In this document: one piece after another, positions 1 to 64,000 of the stretch
Numbering within the stretch: the first letter of the stretch is position 1
How the letters are laid out: each line of letters opens with the position of its first letter
From: Macrocystis pyrifera
Lineage: Eukaryota; Sar; Phaeophyceae; Laminariales; Laminariaceae
Length of the DNA stretch: 64,000 bases
NCBI GenBank assembly: GCA_031763025.1
Contig: JASSKH010000006.1
Coordinates: 14,163,479-14,227,478 of the forward strand
Reading direction: 5' to 3'
Notes under the pieces: generated by a model
The model's database searches: none
The model's input: only the letters and a program-made list of their open reading frames with translations
Told to the model about the DNA's origin: nothing
Program-made: the position numbers and the translations under genes

Positions 1-230
1 CCGGGTTCTGCGAGAATGTGGCAAAACTACCAGCAAGGACGGCGTCTTCCCGAACACGGTCCCAGATAGCGCAGTCGAAGTTGTGCACGCCTCGACCGAG
101 GCGTTTGCGCTCGCGTGAGTCTGGCGAGGCCATAATCCACTCCGCTGGGGCGTCGTCCTGCAAAAGGTGAGCATTTTCAGTCATCATATACAGCTCCGTG
201 CAGGAATATGACACATCGTCAATGACAAAA
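1..230 (-). pseudogene. EL-A NADAR domain, cut by window edge
   Basis: The minus strand matches the first half of the NADAR domain of EL-C, including the segment rich in Ala, Glu and Met at the start of the domain. Only the amino-terminal side is in the window. It is part of a decayed retroelement and is assigned by similarity to 31730-31990. Confidence 0.6.
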
Positions 231-1767
231 GACGAGGGGGAACACTGCGAAAAATAAGAGGGGGGCTGCCAGAACAGTACCACCCGCTCCGTTGTATGCT
301 CGAGAGTAGGGTCAAAGACCGACGGTGCCGAGCCGTCGGTGACCGCGGCGTGTGGGGTGGGGGGGTGCTTCTCTGAGAACACTGAGCCCTTGGTGTACGA
401 GACGAGTCCGTTTCCACGTTTACTGGCTCTGTGTCGCCATTGCTCGTAGGCAAAAAATCGCCAGAAGGTTCTCTTGCTGCGCCCGATGATCTCTGTCCTG
501 GACCAAAGGGAGCAGGGGGTTCTGAGCCCGTTCTGCTTGACGAGAGCTGTGATTCTTCCGAATTTAACGGGTATGCTGTCCGGTAGATCTAGCCGGAGGC
601 CGTGGAGTCACCACTGGTTCGACGGACAGTGCCAGGTTTTTCCTGTTCCACTGGAGCCGAAGGAGCGCTGAGCACGTGGAGTGGCGTGCGCGAAGAACAA
701 AGAGGGCTTGCAGACCCTGTAGACGTCTTCAAGAACGATGCTCAGGTGGGGGGCAACAAAGTGTCTACCGGAGAGGGCTTCCGTCCTGTAGACCTGGTGG
801 GGAAGGGGTACGAGGTAGCTAATCTTGTCGACTCCTCCTTGATAGGAAAAAGGGTGGAGCGGCCACCGTTATTGCGAGGAAACGCCGAGTCGAGCTTCAA
901 CCGAGATCTTGGGGTTCGGTGTTTGCCTTCCCGCACCTCAAACCGACCGCCACCGCATGGCCGGGAGGTGTAGGAGGGGGACACCCTCGCTGAAAAAAAA
1001 CCGAACGACGCGACGGCGCGACACTCGTCGTGTTGCGCGGTGCGTGGTTCGGGAGAGTGGCGTTTGTCGTGCCTGCTCTCTTGCTCAGGCTGAGGAGAGG
1101 GGCGTTTGAGGCGCGGGCTCCCGACGTCGGGGAAGGCACCCGGGCGCTCCCCGGAGAAAGCAGTGGAACTGGGTCGCTGCGTCGGTCCGAAGAACCGAGT
1201 AACGCACGGGGCGGGAGCGGAGTAGGTCGACACTGAGTGCTGAGCGAGCCTGGGACGCCAGCATCTTGTGAAATCAATGTTTTTTCTCCCGACAATGCTG
1301 GCGGCGGGCGGGCAGGAGGAGCCGAACCGCTGTCGACCTGTCAGTTGCCGGCGCGGAAGGTGCCTGGCTGGCGTCCATTCCCGAGATATGCGAGGCACCG
1401 TAGCGAACCCCCGAGACGGGAGCCGGGACGGAAGAGGTAGGGGCGGTTGAACCACCACCGTGATGACGGGAGTGGGACTGCTGGTGTCCTCGTGCCGCGT
1501 GTGTGTTGTAGCCGTCACCTTGCCTGTTTTGCTGACCCTGGCCGTGATGTTGCCCACGCGAGTGGCCGGGGCGACGCCTGTGTTTCTTGTGGTTGTGTTT
1601 GTTCGGTCATGAATTGTTCTCGCGGCGGTGTCTGATCATGCGTTCTTGCCAACGACGGAACGCCTCGACGTCGTCGCCGAGCGTTCCGAGGTGGGGGTTT
1701 AAGATACCACTAAGGTTTAGAAAAAGGTGTCAACACTGTCGGAGAGAGTGTGTGTCTTCGTGGTAGT

Positions 1768-4700
1768 TTAAACAGTGCCCTCGGTTTTCGCTGAGGGCGG
1801 CTGGGCGAGCGGACGATGAAAGTAGGCCGCTCTTGAGGGGAGGGCCGTCGGTCTGGATGGACATGCAAACGGCGTGAACTTCAGCATAGTGGTGTTCCTC
1901 ATGGGGCCAGCAATTGGAAGAGGTGTCAAGCCACGGGTCGAGGCAGTCTCATTCATCACAAGCGGATTATTGCGCGATACCGTCTGCCAAAGAAGGCGAA
2001 GTGTCCGGCCCTGGTCGCGACCATTATTGGCGGGCCGGGGCCCCGACGGGGCGGATGACCGCACACCCGCCGAGGCAGCGGGCAAAGAAAAATATTTTTC
2101 GCCGTTGACGGCAGGTGTCTTATTGTTCGCAAGAGTCTTGAAAGCTGACCACATGGCGTCCAAAGTGCCGAACAGCCTCGATACCGTAGCCAAAGCTCCC
2201 GGGTACAGCGTGGGCATCAAGCTGGGGTACTGCTCGTTCACTGCCATCCTGCCATCCGAATTACCTCCAAAACAACCTCCACCCCCGGTGCCAAAACACC
2301 CTCAGCCCCCGTCGCTGCTCACACCACTCCTCGCAATGCACGGCTAAAATCGCACAAAGGGGTCCCGTTAGACACGCCAAAATTATGCAACTTGGTGTAG
2401 TTGGCCCCCGTGTTGGTGCGGTCGAAGTGGTTGCTCAGCAACCTCAGGAGGAGCGTGAACGCCTCCGGTCCCGTCGATCTAGCTGCGAGGGCGCGCGACA
2501 CCTCTTGCTGGTTGCGTGTGTGAACTCTGGGACGGGGGCTCTTGTGTTGCCGTTCGAGGAAAAACTGGGAGAACTAGTTCGAGAAGGGTTTCCTCGTGGG
2601 CCGTATCGGCCGTCACCCGATCGCTCCTTCCTCTTTCCCCGGCTTTTCCGTCGTCCAGCCCCGTTTCGCCGAAACGTACTACCTTCATTGTCCGCGCCCG
2701 AGCCCCGGCGGAACCTGCCGTCTGGACCGAATCTCCTCCAACCCTCGGGCGCCGGCCGGCCTGGTCGCCAACGCGGTAGCGAGAGCGGTCTCGGGCCACA
2801 GAGCTGTAGTCAACTCCCCGGTGTCCGCTGGAGGAGGCGAGGTGGTGTCCAGCATCCGGTCCCGAGTAGGGGAAGTGGGGTTCCTGGTGGGCGGTGTGTG
2901 ACCGCCGCTTGCAGTAGAGGAGGTACGCGACAGGTTTCGGCCAAGAGACGGTGGCGGGAGAAGCGTCGTGCGCCTTCTGGAGGCTGACTACCAGAGCCAT
3001 AGTGTACGCTTGGCGTTGTTAAGCCGCCCAGGAATCGTCCGCCATCCCGAGCCAAGCGTCGTGGGCGGAGAAGTCTTCTGCCGGCATCTCGCGTCGGAGG
3101 CGGCGAGCGGCAGAGACCACCAGGGCCGCCGCCTCGGGGGGGGAGCACGGGTTCGGCTCGGCCGCCATGCAGGCGACACTCCCCTGCAAGAAGTCCAGAT
3201 CCCCGGTACGCTTGGTCCGGGCGTCTATCGCGATCGCGGCGAGGGGACACGAGTTCGTGGGGCCAAGGCCGGGGGCTGGAGCGGCCTTCGTTGTGGTCGC
3301 GGCAAGAGGAAGGCTCTCCGCTGGGGCCCTTGTCTCGGCAGCCCGACGGTTCTGGATGGAAGCGGTCACCCGGGCAGCCCGCAGCGCTTCACTGGTTCGA
3401 GATATGGAGTCTCGCGCACAAGAGGCGGAGCGTACGGCTTCCTCGGAGGCCGTGGTGGCAGCCATGGCGACCGCGACGGCAGCCGTGGAGGCGCGGGCGA
3501 CAGTCGCAGCCGTGAGCTCGGCCGACACGCGCGTCTGCGCCCGACGACTAACCGTTGTCGCCTAGGCAGGCCTCGGCGGTAGCCAAAGCCCGCTCGGCCG
3601 CGATGACGTCGGGGTGGTTGCCAGCGGCAGCAGGAGTCCGCGCGGCCGCGACAGCATCGGCCTGGTCGGGCGCGGGGCGTTCGGCTGTTGTCCCCGCGTC
3701 AAGACTCGAAAGGGTAGCCCAATGCTGGATCACAGCCGCCTGCTCCTGCGGCGAGAGGGAGGTCCACGCTCCAGGTAGTCGGGGGGGGGGGGGGGGGCTG
3801 GGCACTGTCTGGGTCCTCGGCCGCCAGTCCTGCGTCCTTCGCGGTAGCCAGCCGCTCATTCTCTGAATCAGGGGGCTCGAAGTCCACGGCGTCGTCCAGA
3901 ATCGTGGGGCCCGCGGGCTCGGGTGTCCTCGCTCCTGACGAGGGAGAGGAGTCGAAAGTCCTCAAACCGCTGGGAGACCTGGCTGGGTTGGGTGACTTCT
4001 TCCGTGCTTTTGTCGTCCGTGATATGCTAAGGCGGGGGCGGGCGGAAAACGCCGCGGCAAAGGGCGACACCGGGGCAGGGGGGGACCGGAAACGGCGGTT
4101 CTCAGGGTCGTGGAGCGTAGAAACAGCGATGGCAGGAGCCGCGGCATGTGTGTCGTATATCTGTGATCAAGGCATGGCGCGCCATTCGGCGGGCGCGCCT
4201 CGACCCTAGATGGTGTCGCGATAGGGTGGTGGCAGTCGCGGTTTATACGTGTACTAACAGCAAGTGTAGTTGGTGTTGGTACGTCCCCGGTACTGGAGGG
4301 CCTATTAAAAGCATCGTCCCCTCTAGCAGCAAGATTAAAACTCGCATCAGAACGAGAATGCTCAGCCAAATCGTCACTGGTAGCTACAGCAGCGGGCACT
4401 CCGGTACTTGAGGGCCTATCAAAAGCATCGTCCTCGCTAACAGCAGTATCAGGAAGAGAATTCGCAGCAGAATCGTTACAGAAGCGGGCACTCCGGTACT
4501 GGAGGGCGAATCAAAAACATCGTCCCCTCTAACACCAGTATTAAAAATCGCGTCAAGACGAGAATTTTCAGCAGAATCGTCACGGGTAGCTACAGCAGCG
4601 GGCACTCTGGTACTGGCGGGCCTATCAAAAGCACCGTCCCCTCTAACACAAGTATTAAAATTCGCAGCAGTAGTGGAATTTCCAGCGGAATCGGCGTCGG

Positions 4701-5630
4701 TGGTTACAGCAGCGGGCGAAAAGGGCGCAATCCTGAAATCCAGTGTGCCGTCTCGTGGGCGAGGGGCGGGAAAAATTTCACGAGCGGCCGTAGCGCTCCC
4801 TCTAACAGCAGCATGAAAACTCGAAGCAGCACTGTAATGTCCAGGATCTCTGTTTGTAGCTATCAATATAGCAGAGCAGGAAGCAGGCTCAACACTGAAA
4901 TCCAGTGTGCTATCGTGGGGCCGTGGCACGGAAAACAAATCACGAGTGGCAGTATCACTCGTGGTCATCCTACGAGTACGATCAGAGTCGGACATCAGTG
5001 GAATGCGAGGCGGATAAACAGTCTCAAATACTCTCTCATCTGGCCCAGAAGCAGGTAGACCCGGCGGCGAAGAGCACAGCTGGGTTGCCTGGAGATCGCT
5101 GCGTCTTGGTTAGTCCGACGTGCTACGGCCCGGAGCAGACGCAGCTGGCTCCACGGGCTGGCTGGGTACACGCTCAGCGGAGCGGGGTCTTCCAGGTGGC
5201 TTGGACAGCAGAGGGCACGAATAGTGAGACACTGCTGCAAGACCCAAGGCCTGGCTGGTGGCGCGCGTCACGCACTCTAAGGAGCGGGGGCGTCCAGTTG
5301 TCTTAAACGGCAGAGCTCGCTCGGCCGAGCGAGACATGGAAGGGGTCTTGGATGAGGTCCGTCTGGCGGAGGCTGCTCGGGTCCCGTTAGGGGGCTCCGG
5401 TCGAAGCTCTTTCTCCTTATGGTCTGTTGTACAAGGCGCTCGATCCACATCATTCTCATGGGGCTCCTGCCTAGACTGGTGCTCGTCTTGTTAGTCTGTT
5501 GTACAAGGCGCTCGATCCACATCGACGGGCCCTGGGCGGTGGGACACTGAGGGGCCCTGGGCCTCAGTGGCTCGGCCATCGTGAGCGGAAGCAGACCCTC
5601 CCGCTTCTTGAGTCTCCATCGTGCAGTGGC
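1768..5630 (-). pseudogene. EL-A gag region (capsid, Ala-rich segment, repeats, N-terminus)
   Basis: Gag-like coding matter is spread over several minus-strand segments. A capsid-like part lies near 1768-2500, with the shared motif PSLMPTLYPG. An Ala-rich part lies near 2800-3860. A segment at about 4200-4750 is built of roughly 38-residue units. A Pro/Ser-rich amino-terminal part with the DRAPCTTD motif lies near 5110-5620. The order matches EL-C. Gag of this superfamily forms the particle that packages element RNA. The region is decayed, and a long G run near 3780 lies in it. Confidence 0.65.
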
Positions 5631-5713
5631 CGGAACAAACTTACTCCACAATAGGAAAGCAAACAAAACAAAACAGTCACAAACAACTCAAACCGACAAA
5701 AAAGCGAAAAGTC

Positions 5714-5732
5714 CTAAGCCGTCGACGCCACT
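5714..5732 (-). other. EL-A putative primer binding site
   Basis: Directly inside the 5' LTR, the minus strand reads gTGGCGTCGACGGC. A TGG start one base after the LTR is typical for pairing with the CCA end of a tRNA primer. EL-C has the same start at the same place. The tRNA species is not identified. Confidence 0.5.
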
Positions 5733-6010
5733 TGTTAAGATCAAGGTTGCGGGACACTTCGTATCCCTGGACAGGTCTGACTTTTAAGTCGGTAATCGTT
5801 TGCACTCACGTGTATTGCTTGCTTAGCTATATAAGAAGAGCAGTTGTGTTCCTTTAGTGCCCGCGGAGACTGAGACCAAGCTCGTGCGTCTCTGGAGAAC
5901 TCCTGATTTTCCGTCGAAGATACGCCTTCCAAGTACTACAAAGACGTTCCCAGTGCCTGAACCCAGGTAATTACCGGGCTTTCAACCTCATACAAAGCAG
6001 TATCATAATA
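5733..6010 (-). repeat. EL-A 5' LTR
   Basis: This 278-bp segment is homologous over its whole length to the two EL-C LTRs. It starts TGTTAAGATCAAG and ends near TATCATAATA; the EL-C counterpart ends ATCTTAACA. Gag coding lies to its left on the minus strand, so this is the 5' LTR. The flank at 6011 is unrelated sequence, which marks the insertion border. Confidence 0.88.
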
Positions 6011-6382
6011 GGAACCCGGCCGCCCCCTCCCTTGGGGTTAAGGTATGGTAAGTTTAATTACAAGTTGGCAGTCTATGTTGGGTGTGTGTTGTATAAGATA
6101 CTACTGTAGTTTAAGGGTGGATAAGATCCAGCACTTATCAATAATAATGCCAGATTCATGATCAAAACAAACGTCTATTACGGAGATCCATAGTTAACGG
6201 GACCAAATTTTGTTAGTAAAAATAGGTAAATATATAGTTTTTTTTATCTATACCATAGGTCCTGTTAACTATGGACCCCCGTAATAATAAGCGGCTAACT
6301 TCTTCAACTAATTGGTAAAAATAATTCAGGCCTGATAGGCTCAAAAACTGTGTAACTTCAGCCTCTTCAGCCAATGAACGCA
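6011..6382. other. AT-rich spacer between EL-A and EL-B
   Basis: This is unique-looking sequence without a convincing gene. It contains one small inverted-repeat transposon (6178-6284) and ends at the EL-B target duplication (6383-6386). Confidence 0.6.
6178..6284. mobile_element. MITE with TTACGG termini, copy 1
   Basis: This is a 107-bp element with inverted ends of about 27 bp. The left arm starts TTACGGAGATCCATAGTTAA and the right arm read in reverse starts TTACGGGGGTCCATAGTTAA. It is flanked by TA on both sides (6176-6177 and 6285-6286), as expected for a Tc1/mariner-mobilised MITE. It has no coding capacity. A sister copy of nearly the same length lies at 38632-38735. Confidence 0.8.
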
Positions 6383-6386
6383 CTTA

Positions 6387-6852
6387 TGTGATACGGAGCC
6401 CGTCTCTAGGGTAGTGGTAAGGGTAGTGGCAAGGGACGCAGGTTGTTCTGGCAGCTGGAAAGCAGTGCTTCGCTTCTTCTGATTTAGATCTTCTGATTGA
6501 TGGCGAGAGCTGAGGAGGTGCTCTGGTAGAGAAGTGAGAGGTAGGGGGGCGGGACTCGACGCCCAGATATACTCGTCCCACCCCACGCCACAAACTCTCC
6601 TAAATTCCTCTTATCTGATGTACTCCAACAGAACTTTCCTAATGGCTACCGATCGTTCTTCTGCTAATATAAGAACTTCTCACTTCGTAGTCCTATCTGC
6701 ATCACGGAACATTCCTAAAATAACGATACTCTCGACTAACGGAATATCCGCCGGGTTAATCCATTCTTTGGATTATTCTCGTATTCGTGGAACTACAAAA
6801 CTGCAACGTATTATCTATATCTATAGCCCATGAATACTCTACTCATATCACA
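6387..6852 (-). repeat. EL-B 3' LTR
   Basis: This 466-bp repeat is essentially identical to 19646-20111 (one difference noticed, in the CTGCTAA-AT stretch). It starts TGTGATACGGAGCC and ends CTCATATCACA, with 7-bp inverted termini. It is unrelated to the EL-A/EL-C LTR. Confidence 0.95.
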
Positions 6853-8435
6853 TTAGCCCACCCTGAATAGTCGTATATGCAGACCACAAGATGGTCGGAG
6901 GGTGATGACAAAGTTCATCCCGAACGGCCAGAAAAAGGTGGTCGAAGATGCGGCTATTCGAAACAAAAGAAATGAGGCTATAGATCCCCCCACACCTCGT
7001 AATAAAACCCAAATACTACGAAGAGGGGGTGTTCGCTGCGAACAACGACGGAAAGGGAGACTACAGGAGAGAGACACAGAACTCGTAGCAGAGGCGAAGG
7101 GAAAAATCACCCAAAATGAAAACAAATAAAGACGAACGCAAAATGAGGCAGAAACCGAAAGCGAAGGCCGAAGAAGAAAACGAAGACCCAAATGAAGGCA
7201 AAAGAAGGACGTACAAGCGTTTCACTGGAGCCATTGTCTGGGGCCCAAGGAAGTACGAAAGGGTTGTTCACTGAACCGGGTTGGCGAACGAGGAAACTCT
7301 AAAAAGGAGACAGCGGTCACAATTCAAAAACATATATAGATATATATCCGCTAGGCCCCATGCCTTGTCTTGTGGCGAAGGTCCTAACACGGTAGTCATC
7401 ATGCGAGACAGAAGGGACACAGCTAGAGTGCTATGAGGGCTGCGTGTACTAGGGACTGCTAAAACCGAGAGACGCAACAAACAACGCGGCGTCTCGGAGA
7501 CCTGTCCGTGGTGTGAACAAAACCAGCAAACGTAGCAAGGTAGCCAACTCAACAAAAACAAACTCAAAGACGGTGGCGGCAAGAAAATCGCAAGAAAATC
7601 CGCAAGAAAATCGGCCTAATGCGTGCAGTTCGAAGTTGTAGATAGTGCGGGGCCCAAAAACTAGCGTGTGCAACTCGGTCAACCGGGGCGACATTAAACG
7701 TGGTGTCGTTTGCCAGAGGACAGAGGGGGTGTGCGGGATACCGGACAAGAAAGAAAGAAGAAGAAAAGGGAAAGAGAAAACGAAATACCATCGGGACCAG
7801 AAAACAGACAAAAAGCTGGACACAGGTCAGGAGAGATCGATCGTGTCCGAACCGCATATGTATGGCCGATAACTCAGCGGCCTTCCGGGGCGGCAATGCT
7901 ATCGGGACCCTACTTGTCAAACATGGAAGAAACACGGGTGAGCTGGAAGCTCGATATAGTCTTAGCTCGAGGACCGTCTGAAACACGGGTCGGCGGAAGT
8001 CGACTAAGGTCAGAGCACAGCTCAGGCTACAACACGATTTTACCTCGGCGTGATATCGCCGATAATTGGCTGTAGGCTAGTGGAGTACAAACACAAATGC
8101 AAATGAAGGTATCGCTACGAGTCAGTGGCCTGAACGTAAGGAGGTTACACGGAGCCGTAGGCGATAAGAAGAAAAACAAACGGGGGGGGGGGGGGGGGGG
8201 GGGGGGGACGATGATACTCCCAAACACACCCAAAAAAAAGAAAAACATACACGGCCTCGGATCGGTAGCCAACACGGGGTCGGTCAAGCGATACCGGTGG
8301 CGGTAGATGGAAACAAACACTCCCAAGAAGATGACTGCTGATGACTATTGAAGACTAACCCTGAAGAACTACCCTTAAGATATTGTAGACTAACCAGAAC
8401 CAAATACCCAGAACTAACAAAAGACTAAACTAAGG
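6853..8435. other. EL-B 3' non-coding region with 26-bp G tract
   Basis: No convincing protein is encoded between the integrase stop and the 3' LTR. The block next to the LTR (6853-6957) resembles the same position in EL-C (25003-25100) and EL-D (59480-59583). It shares the GTATATGCAG motif and GAAGATGCGGCT. A run of 26 consecutive G lies at about 8182-8207. The rest is purine-rich (A/G) sequence. Confidence 0.6.
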
Positions 8436-9929
8436 CTAACCAGGGGGGGGAGTGGAAACGGTGGGGGTTCCGCGGGACACATCAGAGTTCCGCAGCACCC
8501 CACGTGCTAGGCTCCCATTCCCATGGCGTTGAAGACACCACGATCCGTATACGGCGTTCCGTGCTGTAGTGTAGCGGGCGGGTTGGAGGTCGATCTTGAT
8601 CGGGCCGGGGTCGTCCAGGAACCGGACGATGTAGGGGTTTCCCGGTGAAGACTCCGGCGGAGTTCCCGAAGAGGCGTCAGGGGGTGAGCCGTGGGCGACC
8701 TTGCCCAGCCACCAAAGGCCGTCGCGCGCCTTGTACCATATGTGTGCTCCGGAGGGTAGGATGGTGGTGCTGAAGTTGTGGAGCCAAAGGCTGCGGGAGA
8801 CCAAGGCGTAGCCTGGGGCGAGGAAGATTTGTCCCTGAGATCGGGCCAGTTCGCGGTGAGCGGCGCCGATGCGCATCTGGCGGTAGAGGCGGTTCGTCTG
8901 GCGGTGCTGGGTTGGTGATCGTGACCAGTAAAGTAGGATGTGGCGCCGGAAGTGTTGAAGGTCCAGCTCGCGTTCCCACGAGGGGCTGAGAAGTCCAGTC
9001 CAGTGAGTCTCGTACAGAACGGCGATGACCCCGCCGCGGCCGCGTACGAGTTGATGGCCAGTGATCTGCTCGACCTCGAGGCGTTCCGGTGGAGGAGTGA
9101 CGTCGTCGACGGTGACGTGGTAAGGGGGGGACTTGGCGGCAGAAGCTGTGAGCACGTATGCAGTAAGGTCCGCGGGCAGATGCTTGGGGATGTCGCTGGT
9201 GTCGTCGGGGTTCCGGCAAGGTTTGCATCGTTGGACGGAGACGCGTGGCTTGGAGTCCCGTCCCGGAAGGTCCGATGGAAGGTCGAGGAAAAGTAGTTTG
9301 TCGTGAAGGGGGCGATTGTCGGGGGTGTTTGAGGCGGGCGTCGGCCCTACGGCAAGGACCTTGAAGGGGCCATTCCAGTTCAGGGAAAGCTTCGCCTTGA
9401 GGACGGTTGCGTCGGTGCCCTTTTTGACGCCTTGGCGGATGGTTGAGGCGGAGTTGTAGACCCAAACCCAGCCGCCTACGGTGAAGGGGGGGGATGCTAG
9501 GAGGGCGGCCATGATGGGCGCATTGCGGCGCTGAAGACGCGAGACGGTGAGTCGGTGTAGTTCGCGGACGAGGGAATAGGCGCGTCGTTGTCGGTCGGTG
9601 GCGAGGTTGATGTAAACCAGGTGATCGCGGTCCAGGCTTTGGTGACCACCGATATTGTCGGGTTCGAAGACCGAGAGCGGGAGGCGAGGAAGGTGGCCCA
9701 TGTGGATTTCGTTAGGTGCAAGCCCTGTGGCGGCGTTCACGGAATTGTTGTAGGCCGACGACACGTGTGGGAGCAGCACGTCCCCAGTCGGTCTGCTGTT
9801 CGTTGCCAACCATAGAGAGCATTTGGGCCAGTACGTGGTTGACGCGCTCGACGCCGCCGTTGGTGCAGGGGTGGTAGGAGCTGGTGTTGACCTTGTGGAT
9901 GCCAAGGCGTTCGTAGACGATGTTCGCAA
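8436..9929 (-). CDS. EL-B integrase C-terminus with chromodomain and Tudor-like domain
   Basis: This 497-residue open segment is the distal part of the integrase polyprotein. Residues 57-140 continue the integrase core tail (AYNNSVNAATGLAPNE). Residues 152-195 form the GPY/F-type barrel (LNWNGPFKVLAVG). Residues 284-335 are chromodomain-like: LEVEQITGHQ, then YETHWTGLLSPSWERE, then DLQHFRRHILLYW. Residues 392-465 form a second small barrel with HIWYKARDGLWWLGK followed by YIVRFLDDPGPIK, resembling Tudor/Agenet folds. In chromoviruses the chromodomain helps direct integration to marked chromatin. The Tudor-like add-on is my inference from residue pattern. A near neighbour segment (9712-10626) supplies the catalytic core. 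Confidence 0.85.
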   Translation of the reverse strand: MRTSSTNALASTRSTPAPTTPAPTAASSASTTYWPKCSLWLATNSRPTGDVLLPHVSSAYNNSVNAATGLAPNEIHMGHLPRLPLSVFEPDNIGGHQSLDRDHLVYINLATDRQRRAYSLVRELHRLTVSRLQRRNAPIMAALLASPPFTVGGWVWVYNSASTIRQGVKKGTDATVLKAKLSLNWNGPFKVLAVGPTPASNTPDNRPLHDKLLFLDLPSDLPGRDSKPRVSVQRCKPCRNPDDTSDIPKHLPADLTAYVLTASAAKSPPYHVTVDDVTPPPERLEVEQITGHQLVRGRGGVIAVLYETHWTGLLSPSWERELDLQHFRRHILLYWSRSPTQHRQTNRLYRQMRIGAAHRELARSQGQIFLAPGYALVSRSLWLHNFSTTILPSGAHIWYKARDGLWWLGKVAHGSPPDASSGTPPESSPGNPYIVRFLDDPGPIKIDLQPARYTTARNAVYGSWCLQRHGNGSLARGVLRNSDVSRGTPTVSTPPPG

Positions 9930-10626
9930 GCTTGGAGGTGAAGTGTAGTCCGTTGTCGGAGAGAAGTGTAACCGGGCACCCCCAGAGAGGGATGTACTCG
10001 TTCAGGAAGATGTCGGCAGTGCCGGTGGCCGTGAATTGCGCCGCTGAAACGGCATACATATCGGCGCGGCGGCTGAAGCGGTCTGTGAAGAGGAGGATGT
10101 GGACGTTCCCGCGCGGCGTGAGCGGCAGGGGCCCGAAGTAGTCGACGCTGACGGTGATGCCAGGCCCGTTGGGCAAAGGAAGAGAAAGGATGGGCCAACG
10201 AATGGTGTGCCGGGAGGTCTTCCGCGCCTGGCATTGAAGGCAACGGCGGATCCACCAGCGGACGGAAGCGTCCATGCCAATCCACCAAAAGAAACGTGCC
10301 AACATGCGGACCGTTCGGGTGACTCCCAGGTGTAGGGAGGTGGTGGCGTGGCATGTGTTCAGCACCCAAGGGCGCATTAACATTGGCACGTAGACGCGTG
10401 GGGTAGAGGGGGGGCGGGTGGTGGTAGGCTGTTCCCGGATGAGGTTGTGGGTGGTCGTTGGACCAGGAGGGCGGTTTCGTCGTCGGTACGGTGTAGCTTG
10501 CTTTTGGAGGCAAGAGTGAGGACGTCCGAAAGTTGTGGGCGCCGGGCCGGGGGGATGAAGTCCAGGAGGTCGTGCGGCGTGGGGCTGGGGGAGTCCAACG
10601 ACAGGAAGCGGATGGTGGCGCAGCAC
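9712..10626 (-). CDS. EL-B integrase, zinc-binding and catalytic core
   Basis: Integrase inserts the double-stranded cDNA copy into host DNA. The H2C2 finger is visible as CHATTSLHLG followed by CLQCQARK. The core then shows VDYFGPL, LLSDNGLHF and GGVERVNH, which place the D, D and E of the catalytic triad. This is the standard Ty3/gypsy arrangement. The segment sits upstream of the chromodomain part on the minus strand. Confidence 0.88.
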   Translation of the reverse strand: MLRHHPLPVVGLPQPHAARPPGLHPPGPAPTTFGRPHSCLQKQATPYRRRNRPPGPTTTHNLIREQPTTTRPPSTPRVYVPMLMRPWVLNTCHATTSLHLGVTRTVRMLARFFWWIGMDASVRWWIRRCLQCQARKTSRHTIRWPILSLPLPNGPGITVSVDYFGPLPLTPRGNVHILLFTDRFSRRADMYAVSAAQFTATGTADIFLNEYIPLWGCPVTLLSDNGLHFTSKLANIVYERLGIHKVNTSSYHPCTNGGVERVNHVLAQMLSMVGNEQQTDWGRAAPTRVVGLQQFRERRHRACT

Positions 10627-11201
10627 AGGGGCTCCGCGCGTTGTTCTCGCGCCCAGTCTTTGTAGGTGTAGTGCTCGACGCAGGCGAGGAGGTAGGGGTC
10701 ATCATCGGGTTCGACGACGGGCTCCGGAAGGGGCACTGACGGTGGTGTTTGTGCCGGCGGCGAGGGCGTTGTTAAAGGGGTCGGTCTTTGCGTGGTGGGC
10801 GCCGATGGCTTGGGTGGCGGTCGGCGTCCAAACCGGTAGTCGGCTGTGGGCCGAGGGGTTCCCGCGGCAGCGGCGACGCGATGGCGGGTCCGAGAAGATA
10901 TCAGACCTGAAAGGGCTGGTGTCGTGGCGCCAATGGTGGGCGGCGGAGAGACGACGGACGGCATGGAAGCCGAGCCTGGAGGAGCTCCGGTGTTCACGGC
11001 GGCATTCTCGGTGCCGGCAAGCTGTCCGGTGGTGGAGTCGCTGGTCGCAATAGGCCCGATGAAGGTGTGGGTTGCGGGGGAAAGGGTGGGGTGCTCCATA
11101 CGTGGTCCGAGTAGGCGAAAATCGCGGAAGTCGTCGTCAGTGAAGGGGAGCGGCTGGACGGTTGGGATGGGTCTGGAAGGGGGGGACACGAGCCCACCCA
11201 A
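10377..11201 (-). CDS. EL-B pol linker, Pro/Thr-rich
   Basis: This Pro/Ser/Thr-rich segment lies just before the integrase zinc finger. Near its start it carries GLGGLVSPP and FRDFRLLGPRMEH, matching the stretch that follows RNase H in EL-C. Near residue 180 it carries YTYKDWAREQRAEP, matching SHADWAREQQAEP of EL-C. It is probably an inter-domain tether of the polyprotein. It has no enzyme motif. Confidence 0.65.
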   Translation of the reverse strand: MGGLVSPPSRPIPTVQPLPFTDDDFRDFRLLGPRMEHPTLSPATHTFIGPIATSDSTTGQLAGTENAAVNTGAPPGSASMPSVVSPPPTIGATTPALSGLISSRTRHRVAAAAGTPRPTADYRFGRRPPPKPSAPTTQRPTPLTTPSPPAQTPPSVPLPEPVVEPDDDPYLLACVEHYTYKDWAREQRAEPLCCATIRFLSLDSPSPTPHDLLDFIPPARRPQLSDVLTLASKSKLHRTDDETALLVQRPPTTSSGNSLPPPAPPLPHASTCQC

Positions 11202-11544
11202 GCCGATACCCGGGGTGGAAGGGTCGTTCGGCGCGAAGCCGCAGGGGCGGATGAGGTAGATGCCGACGGTGTCGGGGCCAGTGAGGCGGTTGCGTCCGGT
11301 GCGGTCGGCGTCGGTGGCTGGTTGGGGAAGCCGGGAGAGGAAGTCGGCGTTGTCGTTGGCCGTGCCCTTCCGGTACTCCAGCGTGTAGGTGTACGCTGAA
11401 AGGAGCTCGAGCCGTTGGGCTGTCCGGGGGTACGGTGATCTTGAACGGCATGAGCGGGCACGAGCCGAAGTCAGTCTTGGTGGTGGAGAAGACGTCCTGG
11501 AATTCGCAGAGGACGTCTCCCAGGTTGTTGATCACCGACGGGGT

Positions 11545-12126
11545 TCATCTAGAACCGTGCAGGTCGAAGTTGACGTCGCGTAGGTGTAACGGCAGACGTT
11601 CCCAGAGGTCGAGGAAGCTGTCCCGTTGGTCGGTGTTGAGGCGTGCAAGGAGTTGTGGGCACGGGGCTTTTGGTGCGGTAGGAGGGTCATCTGTCGATGG
11701 GCTCTGGTCGGCCACGGGAATGTTGTCGTGGAGGGCATGTACATCCGGAATTTGAGGGGGGTGGGGAGGGGCCAAGGAAGGGTGTCCAAGGGTGGAAAGT
11801 GGTACCTGTACCAGTGGGGAGTAGGAGGTTCCGAGGAGGTCGCCCGGCTCGAGATCGGTAGATCCAGATAGGGGGACCGTTTGGCATCCGTCGGAGACGA
11901 AAATGGCCGTGTCGGAGAGTGGGTTCTCGCGGGGGAGCATGTTCACCATGCAGTTCCCGGTAAATGCTGGAGCGCCTGACTGGCGCGCCAGGTTGACCTT
12001 AACGAGCTTGGGGGTGGAGGAAAGCGATATAGCGTTGTTGCCGGCGAATCGGAGGTGGTAGACGTCGTCAGTGGAACGGTCGTCGGGAATGAATGCTGAG
12101 GCTCCGTTGGGGTCATGGTGGTTCAA
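11545..12126 (-). CDS. EL-B post-protease segment
   Basis: This 193-residue segment follows the protease part and is colinear with 30285-31070 of EL-C. The shared landmark is LEPGDLLGTSYSPL, compared with LEPGDVLGVAHAPL in EL-C. It ends in RDVNFDLHGS, which in EL-C precedes the reverse transcriptase portion. I know no domain name for it. Two element families conserve it, so it is a real polyprotein part. Confidence 0.6.
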   Translation of the reverse strand: MNHHDPNGASAFIPDDRSTDDVYHLRFAGNNAISLSSTPKLVKVNLARQSGAPAFTGNCMVNMLPRENPLSDTAIFVSDGCQTVPLSGSTDLEPGDLLGTSYSPLVQVPLSTLGHPSLAPPHPPQIPDVHALHDNIPVADQSPSTDDPPTAPKAPCPQLLARLNTDQRDSFLDLWERLPLHLRDVNFDLHGSR

Positions 12127-12133
12127 GGAGAGC

Positions 12134-13843
12134 TCACCGCGGGTTCGCCGGGGAGGTTGGTGGGGGGGGGGGGGGCTGTTGCTGGAGCGTGGTATACGAG
12201 CGTCGCTCGAAGCGCATCCAGCTGTCTCGTCCCAGAAGGATGGGGTTCTGCATGGTTCCTGCAGGAACTACGCAGGCCCATACTGCCAGGGCAGCAGTGG
12301 GGGACTGGAGGCGCATAAACTGGATGCTTAAGCGGATGGAGACGGAGGTGGAGAGGGGGGCTGAAGTGCCGAAACCTCCCCATGAACGGGGGGAACTGTG
12401 CCGTTCGCACGCATCGGTGGCTGCCTGGGAAGCCTTCAGTTGTTCCACCGCGGTTGCGGTGATAAACGACTGGGGCGAGCCGGTATCGAGCAGTGCCACG
12501 AGTTCGCGGCGCGTAGTGGCGGTGGGGCCGCTGTGCACGAGTACTTTCGTCGTGAACGACGCGTCGTCGACGGTAATGATGCCGCTTGTAAGGCATGGTC
12601 CGTGTTCCGGTATCGGCGGGCGGCGGGTAGGGAGGTGGCTGTGAGTGGCGGTGTTGATGGTGGACACTTGGGCAAAGTGGCTGCTGGGGTAGGCGTCGGG
12701 GGTAGACGGCGGTAGGAGTGGCCCAAGTGGAGAGGTAGGCGGTTGCCATGGAGGGCTCGGGCTTGTTTCGTGGATGCCGTCGGCTGTGGGGGAAACCCGG
12801 GTGGAGTCGGTGGGGGCGGGTGTTGGCTCCGGGTCGTGAAGATGGGGAGGAAATGGAGGCTGGGCGGAGCGATTGGCGCCGAGGTTTGCTCGAACGTCCA
12901 TCAGTATCCTGCCCAGCAGATTCCGACCACGCCAACGCGTCGGGTCACAGGCGTCCGGATGGTCGGCCTTGAAGCCTATGCCCCAGATGAGGTCGTGTGG
13001 GCTGGCCTCGGCGATGTGCTTGTCGCCGGTTGCTATTAGCTCCTCCCGTAGCTCCGGGTGTTGGCGGAACTTGGAGAAGTTAATGTAGAGGGCGATGGTG
13101 TAGCGGTGTCGCTCCCAGACCATTTCGTCGAAGTCGGAAACGGTTCGCCCAAGTGCTTTTTGGCGGGCTGGGTCGCGGGTCGCGTTGATGCGGCGCTCAG
13201 CTGTGATGTCCCCGAAGAGCGCGGCCTTCTGCGCCATCATCATCTGCTCAGCGCAGTTGTATGTGACGCCATCGTGTTCGATGTCGCACAGGTACCACTG
13301 CGAAAAGACCGAAGAGGAGTCCCAGAAGAAGTGGAAAGATGAGGCGGCCTCGGCGGTGACGTGTGCAGTTGATGGCGTCTTTTGTGTCGGGGGTGGGGGG
13401 GGACGATAATCTTTCCTATCGCCGCCTGGCGTCGACGGAGGTAGAGTCAGCAACGATCGAGCGGTGCTGGCCGGAACCCTCATGTTCGCGGGGGAATTGC
13501 TCGGCAAAGCCGAGGTACCGGGGCGGTCCTCGCCGGGGCTTATAAGCCGGGCGGGACGACCCTCAAGCGCCCTATCGTCCAACTTTTGGAGAACAGGGGC
13601 ATACTCGCTAGGGGATGCCACACCTGGGGTCCGTGTCCACGCTTTGCGCGAAGCAGGCGAGGAGGACGGGTCAGGGGGCTCAGGGCAGACCCTGGTCGAC
13701 GTTGGTCGCGAGTCTTCCGTATACAAAACGGGACTGTCCCTCGAGCTCAGGGACAGCGGTGGTGTCAACACCGTGGCAGCTGGAAGAAGCCCGTCGTTCG
13801 CGGGTTCAACGCTGTCACAAGGAATACGCGCATGCTGGAACAT
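12134..13843 (-). CDS. EL-B NADAR domain plus retropepsin-like protease
   Basis: This is a 569-residue open segment. Residues 1-168 are low-complexity Pro/Ser-rich. Residues 169-320 (12884-13339) are a NADAR (YbiA/DUF1768) domain. Its landmarks are FHFFWDSSSVFSQWY, then YNCAEQMMMAQKAALFGD (the family usually has SEHYFQAQK here), KFRQHPELREELIATG, HIAEASPHDLIWGIGF and NLLGRILMDVRANL. This length is normal for the family. Known NADAR proteins are N-glycosidases: bacterial YbiA acts on riboflavin-pathway intermediates, and DarG-associated NADAR removes ADP-ribose from guanine in DNA. Residues 410-545 form an aspartic protease with LLDTGSPQSFI (DTG at 453-455) and PILLGRDSW. The domain sits between gag and protease. 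Its role in the element is inferred, not shown. Confidence 0.88.
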   Translation of the reverse strand: MFQHARIPCDSVEPANDGLLPAATVLTPPLSLSSRDSPVLYTEDSRPTSTRVCPEPPDPSSSPASRKAWTRTPGVASPSEYAPVLQKLDDRALEGRPARLISPGEDRPGTSALPSNSPANMRVPASTARSLLTLPPSTPGGDRKDYRPPPPPTQKTPSTAHVTAEAASSFHFFWDSSSVFSQWYLCDIEHDGVTYNCAEQMMMAQKAALFGDITAERRINATRDPARQKALGRTVSDFDEMVWERHRYTIALYINFSKFRQHPELREELIATGDKHIAEASPHDLIWGIGFKADHPDACDPTRWRGRNLLGRILMDVRANLGANRSAQPPFPPHLHDPEPTPAPTDSTRVSPTADGIHETSPSPPWQPPTSPLGPLLPPSTPDAYPSSHFAQVSTINTATHSHLPTRRPPIPEHGPCLTSGIITVDDASFTTKVLVHSGPTATTRRELVALLDTGSPQSFITATAVEQLKASQAATDACERHSSPRSWGGFGTSAPLSTSVSIRLSIQFMRLQSPTAALAVWACVVPAGTMQNPILLGRDSWMRFERRSYTTLQQQPPPPPPTSPANPR

Positions 13844-14395
13844 GCGCGTTGGAGCGGCCTTGATGAGGCAGGCTCAGGGGGCGGTGGCCCGGTAGACGAA
13901 ACAGTAGTTTTGTGTGAACCGGAACCGCTGGTAGCCGTAATCGTCGAGACGTTTCCCAGGGTAGCAATGTCTGGGGTCTCGGCAATAGTCGGCAAGCAGC
14001 GTTGCTCACCGCCAGAAGACGTCGAGTGGAGCATCCCGGTGGGGCTCGGCGTCTTGGCCTCCTCCCGCCCACACCTCAAGGCAATCACTTGGGCAAGATG
14101 ATCAGTGCTTGAGCAAGTGACTGTGAAATGGGCTGGGGTAGGGGGGGGGGCATTGGAGGGCAGGGGTCGGGTAGGCGTGGTGCACGTGATTTACTCGTGC
14201 GTCCTGGGAGCCTCGGGTGCTCGCAGTAGATGCTGTTGGTGGAGATGCGACAGTTGCTCCACCATCGGCTTGTCCGTTGGTGCGGAAGGTGCCCGGCTGC
14301 CGTTGGTTCGGGTGGGTACTTCGAGTTGGTGCTGCCCATCCGCATGTTCGCGGGGGCGGCAGGTGCGGAAGTATTGGTCGCGGGGCTATGCACCG

Positions 14396-15418
14396 TCAAT
14401 GCTGAAGACGAGGGGGCAGGCTCGATGCGTTGTCGATGTAACTGTTGCCCTGGCGACTGTCAGTTGCCGTTGTCGTATGACCGGCCGTTGTTGTGGCGCC
14501 AGTTGTCGGAGCGATTGGGGTCTGAGGGTCGAATGTGGTCGTGACCATGTATACCTCCTCGTAGTGTCGCAGCGGCCAGTCCGCCTCGTCCTCGCAGAAC
14601 GGGTCGCGCCCCTGTTCGGCCACGTTCATGACGAACGGGTTGGAGGAAGACCCCCTTGTGTTGGTACCTGGGCCACGCGGAGTTTGCTGCCGCGCTGGGG
14701 TCGGTGGAGAGGAGGAGTACGTGACGAATCCGCCGGAGGAAGTCGCGTGGAAGCGGTGCCCGTTGATTGCCGGCGTCTTGTTGGTCGCCAGCACTTCGAA
14801 AGCTGCCCACATGTCGGCAACCGAGGAGAAGGGCTGCGGGGTGGTCATGAGGCGCCCCGGATAAAGCGTGGGCATGAGGGACGGGTATTGGCTGCCCGTA
14901 GTGCCGCGTACAATCTCGATGACCATGGCATCGCTCGGCTTGAAGACCCGTTCCGTGCCTTGTGCGATGGACACACGTTCTTTGAAGGCACGGACGAAGG
15001 TCGCGAAGTCCGTCAGATTTGGGACGCCGAAGGTGTGGAGCTGCTCGAAGGCGCGGCCCTGGTCGCCGTCGTCGAAGTGGTTCGTGAGTAGACGTAGGAG
15101 CTTCTTGAATGCCGACGGTCCGGTGTTGTCGACGGTGAGCTCCTGGCGCACCTGGACGAAGAAATCGTCGATGAGGCGAGGCAGTGGCGATGTCATGACC
15201 TGGGGGGACGAGAGCGCCTTGCGGAAACACCTTTGAAGTGGAGCATCCCATCCCACTACCCACGGAGGTGTTTCAAACGACTGCTTCTCCGAGTCGTCGC
15301 ACACTATCAGGATCTCGCCGAGGACGAGTTTCACGCTGGCGAGGAGCATGCCCAGGTAGACGGCGGGTTCCACATTGTCCGGGCATGGAAACCGCACGAG
15401 CGCAGTGAACTTGCGCAT
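14396..15418 (-). CDS. EL-B gag, capsid-like part
   Basis: This 340-residue segment resembles the capsid part of EL-C gag. Landmarks are LLRLLTNHFDDGDQGRAFEQ, LHTFGVPNLTDFATFVRAFK and SQYPSLMPTLYPGRL, followed by WAAFEVLATNKTPAINGH. Helical packing of this kind is typical of gypsy capsids. The tail is Ser/Thr-rich. Gag forms the cytoplasmic virus-like particle that holds the RNA. Confidence 0.75.
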   Translation of the reverse strand: MRKFTALVRFPCPDNVEPAVYLGMLLASVKLVLGEILIVCDDSEKQSFETPPWVVGWDAPLQRCFRKALSSPQVMTSPLPRLIDDFFVQVRQELTVDNTGPSAFKKLLRLLTNHFDDGDQGRAFEQLHTFGVPNLTDFATFVRAFKERVSIAQGTERVFKPSDAMVIEIVRGTTGSQYPSLMPTLYPGRLMTTPQPFSSVADMWAAFEVLATNKTPAINGHRFHATSSGGFVTYSSSPPTPARQQTPRGPGTNTRGSSSNPFVMNVAEQGRDPFCEDEADWPLRHYEEVYMVTTTFDPQTPIAPTTGATTTAGHTTTATDSRQGNSYIDNASSLPPRLQH

Positions 15419-16554
15419 ATCGACCCCGGCGTAGAGGCGCCGGACACTACGACGTTCGACGTTCCGTAGTGGCTTCTGTCCTCAGCCTCCGTCATGGGCT
15501 CCGTAGTGGCTTCTGTCCTCAGGCTAAGTGCTCGTGCGGGGGGGGGCGCTGTCGTCGTCGTGGGAGTTGTCGAGGTGGAGTGGGACGGTATCGCCGGCGG
15601 CGTGTCCGTCGTGGGGCGGGTGGTTGGGGGTGTCGGGAGAGTGGGTCGAGGCTCGGTTGGGTTCCACACGTAGCCGCGGCCGGCGTTGGAGTGGAAATAC
15701 CGTAGCTCGAGTAAAAGGGTGTGGGCGGCCCCGATGAACTCGGACGAGGCACCCTCGGTGGCGGCGCGGGCCAGAACGAGGGTGATCGACGGGTCGCAGT
15801 CGGGTGTGAACAGGCGCCAGACGCGATGTGCCGCTATCGAGACATCCGAGGCTATCGGGTCGCGTGTACTCTGCATCCAGCGGAGCTTGGCGTCCAGGAA
15901 AACCCAGTCATTGGACTCGAAACCGAACGTCTGCGGTTGCCTGTGCCCAGTGGGCATGGGGGCTGGCGAGGGTTGGGTCGGAAATGGTGCCTGGGACATT
16001 GTGGTCCCAGTTTGGTTTTGGGGAGGCTGGTGGGTGGTGGTCCTAGACATCGCGGCGGACGTAAAGGGTGGGTCCGGGTGCGGAGCGAGCGGCTGCGATT
16101 GCGTTGTGGTGGTCGCGGTCACAGCTGTAGTCTCGTAGGTGGGGTCGAAAGGGTTCGAAGAGGGAGTGGGGGATGGCGGTAGCACGAGTAGGAGGTCAGC
16201 GCTCTCTTTCGCGAGAAGGAGGAGCTGCTCGTGGTGGGCTTTGAGGGCCGCACGGCGCTCACGGAGGGCCGTGGGATCGCCTTGGTAACGCCCCGGATTG
16301 AGAGCCAGGGTGGAGGTTTCCTGTGCAGAGACCTCCGGGTTGATGGTAGGCCCGGCACTGGTCGTGCCTGCTCCCATTGGAGAAGATCCCGGTGTGGTGG
16401 GGTGTAGCGTGAGGTCGCTCAGAATGGTTTCGAAGCCGGGGGTGTCGTCGTCCGTGGCGCGAGAGGCCCTTGCGGCATACCTCGCCTCGCGGGGGTTGGT
16501 GGCGTCGGGGGAGTGGGCGCCGGGCATGTTGGTGGAGGAAGCTTTCTCGGCCAT
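15331..16554 (-). CDS. EL-B gag, N-terminal part
   Basis: This 407-residue segment begins the element's coding part after a 3-kb leader. It is Pro/Thr/Ser-rich, with a helical stretch at about residues 90-125 (ALRERRAALKAHHEQLLLLA). A more ordered part at about 210-300 contains DWVFLDAKLRWMQSTRDP and AAHRVWRLFTPDCDPS. No known domain is named. The position directly upstream of the capsid segment supports gag. The first Met at 16554 is the only reasonable start. Confidence 0.65.
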   Translation of the reverse strand: MAEKASSTNMPGAHSPDATNPREARYAARASRATDDDTPGFETILSDLTLHPTTPGSSPMGAGTTSAGPTINPEVSAQETSTLALNPGRYQGDPTALRERRAALKAHHEQLLLLAKESADLLLVLPPSPTPSSNPFDPTYETTAVTATTTTQSQPLAPHPDPPFTSAAMSRTTTHQPPQNQTGTTMSQAPFPTQPSPAPMPTGHRQPQTFGFESNDWVFLDAKLRWMQSTRDPIASDVSIAAHRVWRLFTPDCDPSITLVLARAATEGASSEFIGAAHTLLLELRYFHSNAGRGYVWNPTEPRPTLPTPPTTRPTTDTPPAIPSHSTSTTPTTTTAPPPARALSLRTEATTEPMTEAEDRSHYGTSNVVVSGASTPGSICASSLRSCGFHARTMWNPPSTWACSSPA

Positions 16555-19500
16555 GTTTAGGCGGGTGGAACGCTTGTACTGGGGCGGGAAGAGGTTTGGT
16601 GGAGGATGGAGAGGGCGGGTGGATCCAGGCTTGGATCAGGGTAGGCGGCTACAATACCAACAAACCGATCTAGGAGAGAGAAAGGAGTGACGGTAAGGAC
16701 GTACGATAGGGGGTGTTGAGGTTGTGCGTGCCACGATTTTAGTGCCCGTCGAAGGATATTTTTATAGTTGAGGGCATCTAACTAGCGCCAGGCACCTCGC
16801 GTTTGATTGACGGTAGTCGCGCCGGGGTCACTCAAGTGATATAAGTTGAACAGAATTGAACATAACTCCGTCTGAAATGCCCAATGTTCGTAATGATAAC
16901 AGGGCGTGACGCTTACTGAGCGTGGGCAGTGCAAGACCTTTCGTTGGGATACAAATAAGAGTACCCGTAAAGAAAATGTGAAGGTCGAGTCGGGGAAAAA
17001 AAAAAAAATGCAGCATGCCGGCACTATTTAGTAGCTGCACAGAATATCGGGCGATTCCCTAAACGGTGGGCAGCTTGTCGTTCCGTGGCAAAACAGACAG
17101 CAACCGGTGCATTTCGGGGCGTCGAGAGGTCCGACACGACGTGAGATACGTAGGGTATCGTAGAGGTAACACAAGTGGAAAACAAAAAATAAATAAATAG
17201 ACCCCGGTACGTAAAAATGTGGAAAAGGGTATCATTTGGCTCCTGTGGGGAGGTCCAATACTCTAATCCGCCGCGAAAAATTGTATATTATTTTGTTTAG
17301 TTTGGCCAGCATTTAGTTCATCTCTTTGGAACTGATCACTGCCCGGGCCACAGTTATTATGTTCCATATATGAGCAGCAGGCAGCTGCTGGTTTTGTGAG
17401 AAGCTGGACAAACAAGGGATAACCAGATGACATGTTACTCGTTTGTGTAACCTTTGTAGTGTTACAGTTCTAGGCAGCCTGTACCCTGCATATTTGTAAA
17501 AGCGGGTGGGGATGGGATGCGCTGGAAAATAACACTTGTAACAAACTTGAACAGTGTCTACCCTGCTTTGCCTTAAAAGTCGGGAAAAAAAAAAAAAAAT
17601 AAAAAACAAAAGTCGAAAGCGAAACGGGAAAGGAAGGGAAAACAAACACGACCAAACAGAATATTCGGACCAGATCAGGTGTCGTACATTCTGTTAATGT
17701 AGTACAGCTGGGGGGGGGTAGACGTAAACAGCAGTAGTCAGACCAGGTTGTGGGCGCCATGAAGCCTCGTTGTGTCGTTAACGCGGAAGATCGTGCACGT
17801 GGGGAGCTGTAGCCGGACTTATTTGTGCGGCATATACCTTATTTCTGGCGTCAAACTGGGAAAATTAGGCATACACAGGCAGCCGTGGGCCGAGGTTCAG
17901 CAACATAAAGCCGTCTTATTATGTCGTCAACGCTGGAAAACGTGCACGTAAAGAGCAGCAGCAAAAATAAATAAATAAAATAAAACAAAAAAAAAAATGG
18001 AAATAATGGCCGTTGTTTGTATCCTACAGGCTGTGGGGGTGGGGCAAAAAAGGTAGCAGAAATCTGGTCGATTTCGGCAACATGCGCCCTGTTTGTATAG
18101 TAAAGGCGCCGCAGGAGGTGCATCATGCCGCTTGTTTTGTACCTCGTAGGGTAGAAGCAGCGTAAGGATGGGCCAATCTGAAGAGGGGTGCACATATGTA
18201 CGCTGGTCCCAAAAGAGCTATTAATACTACGTGCAACCATATAAGATTCGTCTGCGAGTATATGCGTTCCTATACGATGGATGTGCGACTCCATCACATC
18301 GAGACGGGGGGACCGACCCAATTGTGCATCGTTTGGCTACCTAAATATATGGCAGGGAACGAGCGGGGGTTCACGGGAATTTTCGCTACTACATACCTGG
18401 TACACAATATTATTACTACGTACTATGGTATCACTATTCACTATTTGTACCTCGCTCGTATACCAGTCTCTGTAGGCCAGTATGTGGTTTGAAATCCAGT
18501 AACCAAAGGGCACGAAAAAAAAAATAATAATAAAAAAAAATATATATATGATTCTTCTCGCTATCAGGGGGTCGCAAGTGAGGTCAGTCAATACGTATAC
18601 CATTGCTCGTATCAGGTAAAAAAAAAATAATAATAATAATAATAATGGCCTCTCAAGAACTCGCAGGCGAATATTCCATGCGATGGATACCAGCGGATAC
18701 AATTCGAAATGATGGTCGAGCCGTTCGTACGCTGCTCACAGATGCGTATACTAACGATGGCGTAGTAGGTCACGCCACCGGCATATACATCACGTACCAA
18801 AGAACAAGGTGTCATATATATCACGTACCAAAGAACAAGGTGTCGGTACGTACTGCTGCGTGGTTGTCCTATCAGTACGATAGCAGCTTCTTTGTGGTTG
18901 TGGTAAGGGTCAAATCCCATACAACACGAGTATAAACCGGAAGATGCGGACAAACTGTCTGCGGGCAAGAATGTGCCAGTAGTTCCACCTACAGCAGTAG
19001 TACTTACTACGTGCATTCCCTGTGAAAGGGCGGGCATATGGAGGCGGAGGGGTACAAAGGAAAACGCTGCTTGGTTTGTGCGACGAGCACGAGGTCATTT
19101 GGGGGGTCTACAGGTGCATTCAACCACGTGGAATCACGTATCGTGGAGGTCATCGACCTCGTCATTCCACGGCGGAGACGGGGTATAGGGAGCGGAAAAA
19201 CAAACCTCGATCATCATACTGCTAATAAGCACCAGTACTTATATATCAAGTACTTACTAAGAAAGAACAACAGAGCTTGTTGTACGTACTTGCACGTGCG
19301 ATTTGACGGTGCCTACTAAGAGGGGAGAAGCGTCAACTCACCTATGCTGGGAAGGGAGAAGCGTCTACTTATGCCACTAGGCAGCTTGTCACGCTCTACA
19401 CTATAAACGCACTCAGTAACGCAGGTTCGTAAAAAAAAAGAAGAAAAAACGAAAGAAAAGAGAGAGCAAGAAGAACGAAAGAGACGAGAAACAGGGAACA

Positions 19501-19627
19501 TAAACAAAAACAAATAAATAAAAAGTTGACTTCAAAACCAGATGCCTCCCGGGTAGGGATGGCTCACATGATCGTGAGAAGATCTAGAAGAAGCGCTGCA
19601 GTCCCAAGCTTGGCCAGAACATTCGTT
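16555..19627. other. EL-B 5' leader, about 3 kb, no gene seen
   Basis: This stretch lies between the EL-B primer site and gag. Reading frames in it are short, A/T-run driven and unsupported. It holds A-rich tracts (near 17580, 17990, 18520 and 18625), a (TAA)n run at about 18626-18645 and a 24-bp direct repeat with 31-bp spacing at 18790-18813 and 18821-18844. EL-A and EL-C have no comparable leader, since their gag begins within about 150 bp of the primer site. Confidence 0.6.
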
Positions 19628-19645
19628 GAATGCGACGACGTCAGA
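19628..19645 (-). other. EL-B putative primer binding site
   Basis: Inside the 5' LTR the minus strand reads tcTGACGTCGTCGCATTC. The TGACGTC start resembles the TGGCGTC of EL-A and EL-C at the same place, so a related tRNA primer is plausible. The tRNA is not identified. Confidence 0.4.
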
Positions 19646-20111
19646 TGTGATACGGAGCCCGTCTCTAGGGTAGTGGTAAGGGTAGTGGCAAGGGACGCAG
19701 GTTGTTCTGGCAGCTGGAAAGCAGTGCTTCGCTTCTTCTGATTTAGATCTTCTGATTGATGGCGAGAGCTGAGGAGGTGCTCTGGTAGAGAAGTGAGAGG
19801 TAGGGGGGCGGGACTCGACGCCCAGATATACTCGTCCCACCCCACGCCACAAACTCTCCTAAATTCCTCTTATCTGATGTACTCCAACAGAACTTTCCTA
19901 ATGGCTACCGATCGTTCTTCTGCTAACATAAGAACTTCTCACTTCGTAGTCCTATCTGCATCACGGAACATTCCTAAAATAACGATACTCTCGACTAACG
20001 GAATATCCGCCGGGTTAATCCATTCTTTGGATTATTCTCGTATTCGTGGAACTACAAAACTGCAACGTATTATCTATATCTATAGCCCATGAATACTCTA
20101 CTCATATCACA
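19646..20111 (-). repeat. EL-B 5' LTR
   Basis: This is the partner of the 3' LTR at 6387-6852, with the same length and termini. It is followed by CTTA, which repeats the bases before the other LTR. The 5' LTR should hold the element promoter, but I see no certain TATA box to place it. Confidence 0.95.
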
Positions 20112-20770
20112 CTTACTCTTGATAAAATCGAACGAGTACAAACCCGATGGCTTCGTGGCCAAAATCGGGTACCTTTCTATTTCAGTGACCGCGACGGTCC
20201 CAGGACGCCATCTCATTGGTCAACTCCGGTCACCACCCGCTGCTGGCCGCATTTTCGCCGGGTATACCGACTTTGGCTACTTACCCCCCAAGAGGTACCC
20301 GATTATTGTACCCACCTACCCGAAAATGGGCAGACTATCCGACCACAACGACCAGCTTCGTACCATCTCGGAGTCCATGCCTCTCGTTTCGACGAAGATT
20401 GGCGACAATCATCTGCGTGATGTCCATGATAATAATAGGTTCATTCCAGAGTACTATTAATATTTCATCCGCTCTCTCTTTCGCTCGCTCATTCGCTCAC
20501 TCTCTGCAGCAGTGGTGCTGTACCAACCACATACCAACCACCGCTCTCCCTCTCTCTCCTCTCCTCTCCCAGACCAAAAGTTAGCACAGCCCTCTCTCTC
20601 CCCATATCCCGAACCAAAAGCAACCTAAGCTCAGCAGTAGTAGTGACGGGGATCATGAGCGACGCCGCCAACTTCGTGACACAAAGAGCGGGCATTTCTA
20701 CATATGCAACATCTCTTTTTACTTCTAGCCACGCTGGAATTCTCATGTGTGCGTGTTTTCTTCACGTGAA

Positions 20771-20894
20771 ACCGTTCCTTCTACCCGTCGACATCCAGCA
20801 CAACCAGTGTCGGTGCCGGTTCTTCAATCCTAGAAGAGATGCAAGTTCTGTGGTCACAAAGCTACGCCACAGAGATACTACGTTACCACGTATG
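20771..20894 (+). repeat. Dispersed repeat R1, copy 1
   Basis: This is about 124 bp, recognised by CTACCCGTCG, CAGCACAACCAGTGT, TTCTTCAATCCTAGA and GTGGTCACAAAGC in that order. Further copies lie at 22004-22127 and, reversed, at 40208-40298 and 40335-40468. It has no coding signal and its class is unknown. Confidence 0.75.
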
Positions 20895-21264
20895 AAGTAA
20901 GCACACAGCAGTGAGCAATGCAATACCAGGCCGGCGTCCCCCGTGGCTTGGTAGGTGGTCCGCGTGCTTATCAAGATCAATTTCGCGGGTTCGAGTATCA
21001 CCGAGTGCATGCTCGTAGGGACTTTTTCTTTCACAAATACTTGATTAGCGGAAAGCGCAAGAGCGTGAGTTGGCTACATCCGATGAAAATCGACGAGCAG
21101 TGGGAATGCTAAGGTGAACCCTATGTATGCGGGACAAAAAATAAAGGCACGTACCGGGGGGGAGAAAAGACGACACCTGTGACCACGGCTTGCCCAGAAG
21201 AACGCTGAGGATAAAACCTCCTACGAGTTAGGCTGGAAAAAAAAGTGATGAAAAAAAAAAAAAA

Positions 21265-21510
21265 ATGTAATCACACTGGATACGACAGACACGAGACACA
21301 CATCCTATGAAACAGAGAAACGAAAAGAAACAAAGAAAAAACAAAACAAAGAAGACAAATCGAAAGAGAAAAAGAGAAAGAAAAAATATAGAAGGAACAA
21401 ACTGTCGTTCCGCCCCCGCCGGAGATGTGGCAGACACTTGAAAAGAACGAGCTGGAAAAAAAAAAAGAAAAATGAGAAAAACACCACTACTTGTAAATAG
21501 AACTAAGAAC
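21265..21510 (-). repeat. Dispersed repeat R2, copy 1
   Basis: The reverse complement matches 38745-39015 over most of its length. Shared landmarks are GTGTCTGCC(a/g)C and the purine-rich stretch after CATGGAATGTGTG-like sequence. It contains long A-runs on the plus strand. No coding signal. Confidence 0.6.
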
Positions 21511-21689
21511 CAAGGGAAAACATGTAAGGCAGGGTGTGTCCCAGGCCATTTTCAGTACAAAAGATGTAATTTTCGTTTGTTTTCTTATTTTCGTCCGACC
21601 TCCGAGCCTGAAATTCTCAACAGCAGTCAATCTCGTACTGGTACAGCAAGAGCTGTCGCGTACTATTAATATGATGTTGTAGTCATCAT

Positions 21690-21755
21690 GTATCTTTTTA
21701 ACACGCACACGCCGGGTTTTGTTCGGTGCTTCGAGCAGTATACGTATCTTGAACA
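21690..21755 (-). repeat. Dispersed repeat R3, copy 1
   Basis: The segment CACACGCCGGGTTTTGTTCG with flanks recurs reversed at about 40505-40575. It is short and of unknown class. Confidence 0.6.
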
Positions 21756-21950
21756 AAAACATTCGTACATGAGATAACAGGTAGTAGGTGCTGAGTGCTG
21801 AACTGTTGTTGCATTACAGATTATGACGGACGAACTACTCGTCACTACGAGGGGTATGAGCTATGAATCGATTTGTTTGGAAGTTAATCTTGCGTATCGT
21901 CTACTATTTTGCTGTGTACCAGCAGAGTTACCTGGAGTACATACTTAAAA

Positions 21951-21951
21951 T

Positions 21952-21985
<34 letters not shown>

Positions 21986-22127
21986 GTTGTTTACTTCACA
22001 TTAAACTGTTTTTTCTACCCGTCGCCATCCAGCACAACCAGTGTCCGTGCCGATTCTTCAATCCTAGAGAGATACAAGTTCTGTGGTCACAAAGCTACGC
22101 CACAGAGATACTACGTTGCCACGTATG
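21951..22127 (+). repeat. (GTT)n microsatellite joined to repeat R1, copy 2
   Basis: A (GTT)n run at about 21953-21990 is followed by TTACTTCACATTAAAC and then R1. The reversed copy at 40301-40475 has the same junction with (CAAC)/(CAA) repeats, so the microsatellite is part of the element. Confidence 0.65.
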
Positions 22128-22270
22128 TATGCAATGTAATGCCATGTCATCATACTGCGTACGACAGGCACGACATACACATTCCATGACCTAGAGAAAC
22201 GAAACGAAACAGAGATAAAAGCAAAAACAAAAACAAAGAAGACAATTCGAAAGAGATAAAGAAACAAGAA
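22128..22270 (-). repeat. Dispersed repeat R2, partial copy 2
   Basis: The reverse complement reads through GTTTCTCTAGGTCATGG, ATGTCGTGCCTGTCGTACG and GATGACATGGCATT, matching 38935-39015. It abuts R1 copy 2 directly, so R1 and R2 can be neighbouring parts of one family. Confidence 0.6.
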
Positions 22271-22294
22271 AAAAAAAATGTATATATATATATA

Positions 22295-23324
22295 CTTCCT
22301 CTGTCCCATAAGTCTAGGGAGTTATGGGCGTGTAATTGTTTGTGCACTTATACTTTTCCGATCATCCTATAGTTATGTTCGTTGCAAAGATGAAGTCTCA
22401 ACGAAGCTGATGCAAAACAAAAAAAAAAAAAAAAACGGTTGTCCATACTAAAATGAAGTCAAAATATGCCCATTTTGGCTCATTTTTGAGATTTGTTTTT
22501 GAGATTTTTTTTTGAGCATTCGTGTTTACCACCCCTGGACGTAGCCCACAGACAACACAATACCATGGACTTGCCCCCAAGTACCCCCCCCCCACGTTGC
22601 AAGGGCGGCGAGCTATCCGTGGGCCGCCGCATTGCTATCACGGTGGAGGTTGCTAAGGAGGCTTTCGACAAGGCTTGGGCGTGGCTGGCATCGAGTCCCA
22701 GTGATAGCGAGAACAACTAATCGTTTGTTTTCCCCTGGGGACCCCCAAGTGTCTTGGTTTTAGTGTGGGACCACCAATTTTCTTGGTTTTAGTGTGGAAC
22801 CCCCAATTTTACTGGTTGTAGTGTAGGTACGCTATTATACTGGTTTTAGTATGGGGGGACGCGACATGGATCGTTGAGTTGGAGCGTTGAGTAGAGGGGG
22901 CGGCCTACTGTTGTTTGGTTTGCCCCCCAAGTGTTTTGGTTTTAGTGTGGGACCCCCAAGTGTCTTTTTTTTAGTGTGGGGTCACTATTATCCTGGTTTT
23001 AGTATTGGGGGATGCGACATGGATCGTTGAGTAGAGGGGGGTCAGGTTTAGGGTTGGGGATAATTCTTGGGGGTTATTAGTGTTGTTTTTTTTTATAGTG
23101 CCCCCACGCCCCCCCCAGTGGAAAGTTGTCAAAATACGGCCATTTTTGGCCTGACTACTTTTTTGTTAGCCGCTAGCACATGCAGGGTAGTGCGCAAGAA
23201 AAAAAAAAAATGTGTTTCAACCCGAAAAAACGCTCAAGATTTCAAAAAGATTATCGCGTAAGACATCCGACACCGTTAAGGGCTCGTACAAACATTACTC
23301 CCCAGACTTATGGGACAGAGGAAG
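22295..23324. mobile_element. Mariner-like (Stowaway-like) element, decayed or non-autonomous
   Basis: The ends are inverted. The left reads CTTCCTCTGTCCCATAAGTC and the right, reversed, begins with the same 20 bases and continues with one change. Both are flanked by TA. This resembles the CTCCCTCYGTCCCATAA ends known from plant Stowaway/mariner elements. At 1.03 kb it is shorter than an autonomous mariner element. A plus-strand frame at 22565-22720 contains GGELSVGRRIAITVEVAKEA, which could be a relic of a transposase N-terminus but is weak. 22735-23030 holds degenerate repeats around GGTTTTAGTGTGGGACCCCC. Confidence 0.65.
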
Positions 23325-23325
23325 T

Positions 23326-24539
23326 ATATATACCTGGTACCTGGTATATATACATACAACAACAAACCATCGTGCCCCCCCCGCAGGGGATCTGGCAGAC
23401 ACTTGAAAAAAAACGAGCTGGAAAAAAGGAAGAAGAAAACACCACTAGTCGTCGTCAACAGAGTAAGACTAAGAACCAAGGGAAAATAACAGGCAAATCA
23501 AACAAAGCACAAAGCATCCTCCAGGTAGCGGCAGCAGTTTATGATACGAATAGCACAGCCAGGGTCTCCCTGCTGGCCTGCCTGGTACCTTGCTACCCTG
23601 TCTGCCACCTTCGTCCAGCGTTCGTGAACTATGCCCGGCCCCTCGGCGTCAGACAATACGAAACAAGCAAAGCAGGCTCGTCATCCACCCACGCCACACG
23701 ACTCCTTCAATAAGGCTTGTCAATCGGAGAAAGGAAGAGAAAGAAAATAAAATGAAAATCACATAGGGTCAGCGCAAAAGAAGAAATTAAAATGAAACAA
23801 AAATATACAAAAACAAAAGGGCAAATGCCAAAATCAGGTATACCCGATCCGTTTGAGCCAAAATCAGGTACATTCTAAAACCAAGTAAAAAACGCGCGCC
23901 ACGAGCAGTGTCATGTCCATGACAATCCGGTTAAAAAAGAATGCGCCTAAAGCATTAAGCGTGCCACATGGCCTCCAAAATCTGAATTGTTTTGTTTTCT
24001 TCAGGGTGTAGGTACCACGGGCTCCACTTGGACCTGCAAAGAGTCACTAGTAATATGCTTCGTTTGTTTCGCCAGGGCGGGAGCGCCAGGAGTATTTACT
24101 CTGGCGCCCCCCCCCCCCCCGTTGACAGCTTTAAAGGTTCCAGACCGTCCTCGCGGAACCGCCTGCTCGGCACGAAATTATCTTGCCGTACCAAACCTGA
24201 GACCACCTCGACGCGGGGTGGTGCAGACGAAACGCCAAGTGTCCATGGTGCTGTAAAGACTGCTATGAACATGGAAAACAACAGAGTACACACAACAACA
24301 AACTGAAGCACACCGCACACCCCAAAGGAGAAAAAGTGAAACCAGTGTACGCATGTGTGCATGTATATACGTATTTTACGTACGACGTATGTACGTACGA
24401 GTACAGAGTTTATACGTCAATACAGAAGAATTTCAACCGAGGGAGGGCAGACGCATACGGAGAGAAAACGCAGTGTACGTATAGCCTCTCTGATTGGTTC
24501 AAAGTTGGCCAAAATCAGTTGAAAGCTAGACAGAGTAGA
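23326..24539. other. Spacer with R2 fragment and CAAAATCAGGT motifs, no gene seen
   Basis: 23345-23490 matches R2 in reverse (TGGCAGACACTTGAAAA, GAAAACACCACTAGT). 23826-23890 and 24490-24510 carry repeated GCCAAAATCAGGTA-like motifs related to the palindromic MITE that follows. Open frames at 23180-23713 and 23987-24256 have no recognisable similarity and no codon pattern that I trust. Confidence 0.5.
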
Positions 24540-24684
24540 AAAATCAGGTGTACCTTGGCCTTTTCGTGCCAAAATCAGTTACAATGTCAGCTTGGCCAAT
24601 AGCAGGGCTCCTGGTGTGTGTTTTGTACTTGATTTCAGTATGTAACTGTTTTTGGCACGAACGTGGCCAGGTGTACCTGATTTT
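24540..24684. mobile_element. Palindromic MITE with AAATCAGGTGTACC arms
   Basis: The left arm (about 24541-24583) and right arm (about 24641-24684) are inverted over roughly 43 bp. They share AAATCAGGT, GGCC and TTCGTGCCAAAA and then CAGTTACA. The length is about 145 bp. Non-coding. Related motifs occur at 20157-20312 and 23826-23890. Confidence 0.65.
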
Positions 24685-24726
24685 GGCAAAACCCCAAAAC
24701 AAAAGGAAGACAAAGGAAGACCACGT

Positions 24727-25002
24727 TGTTAAGATCAAGCTTGCGGGAAACTTTGTATCCCTGGACAGGTCTGCCTTTAAGTCGGTAAACATTGTACTCA
24801 CATGTGGTGTTTGCTTAGCTATAGAAGAAGAGCAGTTTTGTTCCTTTCGTGCACGCGGAGACTGAGATCAAGCTCGTGCTCCTCTGGAAAACCCCTGGTT
24901 TTCCATCTAAGATACGCTTTCCAAGTACTACAAATACGTTCCCAGTGACTGAACCCAGGTAGTTACCGGGCTTTCAATCTCATACAAGACAATATCTCAA
25001 CA
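24727..25002 (-). repeat. EL-C 3' LTR
   Basis: It begins TGTTAAGATCAAG and ends AATATCTCAACA. The termini are near-inverted 9-mers (TGTTAAGAT and, in the partner, ATCTTAACA). It matches 38114-38390 with about eleven substitutions and one indel. Confidence 0.94.
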
Positions 25003-25571
25003 CTAGCCCACTCTGATGAGCCGTATATGCAGAACTATGGGAAATTCGTGGAAACCCCGATTCCACGAACTAGAACATGAGTCGAAGATGCGGCTCCTCA
25101 AAACCCACTCCCACACCTCTGAACGGCGAGGCAACGAAGCCGGCAAAGTACGTTAAAAAAAATAAAGGGAAGACTCAGCCTTAAGGGGCAGGAAGAAATC
25201 GTCGATGAAAGCCATCGCCATACCGCCCGCACGGGGGGGGGGGAGGCGAGGAAGAAGCACGGAAAAGCGGGAAGTGCGTACGGGAACGAAAAGAAAAATA
25301 ACACGGAAGACTGCAAGAACCACCTAAACCCAGTCCACAACTCTGAAAGCGCGTCCTGGGCCGTAATTGAGCGGCCGAGTGCCCAGACCAGTCCCACCAC
25401 TGGGCCGGGGGGGTAGGCAGGACAGAATGCGCAAAAACACATCCCCAACCCAGTCCAAAAAAAAGAAAACACACCAGAAACATATCGGGCAGACAAAAAT
25501 TAATCCCCCAAAGTCCAGGAAGACGACAAAAAATAAATAAATAAATAACGAGTGCAGTCAAGAAGCGAAAA
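25003..25571. other. EL-C 3' non-coding region with hairpin near the LTR
   Basis: No gene is seen. Next to the LTR, a stem of 9 bp (TTCGTGGAA, 7-base loop, TTCCACGAA) lies at about 25045-25070. The flanking GTATATGCAG and GAAGATGCGGCT recur at the same place in EL-B and EL-D. It probably holds the polypurine priming site (minus strand AGAGTGGGCTAG before the LTR). Confidence 0.6.
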
Positions 25572-25955
25572 TCAGCTATCCACGGCGGCACCTCGAGATT
25601 CATCCACGTTACGCTGGACCCCCCGTGTAAACGCGCTAGCCAAGTGAATTTGCAGACACCAAGAACCTCGTACAGCTCTCGTCGAAGTCGTGTAGCGCGC
25701 CGGAGAAAGAGGAAGCTTGATTGGTCCCGGGTCGTCTAAAAATCGAACCAGATATACTCCATCCGTCGGTGTAGTTGCGCTGATTTTCCCGAGCCACCAC
25801 AGACCGTCGTCGCCCTTTGTACCAAAAGTGGGCCCAGTTGGGAAGTACAGTGTTGCTGTATCGGCGGAGCCAATCGGCGTGCGATACGCAACCGTAGCCG
25901 GGTGCCAGAAACCGCTCGCCGCTGCTCCGAGAAAGCTCCCGTTGTGCCGCGCCAA
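25572..25955 (-). pseudogene. EL-C Tudor-like C-terminal domain
   Basis: This minus-strand segment carries the second barrel seen after the chromodomain in EL-B. It has GDDGLWWLGKISA, then VYLVRFLDDPGPIKLPLSP and then RGSWCLQIH. The same order occurs in EL-D (about 58700-58990) and EL-F (about 63000-63210). The Tudor/Agenet assignment is an inference from the aromatic and acidic pattern. The element is broken here. Confidence 0.65.
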
Positions 25956-26085
25956 TTCTCATTCGGCGATACGGGCGGTTGGTTTGGCGGTGTTGGTTCG
26001 GGGTGCCGGCCCAGTAGCGGAAAATTGCGTGGCGAGAAAGCTGAAGGTCAATTTCCCGTTCCCAGGATGGCCGGGATAATCTCTT

Positions 26086-28329
26086 TCAGTGTGTCTCGTA
26101 CATCACCGCGATGACGCCACCTCGACCCCTAACCGATTGATGTCCAGAAATCTTTTCCACTTCGAGTCGTTCAGGAGGGGTCGAAACGTCGTCCTCGGTG
26201 ACGTGGTACGGAGGGGATTTCTTGGAGAAATTGTTGAGCACGTATTGCGTCAACCCCGCCGGCAAATACTTCGGCATGTCGCCATGGTCGTGGGGGTTGG
26301 CACAGGACTTGCAGCGTTGAACAGATACGCGCCGGCGAGCCTCGGCGCCGGGCATATCGGAAGGAAGATCCAAATACAGGAGCTTTGCTCCGAGAGGAGA
26401 TCCATCCGGGGTGTCCGCTGAGGAGCAGGGGCCAACTGCGAGAACTTTGTAGGGGCCCGTCCAGTTGAGTGAGAGTTTGGCCTTGGGGACCTTGGCGTCC
26501 GTGTCTGGTTTCGCGCCCTGGCGGATGGTGGCCGCCGTATTGTACACCCACACCCAACCACCAACGTCAAATTTGGGGACCGGACGCAGAGCGTCGGAGA
26601 GGGCGGAGTTGCGGCGGTTCACGCGAGCGACAATGAGGGCGTGGTGTTCTCGAACGATGTCGTACGCGCGCTGCTGCCGGTCCGTCGCTATGTCGCAGTA
26701 GGCGAGGTGGTCGCGGGCCAAGCTCTGGTGGCCGGCGACTCCAGCACGTTCGAAGATCGTGAGTGGGAGGCGTGGCAGCCGACTCATATGTACCTCGTTG
26801 GGAGCCAGACCCATGGCGGCGCTGACGGAATTGTTGTACGCAAATTCGAGGTTTGGGAGCTGTTCATCCCAGTTGTTTTGGAGCTCGTTGACGACCATTG
26901 CCAACATCTGGGCCATCGTGGGGTTTACACGTTCCACCCCACCGTTGCCGTTTGGGTGGTAGGAGCTGGTGGCAATTTTTCGAACCCCGAGAAGCTGATA
27001 TACCGCGTGCGAAAGCTTGGAGCAGAACTGGAGGCCGTTGTCCGAGAGGATGCTGCGCGGGCACCCCCAAAGAGGGATATACCGGTTGATGAGAATGTTA
27101 GCCGTGCCCTCAGCGGTGAACTCGGCCGCTGTGACGGCGTACATGTCAGCTCGGCGGCTGAAACGATCAGTGAAAAGCAAGATGTAGGTATTACCTCGAG
27201 GCGTCACCGGGGGGGGGCCGAAATAGTTGATGCTGACGGCGATGCCGGGCCCTTCTGGCAAGGGCAACGTGATGGAGGGCCACCGGACCGTCTGCCGCGA
27301 CGTTTTCCGTGCCTGGCACTTTAAGCAGTTGCGTAGCCACCACCGGGTGCAGATGCTCATGCCGATCCACCAGTAGAAACGTTCGAGCCTACGCAGGGTG
27401 CGCGCGGTTCCTAGGTGGCAGGAAGCCGTAGAATGGCAAGCCTGCATGACCCAGGGGCGCATGAGCAGCGGAACATAAATGCGAATAGGCTCGTCGTTCA
27501 ATAAGCAGGCCGTACGACCCACCGGGCGTGGCGTATCCAATGCAGGGGGGGGAGACGGCTGTCGGACAAGTAGAACGATGCCCGCGTCAGTGGTGTGCAA
27601 GCGGCCTTTGGTGGCCAGCTCTTGAACTTCCGAAAAGGGAGGGCGCTGGTGGGAAGGGAAACCTGATAAAAAGTCGTCTGGCAAAACTTCCGGTCGGCCA
27701 AGGGCTATGTAGTGCATGGCGGCATTGCACGCGGGCTCAGCCTGTTGTTCCCGAGCCCAGTCGGCGTGCGAATAGCGCGCTGCGGAATCACCGAACTGAA
27801 ACTTGGCAGCTGCGCCGAGGGCGTCCAAGTCGGTCGAGGTGACGGGAGGTGCGTCAGTTGGCGGCGGAAGTCGTAAAAGAGGAGTTCCCACGGGCTCGGT
27901 GCGGTCGCGGCCGGACGAGATGGGTACCGTCGGGACGGACGAGGCGGCAGGAGTCGGGGCCAAAACGACGGGTGCGGGCGGTCGCGGCCGTGGGGCTCGC
28001 AGCGGGGTGGTAGCACGCCGGGCTGATGGTCTAGGGGTCCCGCCGGGCCCGAAGCCATAATCAACAGCAGGCGGCACGGTGCCAGCGGCGGCGGCTGTTC
28101 GTCGGCGCGCCCGCGATGAGATGCGGCCTGAAGACGGCAAAACGTTCGGAGGCGCCGGGTTGCCAGGCGGCGATGGGATAGACGCGGCCGGATCAGTGAT
28201 CACGGCGGAATCTTTTCCCTGTAAAGTGCTCGTCGGGGGAGGAGCACGCTGGGCGACAATCGTCGCTGCAGCGGGGGCTTCTGCAGAACCCTGGCATGAA
28301 AGGGAAGACACGGCCGGAGCAGTGCTCAC
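26086..28329 (-). CDS. EL-C integrase with GPY/F barrel and chromodomain start
   Basis: This is a 747-residue open segment. Residues 1-250 are Pro/Ala-rich linker. The H2C2 finger is at 299-340 (CHSTASCHLG, then CLKCQARK). The catalytic core is at about 365-500, with LLFTDRFSRRADMYAVTAAE, ILSDNGLQFCSKL and GGVERVNP. The tail has AYNNSVSAAMGLAPNEVHMS. The GPY/F barrel is near 589-635 (LNWTGPYKVLAVG). A CKSC-containing segment follows at 666-700. The chromodomain begins at about 718 (PPERLEVEKISGHQSVRGRG). Integrase joins the cDNA to the host chromosome, and the chromodomain is known in chromoviruses to guide it. Confidence 0.88.
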   Translation of the reverse strand: MSTAPAVSSLSCQGSAEAPAAATIVAQRAPPPTSTLQGKDSAVITDPAASIPSPPGNPAPPNVLPSSGRISSRARRRTAAAAGTVPPAVDYGFGPGGTPRPSARRATTPLRAPRPRPPAPVVLAPTPAASSVPTVPISSGRDRTEPVGTPLLRLPPPTDAPPVTSTDLDALGAAAKFQFGDSAARYSHADWAREQQAEPACNAAMHYIALGRPEVLPDDFLSGFPSHQRPPFSEVQELATKGRLHTTDAGIVLLVRQPSPPPALDTPRPVGRTACLLNDEPIRIYVPLLMRPWVMQACHSTASCHLGTARTLRRLERFYWWIGMSICTRWWLRNCLKCQARKTSRQTVRWPSITLPLPEGPGIAVSINYFGPPPVTPRGNTYILLFTDRFSRRADMYAVTAAEFTAEGTANILINRYIPLWGCPRSILSDNGLQFCSKLSHAVYQLLGVRKIATSSYHPNGNGGVERVNPTMAQMLAMVVNELQNNWDEQLPNLEFAYNNSVSAAMGLAPNEVHMSRLPRLPLTIFERAGVAGHQSLARDHLAYCDIATDRQQRAYDIVREHHALIVARVNRRNSALSDALRPVPKFDVGGWVWVYNTAATIRQGAKPDTDAKVPKAKLSLNWTGPYKVLAVGPCSSADTPDGSPLGAKLLYLDLPSDMPGAEARRRVSVQRCKSCANPHDHGDMPKYLPAGLTQYVLNNFSKKSPPYHVTEDDVSTPPERLEVEKISGHQSVRGRGGVIAVMYETH

Positions 28330-28550
28330 GACGGAATCTTCGACCTGTCAAGTGCTCGTCGGGGGAGGAGCGCGCTGGGCGACAATCATCGCTGCAGGGG
28401 ACTTCTGCAGAGCCCTGGCCTGAGAGGGAAGACGCGGCCGGAGCAGTGCTCACGACGGAATCTTCGACCTGTAACGTGCTCGTCGGGAGCGGAGTGCGCT
28501 GGGCGACAATCGTCGCTGCAGCGGGGGCTTCTGCAGAGCCCTGGTCGCCC
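28195..28550 (-). repeat. 125-bp tandem repeat in EL-C pol linker
   Basis: Three units are anchored on GCTCGTCGGG at about 28228, 28354 and 28478, with a period of about 125 bp. Each contains GCTGGGCGACAATC and GCTGCAG. EL-D has a single unit at about 56310-56400, so EL-C expanded it. It encodes Ala/Ser/Pro-rich linker. Confidence 0.8.
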
Positions 28551-30212
28551 CCGGAGGGTACGACAAAAACCGAAGCGAAAGCGGCGTTGGCGGAAGGTGA
28601 AAAATCCCCCATGGTCGACGGTGGCGACGGAGGCAGATACACGAGCGACGAATCTCCCCGAAGGAGCAGAGAGGTCGTCAGTCCTCATACGTGGCCCGTG
28701 TGTGCGAAAATGGCAAAAATCCGAAGGGGCGAGAGGTAGTCCACCCAAGACGGCACTTTCACTGGGGGACACCAGCCCACCCAAACCGACACCAGGGGTC
28801 GGCGAAGAGCGAGTGCGAAGCCCGCAGGCTCGGATGAGGAAGATACCACCGTCCTCGACAGGGTTGAGGCAGCTAGACCCACTGCGGTCGTGTTCTGTGG
28901 CGGGCTCTGGCAAGCGTGAGAGAAAGTCAGCACTTCCGTTGGCGCCGCCCTTGCGGTACTCGAGGGTGTAGTCGAACGCGGTGAGGAACTCGAGCCACCG
29001 CTGGACTCGCGCGTTGTGGTCCCCTACTTTGGCGATAGTCTCAAGTGCTTTGTGATCCGAAAATATTCGAAACTTCGTGCCGCACAGGTAACCTCGGAGT
29101 CGTTTGATAGCCCAGACAATGCTGCCAGCTTCCAGGTCCAACGGTGTCCAGTGCCTTTCGGAAGCGAGGGTAGCGTGGCTGATATAAGCAATGGGCCGTA
29201 CCGAGCCGTACGGTTGTTCTTGTTCGAGCGCGGCACCGAAACCGTCCATGCAGGCGTTGCAGTACACATGGAAGGGGCGGGAGCCGTCGACTACCGCATC
29301 CCAGTCAGGGAAGACCAAAATCGGTGGGGCCGCAAGCTCGGCGAGGATCTGGCGGACGATAACTTCCATAGCCGGCGTGAAGACATACTTGACCCCCTTC
29401 CGGAGAAGGGCGGTGAGAGGACGTATCCGTTGAGACAGGTCGGGCAGGAATTTGCGATAACATCCTACGCCGCCCATCAGGGCGCGGACCTGCTTGAGGT
29501 TCTTGGGCATGGGCATTTTCAGCAAGGCCGAAACTTTTTCCGCAATAGGGCTTATACCCGCTGGCGAAATAGAATGGCCCAGAAAATTGGCGTCCGTGGT
29601 GCCGAGGCGAGCCTTCGAGGGGGAGAGCTTGAGGTTGTGTTTGCGCAGGAGTTCGAAGAGGGCTCGTATCGTCTTGACGTGGGCCGTCGGGTCAGAGTCG
29701 AAAACGATCACATCATCAAGGTAGGCCGCCACTTGTGCCAGGCCTTTAGTGACTTCGTTAATCACTTTGACGAACCAGCCGGGCGAAGCACTGCTGCCTT
29801 GGGGCATGACGAGCCACTCGAAAAGGCCCGTGGGAGTGCAGAACGCCGTAAGAGGGACGGTATCCTTGTGCGTGGTAATCTGGTGGAACGAGGAGACTAA
29901 ATCGAAGAGGGAAAACACCCGTCCCTTCCCCAGGGAGTCGAGGACTTGGTCCACTCGAGGGATAGGCAGCTGGCTGAGTTTGCTGATCTGGTTGAGTTTT
30001 TTGTAGTTCACGGTGATCCGAACGCCTCCAGACTTCTTCGGGATGACCACCAGCGGGCTCGAGTACGGAGAAGTCGAGTGCTGGATCAGACCTGCTGTTA
30101 GGTACTGATCCAAGGTGGCCTCCACTTCCTTGGCCAGGATGGGGTTGATGCGGTGCGGCCTGGACGTGACAGGAGCGCTTCCTTCCGGGACCGAGATCAC
30201 GAAAGGCATCAA
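28386..30212 (-). CDS. EL-C reverse transcriptase and RNase H
   Basis: This is a 608-residue open segment. Reverse transcriptase is at about residues 20-265: SPYSSPLVVIPKKSGGVRI, LDSLGKGRVFSLFDLVSSFH, the FEWLVMPQGSSASPGWF box and the catalytic YLDD box at 164-167 (VAAYLDDVIVFD). The thumb and connection include LKQVRALMGGVGCYRKFLPD. RNase H lies at about 300-437: FHVYC, IAYISHATL, HWTPLDLEAGSIVWAIKRLR, FRIFSDHKALE and LEYRKGGANGSADFLSRLP. Together these copy the RNA genome into double-stranded cDNA inside the particle. Order and motifs are classic Ty3/gypsy. Confidence 0.93.
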   Translation of the reverse strand: MMPFVISVPEGSAPVTSRPHRINPILAKEVEATLDQYLTAGLIQHSTSPYSSPLVVIPKKSGGVRITVNYKKLNQISKLSQLPIPRVDQVLDSLGKGRVFSLFDLVSSFHQITTHKDTVPLTAFCTPTGLFEWLVMPQGSSASPGWFVKVINEVTKGLAQVAAYLDDVIVFDSDPTAHVKTIRALFELLRKHNLKLSPSKARLGTTDANFLGHSISPAGISPIAEKVSALLKMPMPKNLKQVRALMGGVGCYRKFLPDLSQRIRPLTALLRKGVKYVFTPAMEVIVRQILAELAAPPILVFPDWDAVVDGSRPFHVYCNACMDGFGAALEQEQPYGSVRPIAYISHATLASERHWTPLDLEAGSIVWAIKRLRGYLCGTKFRIFSDHKALETIAKVGDHNARVQRWLEFLTAFDYTLEYRKGGANGSADFLSRLPEPATEHDRSGSSCLNPVEDGGIFLIRACGLRTRSSPTPGVGLGGLVSPSESAVLGGLPLAPSDFCHFRTHGPRMRTDDLSAPSGRFVARVSASVATVDHGGFFTFRQRRFRFGFCRTLRGRPGLCRSPRCSDDCRPAHSAPDEHVTGRRFRREHCSGRVFPLRPGLCRSPLQR

Positions 30213-30284
30213 CGAGCAGGAACCAAAATCCGACTTGGACTTCGAGAAAACGTCGGGAAATTCGCTGAGAACGTCCCCCAGCTG

Positions 30285-31070
30285 TTAAATGACCGCAGGG
30301 GTCCAGCCTGTGCCGTGGAGATCAAAAGCCACCTCCCGTAGATGTATCGGCAAGCGTGCACAGACGCGCAGGAACGAAGCGCGCTGTTCTGAGGTCAAAC
30401 GCTCAAGTAGTGCAGGCGAGGGCGAGGCTGGAGCTGCGAGGGGGGGGGCAGTAACTGTTGAAACCGGACACACCTCACCTAGTCCGGAGGGAGGGCTCGG
30501 GGCTCGGTTGTCCTGCTGCAAAACGTCCAGCGGAACGCTCAGCAACGGGGCGTGGGCGACGCCGAGGACATCCCCCGGCTCGAGAGCCGCCACTCCAACG
30601 AGGGGAAGAACCTGTCGTCCGGAGGAGACGAAGTACTCCTCGACCGAGGGTAGGTCGGGCTGGGGCATCATGTCGACCAAGTAGTGTCCAGTGAGGGCCG
30701 GGGAGCCATCGCTTCAAACCAAATTAACAGCAAGCAGCCGGGGATCGTCGGACAGGGTGACGCCTGCTGCGCCCTCGTAGCGTAGATGGAAGCCTCCACC
30801 CGAAGCGACGGAGTCGAAGGCGTACACGGACATGCTTGTCGGGGCGTGGTGAACTAACTCAAGCCCGCCAAACTCGCGTTGATCAGACGGCCGAGGTGGC
30901 AGAGAACGGTAGGAGCGGCTATTAAAGAGCATCCAGCTGTCACGTCCCAATAGTACAGCATGCTGCATCACCGAGGGGGGGACCACGCAGGCCCAAACTG
31001 CGAGGGAACAAGTAGGCTCATTGTCTCGAAAATATTGGACGCTCAGGCGCACACTCGTCGGAGTCTTCAT
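30285..31070 (-). pseudogene. EL-C post-protease segment
   Basis: This is colinear with 11545-12126 of EL-B and 54097-54600 of EL-D. Landmarks are FHLRYEGAAGVTLSDDPRLL, LEPGDVLGVAHAPLLSVPLD and, near the end, LREVAFDLHGTGWTP. The beginning also holds the last strand of the protease (VLLGRDSW). The conserved part has no known domain name. Confidence 0.6.
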
Positions 31071-31094
31071 AGGGGCCGATTCGTCAAAACCCCC

Positions 31095-31990
31095 TCAAGA
31101 ACGAAGGGCGCCTTTCTGCTCGCACGCGAGGGATGCCGCACCAACCGAGTGCATGCGATCCAAAACATCTCGTCGGATGAAAGTCTGCGGGGAGCCAGTG
31201 TCAAGAAGCGCCACGCAACCAAAAGGTGCAAGAACGCCAGCTCCGCTGTGAATCGCGATTTTGGTTGTAAAAGAGGCGTCATCGAGGGTAATGGTGCCCC
31301 CGACGAGGCAGGGGCCGTGTTCTGGCAGCGCGAGGGAGGGGTCGACGCTAGGTGTGACAGCCAAAATCTCGGGGCTGTGATCAGCCGGCGCGTCAGAAAA
31401 ATAGGTCGAAAACTCCAAAGGAGGACCTGGGCAAGCGCGGGCCACGACCAAAGGGCGGGCCGGCGCTGGTGTAATCTCATGAATTCTGTCAGGTCTGGTT
31501 GGGGTGCAGAATTGATGAGAGGAGGCGGGGTGTGCCAGCCCGGCCTCACTTGACCGGAGGGTGTCGCGAACGGCGGAAAGAGCTTTACCAAGCAAATTTT
31601 TTCCATGCCACCGAGAGGGATCGTGAGCTTGGGGGTCGTCTGCCCGCAGACCGATGCCCCAAACGGCATCAAAAGGGCTGGCTTCAGCCAACATTTTGGT
31701 GCCAGTGCTCAATAGGTGCTGCTTCATGACCGGGTTCTGTGAGAATTTGGCAAAATTACCAGCAAGGACGGCGTCTTCCCGAACACGGTCCCAGATAGCG
31801 CAGTCGAAGTTATGCACGCCTCGACCGAGGCGTTTGTGCTCGCGTGGGTCTGGCGAGGCCATAATCCGCTCCGCTGTGCCGTGGTCCTGGAAAAGGCGAG
31901 CCTTTTCAGCCATCATATACTGCTCCGCGCAGGAATATGATACATCGTCGACGACAAACGACCAGGGGGACCACTGCGAAAAATAAGAGG
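31095..31990 (-). pseudogene. EL-C NADAR domain and protease
   Basis: The NADAR domain spans about 31540-31990. It shows AEKARLFQDH, the long KFSQNPVMKQHLLSTGTKML stretch, AEASPFDAVWGIGLRADDP and NLLGKALSAVRDTL, all landmarks of the YbiA-like family. It is followed by a Pro-rich link and then the retropepsin region with ALLDTGSPQTFIRRDVL (DTG near 31210). The order NADAR then protease is the same as in EL-B, although the LTRs of the two elements are unrelated. Known family activities are N-glycosidase on flavin intermediates and on ADP-ribosylated guanine. Function in a retroelement is unproven. Confidence 0.82.
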
Positions 31991-33420
31991 GGGGCTGCAG
32001 AACAGTACCACCCGCTCCGTTGTATACTCGAGAGTAGGGTCAAAGACCGACGGTACCGAGTTGTCGGTGGCCGCAGTTGCGGCGTGTGTGGGGGGGAGTG
32101 TGCTTCTCTGAGAACACTGAGCCCCTCGTGCACGAGGCGAGTCCGGTTCCACGTATACTGACTCTGTGTCACCATTGCTCGTAGGCAAAAACTCGCCAGA
32201 AGGTTCTCTTGCTGCGCCCAATGATCTCTGTCCTGGACCAAAGGGGGCAGGGGGCTCTGAGCTCGTTCTGCTTGACGAGAGCTGCGATTCTTCCGAATTT
32301 AACGGGTATGCTGTCCGGTTGACCTGACCGGAGGCCGTGGAGTCACCTCTGGCTCGACGGACAGTGCCAGGTTTTTCCTGTTCCACTGGAGCCGAAGGAG
32401 CGCTGCGCACGTGGAGTGGCGTGCGCGAAGACGAAAGAGGGCCTGCAGACCCTGTAGACGTCTTCAAGAACGGTGCTCGGGTGGGGGGCAACAAAGGGTC
32501 CACCGGAGAGGGCTTCCGTCCTGTAGACCTGATGGGGAAGGGGGACGAGGTAGCTAATCTTGTCGACTCCTCCTTGATAGGAAAAAAGGTGGAGCGGCCA
32601 CCGTTATTGCGAGGAAATGCCGAGTCGAGCTTCAACCGAGATCTCGGGGTTTCGGTGTTTGCCTTCCCGCACCTCAAACCGACCGCCACCGCATGGCCGG
32701 GAGGTGTAGGAGGGGGACACCCTCGCTGAAAAAAAAAACGACGCGACGGCGCGACACCCATCGTGTTGCGCGGTGCGTGGTTTGGGAGAGAGGCGTTTAT
32801 CGCGCCTGCTCTCCTGCCCAGGTTGAGGAGAGCGGCGTTTGAGGCGCGGGCTCCCGACGTCGGGGAAGGTGCCCGAGGGCTCCCCGGAGAAAGCAGTGGA
32901 GCTGGGTCGCTGCGTCGGTCCGAAGAACCGAGTAACGCACGGGGCGGGAGCGGAGTACTGAGCGAGCCTGGGACGCGAGCATCTTGTGAAATCAAGGTTT
33001 TTTCTCCCGACAATGCTGGCGGTAGGCGGTCAGGAGAAGCCGAACCGCCGTCGACCTGTCAGTTACCGGCGCGGAAGGTGCCTGGCTGGCGTCCATTCGG
33101 GTTTCCGCCCGAGATATGCGACGTAGCGAACCCCCGAGACGGGAGCCGGGGCGGAAGAGGTAGGGGCGGTCGAACCACCATGATGGCCGGAGTGAGACTG
33201 CTGGTGTCCTCGTGCCGCGTGTGTGTTGTAGCCATCACCTTGTCTGTGTTGCTGACCCTGGCCGTGATGTTGCCCACGCGAGGGGCCGGGACGACGCCTG
33301 TGTTTCTTGTGGTTGTATTTGTTCGGTCGTGAATTGTTCTCGCGGCGGTGTCTGATCATGCGTTCTTGCCAACGACGGAACGCCTCGCCGTCGTCGCCGA
33401 GCGTTCCGAGGTCGGGGTTC
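31991..33420 (-). pseudogene. EL-C basic, Ser/Pro/Arg-rich linker
   Basis: A long minus-strand open stretch (31913-33013) and its upstream neighbour encode Arg/Ser/Pro-rich sequence with no known domain. The start near 33400 (GTLGDDGEAFRRWQERMIRH) follows the zinc knuckle part of gag, so this may be the end of nucleocapsid plus a linker into NADAR. EL-A and EL-D have the same region. Confidence 0.5.
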
Positions 33421-33437
33421 AACATACCACTATGGTT

Positions 33438-34669
33438 TTAAAAGGGGTGTCTACACTGTCGAAGAGAGTGTGTGTCTTCGTGACAGTTTAAACAGCGTCG
33501 TCGGTTTTCGCTGAGGGCGGCTGCGCGAGCGGACGATAAAAGTAGGCCGCTCCAGAGGGGAGGGTCCTCGGTCTGGATGGACATGCAAACGTCGTGAACT
33601 TCGGCATAGTGGTGTTCTTCAAGGGGCCAGCAGTTGGAAGAGGTGTCAAGCCACGGGTCGAGGCAGTCAGGGATTGATTTGTGGACATTCATCACAAGCG
33701 GATTATTGCGCGATCCCGTCTGCCAAGAAGGCGACTGGGTAAACGTCCGGCCCTGGTCGCGACCAATATTGGCGGGCCGGGGCCCCGACGGGGCGGATGA
33801 CCGCGCACCCGTCGAAGAAGCAGGCAAAGAAAAATATTTTTCGCCGTTGACGGCAGGTGTCTTAGTATTCGCAAGAGTCTCGAAAGCTAACCACATGGCG
33901 TCCAAAGTGCCGAACGGCCTCGATACCGTAGCCAAAACTCCCGGGTACAGCGTCGGCATCAAGCTAGGGTACTGCTCGTTCACTGCCATCCGAACTACCC
34001 CCAAAACGACCTCCACCCCCGGTGCCAAAACACACTCAGTCCCCGTCGTTGCGGACACCACCCATCGCAATAAACGACTAAAATCGCAAAAAGGGGTCCC
34101 GTTAGCCACGCCAAAATTATGCAACTTGGTGTAGCTGGCCCCCATGTTGGTGCGGTCAAAGTGGTTGCTCAGCAACCTCAGGAGGAGCGTGAACGCCTCC
34201 GGTCCCGACGATCCTGCTGCGAGGGCGCGCGACACCTGTCCAAAACATCATCCATCAAGGTAGTGAGAGGGGCGGTCGTAGGCTTGTCAGGCGTGATGGC
34301 GCGCGCGAAGGATTTCTTGAGAGGGTACTCCCAACCTGGGATCCACTTAGTAGAACTAAGGCCTTCATGGCTGCCATCGTTGCACATCATGAGAATATCA
34401 GAGGCGGAGGCCTTGACCGAACGCATGAGTTGCTGCGCGGCCTCGCAAGGGTCGATTGAGGAGGGGAAAGGCAAGACAGAAATGCGCGAAATATCCTTCA
34501 GTCCCAGGCGTTTGTACGCCCGTTGGACGTCGGCAGTTTGCTGTTTTGCGGCGGTGGCGGCGGCGGAGTCGATCGCCGAAGTTCGGTCGTGAGCAAGGTT
34601 AGATGACACAGGCAAGGCGCGGTCATCGGGCATGGTCAAACGACCAAGACGCACGGCGGAAAGAAGCAA
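33438..34669 (-). pseudogene. EL-C gag: capsid and CCHC zinc knuckle
   Basis: The capsid-like part contains LLRLLSNHFDRTNMGASYTK, LHNFGVANGTPFCDFSRLL and EQYPSLMPTLYPGVL. Close to its end there is one CCHC knuckle, CLNCHEDTHSLRQC (about 33453-33494), with C-x2-C-x4-H-x4-C spacing, the usual RNA-binding nucleocapsid finger of gypsy elements. The upstream part (34178-34669) carries AYKRLGLKDISRISVLPFPS, shared with EL-D. Confidence 0.78.
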
Positions 34670-35982
34670 CCTCAGTCAGCGAGGGAATCACTTGCCTCTT
34701 GCTGGTTGCGTGCTTCGTTGGAATGGGGGCTCTGGTGCCGCCGTCCGAGGAAGAGCTGGGGGAAGTAGCTCGACCAGAGTTGCCCCGTGAGCCGTACCGG
34801 CCGTCACCCGATCGCTCCTTCCCCTTCCCCCGGTTTCTTCGCCGTCCAGCCCCGTTGCGCCGAGATGAACTGCCACCCGTTTCCCCGCCCGAGCCCCGAC
34901 GGAACCTGCCGTCCGGACCGGCCGAATCCCCTCCAACCCTCGGGCGCTGGCGGGCCTGGTCGCCAGCGCGGCAACGAGAGCGGTCTCCGGCTACAGAGCT
35001 GTCCCCAGCTCCCCGGTGTCCGCTGGGGGAGGTGGGGTGGTGTCCAGCCTCCGGTTCCGAGTAAGGGAGGGAGGGCTCCTGGGGGGCGGCGCGCGACCGC
35101 CTGCAATGAAGCTGGTACGCGGCCGGTCTCGGCCATTGGACGGTGGTGGAAGAAGCGTCATGGGCCTTCCGAAGGCTGACCACCAGAGCCATGGTGTAGG
35201 CCCGGCGCTGTTGGGCCGCCCAGGAATCGTCCGACATTTCCAGCCAAGCGTCGTGGACCGAGAGGCCTTCGGCCGGCGTCTCGCGTCGGAGGCAGCGAGC
35301 TGCAGAGACCACCAGAGCCGCCTCCTCGGGGGGGAAGCACGGGTTTGGCTCGGCCGTCATGCAGGCGACACTCCCCTGCAAGAAGCCCAGATCCCCGGGA
35401 CGCTTGGTCCGGGCGTCGATTGCGATGGCAGCGGGTGAACATGGATCCGTGGGGCCAAGGCCTGGAGCTGGAGCGGCCGTTGTTGTGGAAGAGGCGAGTG
35501 GAAGGTTCTCCGCTTGGGCCCTCGTCTCGGCGGCCCGACTGGTCGTGGAGGAAGCAGCAGCCCGGGCAGCCCGCAGCGCTTCACTGGCTCGAGATATGGA
35601 ATCTCGCGCACAAGAGGCGGAGCGAGCGGCTTCCTCGGAAGCCGTGGCGGCAGCCGTGGCGACGGCGGCGGCGGCCGTGGAGGCGCGGGCGGCAGCTGCA
35701 GCCGCGAGCTCGGCCGACACACGCGTCTGCGCTCGACGACTAGCCGTTGTCGCCGAGGCAGCCCCAAGGGCCTCGGCGGTGGCCAAAATCTGCTCGGCCG
35801 CGAGGACGTCGGGGTGGGTGCCCGCGGAACCCGGAGCCCGCGCGGCCGCGGCAGTGTTGGCCTGGCCGGGCGCGGGGCGTTCGGCGGTTGTCTCCGCGTC
35901 GAGGCTCGGATGGGTGGCCCAACGCTGGATCACGACCGCCTGCTCCTGCGGCGAGAGGGAGGTCCACGCTCCAGGTAGTTAG
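34623..35982 (-). pseudogene. EL-C gag: Ala-rich segment
   Basis: A 436-residue open stretch is very rich in Ala, Arg and Ser. It probably forms long helices (AAAAARASTAAAAVATAAAT region). It has a better conserved core, RTKRPGDLGFLQGSVACM, followed by AEGLSVHDAWLEMSDDSWAA. The same core is in EL-A and EL-D (GDMDFLQGSVACMAG). It has no named domain, and its position before capsid makes it gag. Confidence 0.6.
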
Positions 35983-36534
35983 GGGGGCGCCTGGGCACTG
36001 TCCGGGTCCTCGGCCGCCGGTCCTGCGTCCTTCTCGGTAGCCAGCCGCTCGTCCTCTGAGTCAGGGGGCTCGAAGTCCACGGCGTCGTCCAGAGTCGTGG
36101 GGCTCGCGGGCTCGGGTGTCCTCGCTCCCGAAGAGGGGGAGGAGTCGTAGGTCCTCAGGCCGCTGGGAGACCTGGCCGGGCTGGGTGATCCCTCCCATGC
36201 TTTTGTTGTCCGTGACATGCTGAGGCGGGGGCGGGCGGAAACCACCGGGGCAAAGGGCGACACCAGGGCAGGGGGGGAACACCGAGGCAGGGTAGGACGG
36301 GAAATGACGGTTCTCAGGGTCGTGGCGGATAGAAACAGCGGCGGCAGGAGCTGCAGCTTGTCCTTCAGCAACTTGTATAGCTGTGATCAAGGCCTGGCGC
36401 GCCATTCGGCGGGCACTACGAGCACTTGGGGAGCGAGTCTCGACCCTAGGTGGTGTCGTGATAGGGTGGCAGCTGTCGCGGTTTATATGTGTACTAACAG
36501 CAAGTGTATTTGGTGTTGGCGCGTCCCCGATACT

Positions 36535-37060
36535 GGACGGCCTATCAAAAACCTCGTCCCCTCTAGCAGCAGTATTAGAACTCGCATCGGAACGAGAATG
36601 CTCAACCGGATCGCCGCGGGTAGCTACAGCAGTGGGCACGTCGGTACTGGAGGGCCTATCAAAAACACCATCCACTCGAGCAGCAGTATTAAACTCGCAC
36701 CAGGGCGAGGATTCTCAGCAGAAACGTCGCGGGTAGCCACAGTAGCGGGCATTCCGGTACTGGGGGTCCTATCAAAAGCATCGTCCTCACTAAATAGCAG
36801 TGTTTAAACTCGCATCAGGGCGAGAATTCTCAGCAGAAACGTCGTGGGTAGCCACAGTAGTGGGCACTCCGGTACTGGGGGGCCTATCAAGAACATCGTC
36901 CTCACTAACAGCAGGATTAAAACTCGCATCAGGACGAGAACTCGCAGTAGAATCGTCACGGGTAGCTACAGCAGCGGGAACTGCGGTACTGGGGGGCCTA
37001 CCAAAAGCATCGTCCCCTCTAACACCAGTATTAAAATTCGCAGCAGTAGTGGAATTTCCA
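36535..37060 (-). repeat. 114-bp tandem repeats in EL-C gag
   Basis: About five units are anchored on CCTATCAAAA-like sequence at 36541, 36655, 36768, 36883 and 36998 (period 113-115 bp, 38 codons). The encoded unit resembles SRPDASFNxAVRGDDAFDRP followed by PSTGVPTAVATR. EL-A has about four units (4301-4680). EL-D has one (about 45180-45260). The copy number varies between related elements. Confidence 0.85.
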
Positions 37061-38000
37061 GCGGAATCGGCGTGGGTGGTTACAGCAGCGGGCGAAAAGG
37101 ACGCAATACTGAAATCCAGTGTGCCATCTTGTGGGCGAGGAGCGGGAAAAATTTCGCGAGCGGCCGTGGTGCTCCCTCTATCAGCAGCATGAAAACTCGA
37201 ACCAGCACTACCGTAATTTCCAGGATCTCTGTTTGTAGCTCCTAATAGAGCAGCGCGGGAAGCAGGCTCAACAACGAAATCCAGTGTGCCATCGTGTGGC
37301 CGCGGCACGGAAAAAAAAATCAGGAGTGGCAACATCACGCGTGGTCATCCTGCGAGTATGAGCAGAGTCGGACAACAGTGGAATGCGAGGCGGAAAAACA
37401 ATCTCAAATACTCTCTCATCTGGCCCAGAAGCAGGTAGATCCAGCGGCGCAGAGCGCAACTGGGATGCTTGCAGATCGCTGCGTCCAGGTTTGTCCGACG
37501 TGCTCCGGCCCGGAGCAGACGCAGCTGGCTCCACGGGCTGCTGAGTACGCGCTCAGCGGAGCGGGGTCTTCCAGGTGGCTTGGACAGCAGAGGGCACGAG
37601 TGGAGAGACAATGCTGCAAGATCCAAGGCCTGGCTGGTGGCGCGCGTCACGCGCTCTAAGGAGCGGGGGCGTCCAGTTGTCTTGGGCGGCAGAGCTCGCT
37701 CAGCCGAGCGAGGCACAGAAGGGGTCTTGGATGAGGTCCGTCTGGCGGAGGCTGCTCGGGCCCTGTCAGGGGGCTCCGTCGAAGCTCTTTCTCCTCATGG
37801 TTTGTTGTACAAGGCGCTCGATCCACGTCGTTCTGATGGGGCTCCTGCCTAGACTCGTGCTCCACTTGTTGGTCTGTTGTACAAGGCGCTCGATCCACAT
37901 CGACGGGCCTTGGGCGGTGGGGCACTGAGGGGCCCTGGGCCTCAGTGGCTCGGCCACCGTGAGGGGAAGCAGACCCTTCCACCTCTTGAGCCTCCATCGT
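37061..38000 (-). pseudogene. EL-C gag N-terminus
   Basis: The minus strand starts with a Met near 37997 (MEAQEVEGSASPHGGRATE), about 115 bp inside the LTR. It continues with two copies of the DRAPCTT motif and a Pro/Ser/Arg-rich stretch. EL-D starts in the same way (METQEVGESAPPHGGRATE at 44444), which supports this start. It is likely the membrane-free gag leader. No named domain. Confidence 0.6.
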
Positions 38001-38096
38001 GCAGTGGCCGGAACAAACTTACTCAACAACAACAGGAAAGCAAACAAACAAAAACAGTGACAAACAACGCAAACCGACAAAAAAGCGGAAAGTCCT

Positions 38097-38113
38097 AAGC
38101 CGAAGACGCCACT
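38097..38113 (-). other. EL-C putative primer binding site
   Basis: Immediately inside the 5' LTR the minus strand reads gTGGCGTCTTCGGCTTAG. The TGG start next to the LTR fits pairing to a tRNA CCA end. EL-A has gTGGCGTCGACGGC at the equivalent place. Confidence 0.5.
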
Positions 38114-38390
38114 TTTTAAGATCAAGCTTGCGGGACACTTTGTATCCCTGGACAGGTCTGCCTTTTAAGTCGGTAAACATTGTACTCACATGTGTTGTTT
38201 GCTTATCTATAGAAGAAGAGAAGTTTTATTGCTTTCGTGCTCGCGGAGACTGAGACCAAGCTCGTGCTCCTCTGGAAAACCCCTGGTTTTCCATCTAAGA
38301 TACGCCTTCCAAGTACTACAAATACGTTCCCAGTGACTGAACCCAGGTAGTTACCGGGCTTTCAATCTCATACAAGACAATATCTTAACA
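38114..38390 (-). repeat. EL-C 5' LTR
   Basis: This is the partner of 24727-25002 and ends ATATCTTAACA. It is followed by ACGT, the repeat of the bases before the 3' LTR. A TATAGA-like sequence in the middle of the LTR (minus strand CTATAGATAAG at about 38195-38215) could be a promoter element, but this is weak. Confidence 0.93.
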
Positions 38391-38394
38391 ACGT

Positions 38395-38744
38395 TCGAAA
38401 CTATCGTATACGTAGGTATTTATTTATATGAATAGTATTTGGCAGTACCCCGAGTATCGAGACTCGAAATGACTGGTACTGGGTGTGTAGTGGAACTCGC
38501 ACGACCGACGGAATTGTGCGTATGCGAGCCGACCTCGCACCTATGGTACACTGCAAAGTAGTTGACCATACGTAAGATCAACTTCCCAACAAATCGACTA
38601 ATAGCTCATAATCCACGTACGAGAACGAGTATTACGGGGGACCATAGTAAGTAGGATCATGTATTCCTAGTAAAAAAAGGAAATACATAGGTTTTTGTGT
38701 CTACCGTAGATCCTATTTACTATGGTCCCTCGTAATAGTTCGTC
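38395..38744. other. Spacer with MITE copy 2, no gene seen
   Basis: This is unique-looking sequence right of EL-C. Apart from the MITE at 38632-38735 nothing is recognised. Confidence 0.5.
38632..38735. mobile_element. MITE with TTACGG termini, copy 2
   Basis: This is 104 bp. The left end reads TTACGGGGGACCATAGTAAG and the reversed right end reads TTACGAGGGACCATAGTAAA. It is flanked by TA (38630-38631 and 38736-38737). It is the same family as 6178-6284, with a divergent centre. Confidence 0.8.
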
Positions 38745-39015
38745 CGTCATCGTCCAAGGTTTCGGTCTTCGTCTTACTCTGTTTACGACGAGTAGTGGTG
38801 TTCTTCTTCTTTTGCCTTTTTTATCCAGCTCGTTCTTTTCAAGTGTCTGCCGCATCCCCTGCGGGGGGGGCACGACAGTTTGTTTCTTGAATTATTTTCT
38901 TGTTTCTTTTTCTCTTTCGATTTGTCTTCTTTATTTCGTTTCGTTTCTCTATTTCATGGAATGTGTGTGTCGCGCCTGTCGTATCCAGTAGGATGACATG
39001 GCATTGCATTGCCCA
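38745..39015 (+). repeat. Dispersed repeat R2, longest copy
   Basis: It matches, in opposite orientation, 21265-21510, 22128-22270 and 23345-23490. It includes GAGTAGTGGTGTTCTTCTTC, CAAGTGTCTGCCGCATCCC and GGAATGTGTGTGTCGCGCC. Its right end runs into the LINE fragment at about 39000. Confidence 0.65.
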
Positions 39016-39860
39016 ATGAAAAATGCTTGCGCTTACTGGAGCGGGACAGAAATATGGATAGACGATGCAGTTTTTGTATCTGGGCGGTCTTGTCGTGATA
39101 TTATGCCAGGGATCGCACGACGGATCCGACTCGCGTGGGCATGCTACAATCGGTTCAAACGGGAACTGTATGATATGGAGGATGCCCCGTTGACTCTAAA
39201 AGTGCGCATGCTAAAGGCCGAGGTGATGGAGACCCTGCTGTACGGGTGCGTCACGTGGACTCTTGGTCAGGAGCACGTCGCCGAGCTCCGAACGGCACAC
39301 CACAAAGTCCTCCTACGGATCATTGGCTTCCAGCGCCCGCATTGCACTGACCACCTCATGTCGTACGCCAAGGCCCTCAAAAAGGCACAATGCGAAAGCG
39401 TTGAGAAGACTATCCGCAAAAGACGCCTCCTCTTTGCGGGGGCCGTACATCGGGCGATCAATGAGCGGCTGACCCGCCGGGTGATGTTTGGGGCGATGGC
39501 CGATGGGGAGAACCCAGGACCAGGCCGACCGGAAAAGAACTGGGCCCAATGTCTAGCAGGCGACCTCAGGGTTTTCCAAGCCACCGAGGGGTCCACGGAA
39601 AGCTCCCCTCTGTTGTTCGGAGTAGAAACGGTGTTATGGCCGAGGGCGGCTAAGAAGAGCGGGAAGTGATACGGGGGGGTCGTCGAAGCGGCGGACTGTT
39701 TCATGGCGAGGTGGCACAGAGACGAAGCACAGAGGAGCCGGCTGCGCCACGCAGCTGAGGATGGCAAGAACGGCGACAACGGGAGGGGGGGAGGGGGGGG
39801 GAAGGGGGGAAGGGCAGCCGTACTGACACAGCTGTCGACGAATGCAGAAACGAAATGATA
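39000..39860 (+). pseudogene. LINE ORF2 3' fragment (reverse transcriptase C-terminal part)
   Basis: A 223-residue frame (to 39669) matches the region after the RT active site of non-LTR retrotransposons. It has the pattern GIARRIRLAWACYNRFKREL, LKVRMLKAEVMETLLYGCVT, WTL and then TAHHKVLLRIIGFQR. This is followed by the terminal signature RRLLFAGAVHRAINERLTRR and GRPEKNW. The catalytic palm, endonuclease and ORF1 are absent, so this is a 5'-truncated copy. The reading continues in another frame after 39669 (WHRDEAQRSRLRHAAED), which indicates a frameshift. There is no clear poly-A tail. Host genes rarely carry this signature, so a LINE relic is the best call. Confidence 0.75.
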
Positions 39861-40207
39861 AATCACGTGCCTAGGTATCGGTTCGACTACTCGTAGCTCG
39901 CATAGACTTTTGCCTGCAGCTCCCTCCCTTCTGTTGCTTCGTCCGCGCAGCAGATATCTGTCCTTCCCGAGTACGTATGCTTTCCGTCTGGCAGCCTTTC
40001 TGAAGCCTTTGCGTCGTTTGTATTATGATTCATTTCAAATGATTATTTTTGGTTTTACTGTCTTTTTGTTCTTATTTTTTTGGTCTTGCTTTTTTTGGGT
40101 CTTTTTTGCGTTGTTGTGTTCTCGTACCCGGTACGCTGGCATTTCACTTGCTTGACACTTGAATTTGCGCAAAAAAAATATTTTTGGTCTTCTTCTGTCT
40201 CACAGTC

Positions 40208-40468
40208 TGTGACCACGGAATCAGTATCTCTCTAGGATGAGGAATCAGGACGGACACTAGGTGTACTGATGAAGCTGGGTAGAAAGGACGATTCAATGTG
40301 AAGACAACGACAACAACAACAACAACCAACACTGCATGCGTGGCAATGTAGTAGTGTCTCTGTGGGGTGGCTTTGTGACCACAGAAAAAACTTGTATCTC
40401 TCGTCGGATTGAAGAATCGGCACGGGCACTGGTTGTGCTGGATACCGACGGGTAGAAAGAACGGTTTA
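40208..40468 (-). repeat. Repeat R1, two reversed copies flanking (CAAC)n
   Basis: 40208-40298 and 40335-40468 each match R1 in reverse (GTGACCACAGAA, GGATTGAAGAATCGG, GGTTGTGCTGGATACC). They are separated by a CAA-rich microsatellite at 40302-40330. The arrangement mirrors 21951-22127. Confidence 0.7.
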
Positions 40469-40499
40469 ATGTGTAGAACACACACCTATTATCTGTTAT

Positions 40500-40575
40500 A
40501 CGAATGTATTTATTCAAGATGTGTACACTGCCCGAAGCACCGAACAAAACCCGGCGCGTGCGTGTCAAAAATATA
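40500..40575 (+). repeat. Repeat R3, copy 2
   Basis: GAAGCACCGAACAAAACCCG and flanks match 21690-21755 in reverse. Confidence 0.6.
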
Positions 40576-41574
40576 CACAACAGTATTATTAGTTGCCTTC
40601 ACCACTATTTAACCCACAAAGTGTATGGGATAATGTTACAGCGAGTGGCGCCAGGGAGGGAGGTTCATAGCGCTGTGACTGTCGTGACCAGCGCTATGGG
40701 GAGGGTAATACGGCACGAGACAACAATCCTGATCAGGGTCACGCGTCGGGTCTACTCGATAGGCAGAGGGCAAGCTTTGGTTAGCATCCTCTGGGCGGAT
40801 CTTATAGGGGCAGGGAGGATCCCCGGTGTGGGAACGCCTTCGGTCTCGGGTACAGAGCCAGTAACGAGGTTCCGGGTTCTGGGACCACCCGGTGTTTACT
40901 AAACACCACCAAGTGAAGAAATAAAGTCAAAGCCAAGTGGTCTGTGATACCTGTCCTATCGACCCCCAGCCCCTTGGGCCCTGCCTTCTGCCCGTCGTGC
41001 CCGTCATCGTGTCAGCGGTGCTTCGTTGATTGTTCACGCTGGTTGCTTGCATCTACCGCATCAAATGCCACGTTCTGCGGAACCCGATCATTACTGCTTG
41101 AAGGCACTTCCTCGAACTCTCAAATAGCAGGTGAGCCGGCCTCAGAGATCAAACGAGCGCAGGTCCTTTTTAGGGTCTGAGAGCTGTGCCCTGCTGTAAC
41201 ATGGCGAAGCCAGGCTGATCGATTTGCATTGCAGGAGATCGGAGTGTTCGCAAAACGTGTGCAAGAGATCGGAGCGTACCAAATGGCGATTTTTTCCGGA
41301 ATAGTTCACTTTTTTTCTCGTTTGCCCTCGGGTCTTTTCTCGTGCTTCCTGCTGCGGGGCCCGCAGGGGGGCGGCGTGGACAGTACGTTGCAAGCGTTGG
41401 CTCCGGCCGGGCTCCGTGGCACATGCTCTAGGTGGTCAAAGTCACGTGACCCAGGGAGCAACTCAGGGGATGGGGTCCCACTTCCGAAAGGCCATTTAGG
41501 GGTTTGGCAACCTACCCGGATCTTAGTATTTTTAGCTGCAAACATTTTGTTATTCTCGCTTCTTCTTGCTGCAA
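40576..41574. other. Spacer, no gene recognised
   Basis: Open frames in this stretch have no recognisable similarity. 40900-40940 contains AATAAA in a context that could be a transcript or LTR end, but no partner repeat was found. A tRNA-like stretch at 41411-41480 is described separately. Confidence 0.45.
41411..41480 (+). other. Possible tRNA-derived SINE head (weak)
   Basis: CCGTGGCACATGCTCTAGG, then GGTCAAAGTCACGTGACCCA, then a degenerate B-box-like GGAGCAACTCAGG, resembles the A-box to B-box layout of tRNA-derived SINEs. It does not fold into a clean tRNA. Only one copy is seen. Confidence 0.2.
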
Positions 41575-41952
41575 CTGCAACAGCACACAGCAGTGCTGCT
41601 CGAGTTCGTGCTGCTCGAGCGGCAGCAGTAAACAACAGCAACAACAGGTGTACGAGTGCTGCTCGAGTCGAGTGTTGCTCGAGTGTCGCTGGGTGCTGCT
41701 GCTCTGCTGCTGAGTGCTCGTGTGCCCGTGGCTGCCTGGCCACATCGTACTCGTGTTCGTCTCGTGCTCGTTGCGCTTGATCAATCGAATGATCGTGGTC
41801 CCGTGGCTTTTTCCGGTGCAATAGGCTTGGAAACATATACTCATCATGCTCGTGCGCTGGAGTGCTGCTCGAGCAGTACGCAGCTGTTCAAGAACAGCAA
41901 CAACAGGCGTACGAGCGCTGCTCGAATCGAGTGTTGCTCGAGTGCTGCTGAA

Positions 41953-41999
<47 letters not shown>

Positions 42000-42001
42000 A
42001 A

Positions 42002-42081
<80 letters not shown>

Positions 42082-42083
42082 AA

Positions 42084-42130
<47 letters not shown>

Positions 42131-42170
42131 AGTGATGGTGTGCTCGTGACTGCTTGGCCACAAGCCGTGA
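41575..42170. repeat. CTG/CAG microsatellite cluster with a duplicated unit
   Basis: Three (GCT)n arrays lie at about 41956-41999, 42005-42080 and 42086-42130, separated by TGAATGTT. Upstream, GTGCTGCTCGAGTCGAGTGT and GTGCTCGTGTGCCCGTGGCT (41650-41745) recur in altered form at 41905-42160, so the whole unit was duplicated and its array expanded in the second copy. Frames through it give only homopolymers. Confidence 0.85.
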
Positions 42171-42302
42171 GAAAAAGCTGTATCCACCACGTACGTACAT
42201 ACCTGGTAGCATTGTTTTAGTATCTCGGTGCGATCCATCATTTATCGGATATTTGTACCACGTATTGCGTTGAGTGTAATAACCCAGTGTTCACTGCCCT
42301 TT

Positions 42303-42720
42303 AAACAGTGTACCCGTGCCACACGGTTTGCTTATTATTCTGCTACAACTCCTGTTGTTGCTGCCGCTACTGCTACACGCTATCACGGTATAGCTGCTAC
42401 TGTTGCTGGCACAGGTTGCTTTTCTTGCTGCTACCCTCATTTTATTTTTGCCCGTGCCACGCGGTTGCTTATCTTGCTGCTCCTGTTGTTGCTGCCGCTG
42501 CTGCTGCACACTGCTGCGCACAATCACGGTATAGCTGCTACTACTACTGTTGTTGCTGCCGCCTTTTCTTGCTGCTGCTGAAAGCATTCTTGCCTGTGTC
42601 ACACGGTGGCTTGTCTTGGTGCTCGTGCTGATGACGCTGCTGCACACTGTCACGCTATAGCTACTGCTGTTGTTGCTGGCGCAGGTTGCTGTCCATGCTG
42701 CTACTCTTAGTTATTTTGTG
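42303..42720. repeat. Tandem repeat of about 140 bp, three units
   Basis: Units begin near 42308, 42457 and 42592 with (CCGTGCCACACGG / CCGTGCCACGCGG / CTGTGTCACACGG). Each continues with CTTGCT- and CTGTTGTTGCTG-rich sequence and a TATCACGGTATAGCTGCTAC-like box. Non-coding. Confidence 0.7.
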
Positions 42721-42849
42721 TCCGTGCGACTGATGTTTTTATCACACCCTGGCTATTTCGTGTACCAGCGGGTGTTAATTGCGTTGCGCACGTATAGGGT
42801 TGTCTATCAACTCGTTTTCGAGCTTGATTTGTTTTGGTTGATTCTTTGA

Positions 42850-44150
42850 TCTTCCCGACGAAACATGTGCAGTTCAAGCATATCATACAGATCCCACCCG
42901 GTGAAGATGTACAGATCACACAGACCAAGATCCCACTCAGGTATACCCCTGATAAATATTACAGATCCTGCAGATCATACAAGATCATACAGATCCTGCA
43001 GGTCATGCAAACCCACCGATAAACCTGTTCAGATCATGCAAATCGTACAGACCCCATCCCGGTCAAGATAAACATATCATTTAGATCACATACATTCCAC
43101 TCAGGTAGATCATACAGATCCTGCAGATCACGCATGTGTACAGATCATACAGATCCTGCAGATTACACATAGGTACAGACCACACAGACCAAGTTCCCAC
43201 TCAGGTACAAACGTGTGAAATATCTACCTCATCCAAACTCCATCCCGGCTAAACATGCTGTAAACAAGTGTGAAGTATCCAGATTTTACAGACCCTCCAG
43301 ATCGTGCAGAAATACCGCAGAGCATACTGATCCTGCAGACCACACATATCCTGCAGATCATGAAGATCATGCAGACCCACTGATAAAAATGTGCATATCA
43401 TGCAGATCGTACACACCTATCCCGGTGTACAGGTCATACTGATCACACAGATTCCACTCAGGTAGATCATACGGATCCTGCAGATCAACGACACCCACCG
43501 ATAAACATGTGCAGATCATGCAGATCGTACAGACCCTATCTCGCTCAAGATGTACAGATCAGGCAGATCGGACAGATCCCATCCCGGTCGAAATGTACTG
43601 ATTGTACAAATCACAAAGATTCTACTCAGGTAGACATCTATGAAATTTGTCACCACACAGATCCCCCTCAGGCTAAACATGTACATGTCATTGAGATCAA
43701 CCAGATCCTACCTGGCACACAAGTGCACAAGATACGGAACATACATGTCTCCCGAGGCAAACTAGTTGGAGTTTGTAGATAATAGATCGTTCAGATGATG
43801 CAGATAGATCCTCAACATCATGCACACATGGCATTCAGATCATCCCACTCGGCACGCGAGTGCAATCATAACGACCAAGCAGGTCTCATCGCCCAAAAAA
43901 GGGTGATACATCTGCAACATACAAATCCTGCGGATCGTACAGATCCTTCAGATCATGCAGACCCACCCATACGAAGCTGTTCATCAGTGAATCACGGTAC
44001 ATGTGTGTTCGATTAACATGTGTAGTTCATGCAGATCGTGCAGACTCCATCCGGTAGAGGTATTCAGATTATCAAGGATCACACATCTATCGATGATACA
44101 AATCCCACCCAGGCGATAAAACCTGGATGATACAAATCCCGTCAATTTCC
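42850..44150. repeat. Degenerate GATC-phased satellite, about 1.3 kb
   Basis: The stretch is made of variants of CAGATCATGCAGATCGTACA and CAGATCCTGCAGATCATACA, with GATC recurring about every 10-11 bp in many places. Longer punctuation such as CCCATCCCGGT and CCACTCAGGTA recurs about every 100-200 bp. No frame is meaningful. It looks like an old nested tandem array. Confidence 0.75.
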
Positions 44151-44419
44151 TTCTGAGTGCTACGCTTTCCTTGGAGCAGTACGGTAGTCCATGCCTCCTA
44201 TACGCCAAGACATGCGAGAGCATCGAAGACTAGACTATTACTATTCGCTTTTAGCAAAACTACAGTACTACTAGAACCCATGACTCAGTTTACTCCAAGA
44301 TCATTTTTACTCAAACCAGAGGTGCAAGGCCAGGGTTTTACCTGCGTCTCCCAGTTCAACTTGCGACACCCCCCGGATTTCATGCTACCCACATCCCGAA
44401 GGGGAGCCTTGTAATAGGG
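44151..44419. other. Left flank of EL-D, no LTR recognised
   Basis: Similarity to EL-C starts at about 44420. This stretch does not resemble the EL-A/EL-C LTR, and nothing in it recurs right of 59583. Confidence 0.5.
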
Positions 44420-44443
44420 TACGTTTGCTCCACAAACAACACG

Positions 44444-47400
44444 ATGGAGACTCAAGAGGTGGGAGAGTCTGCTCCCCCTCACGGTGGCCGAGCCACTGAG
44501 TCCCAGGGGCCTTCAGTGTCCCACCGCTCAAGGCTCGTCGATGGGGATCGAGCGCCTTGTACAACAGACCAACAAGAGGAACAAGACTCTCGGCAGGAGC
44601 CACAAGGCGAGGCCCGAGCAGCCCCCAGAAGACAAACCCCGTTCATGAAACCTTCCGTGCCTTTTCGCTCGACTGAGCGAGTGCTGCCGTCCAAGACAAC
44701 TGGACGTTCCCGCTCCGTGGAGCGCGTGACCAGCCAGGCCTTGGGTATTGCAGCTTTGACTCTCCACTCGAGCCCTCTGCCGTCGACGCCACTTATCAAG
44801 GCCGGAGTTCGGGACACCTGGACGTCCCCGCTCCGCTGTGCCAGTACCCAGCCAGTCCGTGGATCCGGCTGCTCCTGCTCTGGAACCGAGCACGTCAGAC
44901 AAACCTGCACGCAGCGCTCTCCACACGACACCGCTGCGCTCTTCGCCATCGGGCCTACCTATTTTCGGGCCAGATGAGAGACTGTTTGAGACTGATGTTC
45001 TGTCTCGTATTCCACTGTTGTCCGACCCTGCTCGTACTCGTATATGGCCACAAACGAAAATGCCGCTCGTGAAATTTTCCCCACGCCTCGCCCACAAGAT
45101 GGCACACTTGATTTCAGTATTGATCCTACTTTCCTCGCTGCTGTAGCTACAAACGAAGATTATGGTTGGAATTTCAGTGCTGGTGCGGCTTTTAATACTA
45201 CTGTTAGCGGGAGTGATGCTTTTAATAGGCCCTCTAGTACTGGGGACGTGCCAAAACCAATCACACCTGATGTTAGTACACGTACGGACAGTAGAGACCG
45301 CCCAGACGACCGCCCTTCCATCGTGACACTTTCTGTGGGCAATACTCGCTCTCTCAGCGCTCGTAGTGCTCGACGGATGGCACGCCACTTGACCACTGCT
45401 GTACAAGTTTCTGACGCACAAGCCGCGGCTGTGGCCACCGCTGTTCCTGCACTCTACGACTCTGAGACCCACCGAATCCCGCCCCGCCCCTGCCCCTGCG
45501 TCTCCCCCTGCTCCGATGTTTTTCGCCCGTCCCCGCCACAGCATGTCACGGGCGGCACATACACGAGAGGTGGCACCCAGCCCCGTCGGGTCTACCAGCG
45601 GGCTGAAGACATACGGCTCTTCATCCCCGTCGGGAGAGGAGACACTCGAGCTTCCAAATCCCACGACTCCGGAGGGCGCCGTGGACTTCGAGCCCACCGA
45701 CTTTGAGGACGCGCGGATAACGGTCGCGGAAGACGAGCGGCTGGCGGCCGCGGAGGACGAGCGGCTGAAGGTCGCGGAGACTGATAGTGTGTGTGCAAGC
45801 CTCCCCCCCACTACTCTCGGGAGAATGGGCCTCCCTCCCCTCGCCGGCTAAGACGGCTATTCTCAAACACTGGTCCGGCACTAAGGGGCTTGCCGAGGGG
45901 ATCGCGGCGAAACACCCGGCGTGGAGACTGCCTCCAGCGCCTCCAAGGCTGCCACCGGTGCTTCCGAGGACGTAGTGCGCTCCGCCTCCCGCATCTGGGA
46001 AGCCACCTCCCGCGCCAGGGAAGCTCTGCGGGCTGCCCAGGCGAACAGCACCACAAAGACCCGTCGTTTTGCCGAGGCAGGAGTCTCACCTGAGAGTCTT
46101 CCCCTCACCATGACCGCGACCGCGACCGCTCCAATCCCCACTCCATCCCCCGTACCTGGCACCTCAGACAAGCACCCCTCCAGCGCGATCGCGGTTGACG
46201 CGCGGACGCGGAGGCCCGGAGATATGGACTTCTTGCAGGGGAGTGTCGCCTGCATGGCGGGCAGGCCAAATAAGTTCCTCCCTCCTGCGACGGCGACGGC
46301 GGTGGTCTCCTGTACCCGCAGCCTCCAAGGAGCGCTGCCGGAGGACGACCTCTCCGTCAACACAGCCTGGATTCAGATGTCCGCGGGCACCTGGCAGGAA
46401 CAGCAGCGCCTGGCGCTCACCATGGGACCTCGTGGTGAGCCTTCCACGATGCTTCACCGACGCCCATCTGCTGGCCTGCACCCCAAGCCTACATCGCCCA
46501 CCTCAGGAGTCAGATGCGCTCCGCCCACAAGGGACACCAGCTCCCGGCTCTGGACTGAACCACGTCCTCTTCCACCACCACTCGGACAACCGGGTCCACC
46601 GGCACCCGGGAGTTGGCGATCGCTCTGCGGCCCGAGACGGCTCCCGCCGCCGCACCAGAGATCGGGACGGCCGGCGCCCCAAGCGTTGGAGGGGACTCGG
46701 CCGGTCAGGACGGCAGATCCCACCGCGGATCAGGTATGGACAACGGTAGCGGCACGTCCCGCCGGAACGGGGCTGGCAGTCGGGGAAACAGAACCAAGGG
46801 TAAGGAGAACTCACATAACAGACGAAACAGGAGAAGCCGCCTACGGGGAGACGCTTCCAGAACCAACTCCTCCAGCTCCTAAAACCTCGGCAGCAGAAGA
46901 TCCCTCATCCCCTAGATCACGGGCGTGATCGACAAGAGGCATGTAGTCCCCTCGCCAACTGGCGTTGCTTCCTCCGTCGCGCTTCTTGGCCGCTTGACCA
47001 TGTCCGATGACCACGCCATGCCCTTGTCGTCTAACCTTGCTCCCGCCCGAACATCGGCGATCGACTCCGCCGCCGCAACCGCCGCGAAAGAGCACACCGC
47101 TGATGTTAAACGGGCGTATAAACACCTGGTACGCAAAGGCATCTCTCGCATTTATGTCCTACCTTTTGCCTCTTCGATCAACCCTTCCGATGCCGCGCAA
47201 CAACTTACTCGTTCGGTCAAGGCTTCCGCGTCTGATACTCTCATGGTGTGCAACGATGGCAGCCATGAAGGCCTTAGTTCTTACCAATTCGGTCCCCAGT
47301 TGGGAATACGTCCTCCAGAAAATCCTTCGCGCGTGCCATCACGCCTGATAAGCCCACGACCGCCCCCCTCACTACCTTGCTGGATGATGTTTTGCGGTGG

Positions 47401-48332
47401 GTGTTGCGCACAATCGCAAGCGGAGCCACTAGACTGGAGGCGTTCACGCTCCTCCTGAGGTTGTTGACCAACTACTTCGACCGCACCGACACGGGGGTCA
47501 GCTACACCAAGTTGCTTAATTTGGCGTGTCTAGCGGGACCTCCTTTTGCGATTTTACCTGGGCATTTCGAGGAGTGGTGTCGGCAGCGACGGGGACTGAG
47601 CGTGTTTTGGCACCGGGGGTGGAGCTTGTCTTGGAGGTAGTTCGGATGGCAGTTAACGAGCAATACCCCGCCTTGATGCCCACGCTGTACACGGAAGTGT
47701 TTGCGGCGTTATTGAGGTCGTTCGGCACTTTGGACGCCATGTGGTGGGCTTTTGAGACTCTCGAGAATAAAAAGACACCTGCCATCAACGGCGAAAAATA
47801 TTTTTCTTGGCCTGCTTCTTCGACGGGTGTACGGTCATCCGCCCCGTCGGGGCCCCGGCCCGCCAGTGCTAGTCGCGGCCAGGGCCGGGTGCCTTCCCAG
47901 CCGCCTGCACGGAAGACGGGATAGCGCAATAATCCGCTTGTGCTGAACGTCAACAAATCCATCCCTGACTGCCACGACCCGTGGCTCGACACCTCTTCCA
48001 ACTGCTGGCCCCTAGACGAACACCACTACGCTGACGTTCACGCTGTCCGTATGTCCATCCAGACCGATGACCCTCCCCTCTGGAACGGCCTACGTTCCTC
48101 GTCCGCTCGCGCAGCCGCCCTCGGCAAAAACTTAGGTCACTGCCTGAACTGCCACGAAGACACGCACTCCCTCAGACAGTGCAAACACCCCTTGCAAAAC
48201 CTTAGTGGAGTTTTGAACCCCGATCTCGGAACGCTCGGCGACGACGACGAGGCGGTCCGACGTTGTCAAGAACGCATGATCCGACACCACCGTGACAACA
48301 AACCCTCACGACCGAACGAACAACACAACTAG
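44444..48332 (+). pseudogene. EL-D gag region
   Basis: The region begins METQEVGESAPPHGGRATE, then a Pro/Ser-rich stretch, one 38-residue unit (near 45180-45260), the Ala-rich segment with GDMDFLQGSVACMAG (about 46215), and capsid-like LLRLLTNYFDRTDTGVSYTK (about 47450). It ends with the CCHC knuckle CLNCHEDTHSLRQC near 48145-48185. The layout equals EL-C but the 38-residue repeat is not expanded. Decayed. Confidence 0.75.
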
Positions 48333-49654
48333 AGGAAACACAAGCGTCGTTCCGGTCACTCCCGTGGGAAGCACCACGGCCAGGGTCAGCAGAACAATAA
48401 TGAGGTGATTACAACACACACGCGGAACGAGGACGCCAGCAGTCTATCTCGGTGGCGATCCGACCGCCCCTACTTCTTCCTCCCCAGTTCCCGCGTCGGG
48501 GATTTGCTACGGTTCTTCGCATACTCGGGCGCCTACCCGAATGGGCGCCAGCCAGGCACCTTCCGCGCCGGTAACTGACAGGTCGACGGCGGTCCGGTCC
48601 CTCCTGCTCATCCGCCACCAGCATTACCGGGAGAAAAAACACTGGTTTCACAATATGCTCGTATCCCAGGCTCACTCAGCGCTCAGCGACCTGCCCCGAT
48701 CTCGCCCCGCATGTTGCCCCGTAATTCCGACCGACGCGGCGACTCAACCTCACCTGTTTCACCGGGCGGGGAGCCCCCGGGCGTCTCCCCTGGCGTCGGG
48801 AGCCCGCGCTTCCAACGCCGCTCCCCTCACCCTGGCCACGAGCGCACGCGCGCCAAACGACGCTCTCCCGAACCATGCACCGCGCAGCACCACGAGTGTC
48901 GCGCCGTCGCGTCGTTTTTTTCAGCAAGCGTGTCCCCCTCCGTCACTTCCCGGCCATGCGGTGGCGGTCGGTTTGAGGTGCGGGAAGGCCAACACCGAGA
49001 TCTCGGTTGAAGCTCAACTCGGTGTTTCCTCGCAATAGCGATGGTCGATCCACCCTTTTTCCTATCGAGGAGGAGCCGACGAGATTAGCTACCTCGTTCC
49101 GCTTCCCCACCAGGTCTACAGGACGGACGCTCTCTCCGGTGGACACTTTGTTGCCCCCCACCCGAGCAACGCTCTTAAAGTCGTCTACAGGGTCTGCAGG
49201 CCCTCTCTCGTCTTCGCGCACGCCACTCCACGTGTGCAGCGCTCCTTCGGCCCCAGTGGAACGGGAGAAACCTGACACTGCCCGTCGAGCCAGTGGTGAC
49301 TCCACGGCCTCGGATCAGATCAACCGGACAGCTTACCCGTTAAATTCGGGACAATCGCAGCTCTCGTCAAGCAGAACGGGCCCAGAGCTCCCTGCTCCCT
49401 TTGAACCAGGACAGAGACCACCGGGTGCTGTAAGAGAACCTCCTGGCGACTTTTTTGCCTTCGGGCAATAGTGACACAGAGCCAGTATACGTGGAACCAG
49501 ACTCACCTTGTGCACCAGGGGCTCAGTGTTCTCAGAGAAGTACACCCCCCCCCACGCACACCGCAACTGAGGCCACCGACGTCTCGGCACCGTCGGTCTT
49601 TGACCCTACTCTAGTATTCAACGGAGCGGGTGGTACTGTTCTGGCAGCCCCCCT

Positions 49655-50105
49655 GCTATTTTTCGCAGTAGTCTCCCTCGTCTTTTGTCGTTGACGATGT
49701 GTCATATTCCTGCGCGGACCAGTATATGATGGCTGAAAAGGCTCGCCTTTTTCAGGATCACGACGCAGCGGAGCGGAGTATGGCCTCGCGAGACCCACGC
49801 GCACAAACGCTTCGGTCGAGGCGTGCTTAACTTCGACTGCGCTATCTGGGACCGCGTTTGGGAAGACGCCATCCTTGCTGGTACTTTTGCCAAATTCACC
49901 CAGAACCCTGCCATGAAGCAGCACCTATTGAGCACAGGCACCAAAATTATGGCTGATGCCAACCATTTTGACCCCGTGTTGGGCATCGGTCTTCGGGCAG
50001 ACGACCCCGAGGCCCAAGACCCCTCCCGTTGGCGTGGGGAAAAATTGCTCGGGAAAGCTCTTCCGCCGTTCGCGACGCCCTTCGTGCAAATAAGGCCGGG
50101 CTGGT
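49655..50105 (+). pseudogene. EL-D NADAR domain
   Basis: It is recognisable by KFTQNPAMKQHLLSTGTKIM, then VLGIGLRADDPEAQDPSRW and then GEKLLGKAL, aligned to the C-terminal two thirds of NADAR in EL-C and EL-B. It lies between gag/linker and the protease, as in the other elements. Decayed. Confidence 0.72.
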
Positions 50106-50252
50106 ACACCTCGCCTCCTCCATCAATTTTGCACTCCGACCTCGCCCAACAGAATTCGTGAGATTTCACCAACGCCGCCTCGCCCTTTGTCCGTGGCCCG
50201 CGCATGCCCTGATCCTCTCTTGTAGTTTTCGACCTGTTTTTCTGACGCGCCT

Positions 50253-50447
50253 TGTTCGAATGTGCTTGTTCAGTATTTGACGGTTTCATGACTATTCGGT
50301 ATATTGGCTTATTATGAGATTATTTGGTGGTTACTTCTGTGGGTGTACGTGATACCCACCAGGGCCACTTCCATCTGTATCTACTCTGCCGGGAGAATAA
50401 TACTAAAACCTGAAACATCATCTTTCTTCGCCTGGGACTTATCAACA
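50253..50447 (+). repeat. EL-E 5' LTR
   Basis: This 195-bp LTR begins TG and ends CA and is identical by eye to 53339-53533. It is unrelated to the LTRs of EL-A, EL-B and EL-C. Confidence 0.95.
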
Positions 50448-50481
50448 CTCTAGAGTTTTTCAACGCTGGCAACCTAGGCTC

Positions 50482-50898
50482 ATGGGTGACGAAGTAGAAG
50501 ATCTTCGGGGTATGGTATTAGAGCAGGGCCTCGCCCTCGAGGGGCTGCAGCGAGCGGCCGCCGACGCAGAGGAGCGTCGAAAGGCGAATCACGCCGAGAT
50601 CCTCGAGATGATGGCACAGATGGGGTCCGGTAGACAGCAACAGCTATCTACTGCAGTTGGAGCAGGGAGAGATGCTTCAACGCCAGGGTCGGAACACTCC
50701 GATGTTGGCAACGGGAGCCGGGAGGGTAAACGCGTTTCCGCGGAAGATGGCCACCTCGGTGGAAAAGGCGGCGGAAGCTGTGTTGGTGCTCTTGGAGTAT
50801 GCCGGAGATACGACGGCGTGCTAAATGGAGAAGAAAAAGCCCTGCGGTGGGAGCAACAAAACCGTAGGCGCCTCCGTGGGGAGTGGCACGGGGGATAA
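50482..50898 (+). CDS. EL-E short gag-like frame
   Basis: This 138-residue frame starts 35 bp after the 5' LTR. The first 55 residues (MGDEVEDLRGMVLEQGLALE onward) look like a coiled coil with regular Leu spacing and acidic or basic partners, as often seen at the start of gag. The rest is Gly/Ser-rich with no zinc knuckle. The function is unknown. It may be a remnant gag or packaging-related peptide. Confidence 0.45.
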   Translation: MGDEVEDLRGMVLEQGLALEGLQRAAADAEERRKANHAEILEMMAQMGSGRQQQLSTAVGAGRDASTPGSEHSDVGNGSREGKRVSAEDGHLGGKGGGSCVGALGVCRRYDGVLNGEEKALRWEQQNRRRLRGEWHGG

Positions 50899-53338
50899 CA
50901 AGTCGTGCGAAACTTTACGTGCGCACCTCACCCAGGGAGATTGTGGTGGGGCTGGGAGCTGTGGGGATGGGAGACATATCTGCACATTTTCGCGTGAAGT
51001 CGCACGGTGAGCCAGGCCGTGTGCACCCGGCCACCCATGTGGCATGGTCGGGAAAGCCGCGTACGTGATACGCGCACTCGACTACGGTGTGGTAGTAGTC
51101 GAGGGAGCGGACGTGGGGGGAATCGGGTGCTGCTGCAGCAGTACTAGTAACGAAGGAGGGCACGTCTGCATCGGCAACAAGTCGCGTGACACAACAGTCG
51201 CGTGCACACGACGACAGCAGCAGCAGCAGGAGCAGCAGCAGCGGGAGGTCAGGAACAGCAGCAGCAGCAGCCGCGGAAGGTCAGCAGCAGCAGCAGCAGC
51301 GGGAGGTCGTGGATGGGGCAGGCGTGGTTGGATCGTCCGCTGGATCCTTTTACGGGTCCAGCAACACGCGGGGCGAGGGGATAGCGTCTGCACTCGTAAT
51401 GGTAGGTCTTCGATCCACTATTACCTTGTGAAGTTTGTTTCTTTTCACGACGAGGGTAGAAATTTCGTGAATTGATTCGTAGTACGTACGAGTACGTATG
51501 AAATGTGCGATAATACTAGATGATACGTACGGAAGTATTGTTTGGACTTCTTTTTCTGGAAGATATTCGTGATGAGTACCCCCCCGTCCCCCACCTGGTA
51601 GTTGAAAAGTCGTATTTTCGTGTTTTGGTTAGAAATGTTACTGCCGAATACGACATCCACTGCTCTTCGATGCGCTCCGTGTTCGATGTCGGCAGGCCCA
51701 GAAGAGCAACTGGACAAATACCAATACATTAATATCGCATATTTCAAAGGTTTGGAGGGGGTCTGTGGGCAAGTGTGTATTTATGTTGCGGGAAGGTCGT
51801 GAAGTGGATAGACAGGTATCTCGCCAGCTGGAGCTTTTTAGTAATTCGGCTACTTAGCGGGCGGGAGGTTATGTCTAGTACTTCTGGTGGGTACTCGGAG
51901 GAGTAGTTTTCTCTTGCGATTGGATACACCTGTCGGTCGAAATACGTTTTTGATCGTACAAATGGAGATATGTCTTTTTCGACCGGATTTGGATTCGTTC
52001 CGGATAAAGGAAAGTCGATATATACCGTTTACGACGTGTTAGGGAATACTAAATTATATGGTAGCTATCGTTCTTTCCGGGTAAGTGCTGGATGATATAT
52101 AGGATATGTATCGTTTATTACTGGTTACGGAGATCTGAATGGTGTGCGTTATATTTTGTGTCCCGGGAAAGTCGTGAATTGTACGAAGAAGGTATAGTAT
52201 CGTCTACTGTAGGTTCGTCAAATGGAGATGTGTCATTTCGACTGGGTGTGGATTCGTTCCGGTTATTAAGTCGTATATGATAAAAACCATTGGCGACGTG
52301 TTCGGGATAAAAATTATGTGGTAGTCACCGTTCTTCCCGTCGGGTACATGGTGGGGGATATGTGGGATATGTATTGTTTACCACTGATGAGGGATCTCTG
52401 AATGTTACGGAACATATTTTTTATCCCGGGAAAGTCGCAAATGGTACGGAGGTATACTATCGTCTACTCGACGGTATACGTAGCCTTTTGTTTTGCCTGG
52501 AGTTTTGAAATAAATAAATTTTCATGTTCAAATCAAACAGTCTTTGTGGTATAGACAAGACCAGAAGGTGACTGGTGGGACGGATATTTATTAGTTGACG
52601 GATTGGCGAATTAAGAGTACGTGGTGCACCTTGAGAGGTGTATTGCAGATGCAGCGGTATTGGTGGATACTGATTTCATTGAGTTTGGCAGGGATTTGTC
52701 TTTGTACTGCGGTCTATTGGTTGCAGAACAAGGGAGGGTATGCTTATTCTTGATGGGTTATTCTACCACCAATATTGTATTTCCGAACTTGATGGGTGAT
52801 TGAAATCTTGTTCGCGAGTTGGAAGATGAAAAAATGTGGATATGATTATTCATGATTAGGGGTGATGAAAATCTCGGTTCACGAGTGGGAAGGTGAAGTA
52901 TTTCAGGGAACAAGGATAGCTAGTGAACTGAACCAGAAACAGGGAGTGTTTTTCTTTTTGGTTCTGACACAAAACGGATATTGTTTCGGGAATAGTAAGC
53001 GCCGGGCAAACTCTATAGGGAAAGATATTTGGTACCTCTCGCGTTAGCTACGATCTGATAATTTGTGGCGGAAGTAGGGGGCACAGGGAGACGTGTGTCT
53101 CGGGGAATGGGGTTCCTCGCGAGTTCTATCATTTAGCTATCTCTATGATTGTTTTGTTTTTACGGCATTGAGCTGTTGCAAAGGAGATCTGCAATAGTTT
53201 AATACGGGAGGAAGAGGTTTTTGCTTGTAAGGTACAGGTTTCCTCTTGAAATATTTTAGTTGGTTTTTGATGATGGAGATGAGTTTTGTTCTGTTATCTT
53301 GAATTGTCATTGTTGTTTTGCTGAAAAAGCAGGGAGTG
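50899..53338. other. EL-E internal non-coding part
   Basis: No enzyme domain is seen. (CAG)n-rich sequence lies at about 51210-51300. A 260-bp tandem duplication lies at 51959-52470, described separately. The remainder is AT-rich and unique-looking. Confidence 0.6.
51959..52470. repeat. 260-bp tandem duplication inside EL-E
   Basis: Anchors repeat at a spacing of about 260 bp: AAATGGAGATATGTCTTTTTCGA with AAATGGAGATGTGTCATTTCGA (51959/52219), GACGTGTT (52034/52295) and CCCGGGAAAGTCG (52164/52422). The two units are diverged, so the duplication is far older than this insertion event. Confidence 0.75.
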
Positions 53339-53533
53339 TGTTCGAATGTGCTTGTTCAGTATTTGACGGTTTCATGACTATTCGGTATATTGGCTTATTA
53401 TGAGATTATTTGGTGGTTACTTCTGTGGGTGTACGTGATACCCACCAGGGCCACTTCCATCTGTATCTACTCTGCCGGGAGAATAATACTAAAACCTGAA
53501 ACATCATCTTTCTTCGCCTGGGACTTATCAACA
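53339..53533 (+). repeat. EL-E 3' LTR
   Basis: This is the identical partner of the 5' LTR. It is followed by CGCCT, repeating the bases before the 5' LTR. Confidence 0.95.
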
Positions 53534-53589
53534 CGCCTGCTGATCACAGTCCCGAGGTTTCGGCTGTCGCACCTAGTGTCGACTCCTCC

Positions 53590-54600
53590 CTCGCATTGCC
53601 AGAACTCGGCCCCGGCCTTGTCGGGGGCACCATCACCCTCGACAACGTCTCTTTTACAACCAAAATCGTGATTCACAGCAGAGCTGGCGTCCTTGCACCT
53701 TTTTGGTTGTGTGGCGCTTCTAGACACTTGTTCTCCCCACAGACTTTCATTCGACGAGACGTTTTGGATCGCAAGCTCTCGGTTTGGGTGGCATCCATCG
53801 TATACGAGCAGAAATGAGCCCCTCATTTTTGGGGGTGTTTTGGTGAATCGGACCCTCTGAAAACTTCGACGAGTGTACGCCTGAGCGTTCAATTTTTTCG
53901 AGAAGATAAGCCTACGTGCTCCCGCGCTTTTTGGGCCTGCGTGGTTCTCCCTTCCCGATGCAGCATGCAGTACTGCTGGTAGGTATCAGCTGAATGCGCG
54001 TTCTAATAGCCGCTCCTGCCACTCTCTACTACCCCAGCCGTCTGACCAACACGTTTTGGGCGAGAGCTGGAGTTAGTTAATCACGCCCCGACAGGCATGT
54101 CCGTTTACGCCATTGACCCCATCGCTCCAGGTGGAGGCTTCCACCTACGCTACGAGGGCGCCGCAGGCGTCACCCTGTCCGACGACTCTCAACTGCTTCC
54201 AGTCAACTTGGTTCGCAGTGACGGGCCCCCGGCACTCACTGAACACTACTTGATCGACCTCACGCCCCAGCCCGACCTGTCCTCGGTTTTAGGAGCGCTT
54301 CGTCGCCTCAGGGCGACAGGTTATCCCCTCGTTGGAGTGGTGAATCTCGAGCCGGGGAATATCCTCGGCGTCGCCCACGCCCCACTGATGAGCGTCCCAC
54401 TGGACGTTTTGCAGCACGACCACCGAGCCCCCGACCCTCCCTCTGGACTATCTGGGGTGTCTCCGGTCTCAACAGTTACAACTTCACCCCTCGCAGCTCC
54501 AGCCTTGCTCTCGCCTGCACTCCTTGAGCGGTTGTTTCCGAACAGCGTGCTTCGTTCCTGCGCGTCTGGGCACGCCTGCCGCTACATCTGCGACCGGTAG
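53590..54600 (+). pseudogene. EL-D protease and post-protease segment
   Basis: The protease side is recognisable by GPGLVGGTITLDNVSFTTKI, aligned to EL-C. The post-protease part has FHLRYEGAAGVTLSDDSQLL and LEPGNILGVAHAPLMSVPLD. Decayed. Confidence 0.7.
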
Positions 54601-54603
54601 ATT

Positions 54604-55960
54604 TTGACCTTCACGGCACGGGCTGGACCCCTGAGGCCATCGAACAGCTGGGGGATGTTCTCCGCATATTTGCCAAAGTTTGTTCGAAACTCTAGGCCAC
54701 ACCGCATCAATCTCATTTTGGCCAAAGAAGTGGAGGCCACCTTGGACCTGTACCTGGCAGCAGGCCTCATCCAGCACTCGACCTCTCCGTGCTCAAGCCC
54801 GCTGGTGGTCATCCCGAAGAAGACTAGAGGTGTTCGAATCACCGTGGACTACAAGAAAACCAGATCAGCAGCCTCAGCCAGCTGTCTATTCCTCGCGTGG
54901 ACTTAGTCCTCGACTCCCTGGGGAAGGGACGGGTGTTTTCCCTCTTTGATTTGGTCTCATCGTTCCATCAGATTACCGCGCACAAGGACACTGTTCTCCT
55001 CACGGCGTTTTGCACTCCCAAGGGTCTCTACGAGCTGCTCATCATGCCCCAAGGCAGCAGTACTCCGCCCGGCTGGTTTGTCAAAGTGATTAACGAAATC
55101 ATCGAAGGTTTGGCGCAGGTGGCGGCCTACCTCAATGGTGTGATCATTTTCGACTCTGATCCGACGGCCCACGTTAAGACGATACGCGCGCTCTTCGACC
55201 GCCTGCGCAAATACAACCTCAACCTCTCCCTCTCGAAGGCTCGCCTCGGCACAGCGGACGCCAATTTTCTGCAACACTCCATTTCGCCCGTGGGTATACG
55301 CCCATATGCAGAAAAGGTTCGGCTTTGATTAAAATACCAATGCCCAAGAACCTCAAGCAGGTCCGTGCGCTGATGGGCGGCGTGAGATGTTATCGCAAAT
55401 TCCTGCCCGACCTGTCCAAACGGATACGCCCTCTCATCGCCCGCTCCAGGAGGGGGTAAAGTACGTCTTTACTCCGGCTATGTAAGTTATCGTCCGGCAG
55501 ATCCTCGCCATGCCCCACCGATTTTGGTCTTCCCTGACTGGGACGCCGTAGCCGACGGTTCCCGCCCCTTCCACGTGTACTGCGACGCCTGCATCGACGA
55601 TTTGTGTGCCGGGCACGAACAAGAACAACCGAACAGCTCGGTACAGCCCATTGCTTATATCAGTCGCGCTACCCTCGATTCCGAGCGGCACTGGACCCCG
55701 CTGGACCTGGAAGCTGGCAGCATTGTCTGGTCCATCAAACGGCTCCGAGTTTACCTATGGGGCACGAGATTTCACATACTTTCGGACCGCAAAACGATTG
55801 AGGGCATCGGCAAAGCAGGGGACCACAACTCGTGGGTCCAGCGGTGGCTGGAATTCCTCACCGTGTTCGACTATACCCTCGAGTACCGCAAGGGAAGCGC
55901 CAATGGAAATGCTGATTTGCTACCCCGTTTGCCGGCGCCCGTCGCAGAACACGATCGCAG
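54604..55960 (+). pseudogene. EL-D reverse transcriptase and RNase H
   Basis: RT landmarks are LDSLGKGRVFSLFDLVSSFH, then LLIMPQGSSTPPGWFVK and the palm strand region VAAYLNGVIIFDSDPTAHVK. RNase H landmarks are FHVYCDACIDD, HWTPLDLEAGSIVWSIKRLR and LEYRKGSANGNADLLPRLP. All are in the same order as in EL-C. Decayed. Confidence 0.82.
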
Positions 55961-56819
55961 TGGGTCTAGCAGTCTCACCCCCGTCGAGAACGGCGGTATC
56001 TTCTTCATCAGAGCCTGCGGGCTTCGCACTCGCTCCTCGCCGACCCCTGGTATCGGTTTGAGTGGGCTGGTGCCTCGCACCGAAAGCGCCGTCTTGGGTG
56101 GGCTGCCTTTCACCTCCTCGGATTTTCGCGAGTTCCGGCACACGGACCACGTATGAGAATTGACGACCTTTTGGCCCCTCTGGGGAGATTCGTCGCTCGT
56201 GTATTTGCTTCTGTCGCCACCGTCGATTGCCGCCTTGGCTTGGGGGTTTTTTCACCCTCCGTCAACCCCGCTTTCGCTTCGGTTTTTGTCGTACCATAGG
56301 GGGCGACCAGGGCTCTGCAGAAGCCCCCGCTGCGACGACCTTGGTCGCCCAGCGCGCTCCTCTATCGGCGAGCACACAGGGAGAAGATTCCGCCGTGTTC
56401 ACTGATCCGACCACGTCTGCCCCTCCGCCGCCTGGCGTCTCGGCGCCTCTGAATGTCTTGCCGCCTTCAGGCCGCATCTCCACTCGGACGCGCCGACGCA
56501 CAGCCGCTGCCGCTGGCGCCGTGCCGCCTGCTGTTTACTATGGCTTCGGGCCGGCCGGGCCCCTAGACTATCCGTTCGGTGTACTATCACCCCTCCGCGA
56601 GACCCACGGCCGCGGCCGCCCGCACCCGTCGCTATGGCCGCGACTCCTGCCACCTCGTCCGTCCCGACGGTATCCATCCCGTCCGATCGCGACCGCACTG
56701 AGTCCGTGGGAATTCCTCTTTTACAGCTTTCGCCGCCCACTGACGCACTGCCCGTCACCACGACTGACTTAGACGCCGTCGGCGCAGCTGCATAATTTCC
56801 GCTCGGTGATTCCGAAGCG

Positions 56820-59000
56820 CGCTATTCGTACGCCAACTGGGCTCGGGAACAACAGGTCGAGCCGACGTGCAACGCCGCCATGCGCTACATAGCCCTTGGC
56901 CAGCCGGACGTTTTACCCGCCGACTTTTAGTCGGGTTTCTCTTCCCGCTAGCGCCCTCCCTTTTCGGAGGTTCAGGAGCTGGCTAACAAAGGCCGCTTGC
57001 CACAACACCGACGCGCGCATCGTTCTACTCGTCCAACAGTCGCCCCCCCCCCCTTGCGTTGGGTACGCCATTCCCGGTGGGTTGAACGGCCTGGTGATTG
57101 AACGACGAGCCTATTCGCATTTATGTGCCGCTGTTCGTGCGCCCCCGGGTCATACAGGCTTGTCATTCCACAGCTTCCTGCCACTTCGGCACCGCGCGCA
57201 CTCTACGTATGCTCGAGCGTTTCTGTTGGTAGATCGGTATGAGCATCTGCACCCGGCGATGGTCACGCAACTGCTTGAAGTGCCAAGCACGGAAAACGTC
57301 GCGGCAGACAGTCCGGTGGCCATCCATCACGTTGCCACTGCCCGAAGGGCCCGGCATCGCCGTCAGCGTGGACTACTTCGGCCCTCTGGCGGTGACGCCT
57401 CGAGGAAATACCTACATCTTGCTTTTCACTGGTCGTTTCAGCCGTCGAGCCAGCATGTACGCCGTCACAGCGGCAGAGTTCACGCTGAGGGCACGGCTAA
57501 CATTCTCATCAACCGTTATAATTCTCTCTGGGGATTCCCGCGCTGCATCTTCTCGGACAACGGCCTCCAGTTCTGCTCCAAGCTTTCGCACGCCGTTTAT
57601 CAGCTTCTCGGGGTTCAGAAAATTGTCACCAGCTCCTACCATCCAAACAGCAACGGTAGGGTGGAACGTGTAAACCACAAGATGGCCCAAATGCTGGCAA
57701 TGGTCGTCAACAAGCCCCAATGAAACTGGGATGAACAGCTCCCTCATCTCAAATATGTGTACAACAATTCTGTCAGCGCCGCCACGGGTTTGGCTCCCAA
57801 CGAAATCCATATGGATCGGCTGCCACGCCTCCCCCTCACAATTTTCGAGCGTACTGGAGCCGCCGGCCACCAGAGTTTGGCCCGCGACCACCTCGCTTAC
57901 TGCGATTTGGCGACGGACCACCAGCAGCGCGCGTACGATATCGTTTGAGAACACCACGCCCTCACTGTTGCTCACGTGAACCGCCGCATTTCCGCCCTTT
58001 CCGACGCACAGCGTCCAGTCCCCTAATTCGCCGTTGGCGGCTGGGCGTGGGTGTACAATACGGCATCCACCATCCGTCAGGGCGCGAAACCCGACACGGA
58101 CGCCAAGGTTCTCGAGACCAAACTCTCACTCAACTGGACGGGCGCCTACAAGGTCCTCGCAGTTGGCCCCTGCTCCTCGGCGGACACCCCGGATGAATCT
58201 CCTCTCGGGGCAAAGCTCCTGTATTTAGATCTCCCCTGCGATATGCCCGGCGCTATCGCCCGCCGGCGCGTTTCAGTACATCGCTGCAAGCCCTGTACCA
58301 ACCCCCACGACCGTGGCGATATGCCGAAGTATTTGCTGGCGGGGTTGACGCAATACGTGCTCGACAACTTCTCCAAGAAATCCCCCCCGTACCACGTCAC
58401 CCAGAACGACATTTCAACCCCTCTTCAACGACTCCAAGTGGAAAAGCTTACCGGACACCAATCGGTTCGAGGTCGAGGTGGTGTCATCGCGGTGATACGA
58501 GATGCACTGGACAGGACTATCCCGTCCATCCTGGGAACGGAAAGTGGACCTCCAGCTTTCTCGCCACTAAAATTGGCGCTACTGGGCCGGCACCCCGAGC
58601 CAACACCGTCAAACCAACCGCCTGTACCGCCGGATGAGGATCGGCGCGGCACAACGGGAGCTCTCTCGGAGTAACGGCGAGCGGTTTCTGGCACCCGGCT
58701 ATGACTGTGTATCACACGTCGATTGGCTTCGCCGATACTGCAACACCGTGCTGCCCAACGGGGCCCACGTTTGGTACAAGAGCGACGACGGTCTGTGATG
58801 GCTCGGGGAAAATCAGCGCGACTACACCGACGGATGGGGTACATTCGGTTCGAGTTTTGGACGACCCGGGACCGATCAAGCTTCCTTTCTCTCCGGCGCG
58901 TTACACGACTTCGACGAGAGTTGTACGAGGTTCTTGGTGTCTGCGAATACACTTGGCTAGCGCGTTTGCACGGGGGATCCAGCATAACGTAGATGAATCT
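56820..59000 (+). pseudogene. EL-D integrase, chromodomain and Tudor-like tail
   Basis: The integrase part keeps GNTYILLFTGRFSRRASMYA, QFCSKLSHAVYQLLGVQKIV and GLAPNEIHMDRLPRLPLTIF. The GPY-type barrel has LNWTGAYKVLAVG (about 58130). The chromodomain side has LQVEKLTGHQSVRGRGGVIA (about 58435). The Tudor-like tail is near 58700-58990 (VRVLDDPGPIKLPFSPARYT). Decayed. Confidence 0.78.
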
Positions 59001-59583
59001 CGAGGCGCCGCCGTGGATAGCTGGGTTTCGCTTCTCGGCTGCACTCGATATTGCTTTCTGCTCGGTGTGTTCCTGCTTAGTTTTTCTTGGGCTTGGTTGA
59101 AGAGGGGTTTGGAGTATTTTATCCTGCCTACCCCCCGCTCAGTGTCGGGGCTGGTCTGGGTAATCGGGCCACTGATTTATGACACAGGATATTAGGTGGT
59201 TCTTGGGGTATTTTGTGTAGCGTTTTACTCATCCTACCGATTCCCCCCGCGCTCGTGAGCTTGGGGCGATCTGGATAACATTAACAACACCTACTGGGTA
59301 ACAGGACCGTCTTTTTTCATGTTCTCATTTCGCTTTTCCGTAGACACTTTCTCGCCCCACCCACGTTGCAGGTGACATGGCGATGGCTTCCGTTGAGGAT
59401 TTATTCCTGCCCCTTAAGTCTAGGCCTTCCTTTCTTTCTCTTTTTTGACGTACCTTGCCGGCTTCGTTGCCTTGCCGCTCAGAGGTGTGAGAGTGGGTTT
59501 TGAGGAGAGGCATCATCGACTCATGTTCTAGCTTGTGGAATCGGGATTGCCACTATTTTCCCATAGTTGTGTATATACGGCAC

Positions 59584-60635
59584 ATAGTTGTGTATACACG
59601 GCTTGGTGAGACAAAGGCGCAATCGACAAGCGGGTGACGTGGCTTCTAGCACTCCTGAGCGTAGCGTGCCGCCCGCTTGCGCCACTACCTGGGCCCCCAA
59701 CGGACACCGACCCTGGACGCGGACAAGCTGTTCATCTCGCGCTGCCGCTCCCGTACGCCCTACGGTCGGCCTCGACCCCGCTGAGAGAGGAAACCCGTCC
59801 TCATCATTCTTAAGACGCCCGCCGAGATATCGACCATGCCCCACACATACCCCTGCACGGCCGCCGCTTGCACCGCCGCATCTGAGCCCGCCCCATGGCG
59901 AGCCTGCTCGCTTGTCCGGAGGGGGCGCCGGCCACCGCGCAGAGCACCGCCGTAGCCGAACCCCTCTCCGCCTTGAAAGGAGTGCGTGGTCAATGGTGCA
60001 ATGACTAAGTCGAGCATCATATAAACACCCTCCCCCCCCTCCCCTCCCCGGGGTCTCACGGCGAGCCTATCCACCTGTCCGGGATAGAGGGGGGCGGACA
60101 GACTGGCGTAGGCGCCCATGACTGACCCCGACGGGGTGGCCATCGAAGCCGAATATATGTGGGAGAGCCCCGGCGACGGAGCTCCCGAGCGGCTGTCACG
60201 AGCGCGCCCACTCACCCACCCACCCCGACAAGGCCGCCGGTGTAGTTAAGAACCCTGCGATGGGGCTTTATACCGACTATTGGTGCAGAGCGGTGTCGAG
60301 GGAGCCGTAACACGGTAGGGAGACTCTGGCCACGGAGAAGCCAGAATACGCGATCCGAGCCTGCCAGCGTCGTCCGTCTCCTTACCGGGGTGGGTTGGCA
60401 CGTGGTGTCGACGATGTAGTTCACTGTTTTCTGAGGCTCAGCCTGAAGCTGGGCGACTTCGATCACCACATCTCCTGTTTGAAGATTACGAGATCGTCCT
60501 GTGACGCGGAACCCGTCCTGTTGCTGTCGCTGCCCGTCATTTATCGTTCACGTTGGTCCTCCAACAAAATCGGGAGCTGTACTCGCGGCCCTGCTCCCCC
60601 CCCATCGACGCGGTGTAGTGTGACACCCGTCGCTG

Positions 60636-60666
<31 letters not shown>

Positions 60667-61439
60667 AGTCACCCTGTGCCAGAAACACGAAAAACCACAA
60701 CAGTTGACCTAGCCTCTAGGCCTATTGATCGGCAGCGGACGGGGTCGTGCCGTGCCGTCGTGTGTCTCTGCTCTACTCTCGCAGCTATGCACATGAAGCT
60801 ATAGGAGCACTCGGGAATGGGCACTTCTTTTCTGCTCTCAATGACTTTGATCATAACAAAGCCTTACGTCGGTAGGGTCCATGACTACTGAAAGTTAGTT
60901 CTGTCGGTTGTTGATAAAATTCACACGTATTTTTGTTCTGCGGCCTCAGAAATATTACGCTTTAGCAAATTATTTCGTATTCTCAACACGGCGGTGGGAT
61001 TCGAATTCCAGGGACAACACTACTATTCGTAGCATTCGAGGGTAACCAGTAGCAAACAGACACCATCGGGGTGACCGGAAACAATGTATCAAGTCTCAGG
61101 TTTCCGTACTGGTATCAAACAAACGAGACACTTATATACGAAGTATTTATTTTGTTGCAGGTGGTGCGTATTCATATTTTAACGTGTTCACATTTTGATA
61201 CTTTCACATTTTCTTCTATGTTTTGTTTTTCCGTTCCAATTACTATCTTCGTCCTGATTTTTCCCTCCTACAGCAGTATTAATAGTCGTGCTCGCGAATC
61301 AGATCGGGGGTCACATAGCAGGCTTTTTTCCCACTTCCCCTGTATGGGATATGAAATTGAAAAAAGGAGAACTAAAAAGGTTTGACACAGCTATTAATAT
61401 TAATAGGAACCTGATACCATGGTATAGGTTGGTACAGTG
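59584..61439. other. Spacer right of EL-D, no gene recognised
   Basis: 59584-60250 is GC-rich with a 138-residue frame (59588-60004) that lacks any recognisable domain and is Pro/Arg/Ser-rich on one strand only. GGCGAGCCT followed by TGTCCGG occurs twice (about 59898 and 60062). A (CTG)n run lies at about 60640-60667. 60700-61440 is AT-rich with nothing recognised. Confidence 0.5.
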
Positions 61440-63230
61440 CTGCTCCTCATGCGACCGTGGATCATGCAAGCATGCCACGCCAACGCCTCCTGCCGCCTTG
61501 GAGCCGCTCGCACACTACCAGCTCGATAGTTACTATCGGTGGATCGGCATGGACGTCAGCACGCGATGGTGGCTTCAACATCGCCTCCAGTACCAAGCGC
61601 GCAAATAGTCTCAACAGACAGCGCTCTGGCCCATACGGTCGCTCTCCTTGTCGTGCGGACCTGGCATTGCGAATAGCGTCAATTAGTTCAGCCTCCGCGC
61701 GGTTACGCCAAAACAAACACCTATATTGCCCATGTCATCGACCGTTTCAGCCAGCGCGCAGACATGTACACCGTTTCTACGGCCGAATTCACGGCCGAAA
61801 GCAACGCGGACGTTTTAGGGGGTGCGCCTCGTTAGTTTCCTTTCCGACAATGGCCTCCAATTATGATCCAAGCTGTCTAAAGCTGCTGACTAGCAGAGCA
61901 AAATTGTAGCAAGACCCTAGTATTATATCGGCAACGGCGGTGTCAAGCGCGTGAACCGTACCATCGCTCGGATTTTCGCTGCGATCGGCATCGGGCAACA
62001 AGATGATCGGGATGTCCACTTGCCGCGTGTGTAGTTCTCTTCCGAATTTCCGTCAGTGCCATCACCGGGTTGCCCCCGAACGAGGTACAGTACACGTAAA
62101 CCGCCTCCCTCGCCTACCCCTCGCCGTCTTTGAAGACTCTTAAGCTCATGGACACCAAAGCCTCGCCCGTGACCAGTCGAAGTGCTGCGACCTAGATTCT
62201 GAACGCCAGCAACGCTCTTCCGCTTTGTTACGCGCTCAATATTTCCCGCGTCGAACGCCGAATTCAGCGTTGGCCGACGGACTCAAGCAAGCCCCCACTT
62301 ACGCTACATACGCCGTCGGTGGCGGGGTGTGCATCTACAACACCGCTAGTAATTGGCACGGGGCCAAAACGGGCACGAAAGACAATGTTCTCAAAGCGAA
62401 GCTCTTGTTCAACCGGGCGGAGTTATTCAAGGGTTTAGCATTGGCCCCTCCCTCGCGGAAGCCACCCCTGACGGCCGCCCTGGCCGCAAAGATTTACCTC
62501 GGTCTTCCCAACGAAATTTCTCGCGTAGATGCCCCCTGTCGTGTGTCGGTGTTTTGCTGCAAGCCTTGCGCTAACGCCCACGGTAGCTCCGACCTCCCGC
62601 GGTTGCTTCCCGCGGTGCAAACGCCGTACGTACTCAGCAACTACAACGCCATGCCCCCCCCCTTACCACGTCACTTGCTACTGCGTCACAGTGTCCATCG
62701 AACACCCTTAGGTCGAGAAAATCACCAGCCACCGGTCTGTGCGCGGTCGGCGAGGAATCCTTGCCCTCCTCTAAAACTTTGTCCAGCCGTCATGGGAGCG
62801 AGAGATGGACCTCCAGTACTCCCGACAGCATGTTCCCCAATACGGGGGCAAATTTAAGAGGCGAACCGGTTGTACTGTCTCATGCGCGTTGTCGGCGCTA
62901 CCCAGCGAGAAATCTGACGAAACCATGGCGCCCTGTTTTGGTATCCCAGGCTACGTACACTCTCGTCGCGCACCATTATTGAACCCGTCGCTTCAGCAGC
63001 CCCATCTTGCCCGTCGACGCTCATTTCTGGTTCAAAGCCCGCGATCATCACTGGTGGCTCGGCAATATCTCTGCCCGCAACTACAGTACAACAGCCGTCC
63101 ACTACGTCGTCCGCTTCTTGGGTGGTCCCGGACCAATCGTGCTCAAGCTCCCTTTGTTTTTCATGTGCACTACGGCCGGTGGGGCAGAGCGCGACTCGTG
63201 GTGTCTTAAAGTTCGTAAAAAATAAAAAAA
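61440..63230 (+). mobile_element. EL-F: ancient gypsy integrase-end remnant
   Basis: The plus strand is colinear with the integrase end of EL-C and EL-B. The finger side has RWIGMDVSTRWW near 61540. A barrel follows near 62310 (AVGGGVCIYNTASNWHGAK, then VLKAKLLFN). CCKPCANAHGSSDLPR is near 62550. The Tudor-like tail is near 63010-63210 (AHFWFKARDHHWWLGNIS, YVVRFLGGPGPI, RDSWCLKVRK). Neither LTR nor gag nor RT is present. It is broken in dozens of places and is probably the oldest gypsy fragment in the window. Confidence 0.8.
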
Positions 63231-64000
63231 TTAATCCTTCAGCACGACTTTTTTGCGCACCGTCGATGAGTCAGTCCCCCGTCGAGTGGAACTTGTCGGA
63301 GACCCCCGCCGCGACTAAGTTGCGATGGTTGGATTTGGTTGTTGATTTTTGCTACGATAGGCAAGTGGTGTTTCCGTCCTCGTTTTTCGGCCATTCAGAG
63401 CCCCTCAAGCGAGTGACTATCCTATTTATTTTGTTTGGTAGTCTTGAGCTTTTACGCTGTTGGATTTTGAGTTGTTCGCCTATATGCGTTTTGTAGATCA
63501 CGCTACGCCAACTAGGTGGAACACCAACAAATAAAAAGTTGAGTGAGGTACAGAGCCACTCGGCTGTGTGGCCTACGCCATCCGCCTATCATAGCGAGCG
63601 GCAAGATGTTCGCCTACGGTCTCACATACCTTTGACGTGTCCTGCGGAGTCGGCCTTGTCAACGACTGTAATGGCGTCATTTTTTTTCATCACTCAGATC
63701 GCCCAAGATTCGTTTTTCTTGCGAAAGGACATTGCGTGATCCCGTGGCTTGCCGCCGCGGCGATTTATTTAGCTAGCGCCACGGGTATCTTGCCATCAAT
63801 GCCGGAGACCTGAAACGTCCGTCGAGGTCGGACTGGCCATAACATGCAACGCCTGCCCCCGTGTCTGGCTCGGGTGCTGCGTTACTGTTTTGGTTTCCAT
63901 TTTGCTACTTGATTCCACCTTTACGCGATATTTAGCACATCTCTTTAATTTGCATGCCTGAGATCTACAGGCGAACGTTCTTCGAGTTCGGATTAGTCAT
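63231..64000. other. Right end, no gene recognised
   Basis: Beyond the EL-F tail, a 124-residue frame (63122-63496) continues but has no recognisable similarity. The last 500 bp show nothing I can name. Confidence 0.45.

Follow-up and report, generated by a model that had tools for sequence, protein, structure and literature searches.

A NADAR (YbiA-like) domain built into a Ty3/Gypsy retrotransposon polyprotein of the giant kelp Macrocystis pyrifera

A full-length NADAR/YbiA fold is built into the polyprotein of a Ty3/Gypsy retrotransposon of the giant kelp, here called element B, in the 64,000-nucleotide stretch of Macrocystis pyrifera DNA that we analyzed (the window; table 1). The product of its reading frame matches Pfam PF08719 with E=7.1e-48 and 163.4 bits (cut-off 35.1) over positions 1-162 of the 163 in the profile, and the best NCBIfam model for the domain is TIGR02464 (riboflavin biosynthesis intermediates N-glycosidase; E=6e-43). 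Two solved chains match it by sequence, 8BAU (E=3e-17) and 2B3W, which is YbiA (E=1e-7). An AlphaFold2 model built on an 18-row alignment has pLDDT values of 78-95 in the NADAR domain, apart from its first 20 residues (65-70), and mostly below 70 in the remainder; the protease half, being of low confidence, was set aside. A PDB search with this model returned just two structures below E 0.001, 8BAU (E=4e-11) and 2B3W (E=4e-8). Profile search and structural comparison were the checks proposed by an earlier note, made from the letters of the window alone, which had claimed a NADAR domain in this frame, and both bear the claim out; the domain boundaries given by Pfam are 12881-13330 rather than the 12884-13339 of that note.

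The protease begins 264 nt past the NADAR domain and, as the earlier note had described, shares its frame. Its own Pfam match is weak (Asp_protease_2, E=0.073, below the cut-off), and the motif LLDTGSPQ and its flanks are conserved among relatives whose frames continue into reverse transcriptase (RT). The same note had placed the NADAR domain between gag and protease; it does precede the protease, and the upstream open reading frame (ORF) is assigned to gag by its position, having no Pfam match.

Table 1. Features of the NADAR-bearing elements, in window coordinates
Feature	Position	Strand	Remarks
Element B, 5' LTR	19645..20115	-	99.6% identical to 6386-6855
Element B, gag-position ORF	14396..15418	-	340 aa; gag by position only
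Element B, NADAR-protease ORF	12134..13843	-	569 aa; order N-terminal region, NADAR, linker, aspartic protease
Element B, NADAR domain	12881..13330	-	residues 172-321; PF08719 E=7.1e-48, TIGR02464 E=6e-43; pocket residues E199, K206, E279, D284
Element B, retropepsin-like protease region	12239..12616	-	LLDTGSPQ, conserved in relatives
Element B, spacer and start of RT	11389..12141	-	most of RT and part of RNaseH beyond absent, ~1.17 kb relative to locus L191
Element B, integrase, first part	9718..10698	-	H2C2 zinc finger E=1e-16; rve E=1e-6, under curated cut-off
Element B, integrase, later part (other frame), then chromodomain-like stretch	8442..10001	-	Pfam Chromo E=0.12, under cut-off
Element B, 3' LTR	6386..6855	-	pair of 19645-20115
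Element A, NADAR piece	2..358	-	truncated by window start
Element C, second NADAR family	24716..38390	-	LTR-like repeats 24716-25002 and 38102-38390, 94.8% identical
Element C, NADAR and start of protease, one open frame	31098..32039	-	PF08719 E=2.7e-51
Element C, RT and RNaseH	28389..30212	-	RVT_1 E=3e-27; RNaseH E=3e-28
Element C, integrase	26089..28329	-	H2C2 E=1e-12; rve E=6.5e-6, under cut-off
Element D (interrupted), decayed NADAR	49561..50062	+	protease and RT homology picks up again at 53536

Read along the minus strand, element B comprises the gag-position ORF, the NADAR-protease ORF, the start of RT, the integrase and a weak chromodomain-like stretch. Its ends read TG...CA and are accompanied by a 4-bp direct repeat, CTTA (termini and repeat read by eye), so that the element has the LTRs and target duplication of a Ty3/Gypsy retrotransposon. 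The two LTRs are 99.6% identical over 471 columns, but the copy in the window has lost the greater part of RT and a portion of RNaseH, its integrase homology falls into two frames and its NADAR frame, at 579 aa from stop to stop, is shorter than those of six sister copies (873-1124 aa). The insertion is therefore recent, in keeping with the "young element" of the earlier note, and the copy is defective. Past the chromodomain-like stretch, ORF 8442-10001 (minus strand) runs on as a tryptophan-rich C-terminal stretch that has no Pfam name. A Tudor domain has been reported in another Gypsy family, from Ectocarpus (PMC12477816). A search of the window against Rfam gave no match over the gathering score.

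NADAR sequence is found in four elements of the window, A to D, by tblastn with five relatives. The NADAR of element C matches TIGR02464 with E=2e-44, and the Pol order protease, RT, RNaseH, integrase is found in this element and in two loci elsewhere in the genome (L191 and L192); no Chromo match at E<=0.1 was reported in the element C integrase ORF. In element D, identical 196-bp direct repeats (50253-50448 and 53339-53534) bracket the stretch that parts NADAR from protease, and this stretch is probably a nested young LTR-type insertion.

The domain recurs in the kelp genome. Searching 537,376,219 bases on 223 contigs, the NADAR profile yielded 1264 candidates, and all of the 150 that were scored exceed the cut-off, 24 of them with one stop. 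We examined loci L160-L179 together with 20 stretches (L180-L199) picked by NADAR score and frame length, a sample that consequently leans to intact NADARs and is uninformative on elements without one. The 42 window and genome pieces represent 28 distinct NADAR sequences, and a protease lies downstream of NADAR in 28 of 28, in the same ORF in 20. Twenty-two of the sequences extend to at least 7.3 kb; in 15 of them RT spans 335 or more of the 430 model positions, in seven it is deleted, and integrase is present in 19. NADAR, RVT_1 and RNaseH are all above cut-off in a single open frame at one locus per family (L191 and L192).

Aligned to L191, the window copy and L193, L195, L197, L198 and L199 are each offset by 1,175 bp at one place, L196 there by 1,174 bp; the letters at the deletion junction are alike in all seven copies. 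The deletion takes out the bulk of RT together with some of RNaseH, whereas the NADAR-protease and integrase regions remain. The same place, almost the same length and like junctions in seven copies indicate one deletion that has spread to at least seven places; these copies, the one in the window included, are members of an RT-less subfamily with this 1.17-kb deletion in common. Since other copies of family B still have RT, it was presumably the RT of other elements that mobilized these derivatives. Simple GT..AG splicing behind the RT gap was ruled out, no such pair being present within 6 bases of the breakpoints.

The residues that would form the active site are retained. In the ADP-ribose-bound NADAR of Phytophthora nicotianae (8BAU), D130 touches the ligand, whose distal ribose is coordinated by E43 and E125; in Escherichia coli C7 NADAR, the residues equivalent to K50 and E125 are required for hydrolysis, and a change of the E43 equivalent to alanine is less harmful in vitro than a change to glutamine (accessible part of PMC11543638). 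Sequence alignment maps E43, K50, E125 and D130 of 8BAU to E199, K206, E279 and D284 of the window protein at a single constant offset, so that four residues of the ADP-ribose pocket are kept; the earlier note had named a kept catalytic pocket as support for its claim. Among element-borne NADARs (35 database proteins and two from the window), E199 is present in 29 of 29 rows covering its column, K206 in 33 of 33, E279 in 33 of 34 and D284 in 35 of 35, and the four positions rank in the top 8-12% of 153 alignment columns for conservation. The 28 sequences from the kelp genome and window agree (E199 28/28, K206 27/28, E279 27/27, D284 27/27). NADARs without recognized element domains keep the same residues equally well (34/34, 34/36, 34/35 and 33/35, respectively), which indicates a kept enzyme and not a special role. 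The residue on the last strand distinguishes NADAR groups, being glutamate in the YbiA subfamily, aspartate in the BC4488/DarT1-linked family and histidine in phage gp30.3 (accessible part of PMC11125620). As E279, within EASPHD, matches E125 of 8BAU, the window NADAR falls in the YbiA subfamily.

In the copies sampled, constraint on the domain resembles that on RT and integrase. Across the 153 pairs among 18 relatives, mean identity is 58% for NADAR, 58% for protease and 36% for the linker between them; every one of the 153 pairs has higher identity in NADAR than in the adjoining linker, and 66 have higher identity in NADAR than in the protease. For family C, pooled pN/pS is 0.37 for NADAR (17 copies), 0.40 for RT (13), 0.32 for integrase (9) and 0.48 for protease (11), and in family B 0.60 for NADAR (10 copies), 0.57 for protease (10) and 0.56 for integrase (9); the RT-less B copies taken alone give 0.41 for NADAR and 0.75 for protease (seven copies, few differences). 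Because these copies are those with the best NADAR scores, which favors intact NADARs, and their pairs are not independent, we take the ratios as comparable constraint and not as a formal test: in a sample leaning to intact NADARs, the domain is no less constrained than its RT and integrase neighbors. Within the window, dN/dS between elements C and D is 0.30 for NADAR and 0.26 for RT, and between C and A it is 0.97 over 89 codons; an A-D comparison with no fixed reading frame is disregarded. For close single pairs that include the window copy, pN/pS is widely scattered, between 0.21 and 2.02, on few differences. The C-A ratio and this scatter reflect either decay after insertion or no selection.

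Beyond the kelp genome, NADAR precedes protease and/or RT in 35 of 186 fetched proteins (21 NADAR-protease, six NADAR-protease-RT, eight NADAR-RT), and in none does it follow them. Eight of the 35 are Ectocarpus-named proteins with NADAR before RT, the protease being recognized in one of the eight. Among the best 120 of 386 relatives of the element C RT, all 22 named rows are from Ectocarpus sp. CCAP 1310/34, and the best-scoring Ectocarpus protein matches the element C RT ORF with 70% identity across 74% of the ORF.

The earlier note could not say whether such a fusion had been reported. It is in print for Ectocarpus, in which the Pol of a Gypsy lineage (e.g. Gypsy-12_Ec32) begins with a YbiA-family NADAR (PMC12477816, Genome Biology 2025), and the kelp finding is thus another instance of this arrangement, which is real and uncommon but already known. 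Besides that paper, no report of a NADAR/YbiA-gypsy fusion appeared among the titles and abstract starts of the matches listed. Element C shares a NADAR clade with four Ectocarpus-named proteins (P0095, P0112, P0138, P0151; support 100/95), these being our means of comparison rather than curated Ectocarpus elements. Unlike the Ectocarpus lineage, the elements described here reside in giant kelp; none of the four Ectocarpus-named NADARs in our tree (of eight found) joins the element B clade, and element B is RT-less. A putative chromodomain after integrase is a mark of the Ectocarpus-type lineage; at this place element B has the weak chromodomain-like stretch of table 1. What is added here is the second NADAR clade, B, the RT-less subfamily with its shared deletion, and the finding of no DarT-type transferase in the kelp genome; neither the B clade nor the RT-less subfamily turned up in the literature searched, which lacked most subscription papers. 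Of the solved proteins, the P. nicotianae NADAR shares with the window domain its YbiA-subfamily glutamate, pocket residues and fold, and differs in being a 189-residue chain studied alone; E. coli YbiA shares fold and domain family, and is a free-standing protein and a weaker match than 8BAU. Another retrotransposon association, the NADARs in ORF1 of Tx1 elements of Crassostrea gigas, concerns LINEs, not LTR elements, and NADARs described as divergent (PMC12477816).

The origin of the domain was approached with a 95-row NADAR tree. Every third viral and bacterial locus was taken (27 of 80 and 27 of 79), along with 17 of 37 element NADARs; the other 24 rows, from a set of 38, are NADAR proteins in which no element domain was recognized, three of them being fragments close to B. 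Some rows were left out for shortness or to save time. The outgroups came from NADAR scans of viral contigs (490 related stretches, 80 loci kept) and genome contigs (at least 577, 79 kept). Element B groups with P0003, P0007 and the three fragments (98/83), and the C clade comprises 14 rows, including the four Ectocarpus proteins named above, and adjoins myxobacterial NADARs (92/79), the bootstrap being unsettled for all three groupings and that with myxobacteria having moderate support. Among cellular sequences it is these myxobacterial proteins (Nannocystis and others), products of bacterial genes, that lie closest to clade C. Phage NADARs also match the window domain (694 records, the best 20 of 694 at 44-50% identity); a protease-based scan of viral contigs matched 47 stretches, none encoding a relative of the elements. 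An AU test did not reject a single clade of all 20 element NADARs of the 95-row tree (p-AU 0.229). In trees of 20 elements, B is split from the rest both by NADAR (97/96) and by protease (75/92). These results are compatible with a single capture and rapid change afterwards, with a later exchange of the domain and with two captures.

What the domain does for the element can be proposed in outline. The YbiA-subfamily NADAR forms the N-terminal part of Pol, ahead of protease, RT/RNaseH and integrase; it is probably made within Gag-Pol, carried into the particle and freed by the protease, and probably acts there as an N-glycosyl (ADP-ribosyl) hydrolase. Its substrate would most likely be ADP-ribose on guanine in the RNA or cDNA of the element, the removal of which would keep reverse transcription and integration unblocked. 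We infer packaging, release, catalysis and substrate alike, and hold this reading as a whole tentatively, at a little under an even chance. The NADAR match, the 8BAU/YbiA fold, the pocket residues, the position in Pol, the recurrence of the arrangement and a constraint like that on RT and integrase all speak for it, and guanine is favored because the NADARs tested in PMC11125620 and PMC11543638 take ADP-ribose off guanine, all NADAR/YbiA proteins tested in the former having this activity. An answer to host ADP-ribosylation, as the earlier note proposed, is a plausible role. Against this reading stand the equal conservation of pocket residues in NADARs outside elements, the scatter of close pairs and the C-A ratio given above, and the behavior of NADARs from contexts other than DarT1, which are active in the tube but inefficient against DarT1 toxicity in cells; the role of NADARs in eukaryotes is described as open (accessible part of PMC11125620).

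Nor does the kelp genome offer a clear source of guanine ADP-ribosylation. In six frames over the whole genome, window included, DarT (PF14487) had no match, so that the DarT pairing of DarT-linked NADAR antitoxins is not seen here; PARP had one partial match and macrodomains three. The same searches matched one (DarT), none (PARP), eight (macrodomain) and three (NADAR) of 14 control genomes, and a six-frame search may miss host genes divided by introns. On these counts no obvious nucleic-acid transferase is in sight. The three macrodomain matches and the single partial PARP match lie at G000:C194:8207467-8214076, C119:2244-2636 and C205:1515473-1515619.

E. coli YbiA hydrolyzes reactive riboflavin-pathway intermediates. 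If the element-borne domain did likewise, or hydrolyzed free ADP-ribose-like compounds, it would serve metabolite repair to the aid of element or host, and with TIGR02464 as the best NCBIfam model for both B and C, flavin intermediates count as a possible substrate against the guanine reading. Metabolite repair gives no reason, however, for fixation inside Pol before the protease, and it runs against the uniform action on guanine-ADP-ribose cited above; we consider it quite unlikely. The Ectocarpus authors suggest instead, by analogy with RNA-virus NADARs, that the domain acts on the RNA intermediate of transposition (PMC12477816). Our search for viral proteins of the same fold likewise returned RNA-virus polyproteins, e.g. 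those of Gill-associated virus and Ingleside virus, and nothing here tells such RNA processing from removal of ADP-ribose from guanine. We know of no measured RNA activity for YbiA-subfamily NADARs, and judge this proposal unlikely. The domain might also serve as a module that binds ADP-ribose with no need of catalysis, much as other Gypsy elements carry chromodomains and Tudor domains as readers (PMC12477816); the retention of K206 and E279, whose equivalents are needed for hydrolysis in E. coli C7 NADAR (PMC11543638, accessible part), argues against this, and its probability appears low.

That the domain is a neutral passenger would fit the decay of copies A and D and the lack of constraint between C and A. 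It fits poorly with the same position in all 28 kelp sequences, with NADAR before RT in the eight Ectocarpus-named proteins and in the published Ectocarpus lineage, and with constraint comparable to that on RT and integrase, and is highly improbable, as is chance or misassembly. We reject the latter as the origin of the fusion on the strength of the PF08719 match, the fold shared with 8BAU and 2B3W and the downstream protease in 28 of 28 sequences.

A probable hydrolase domain kept in the replication machinery of an abundant retrotransposon is a concrete, testable tie between ADP-ribosylation and retroelement control in eukaryotes. With at least 150 scored kelp copies, two NADAR clades among those examined and an RT-less subfamily, constraint and dependence become measurable. 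A bolder proposal, and a very doubtful one, is that NADAR was acquired twice (or swapped) at the same site in Pol, clade C from a myxobacterial-like source and clade B from another, and that this reflects an undiscovered host defense that ADP-ribosylates retroelement nucleic acid or protein and is undone inside the particle. Were this so, repeated acquisition of a domain kept even in the RT-less subfamily would point to such a defense.

Among the NADAR proteins retrieved, five have other partners: in P0032, P0034 and P0038-P0040 NADAR is fused to PF10021, PF13671 or a macrodomain (PF01661). Another, P0030, carries WD40 repeats (PF00400) and groups with a myxobacterial NADAR (100/92).
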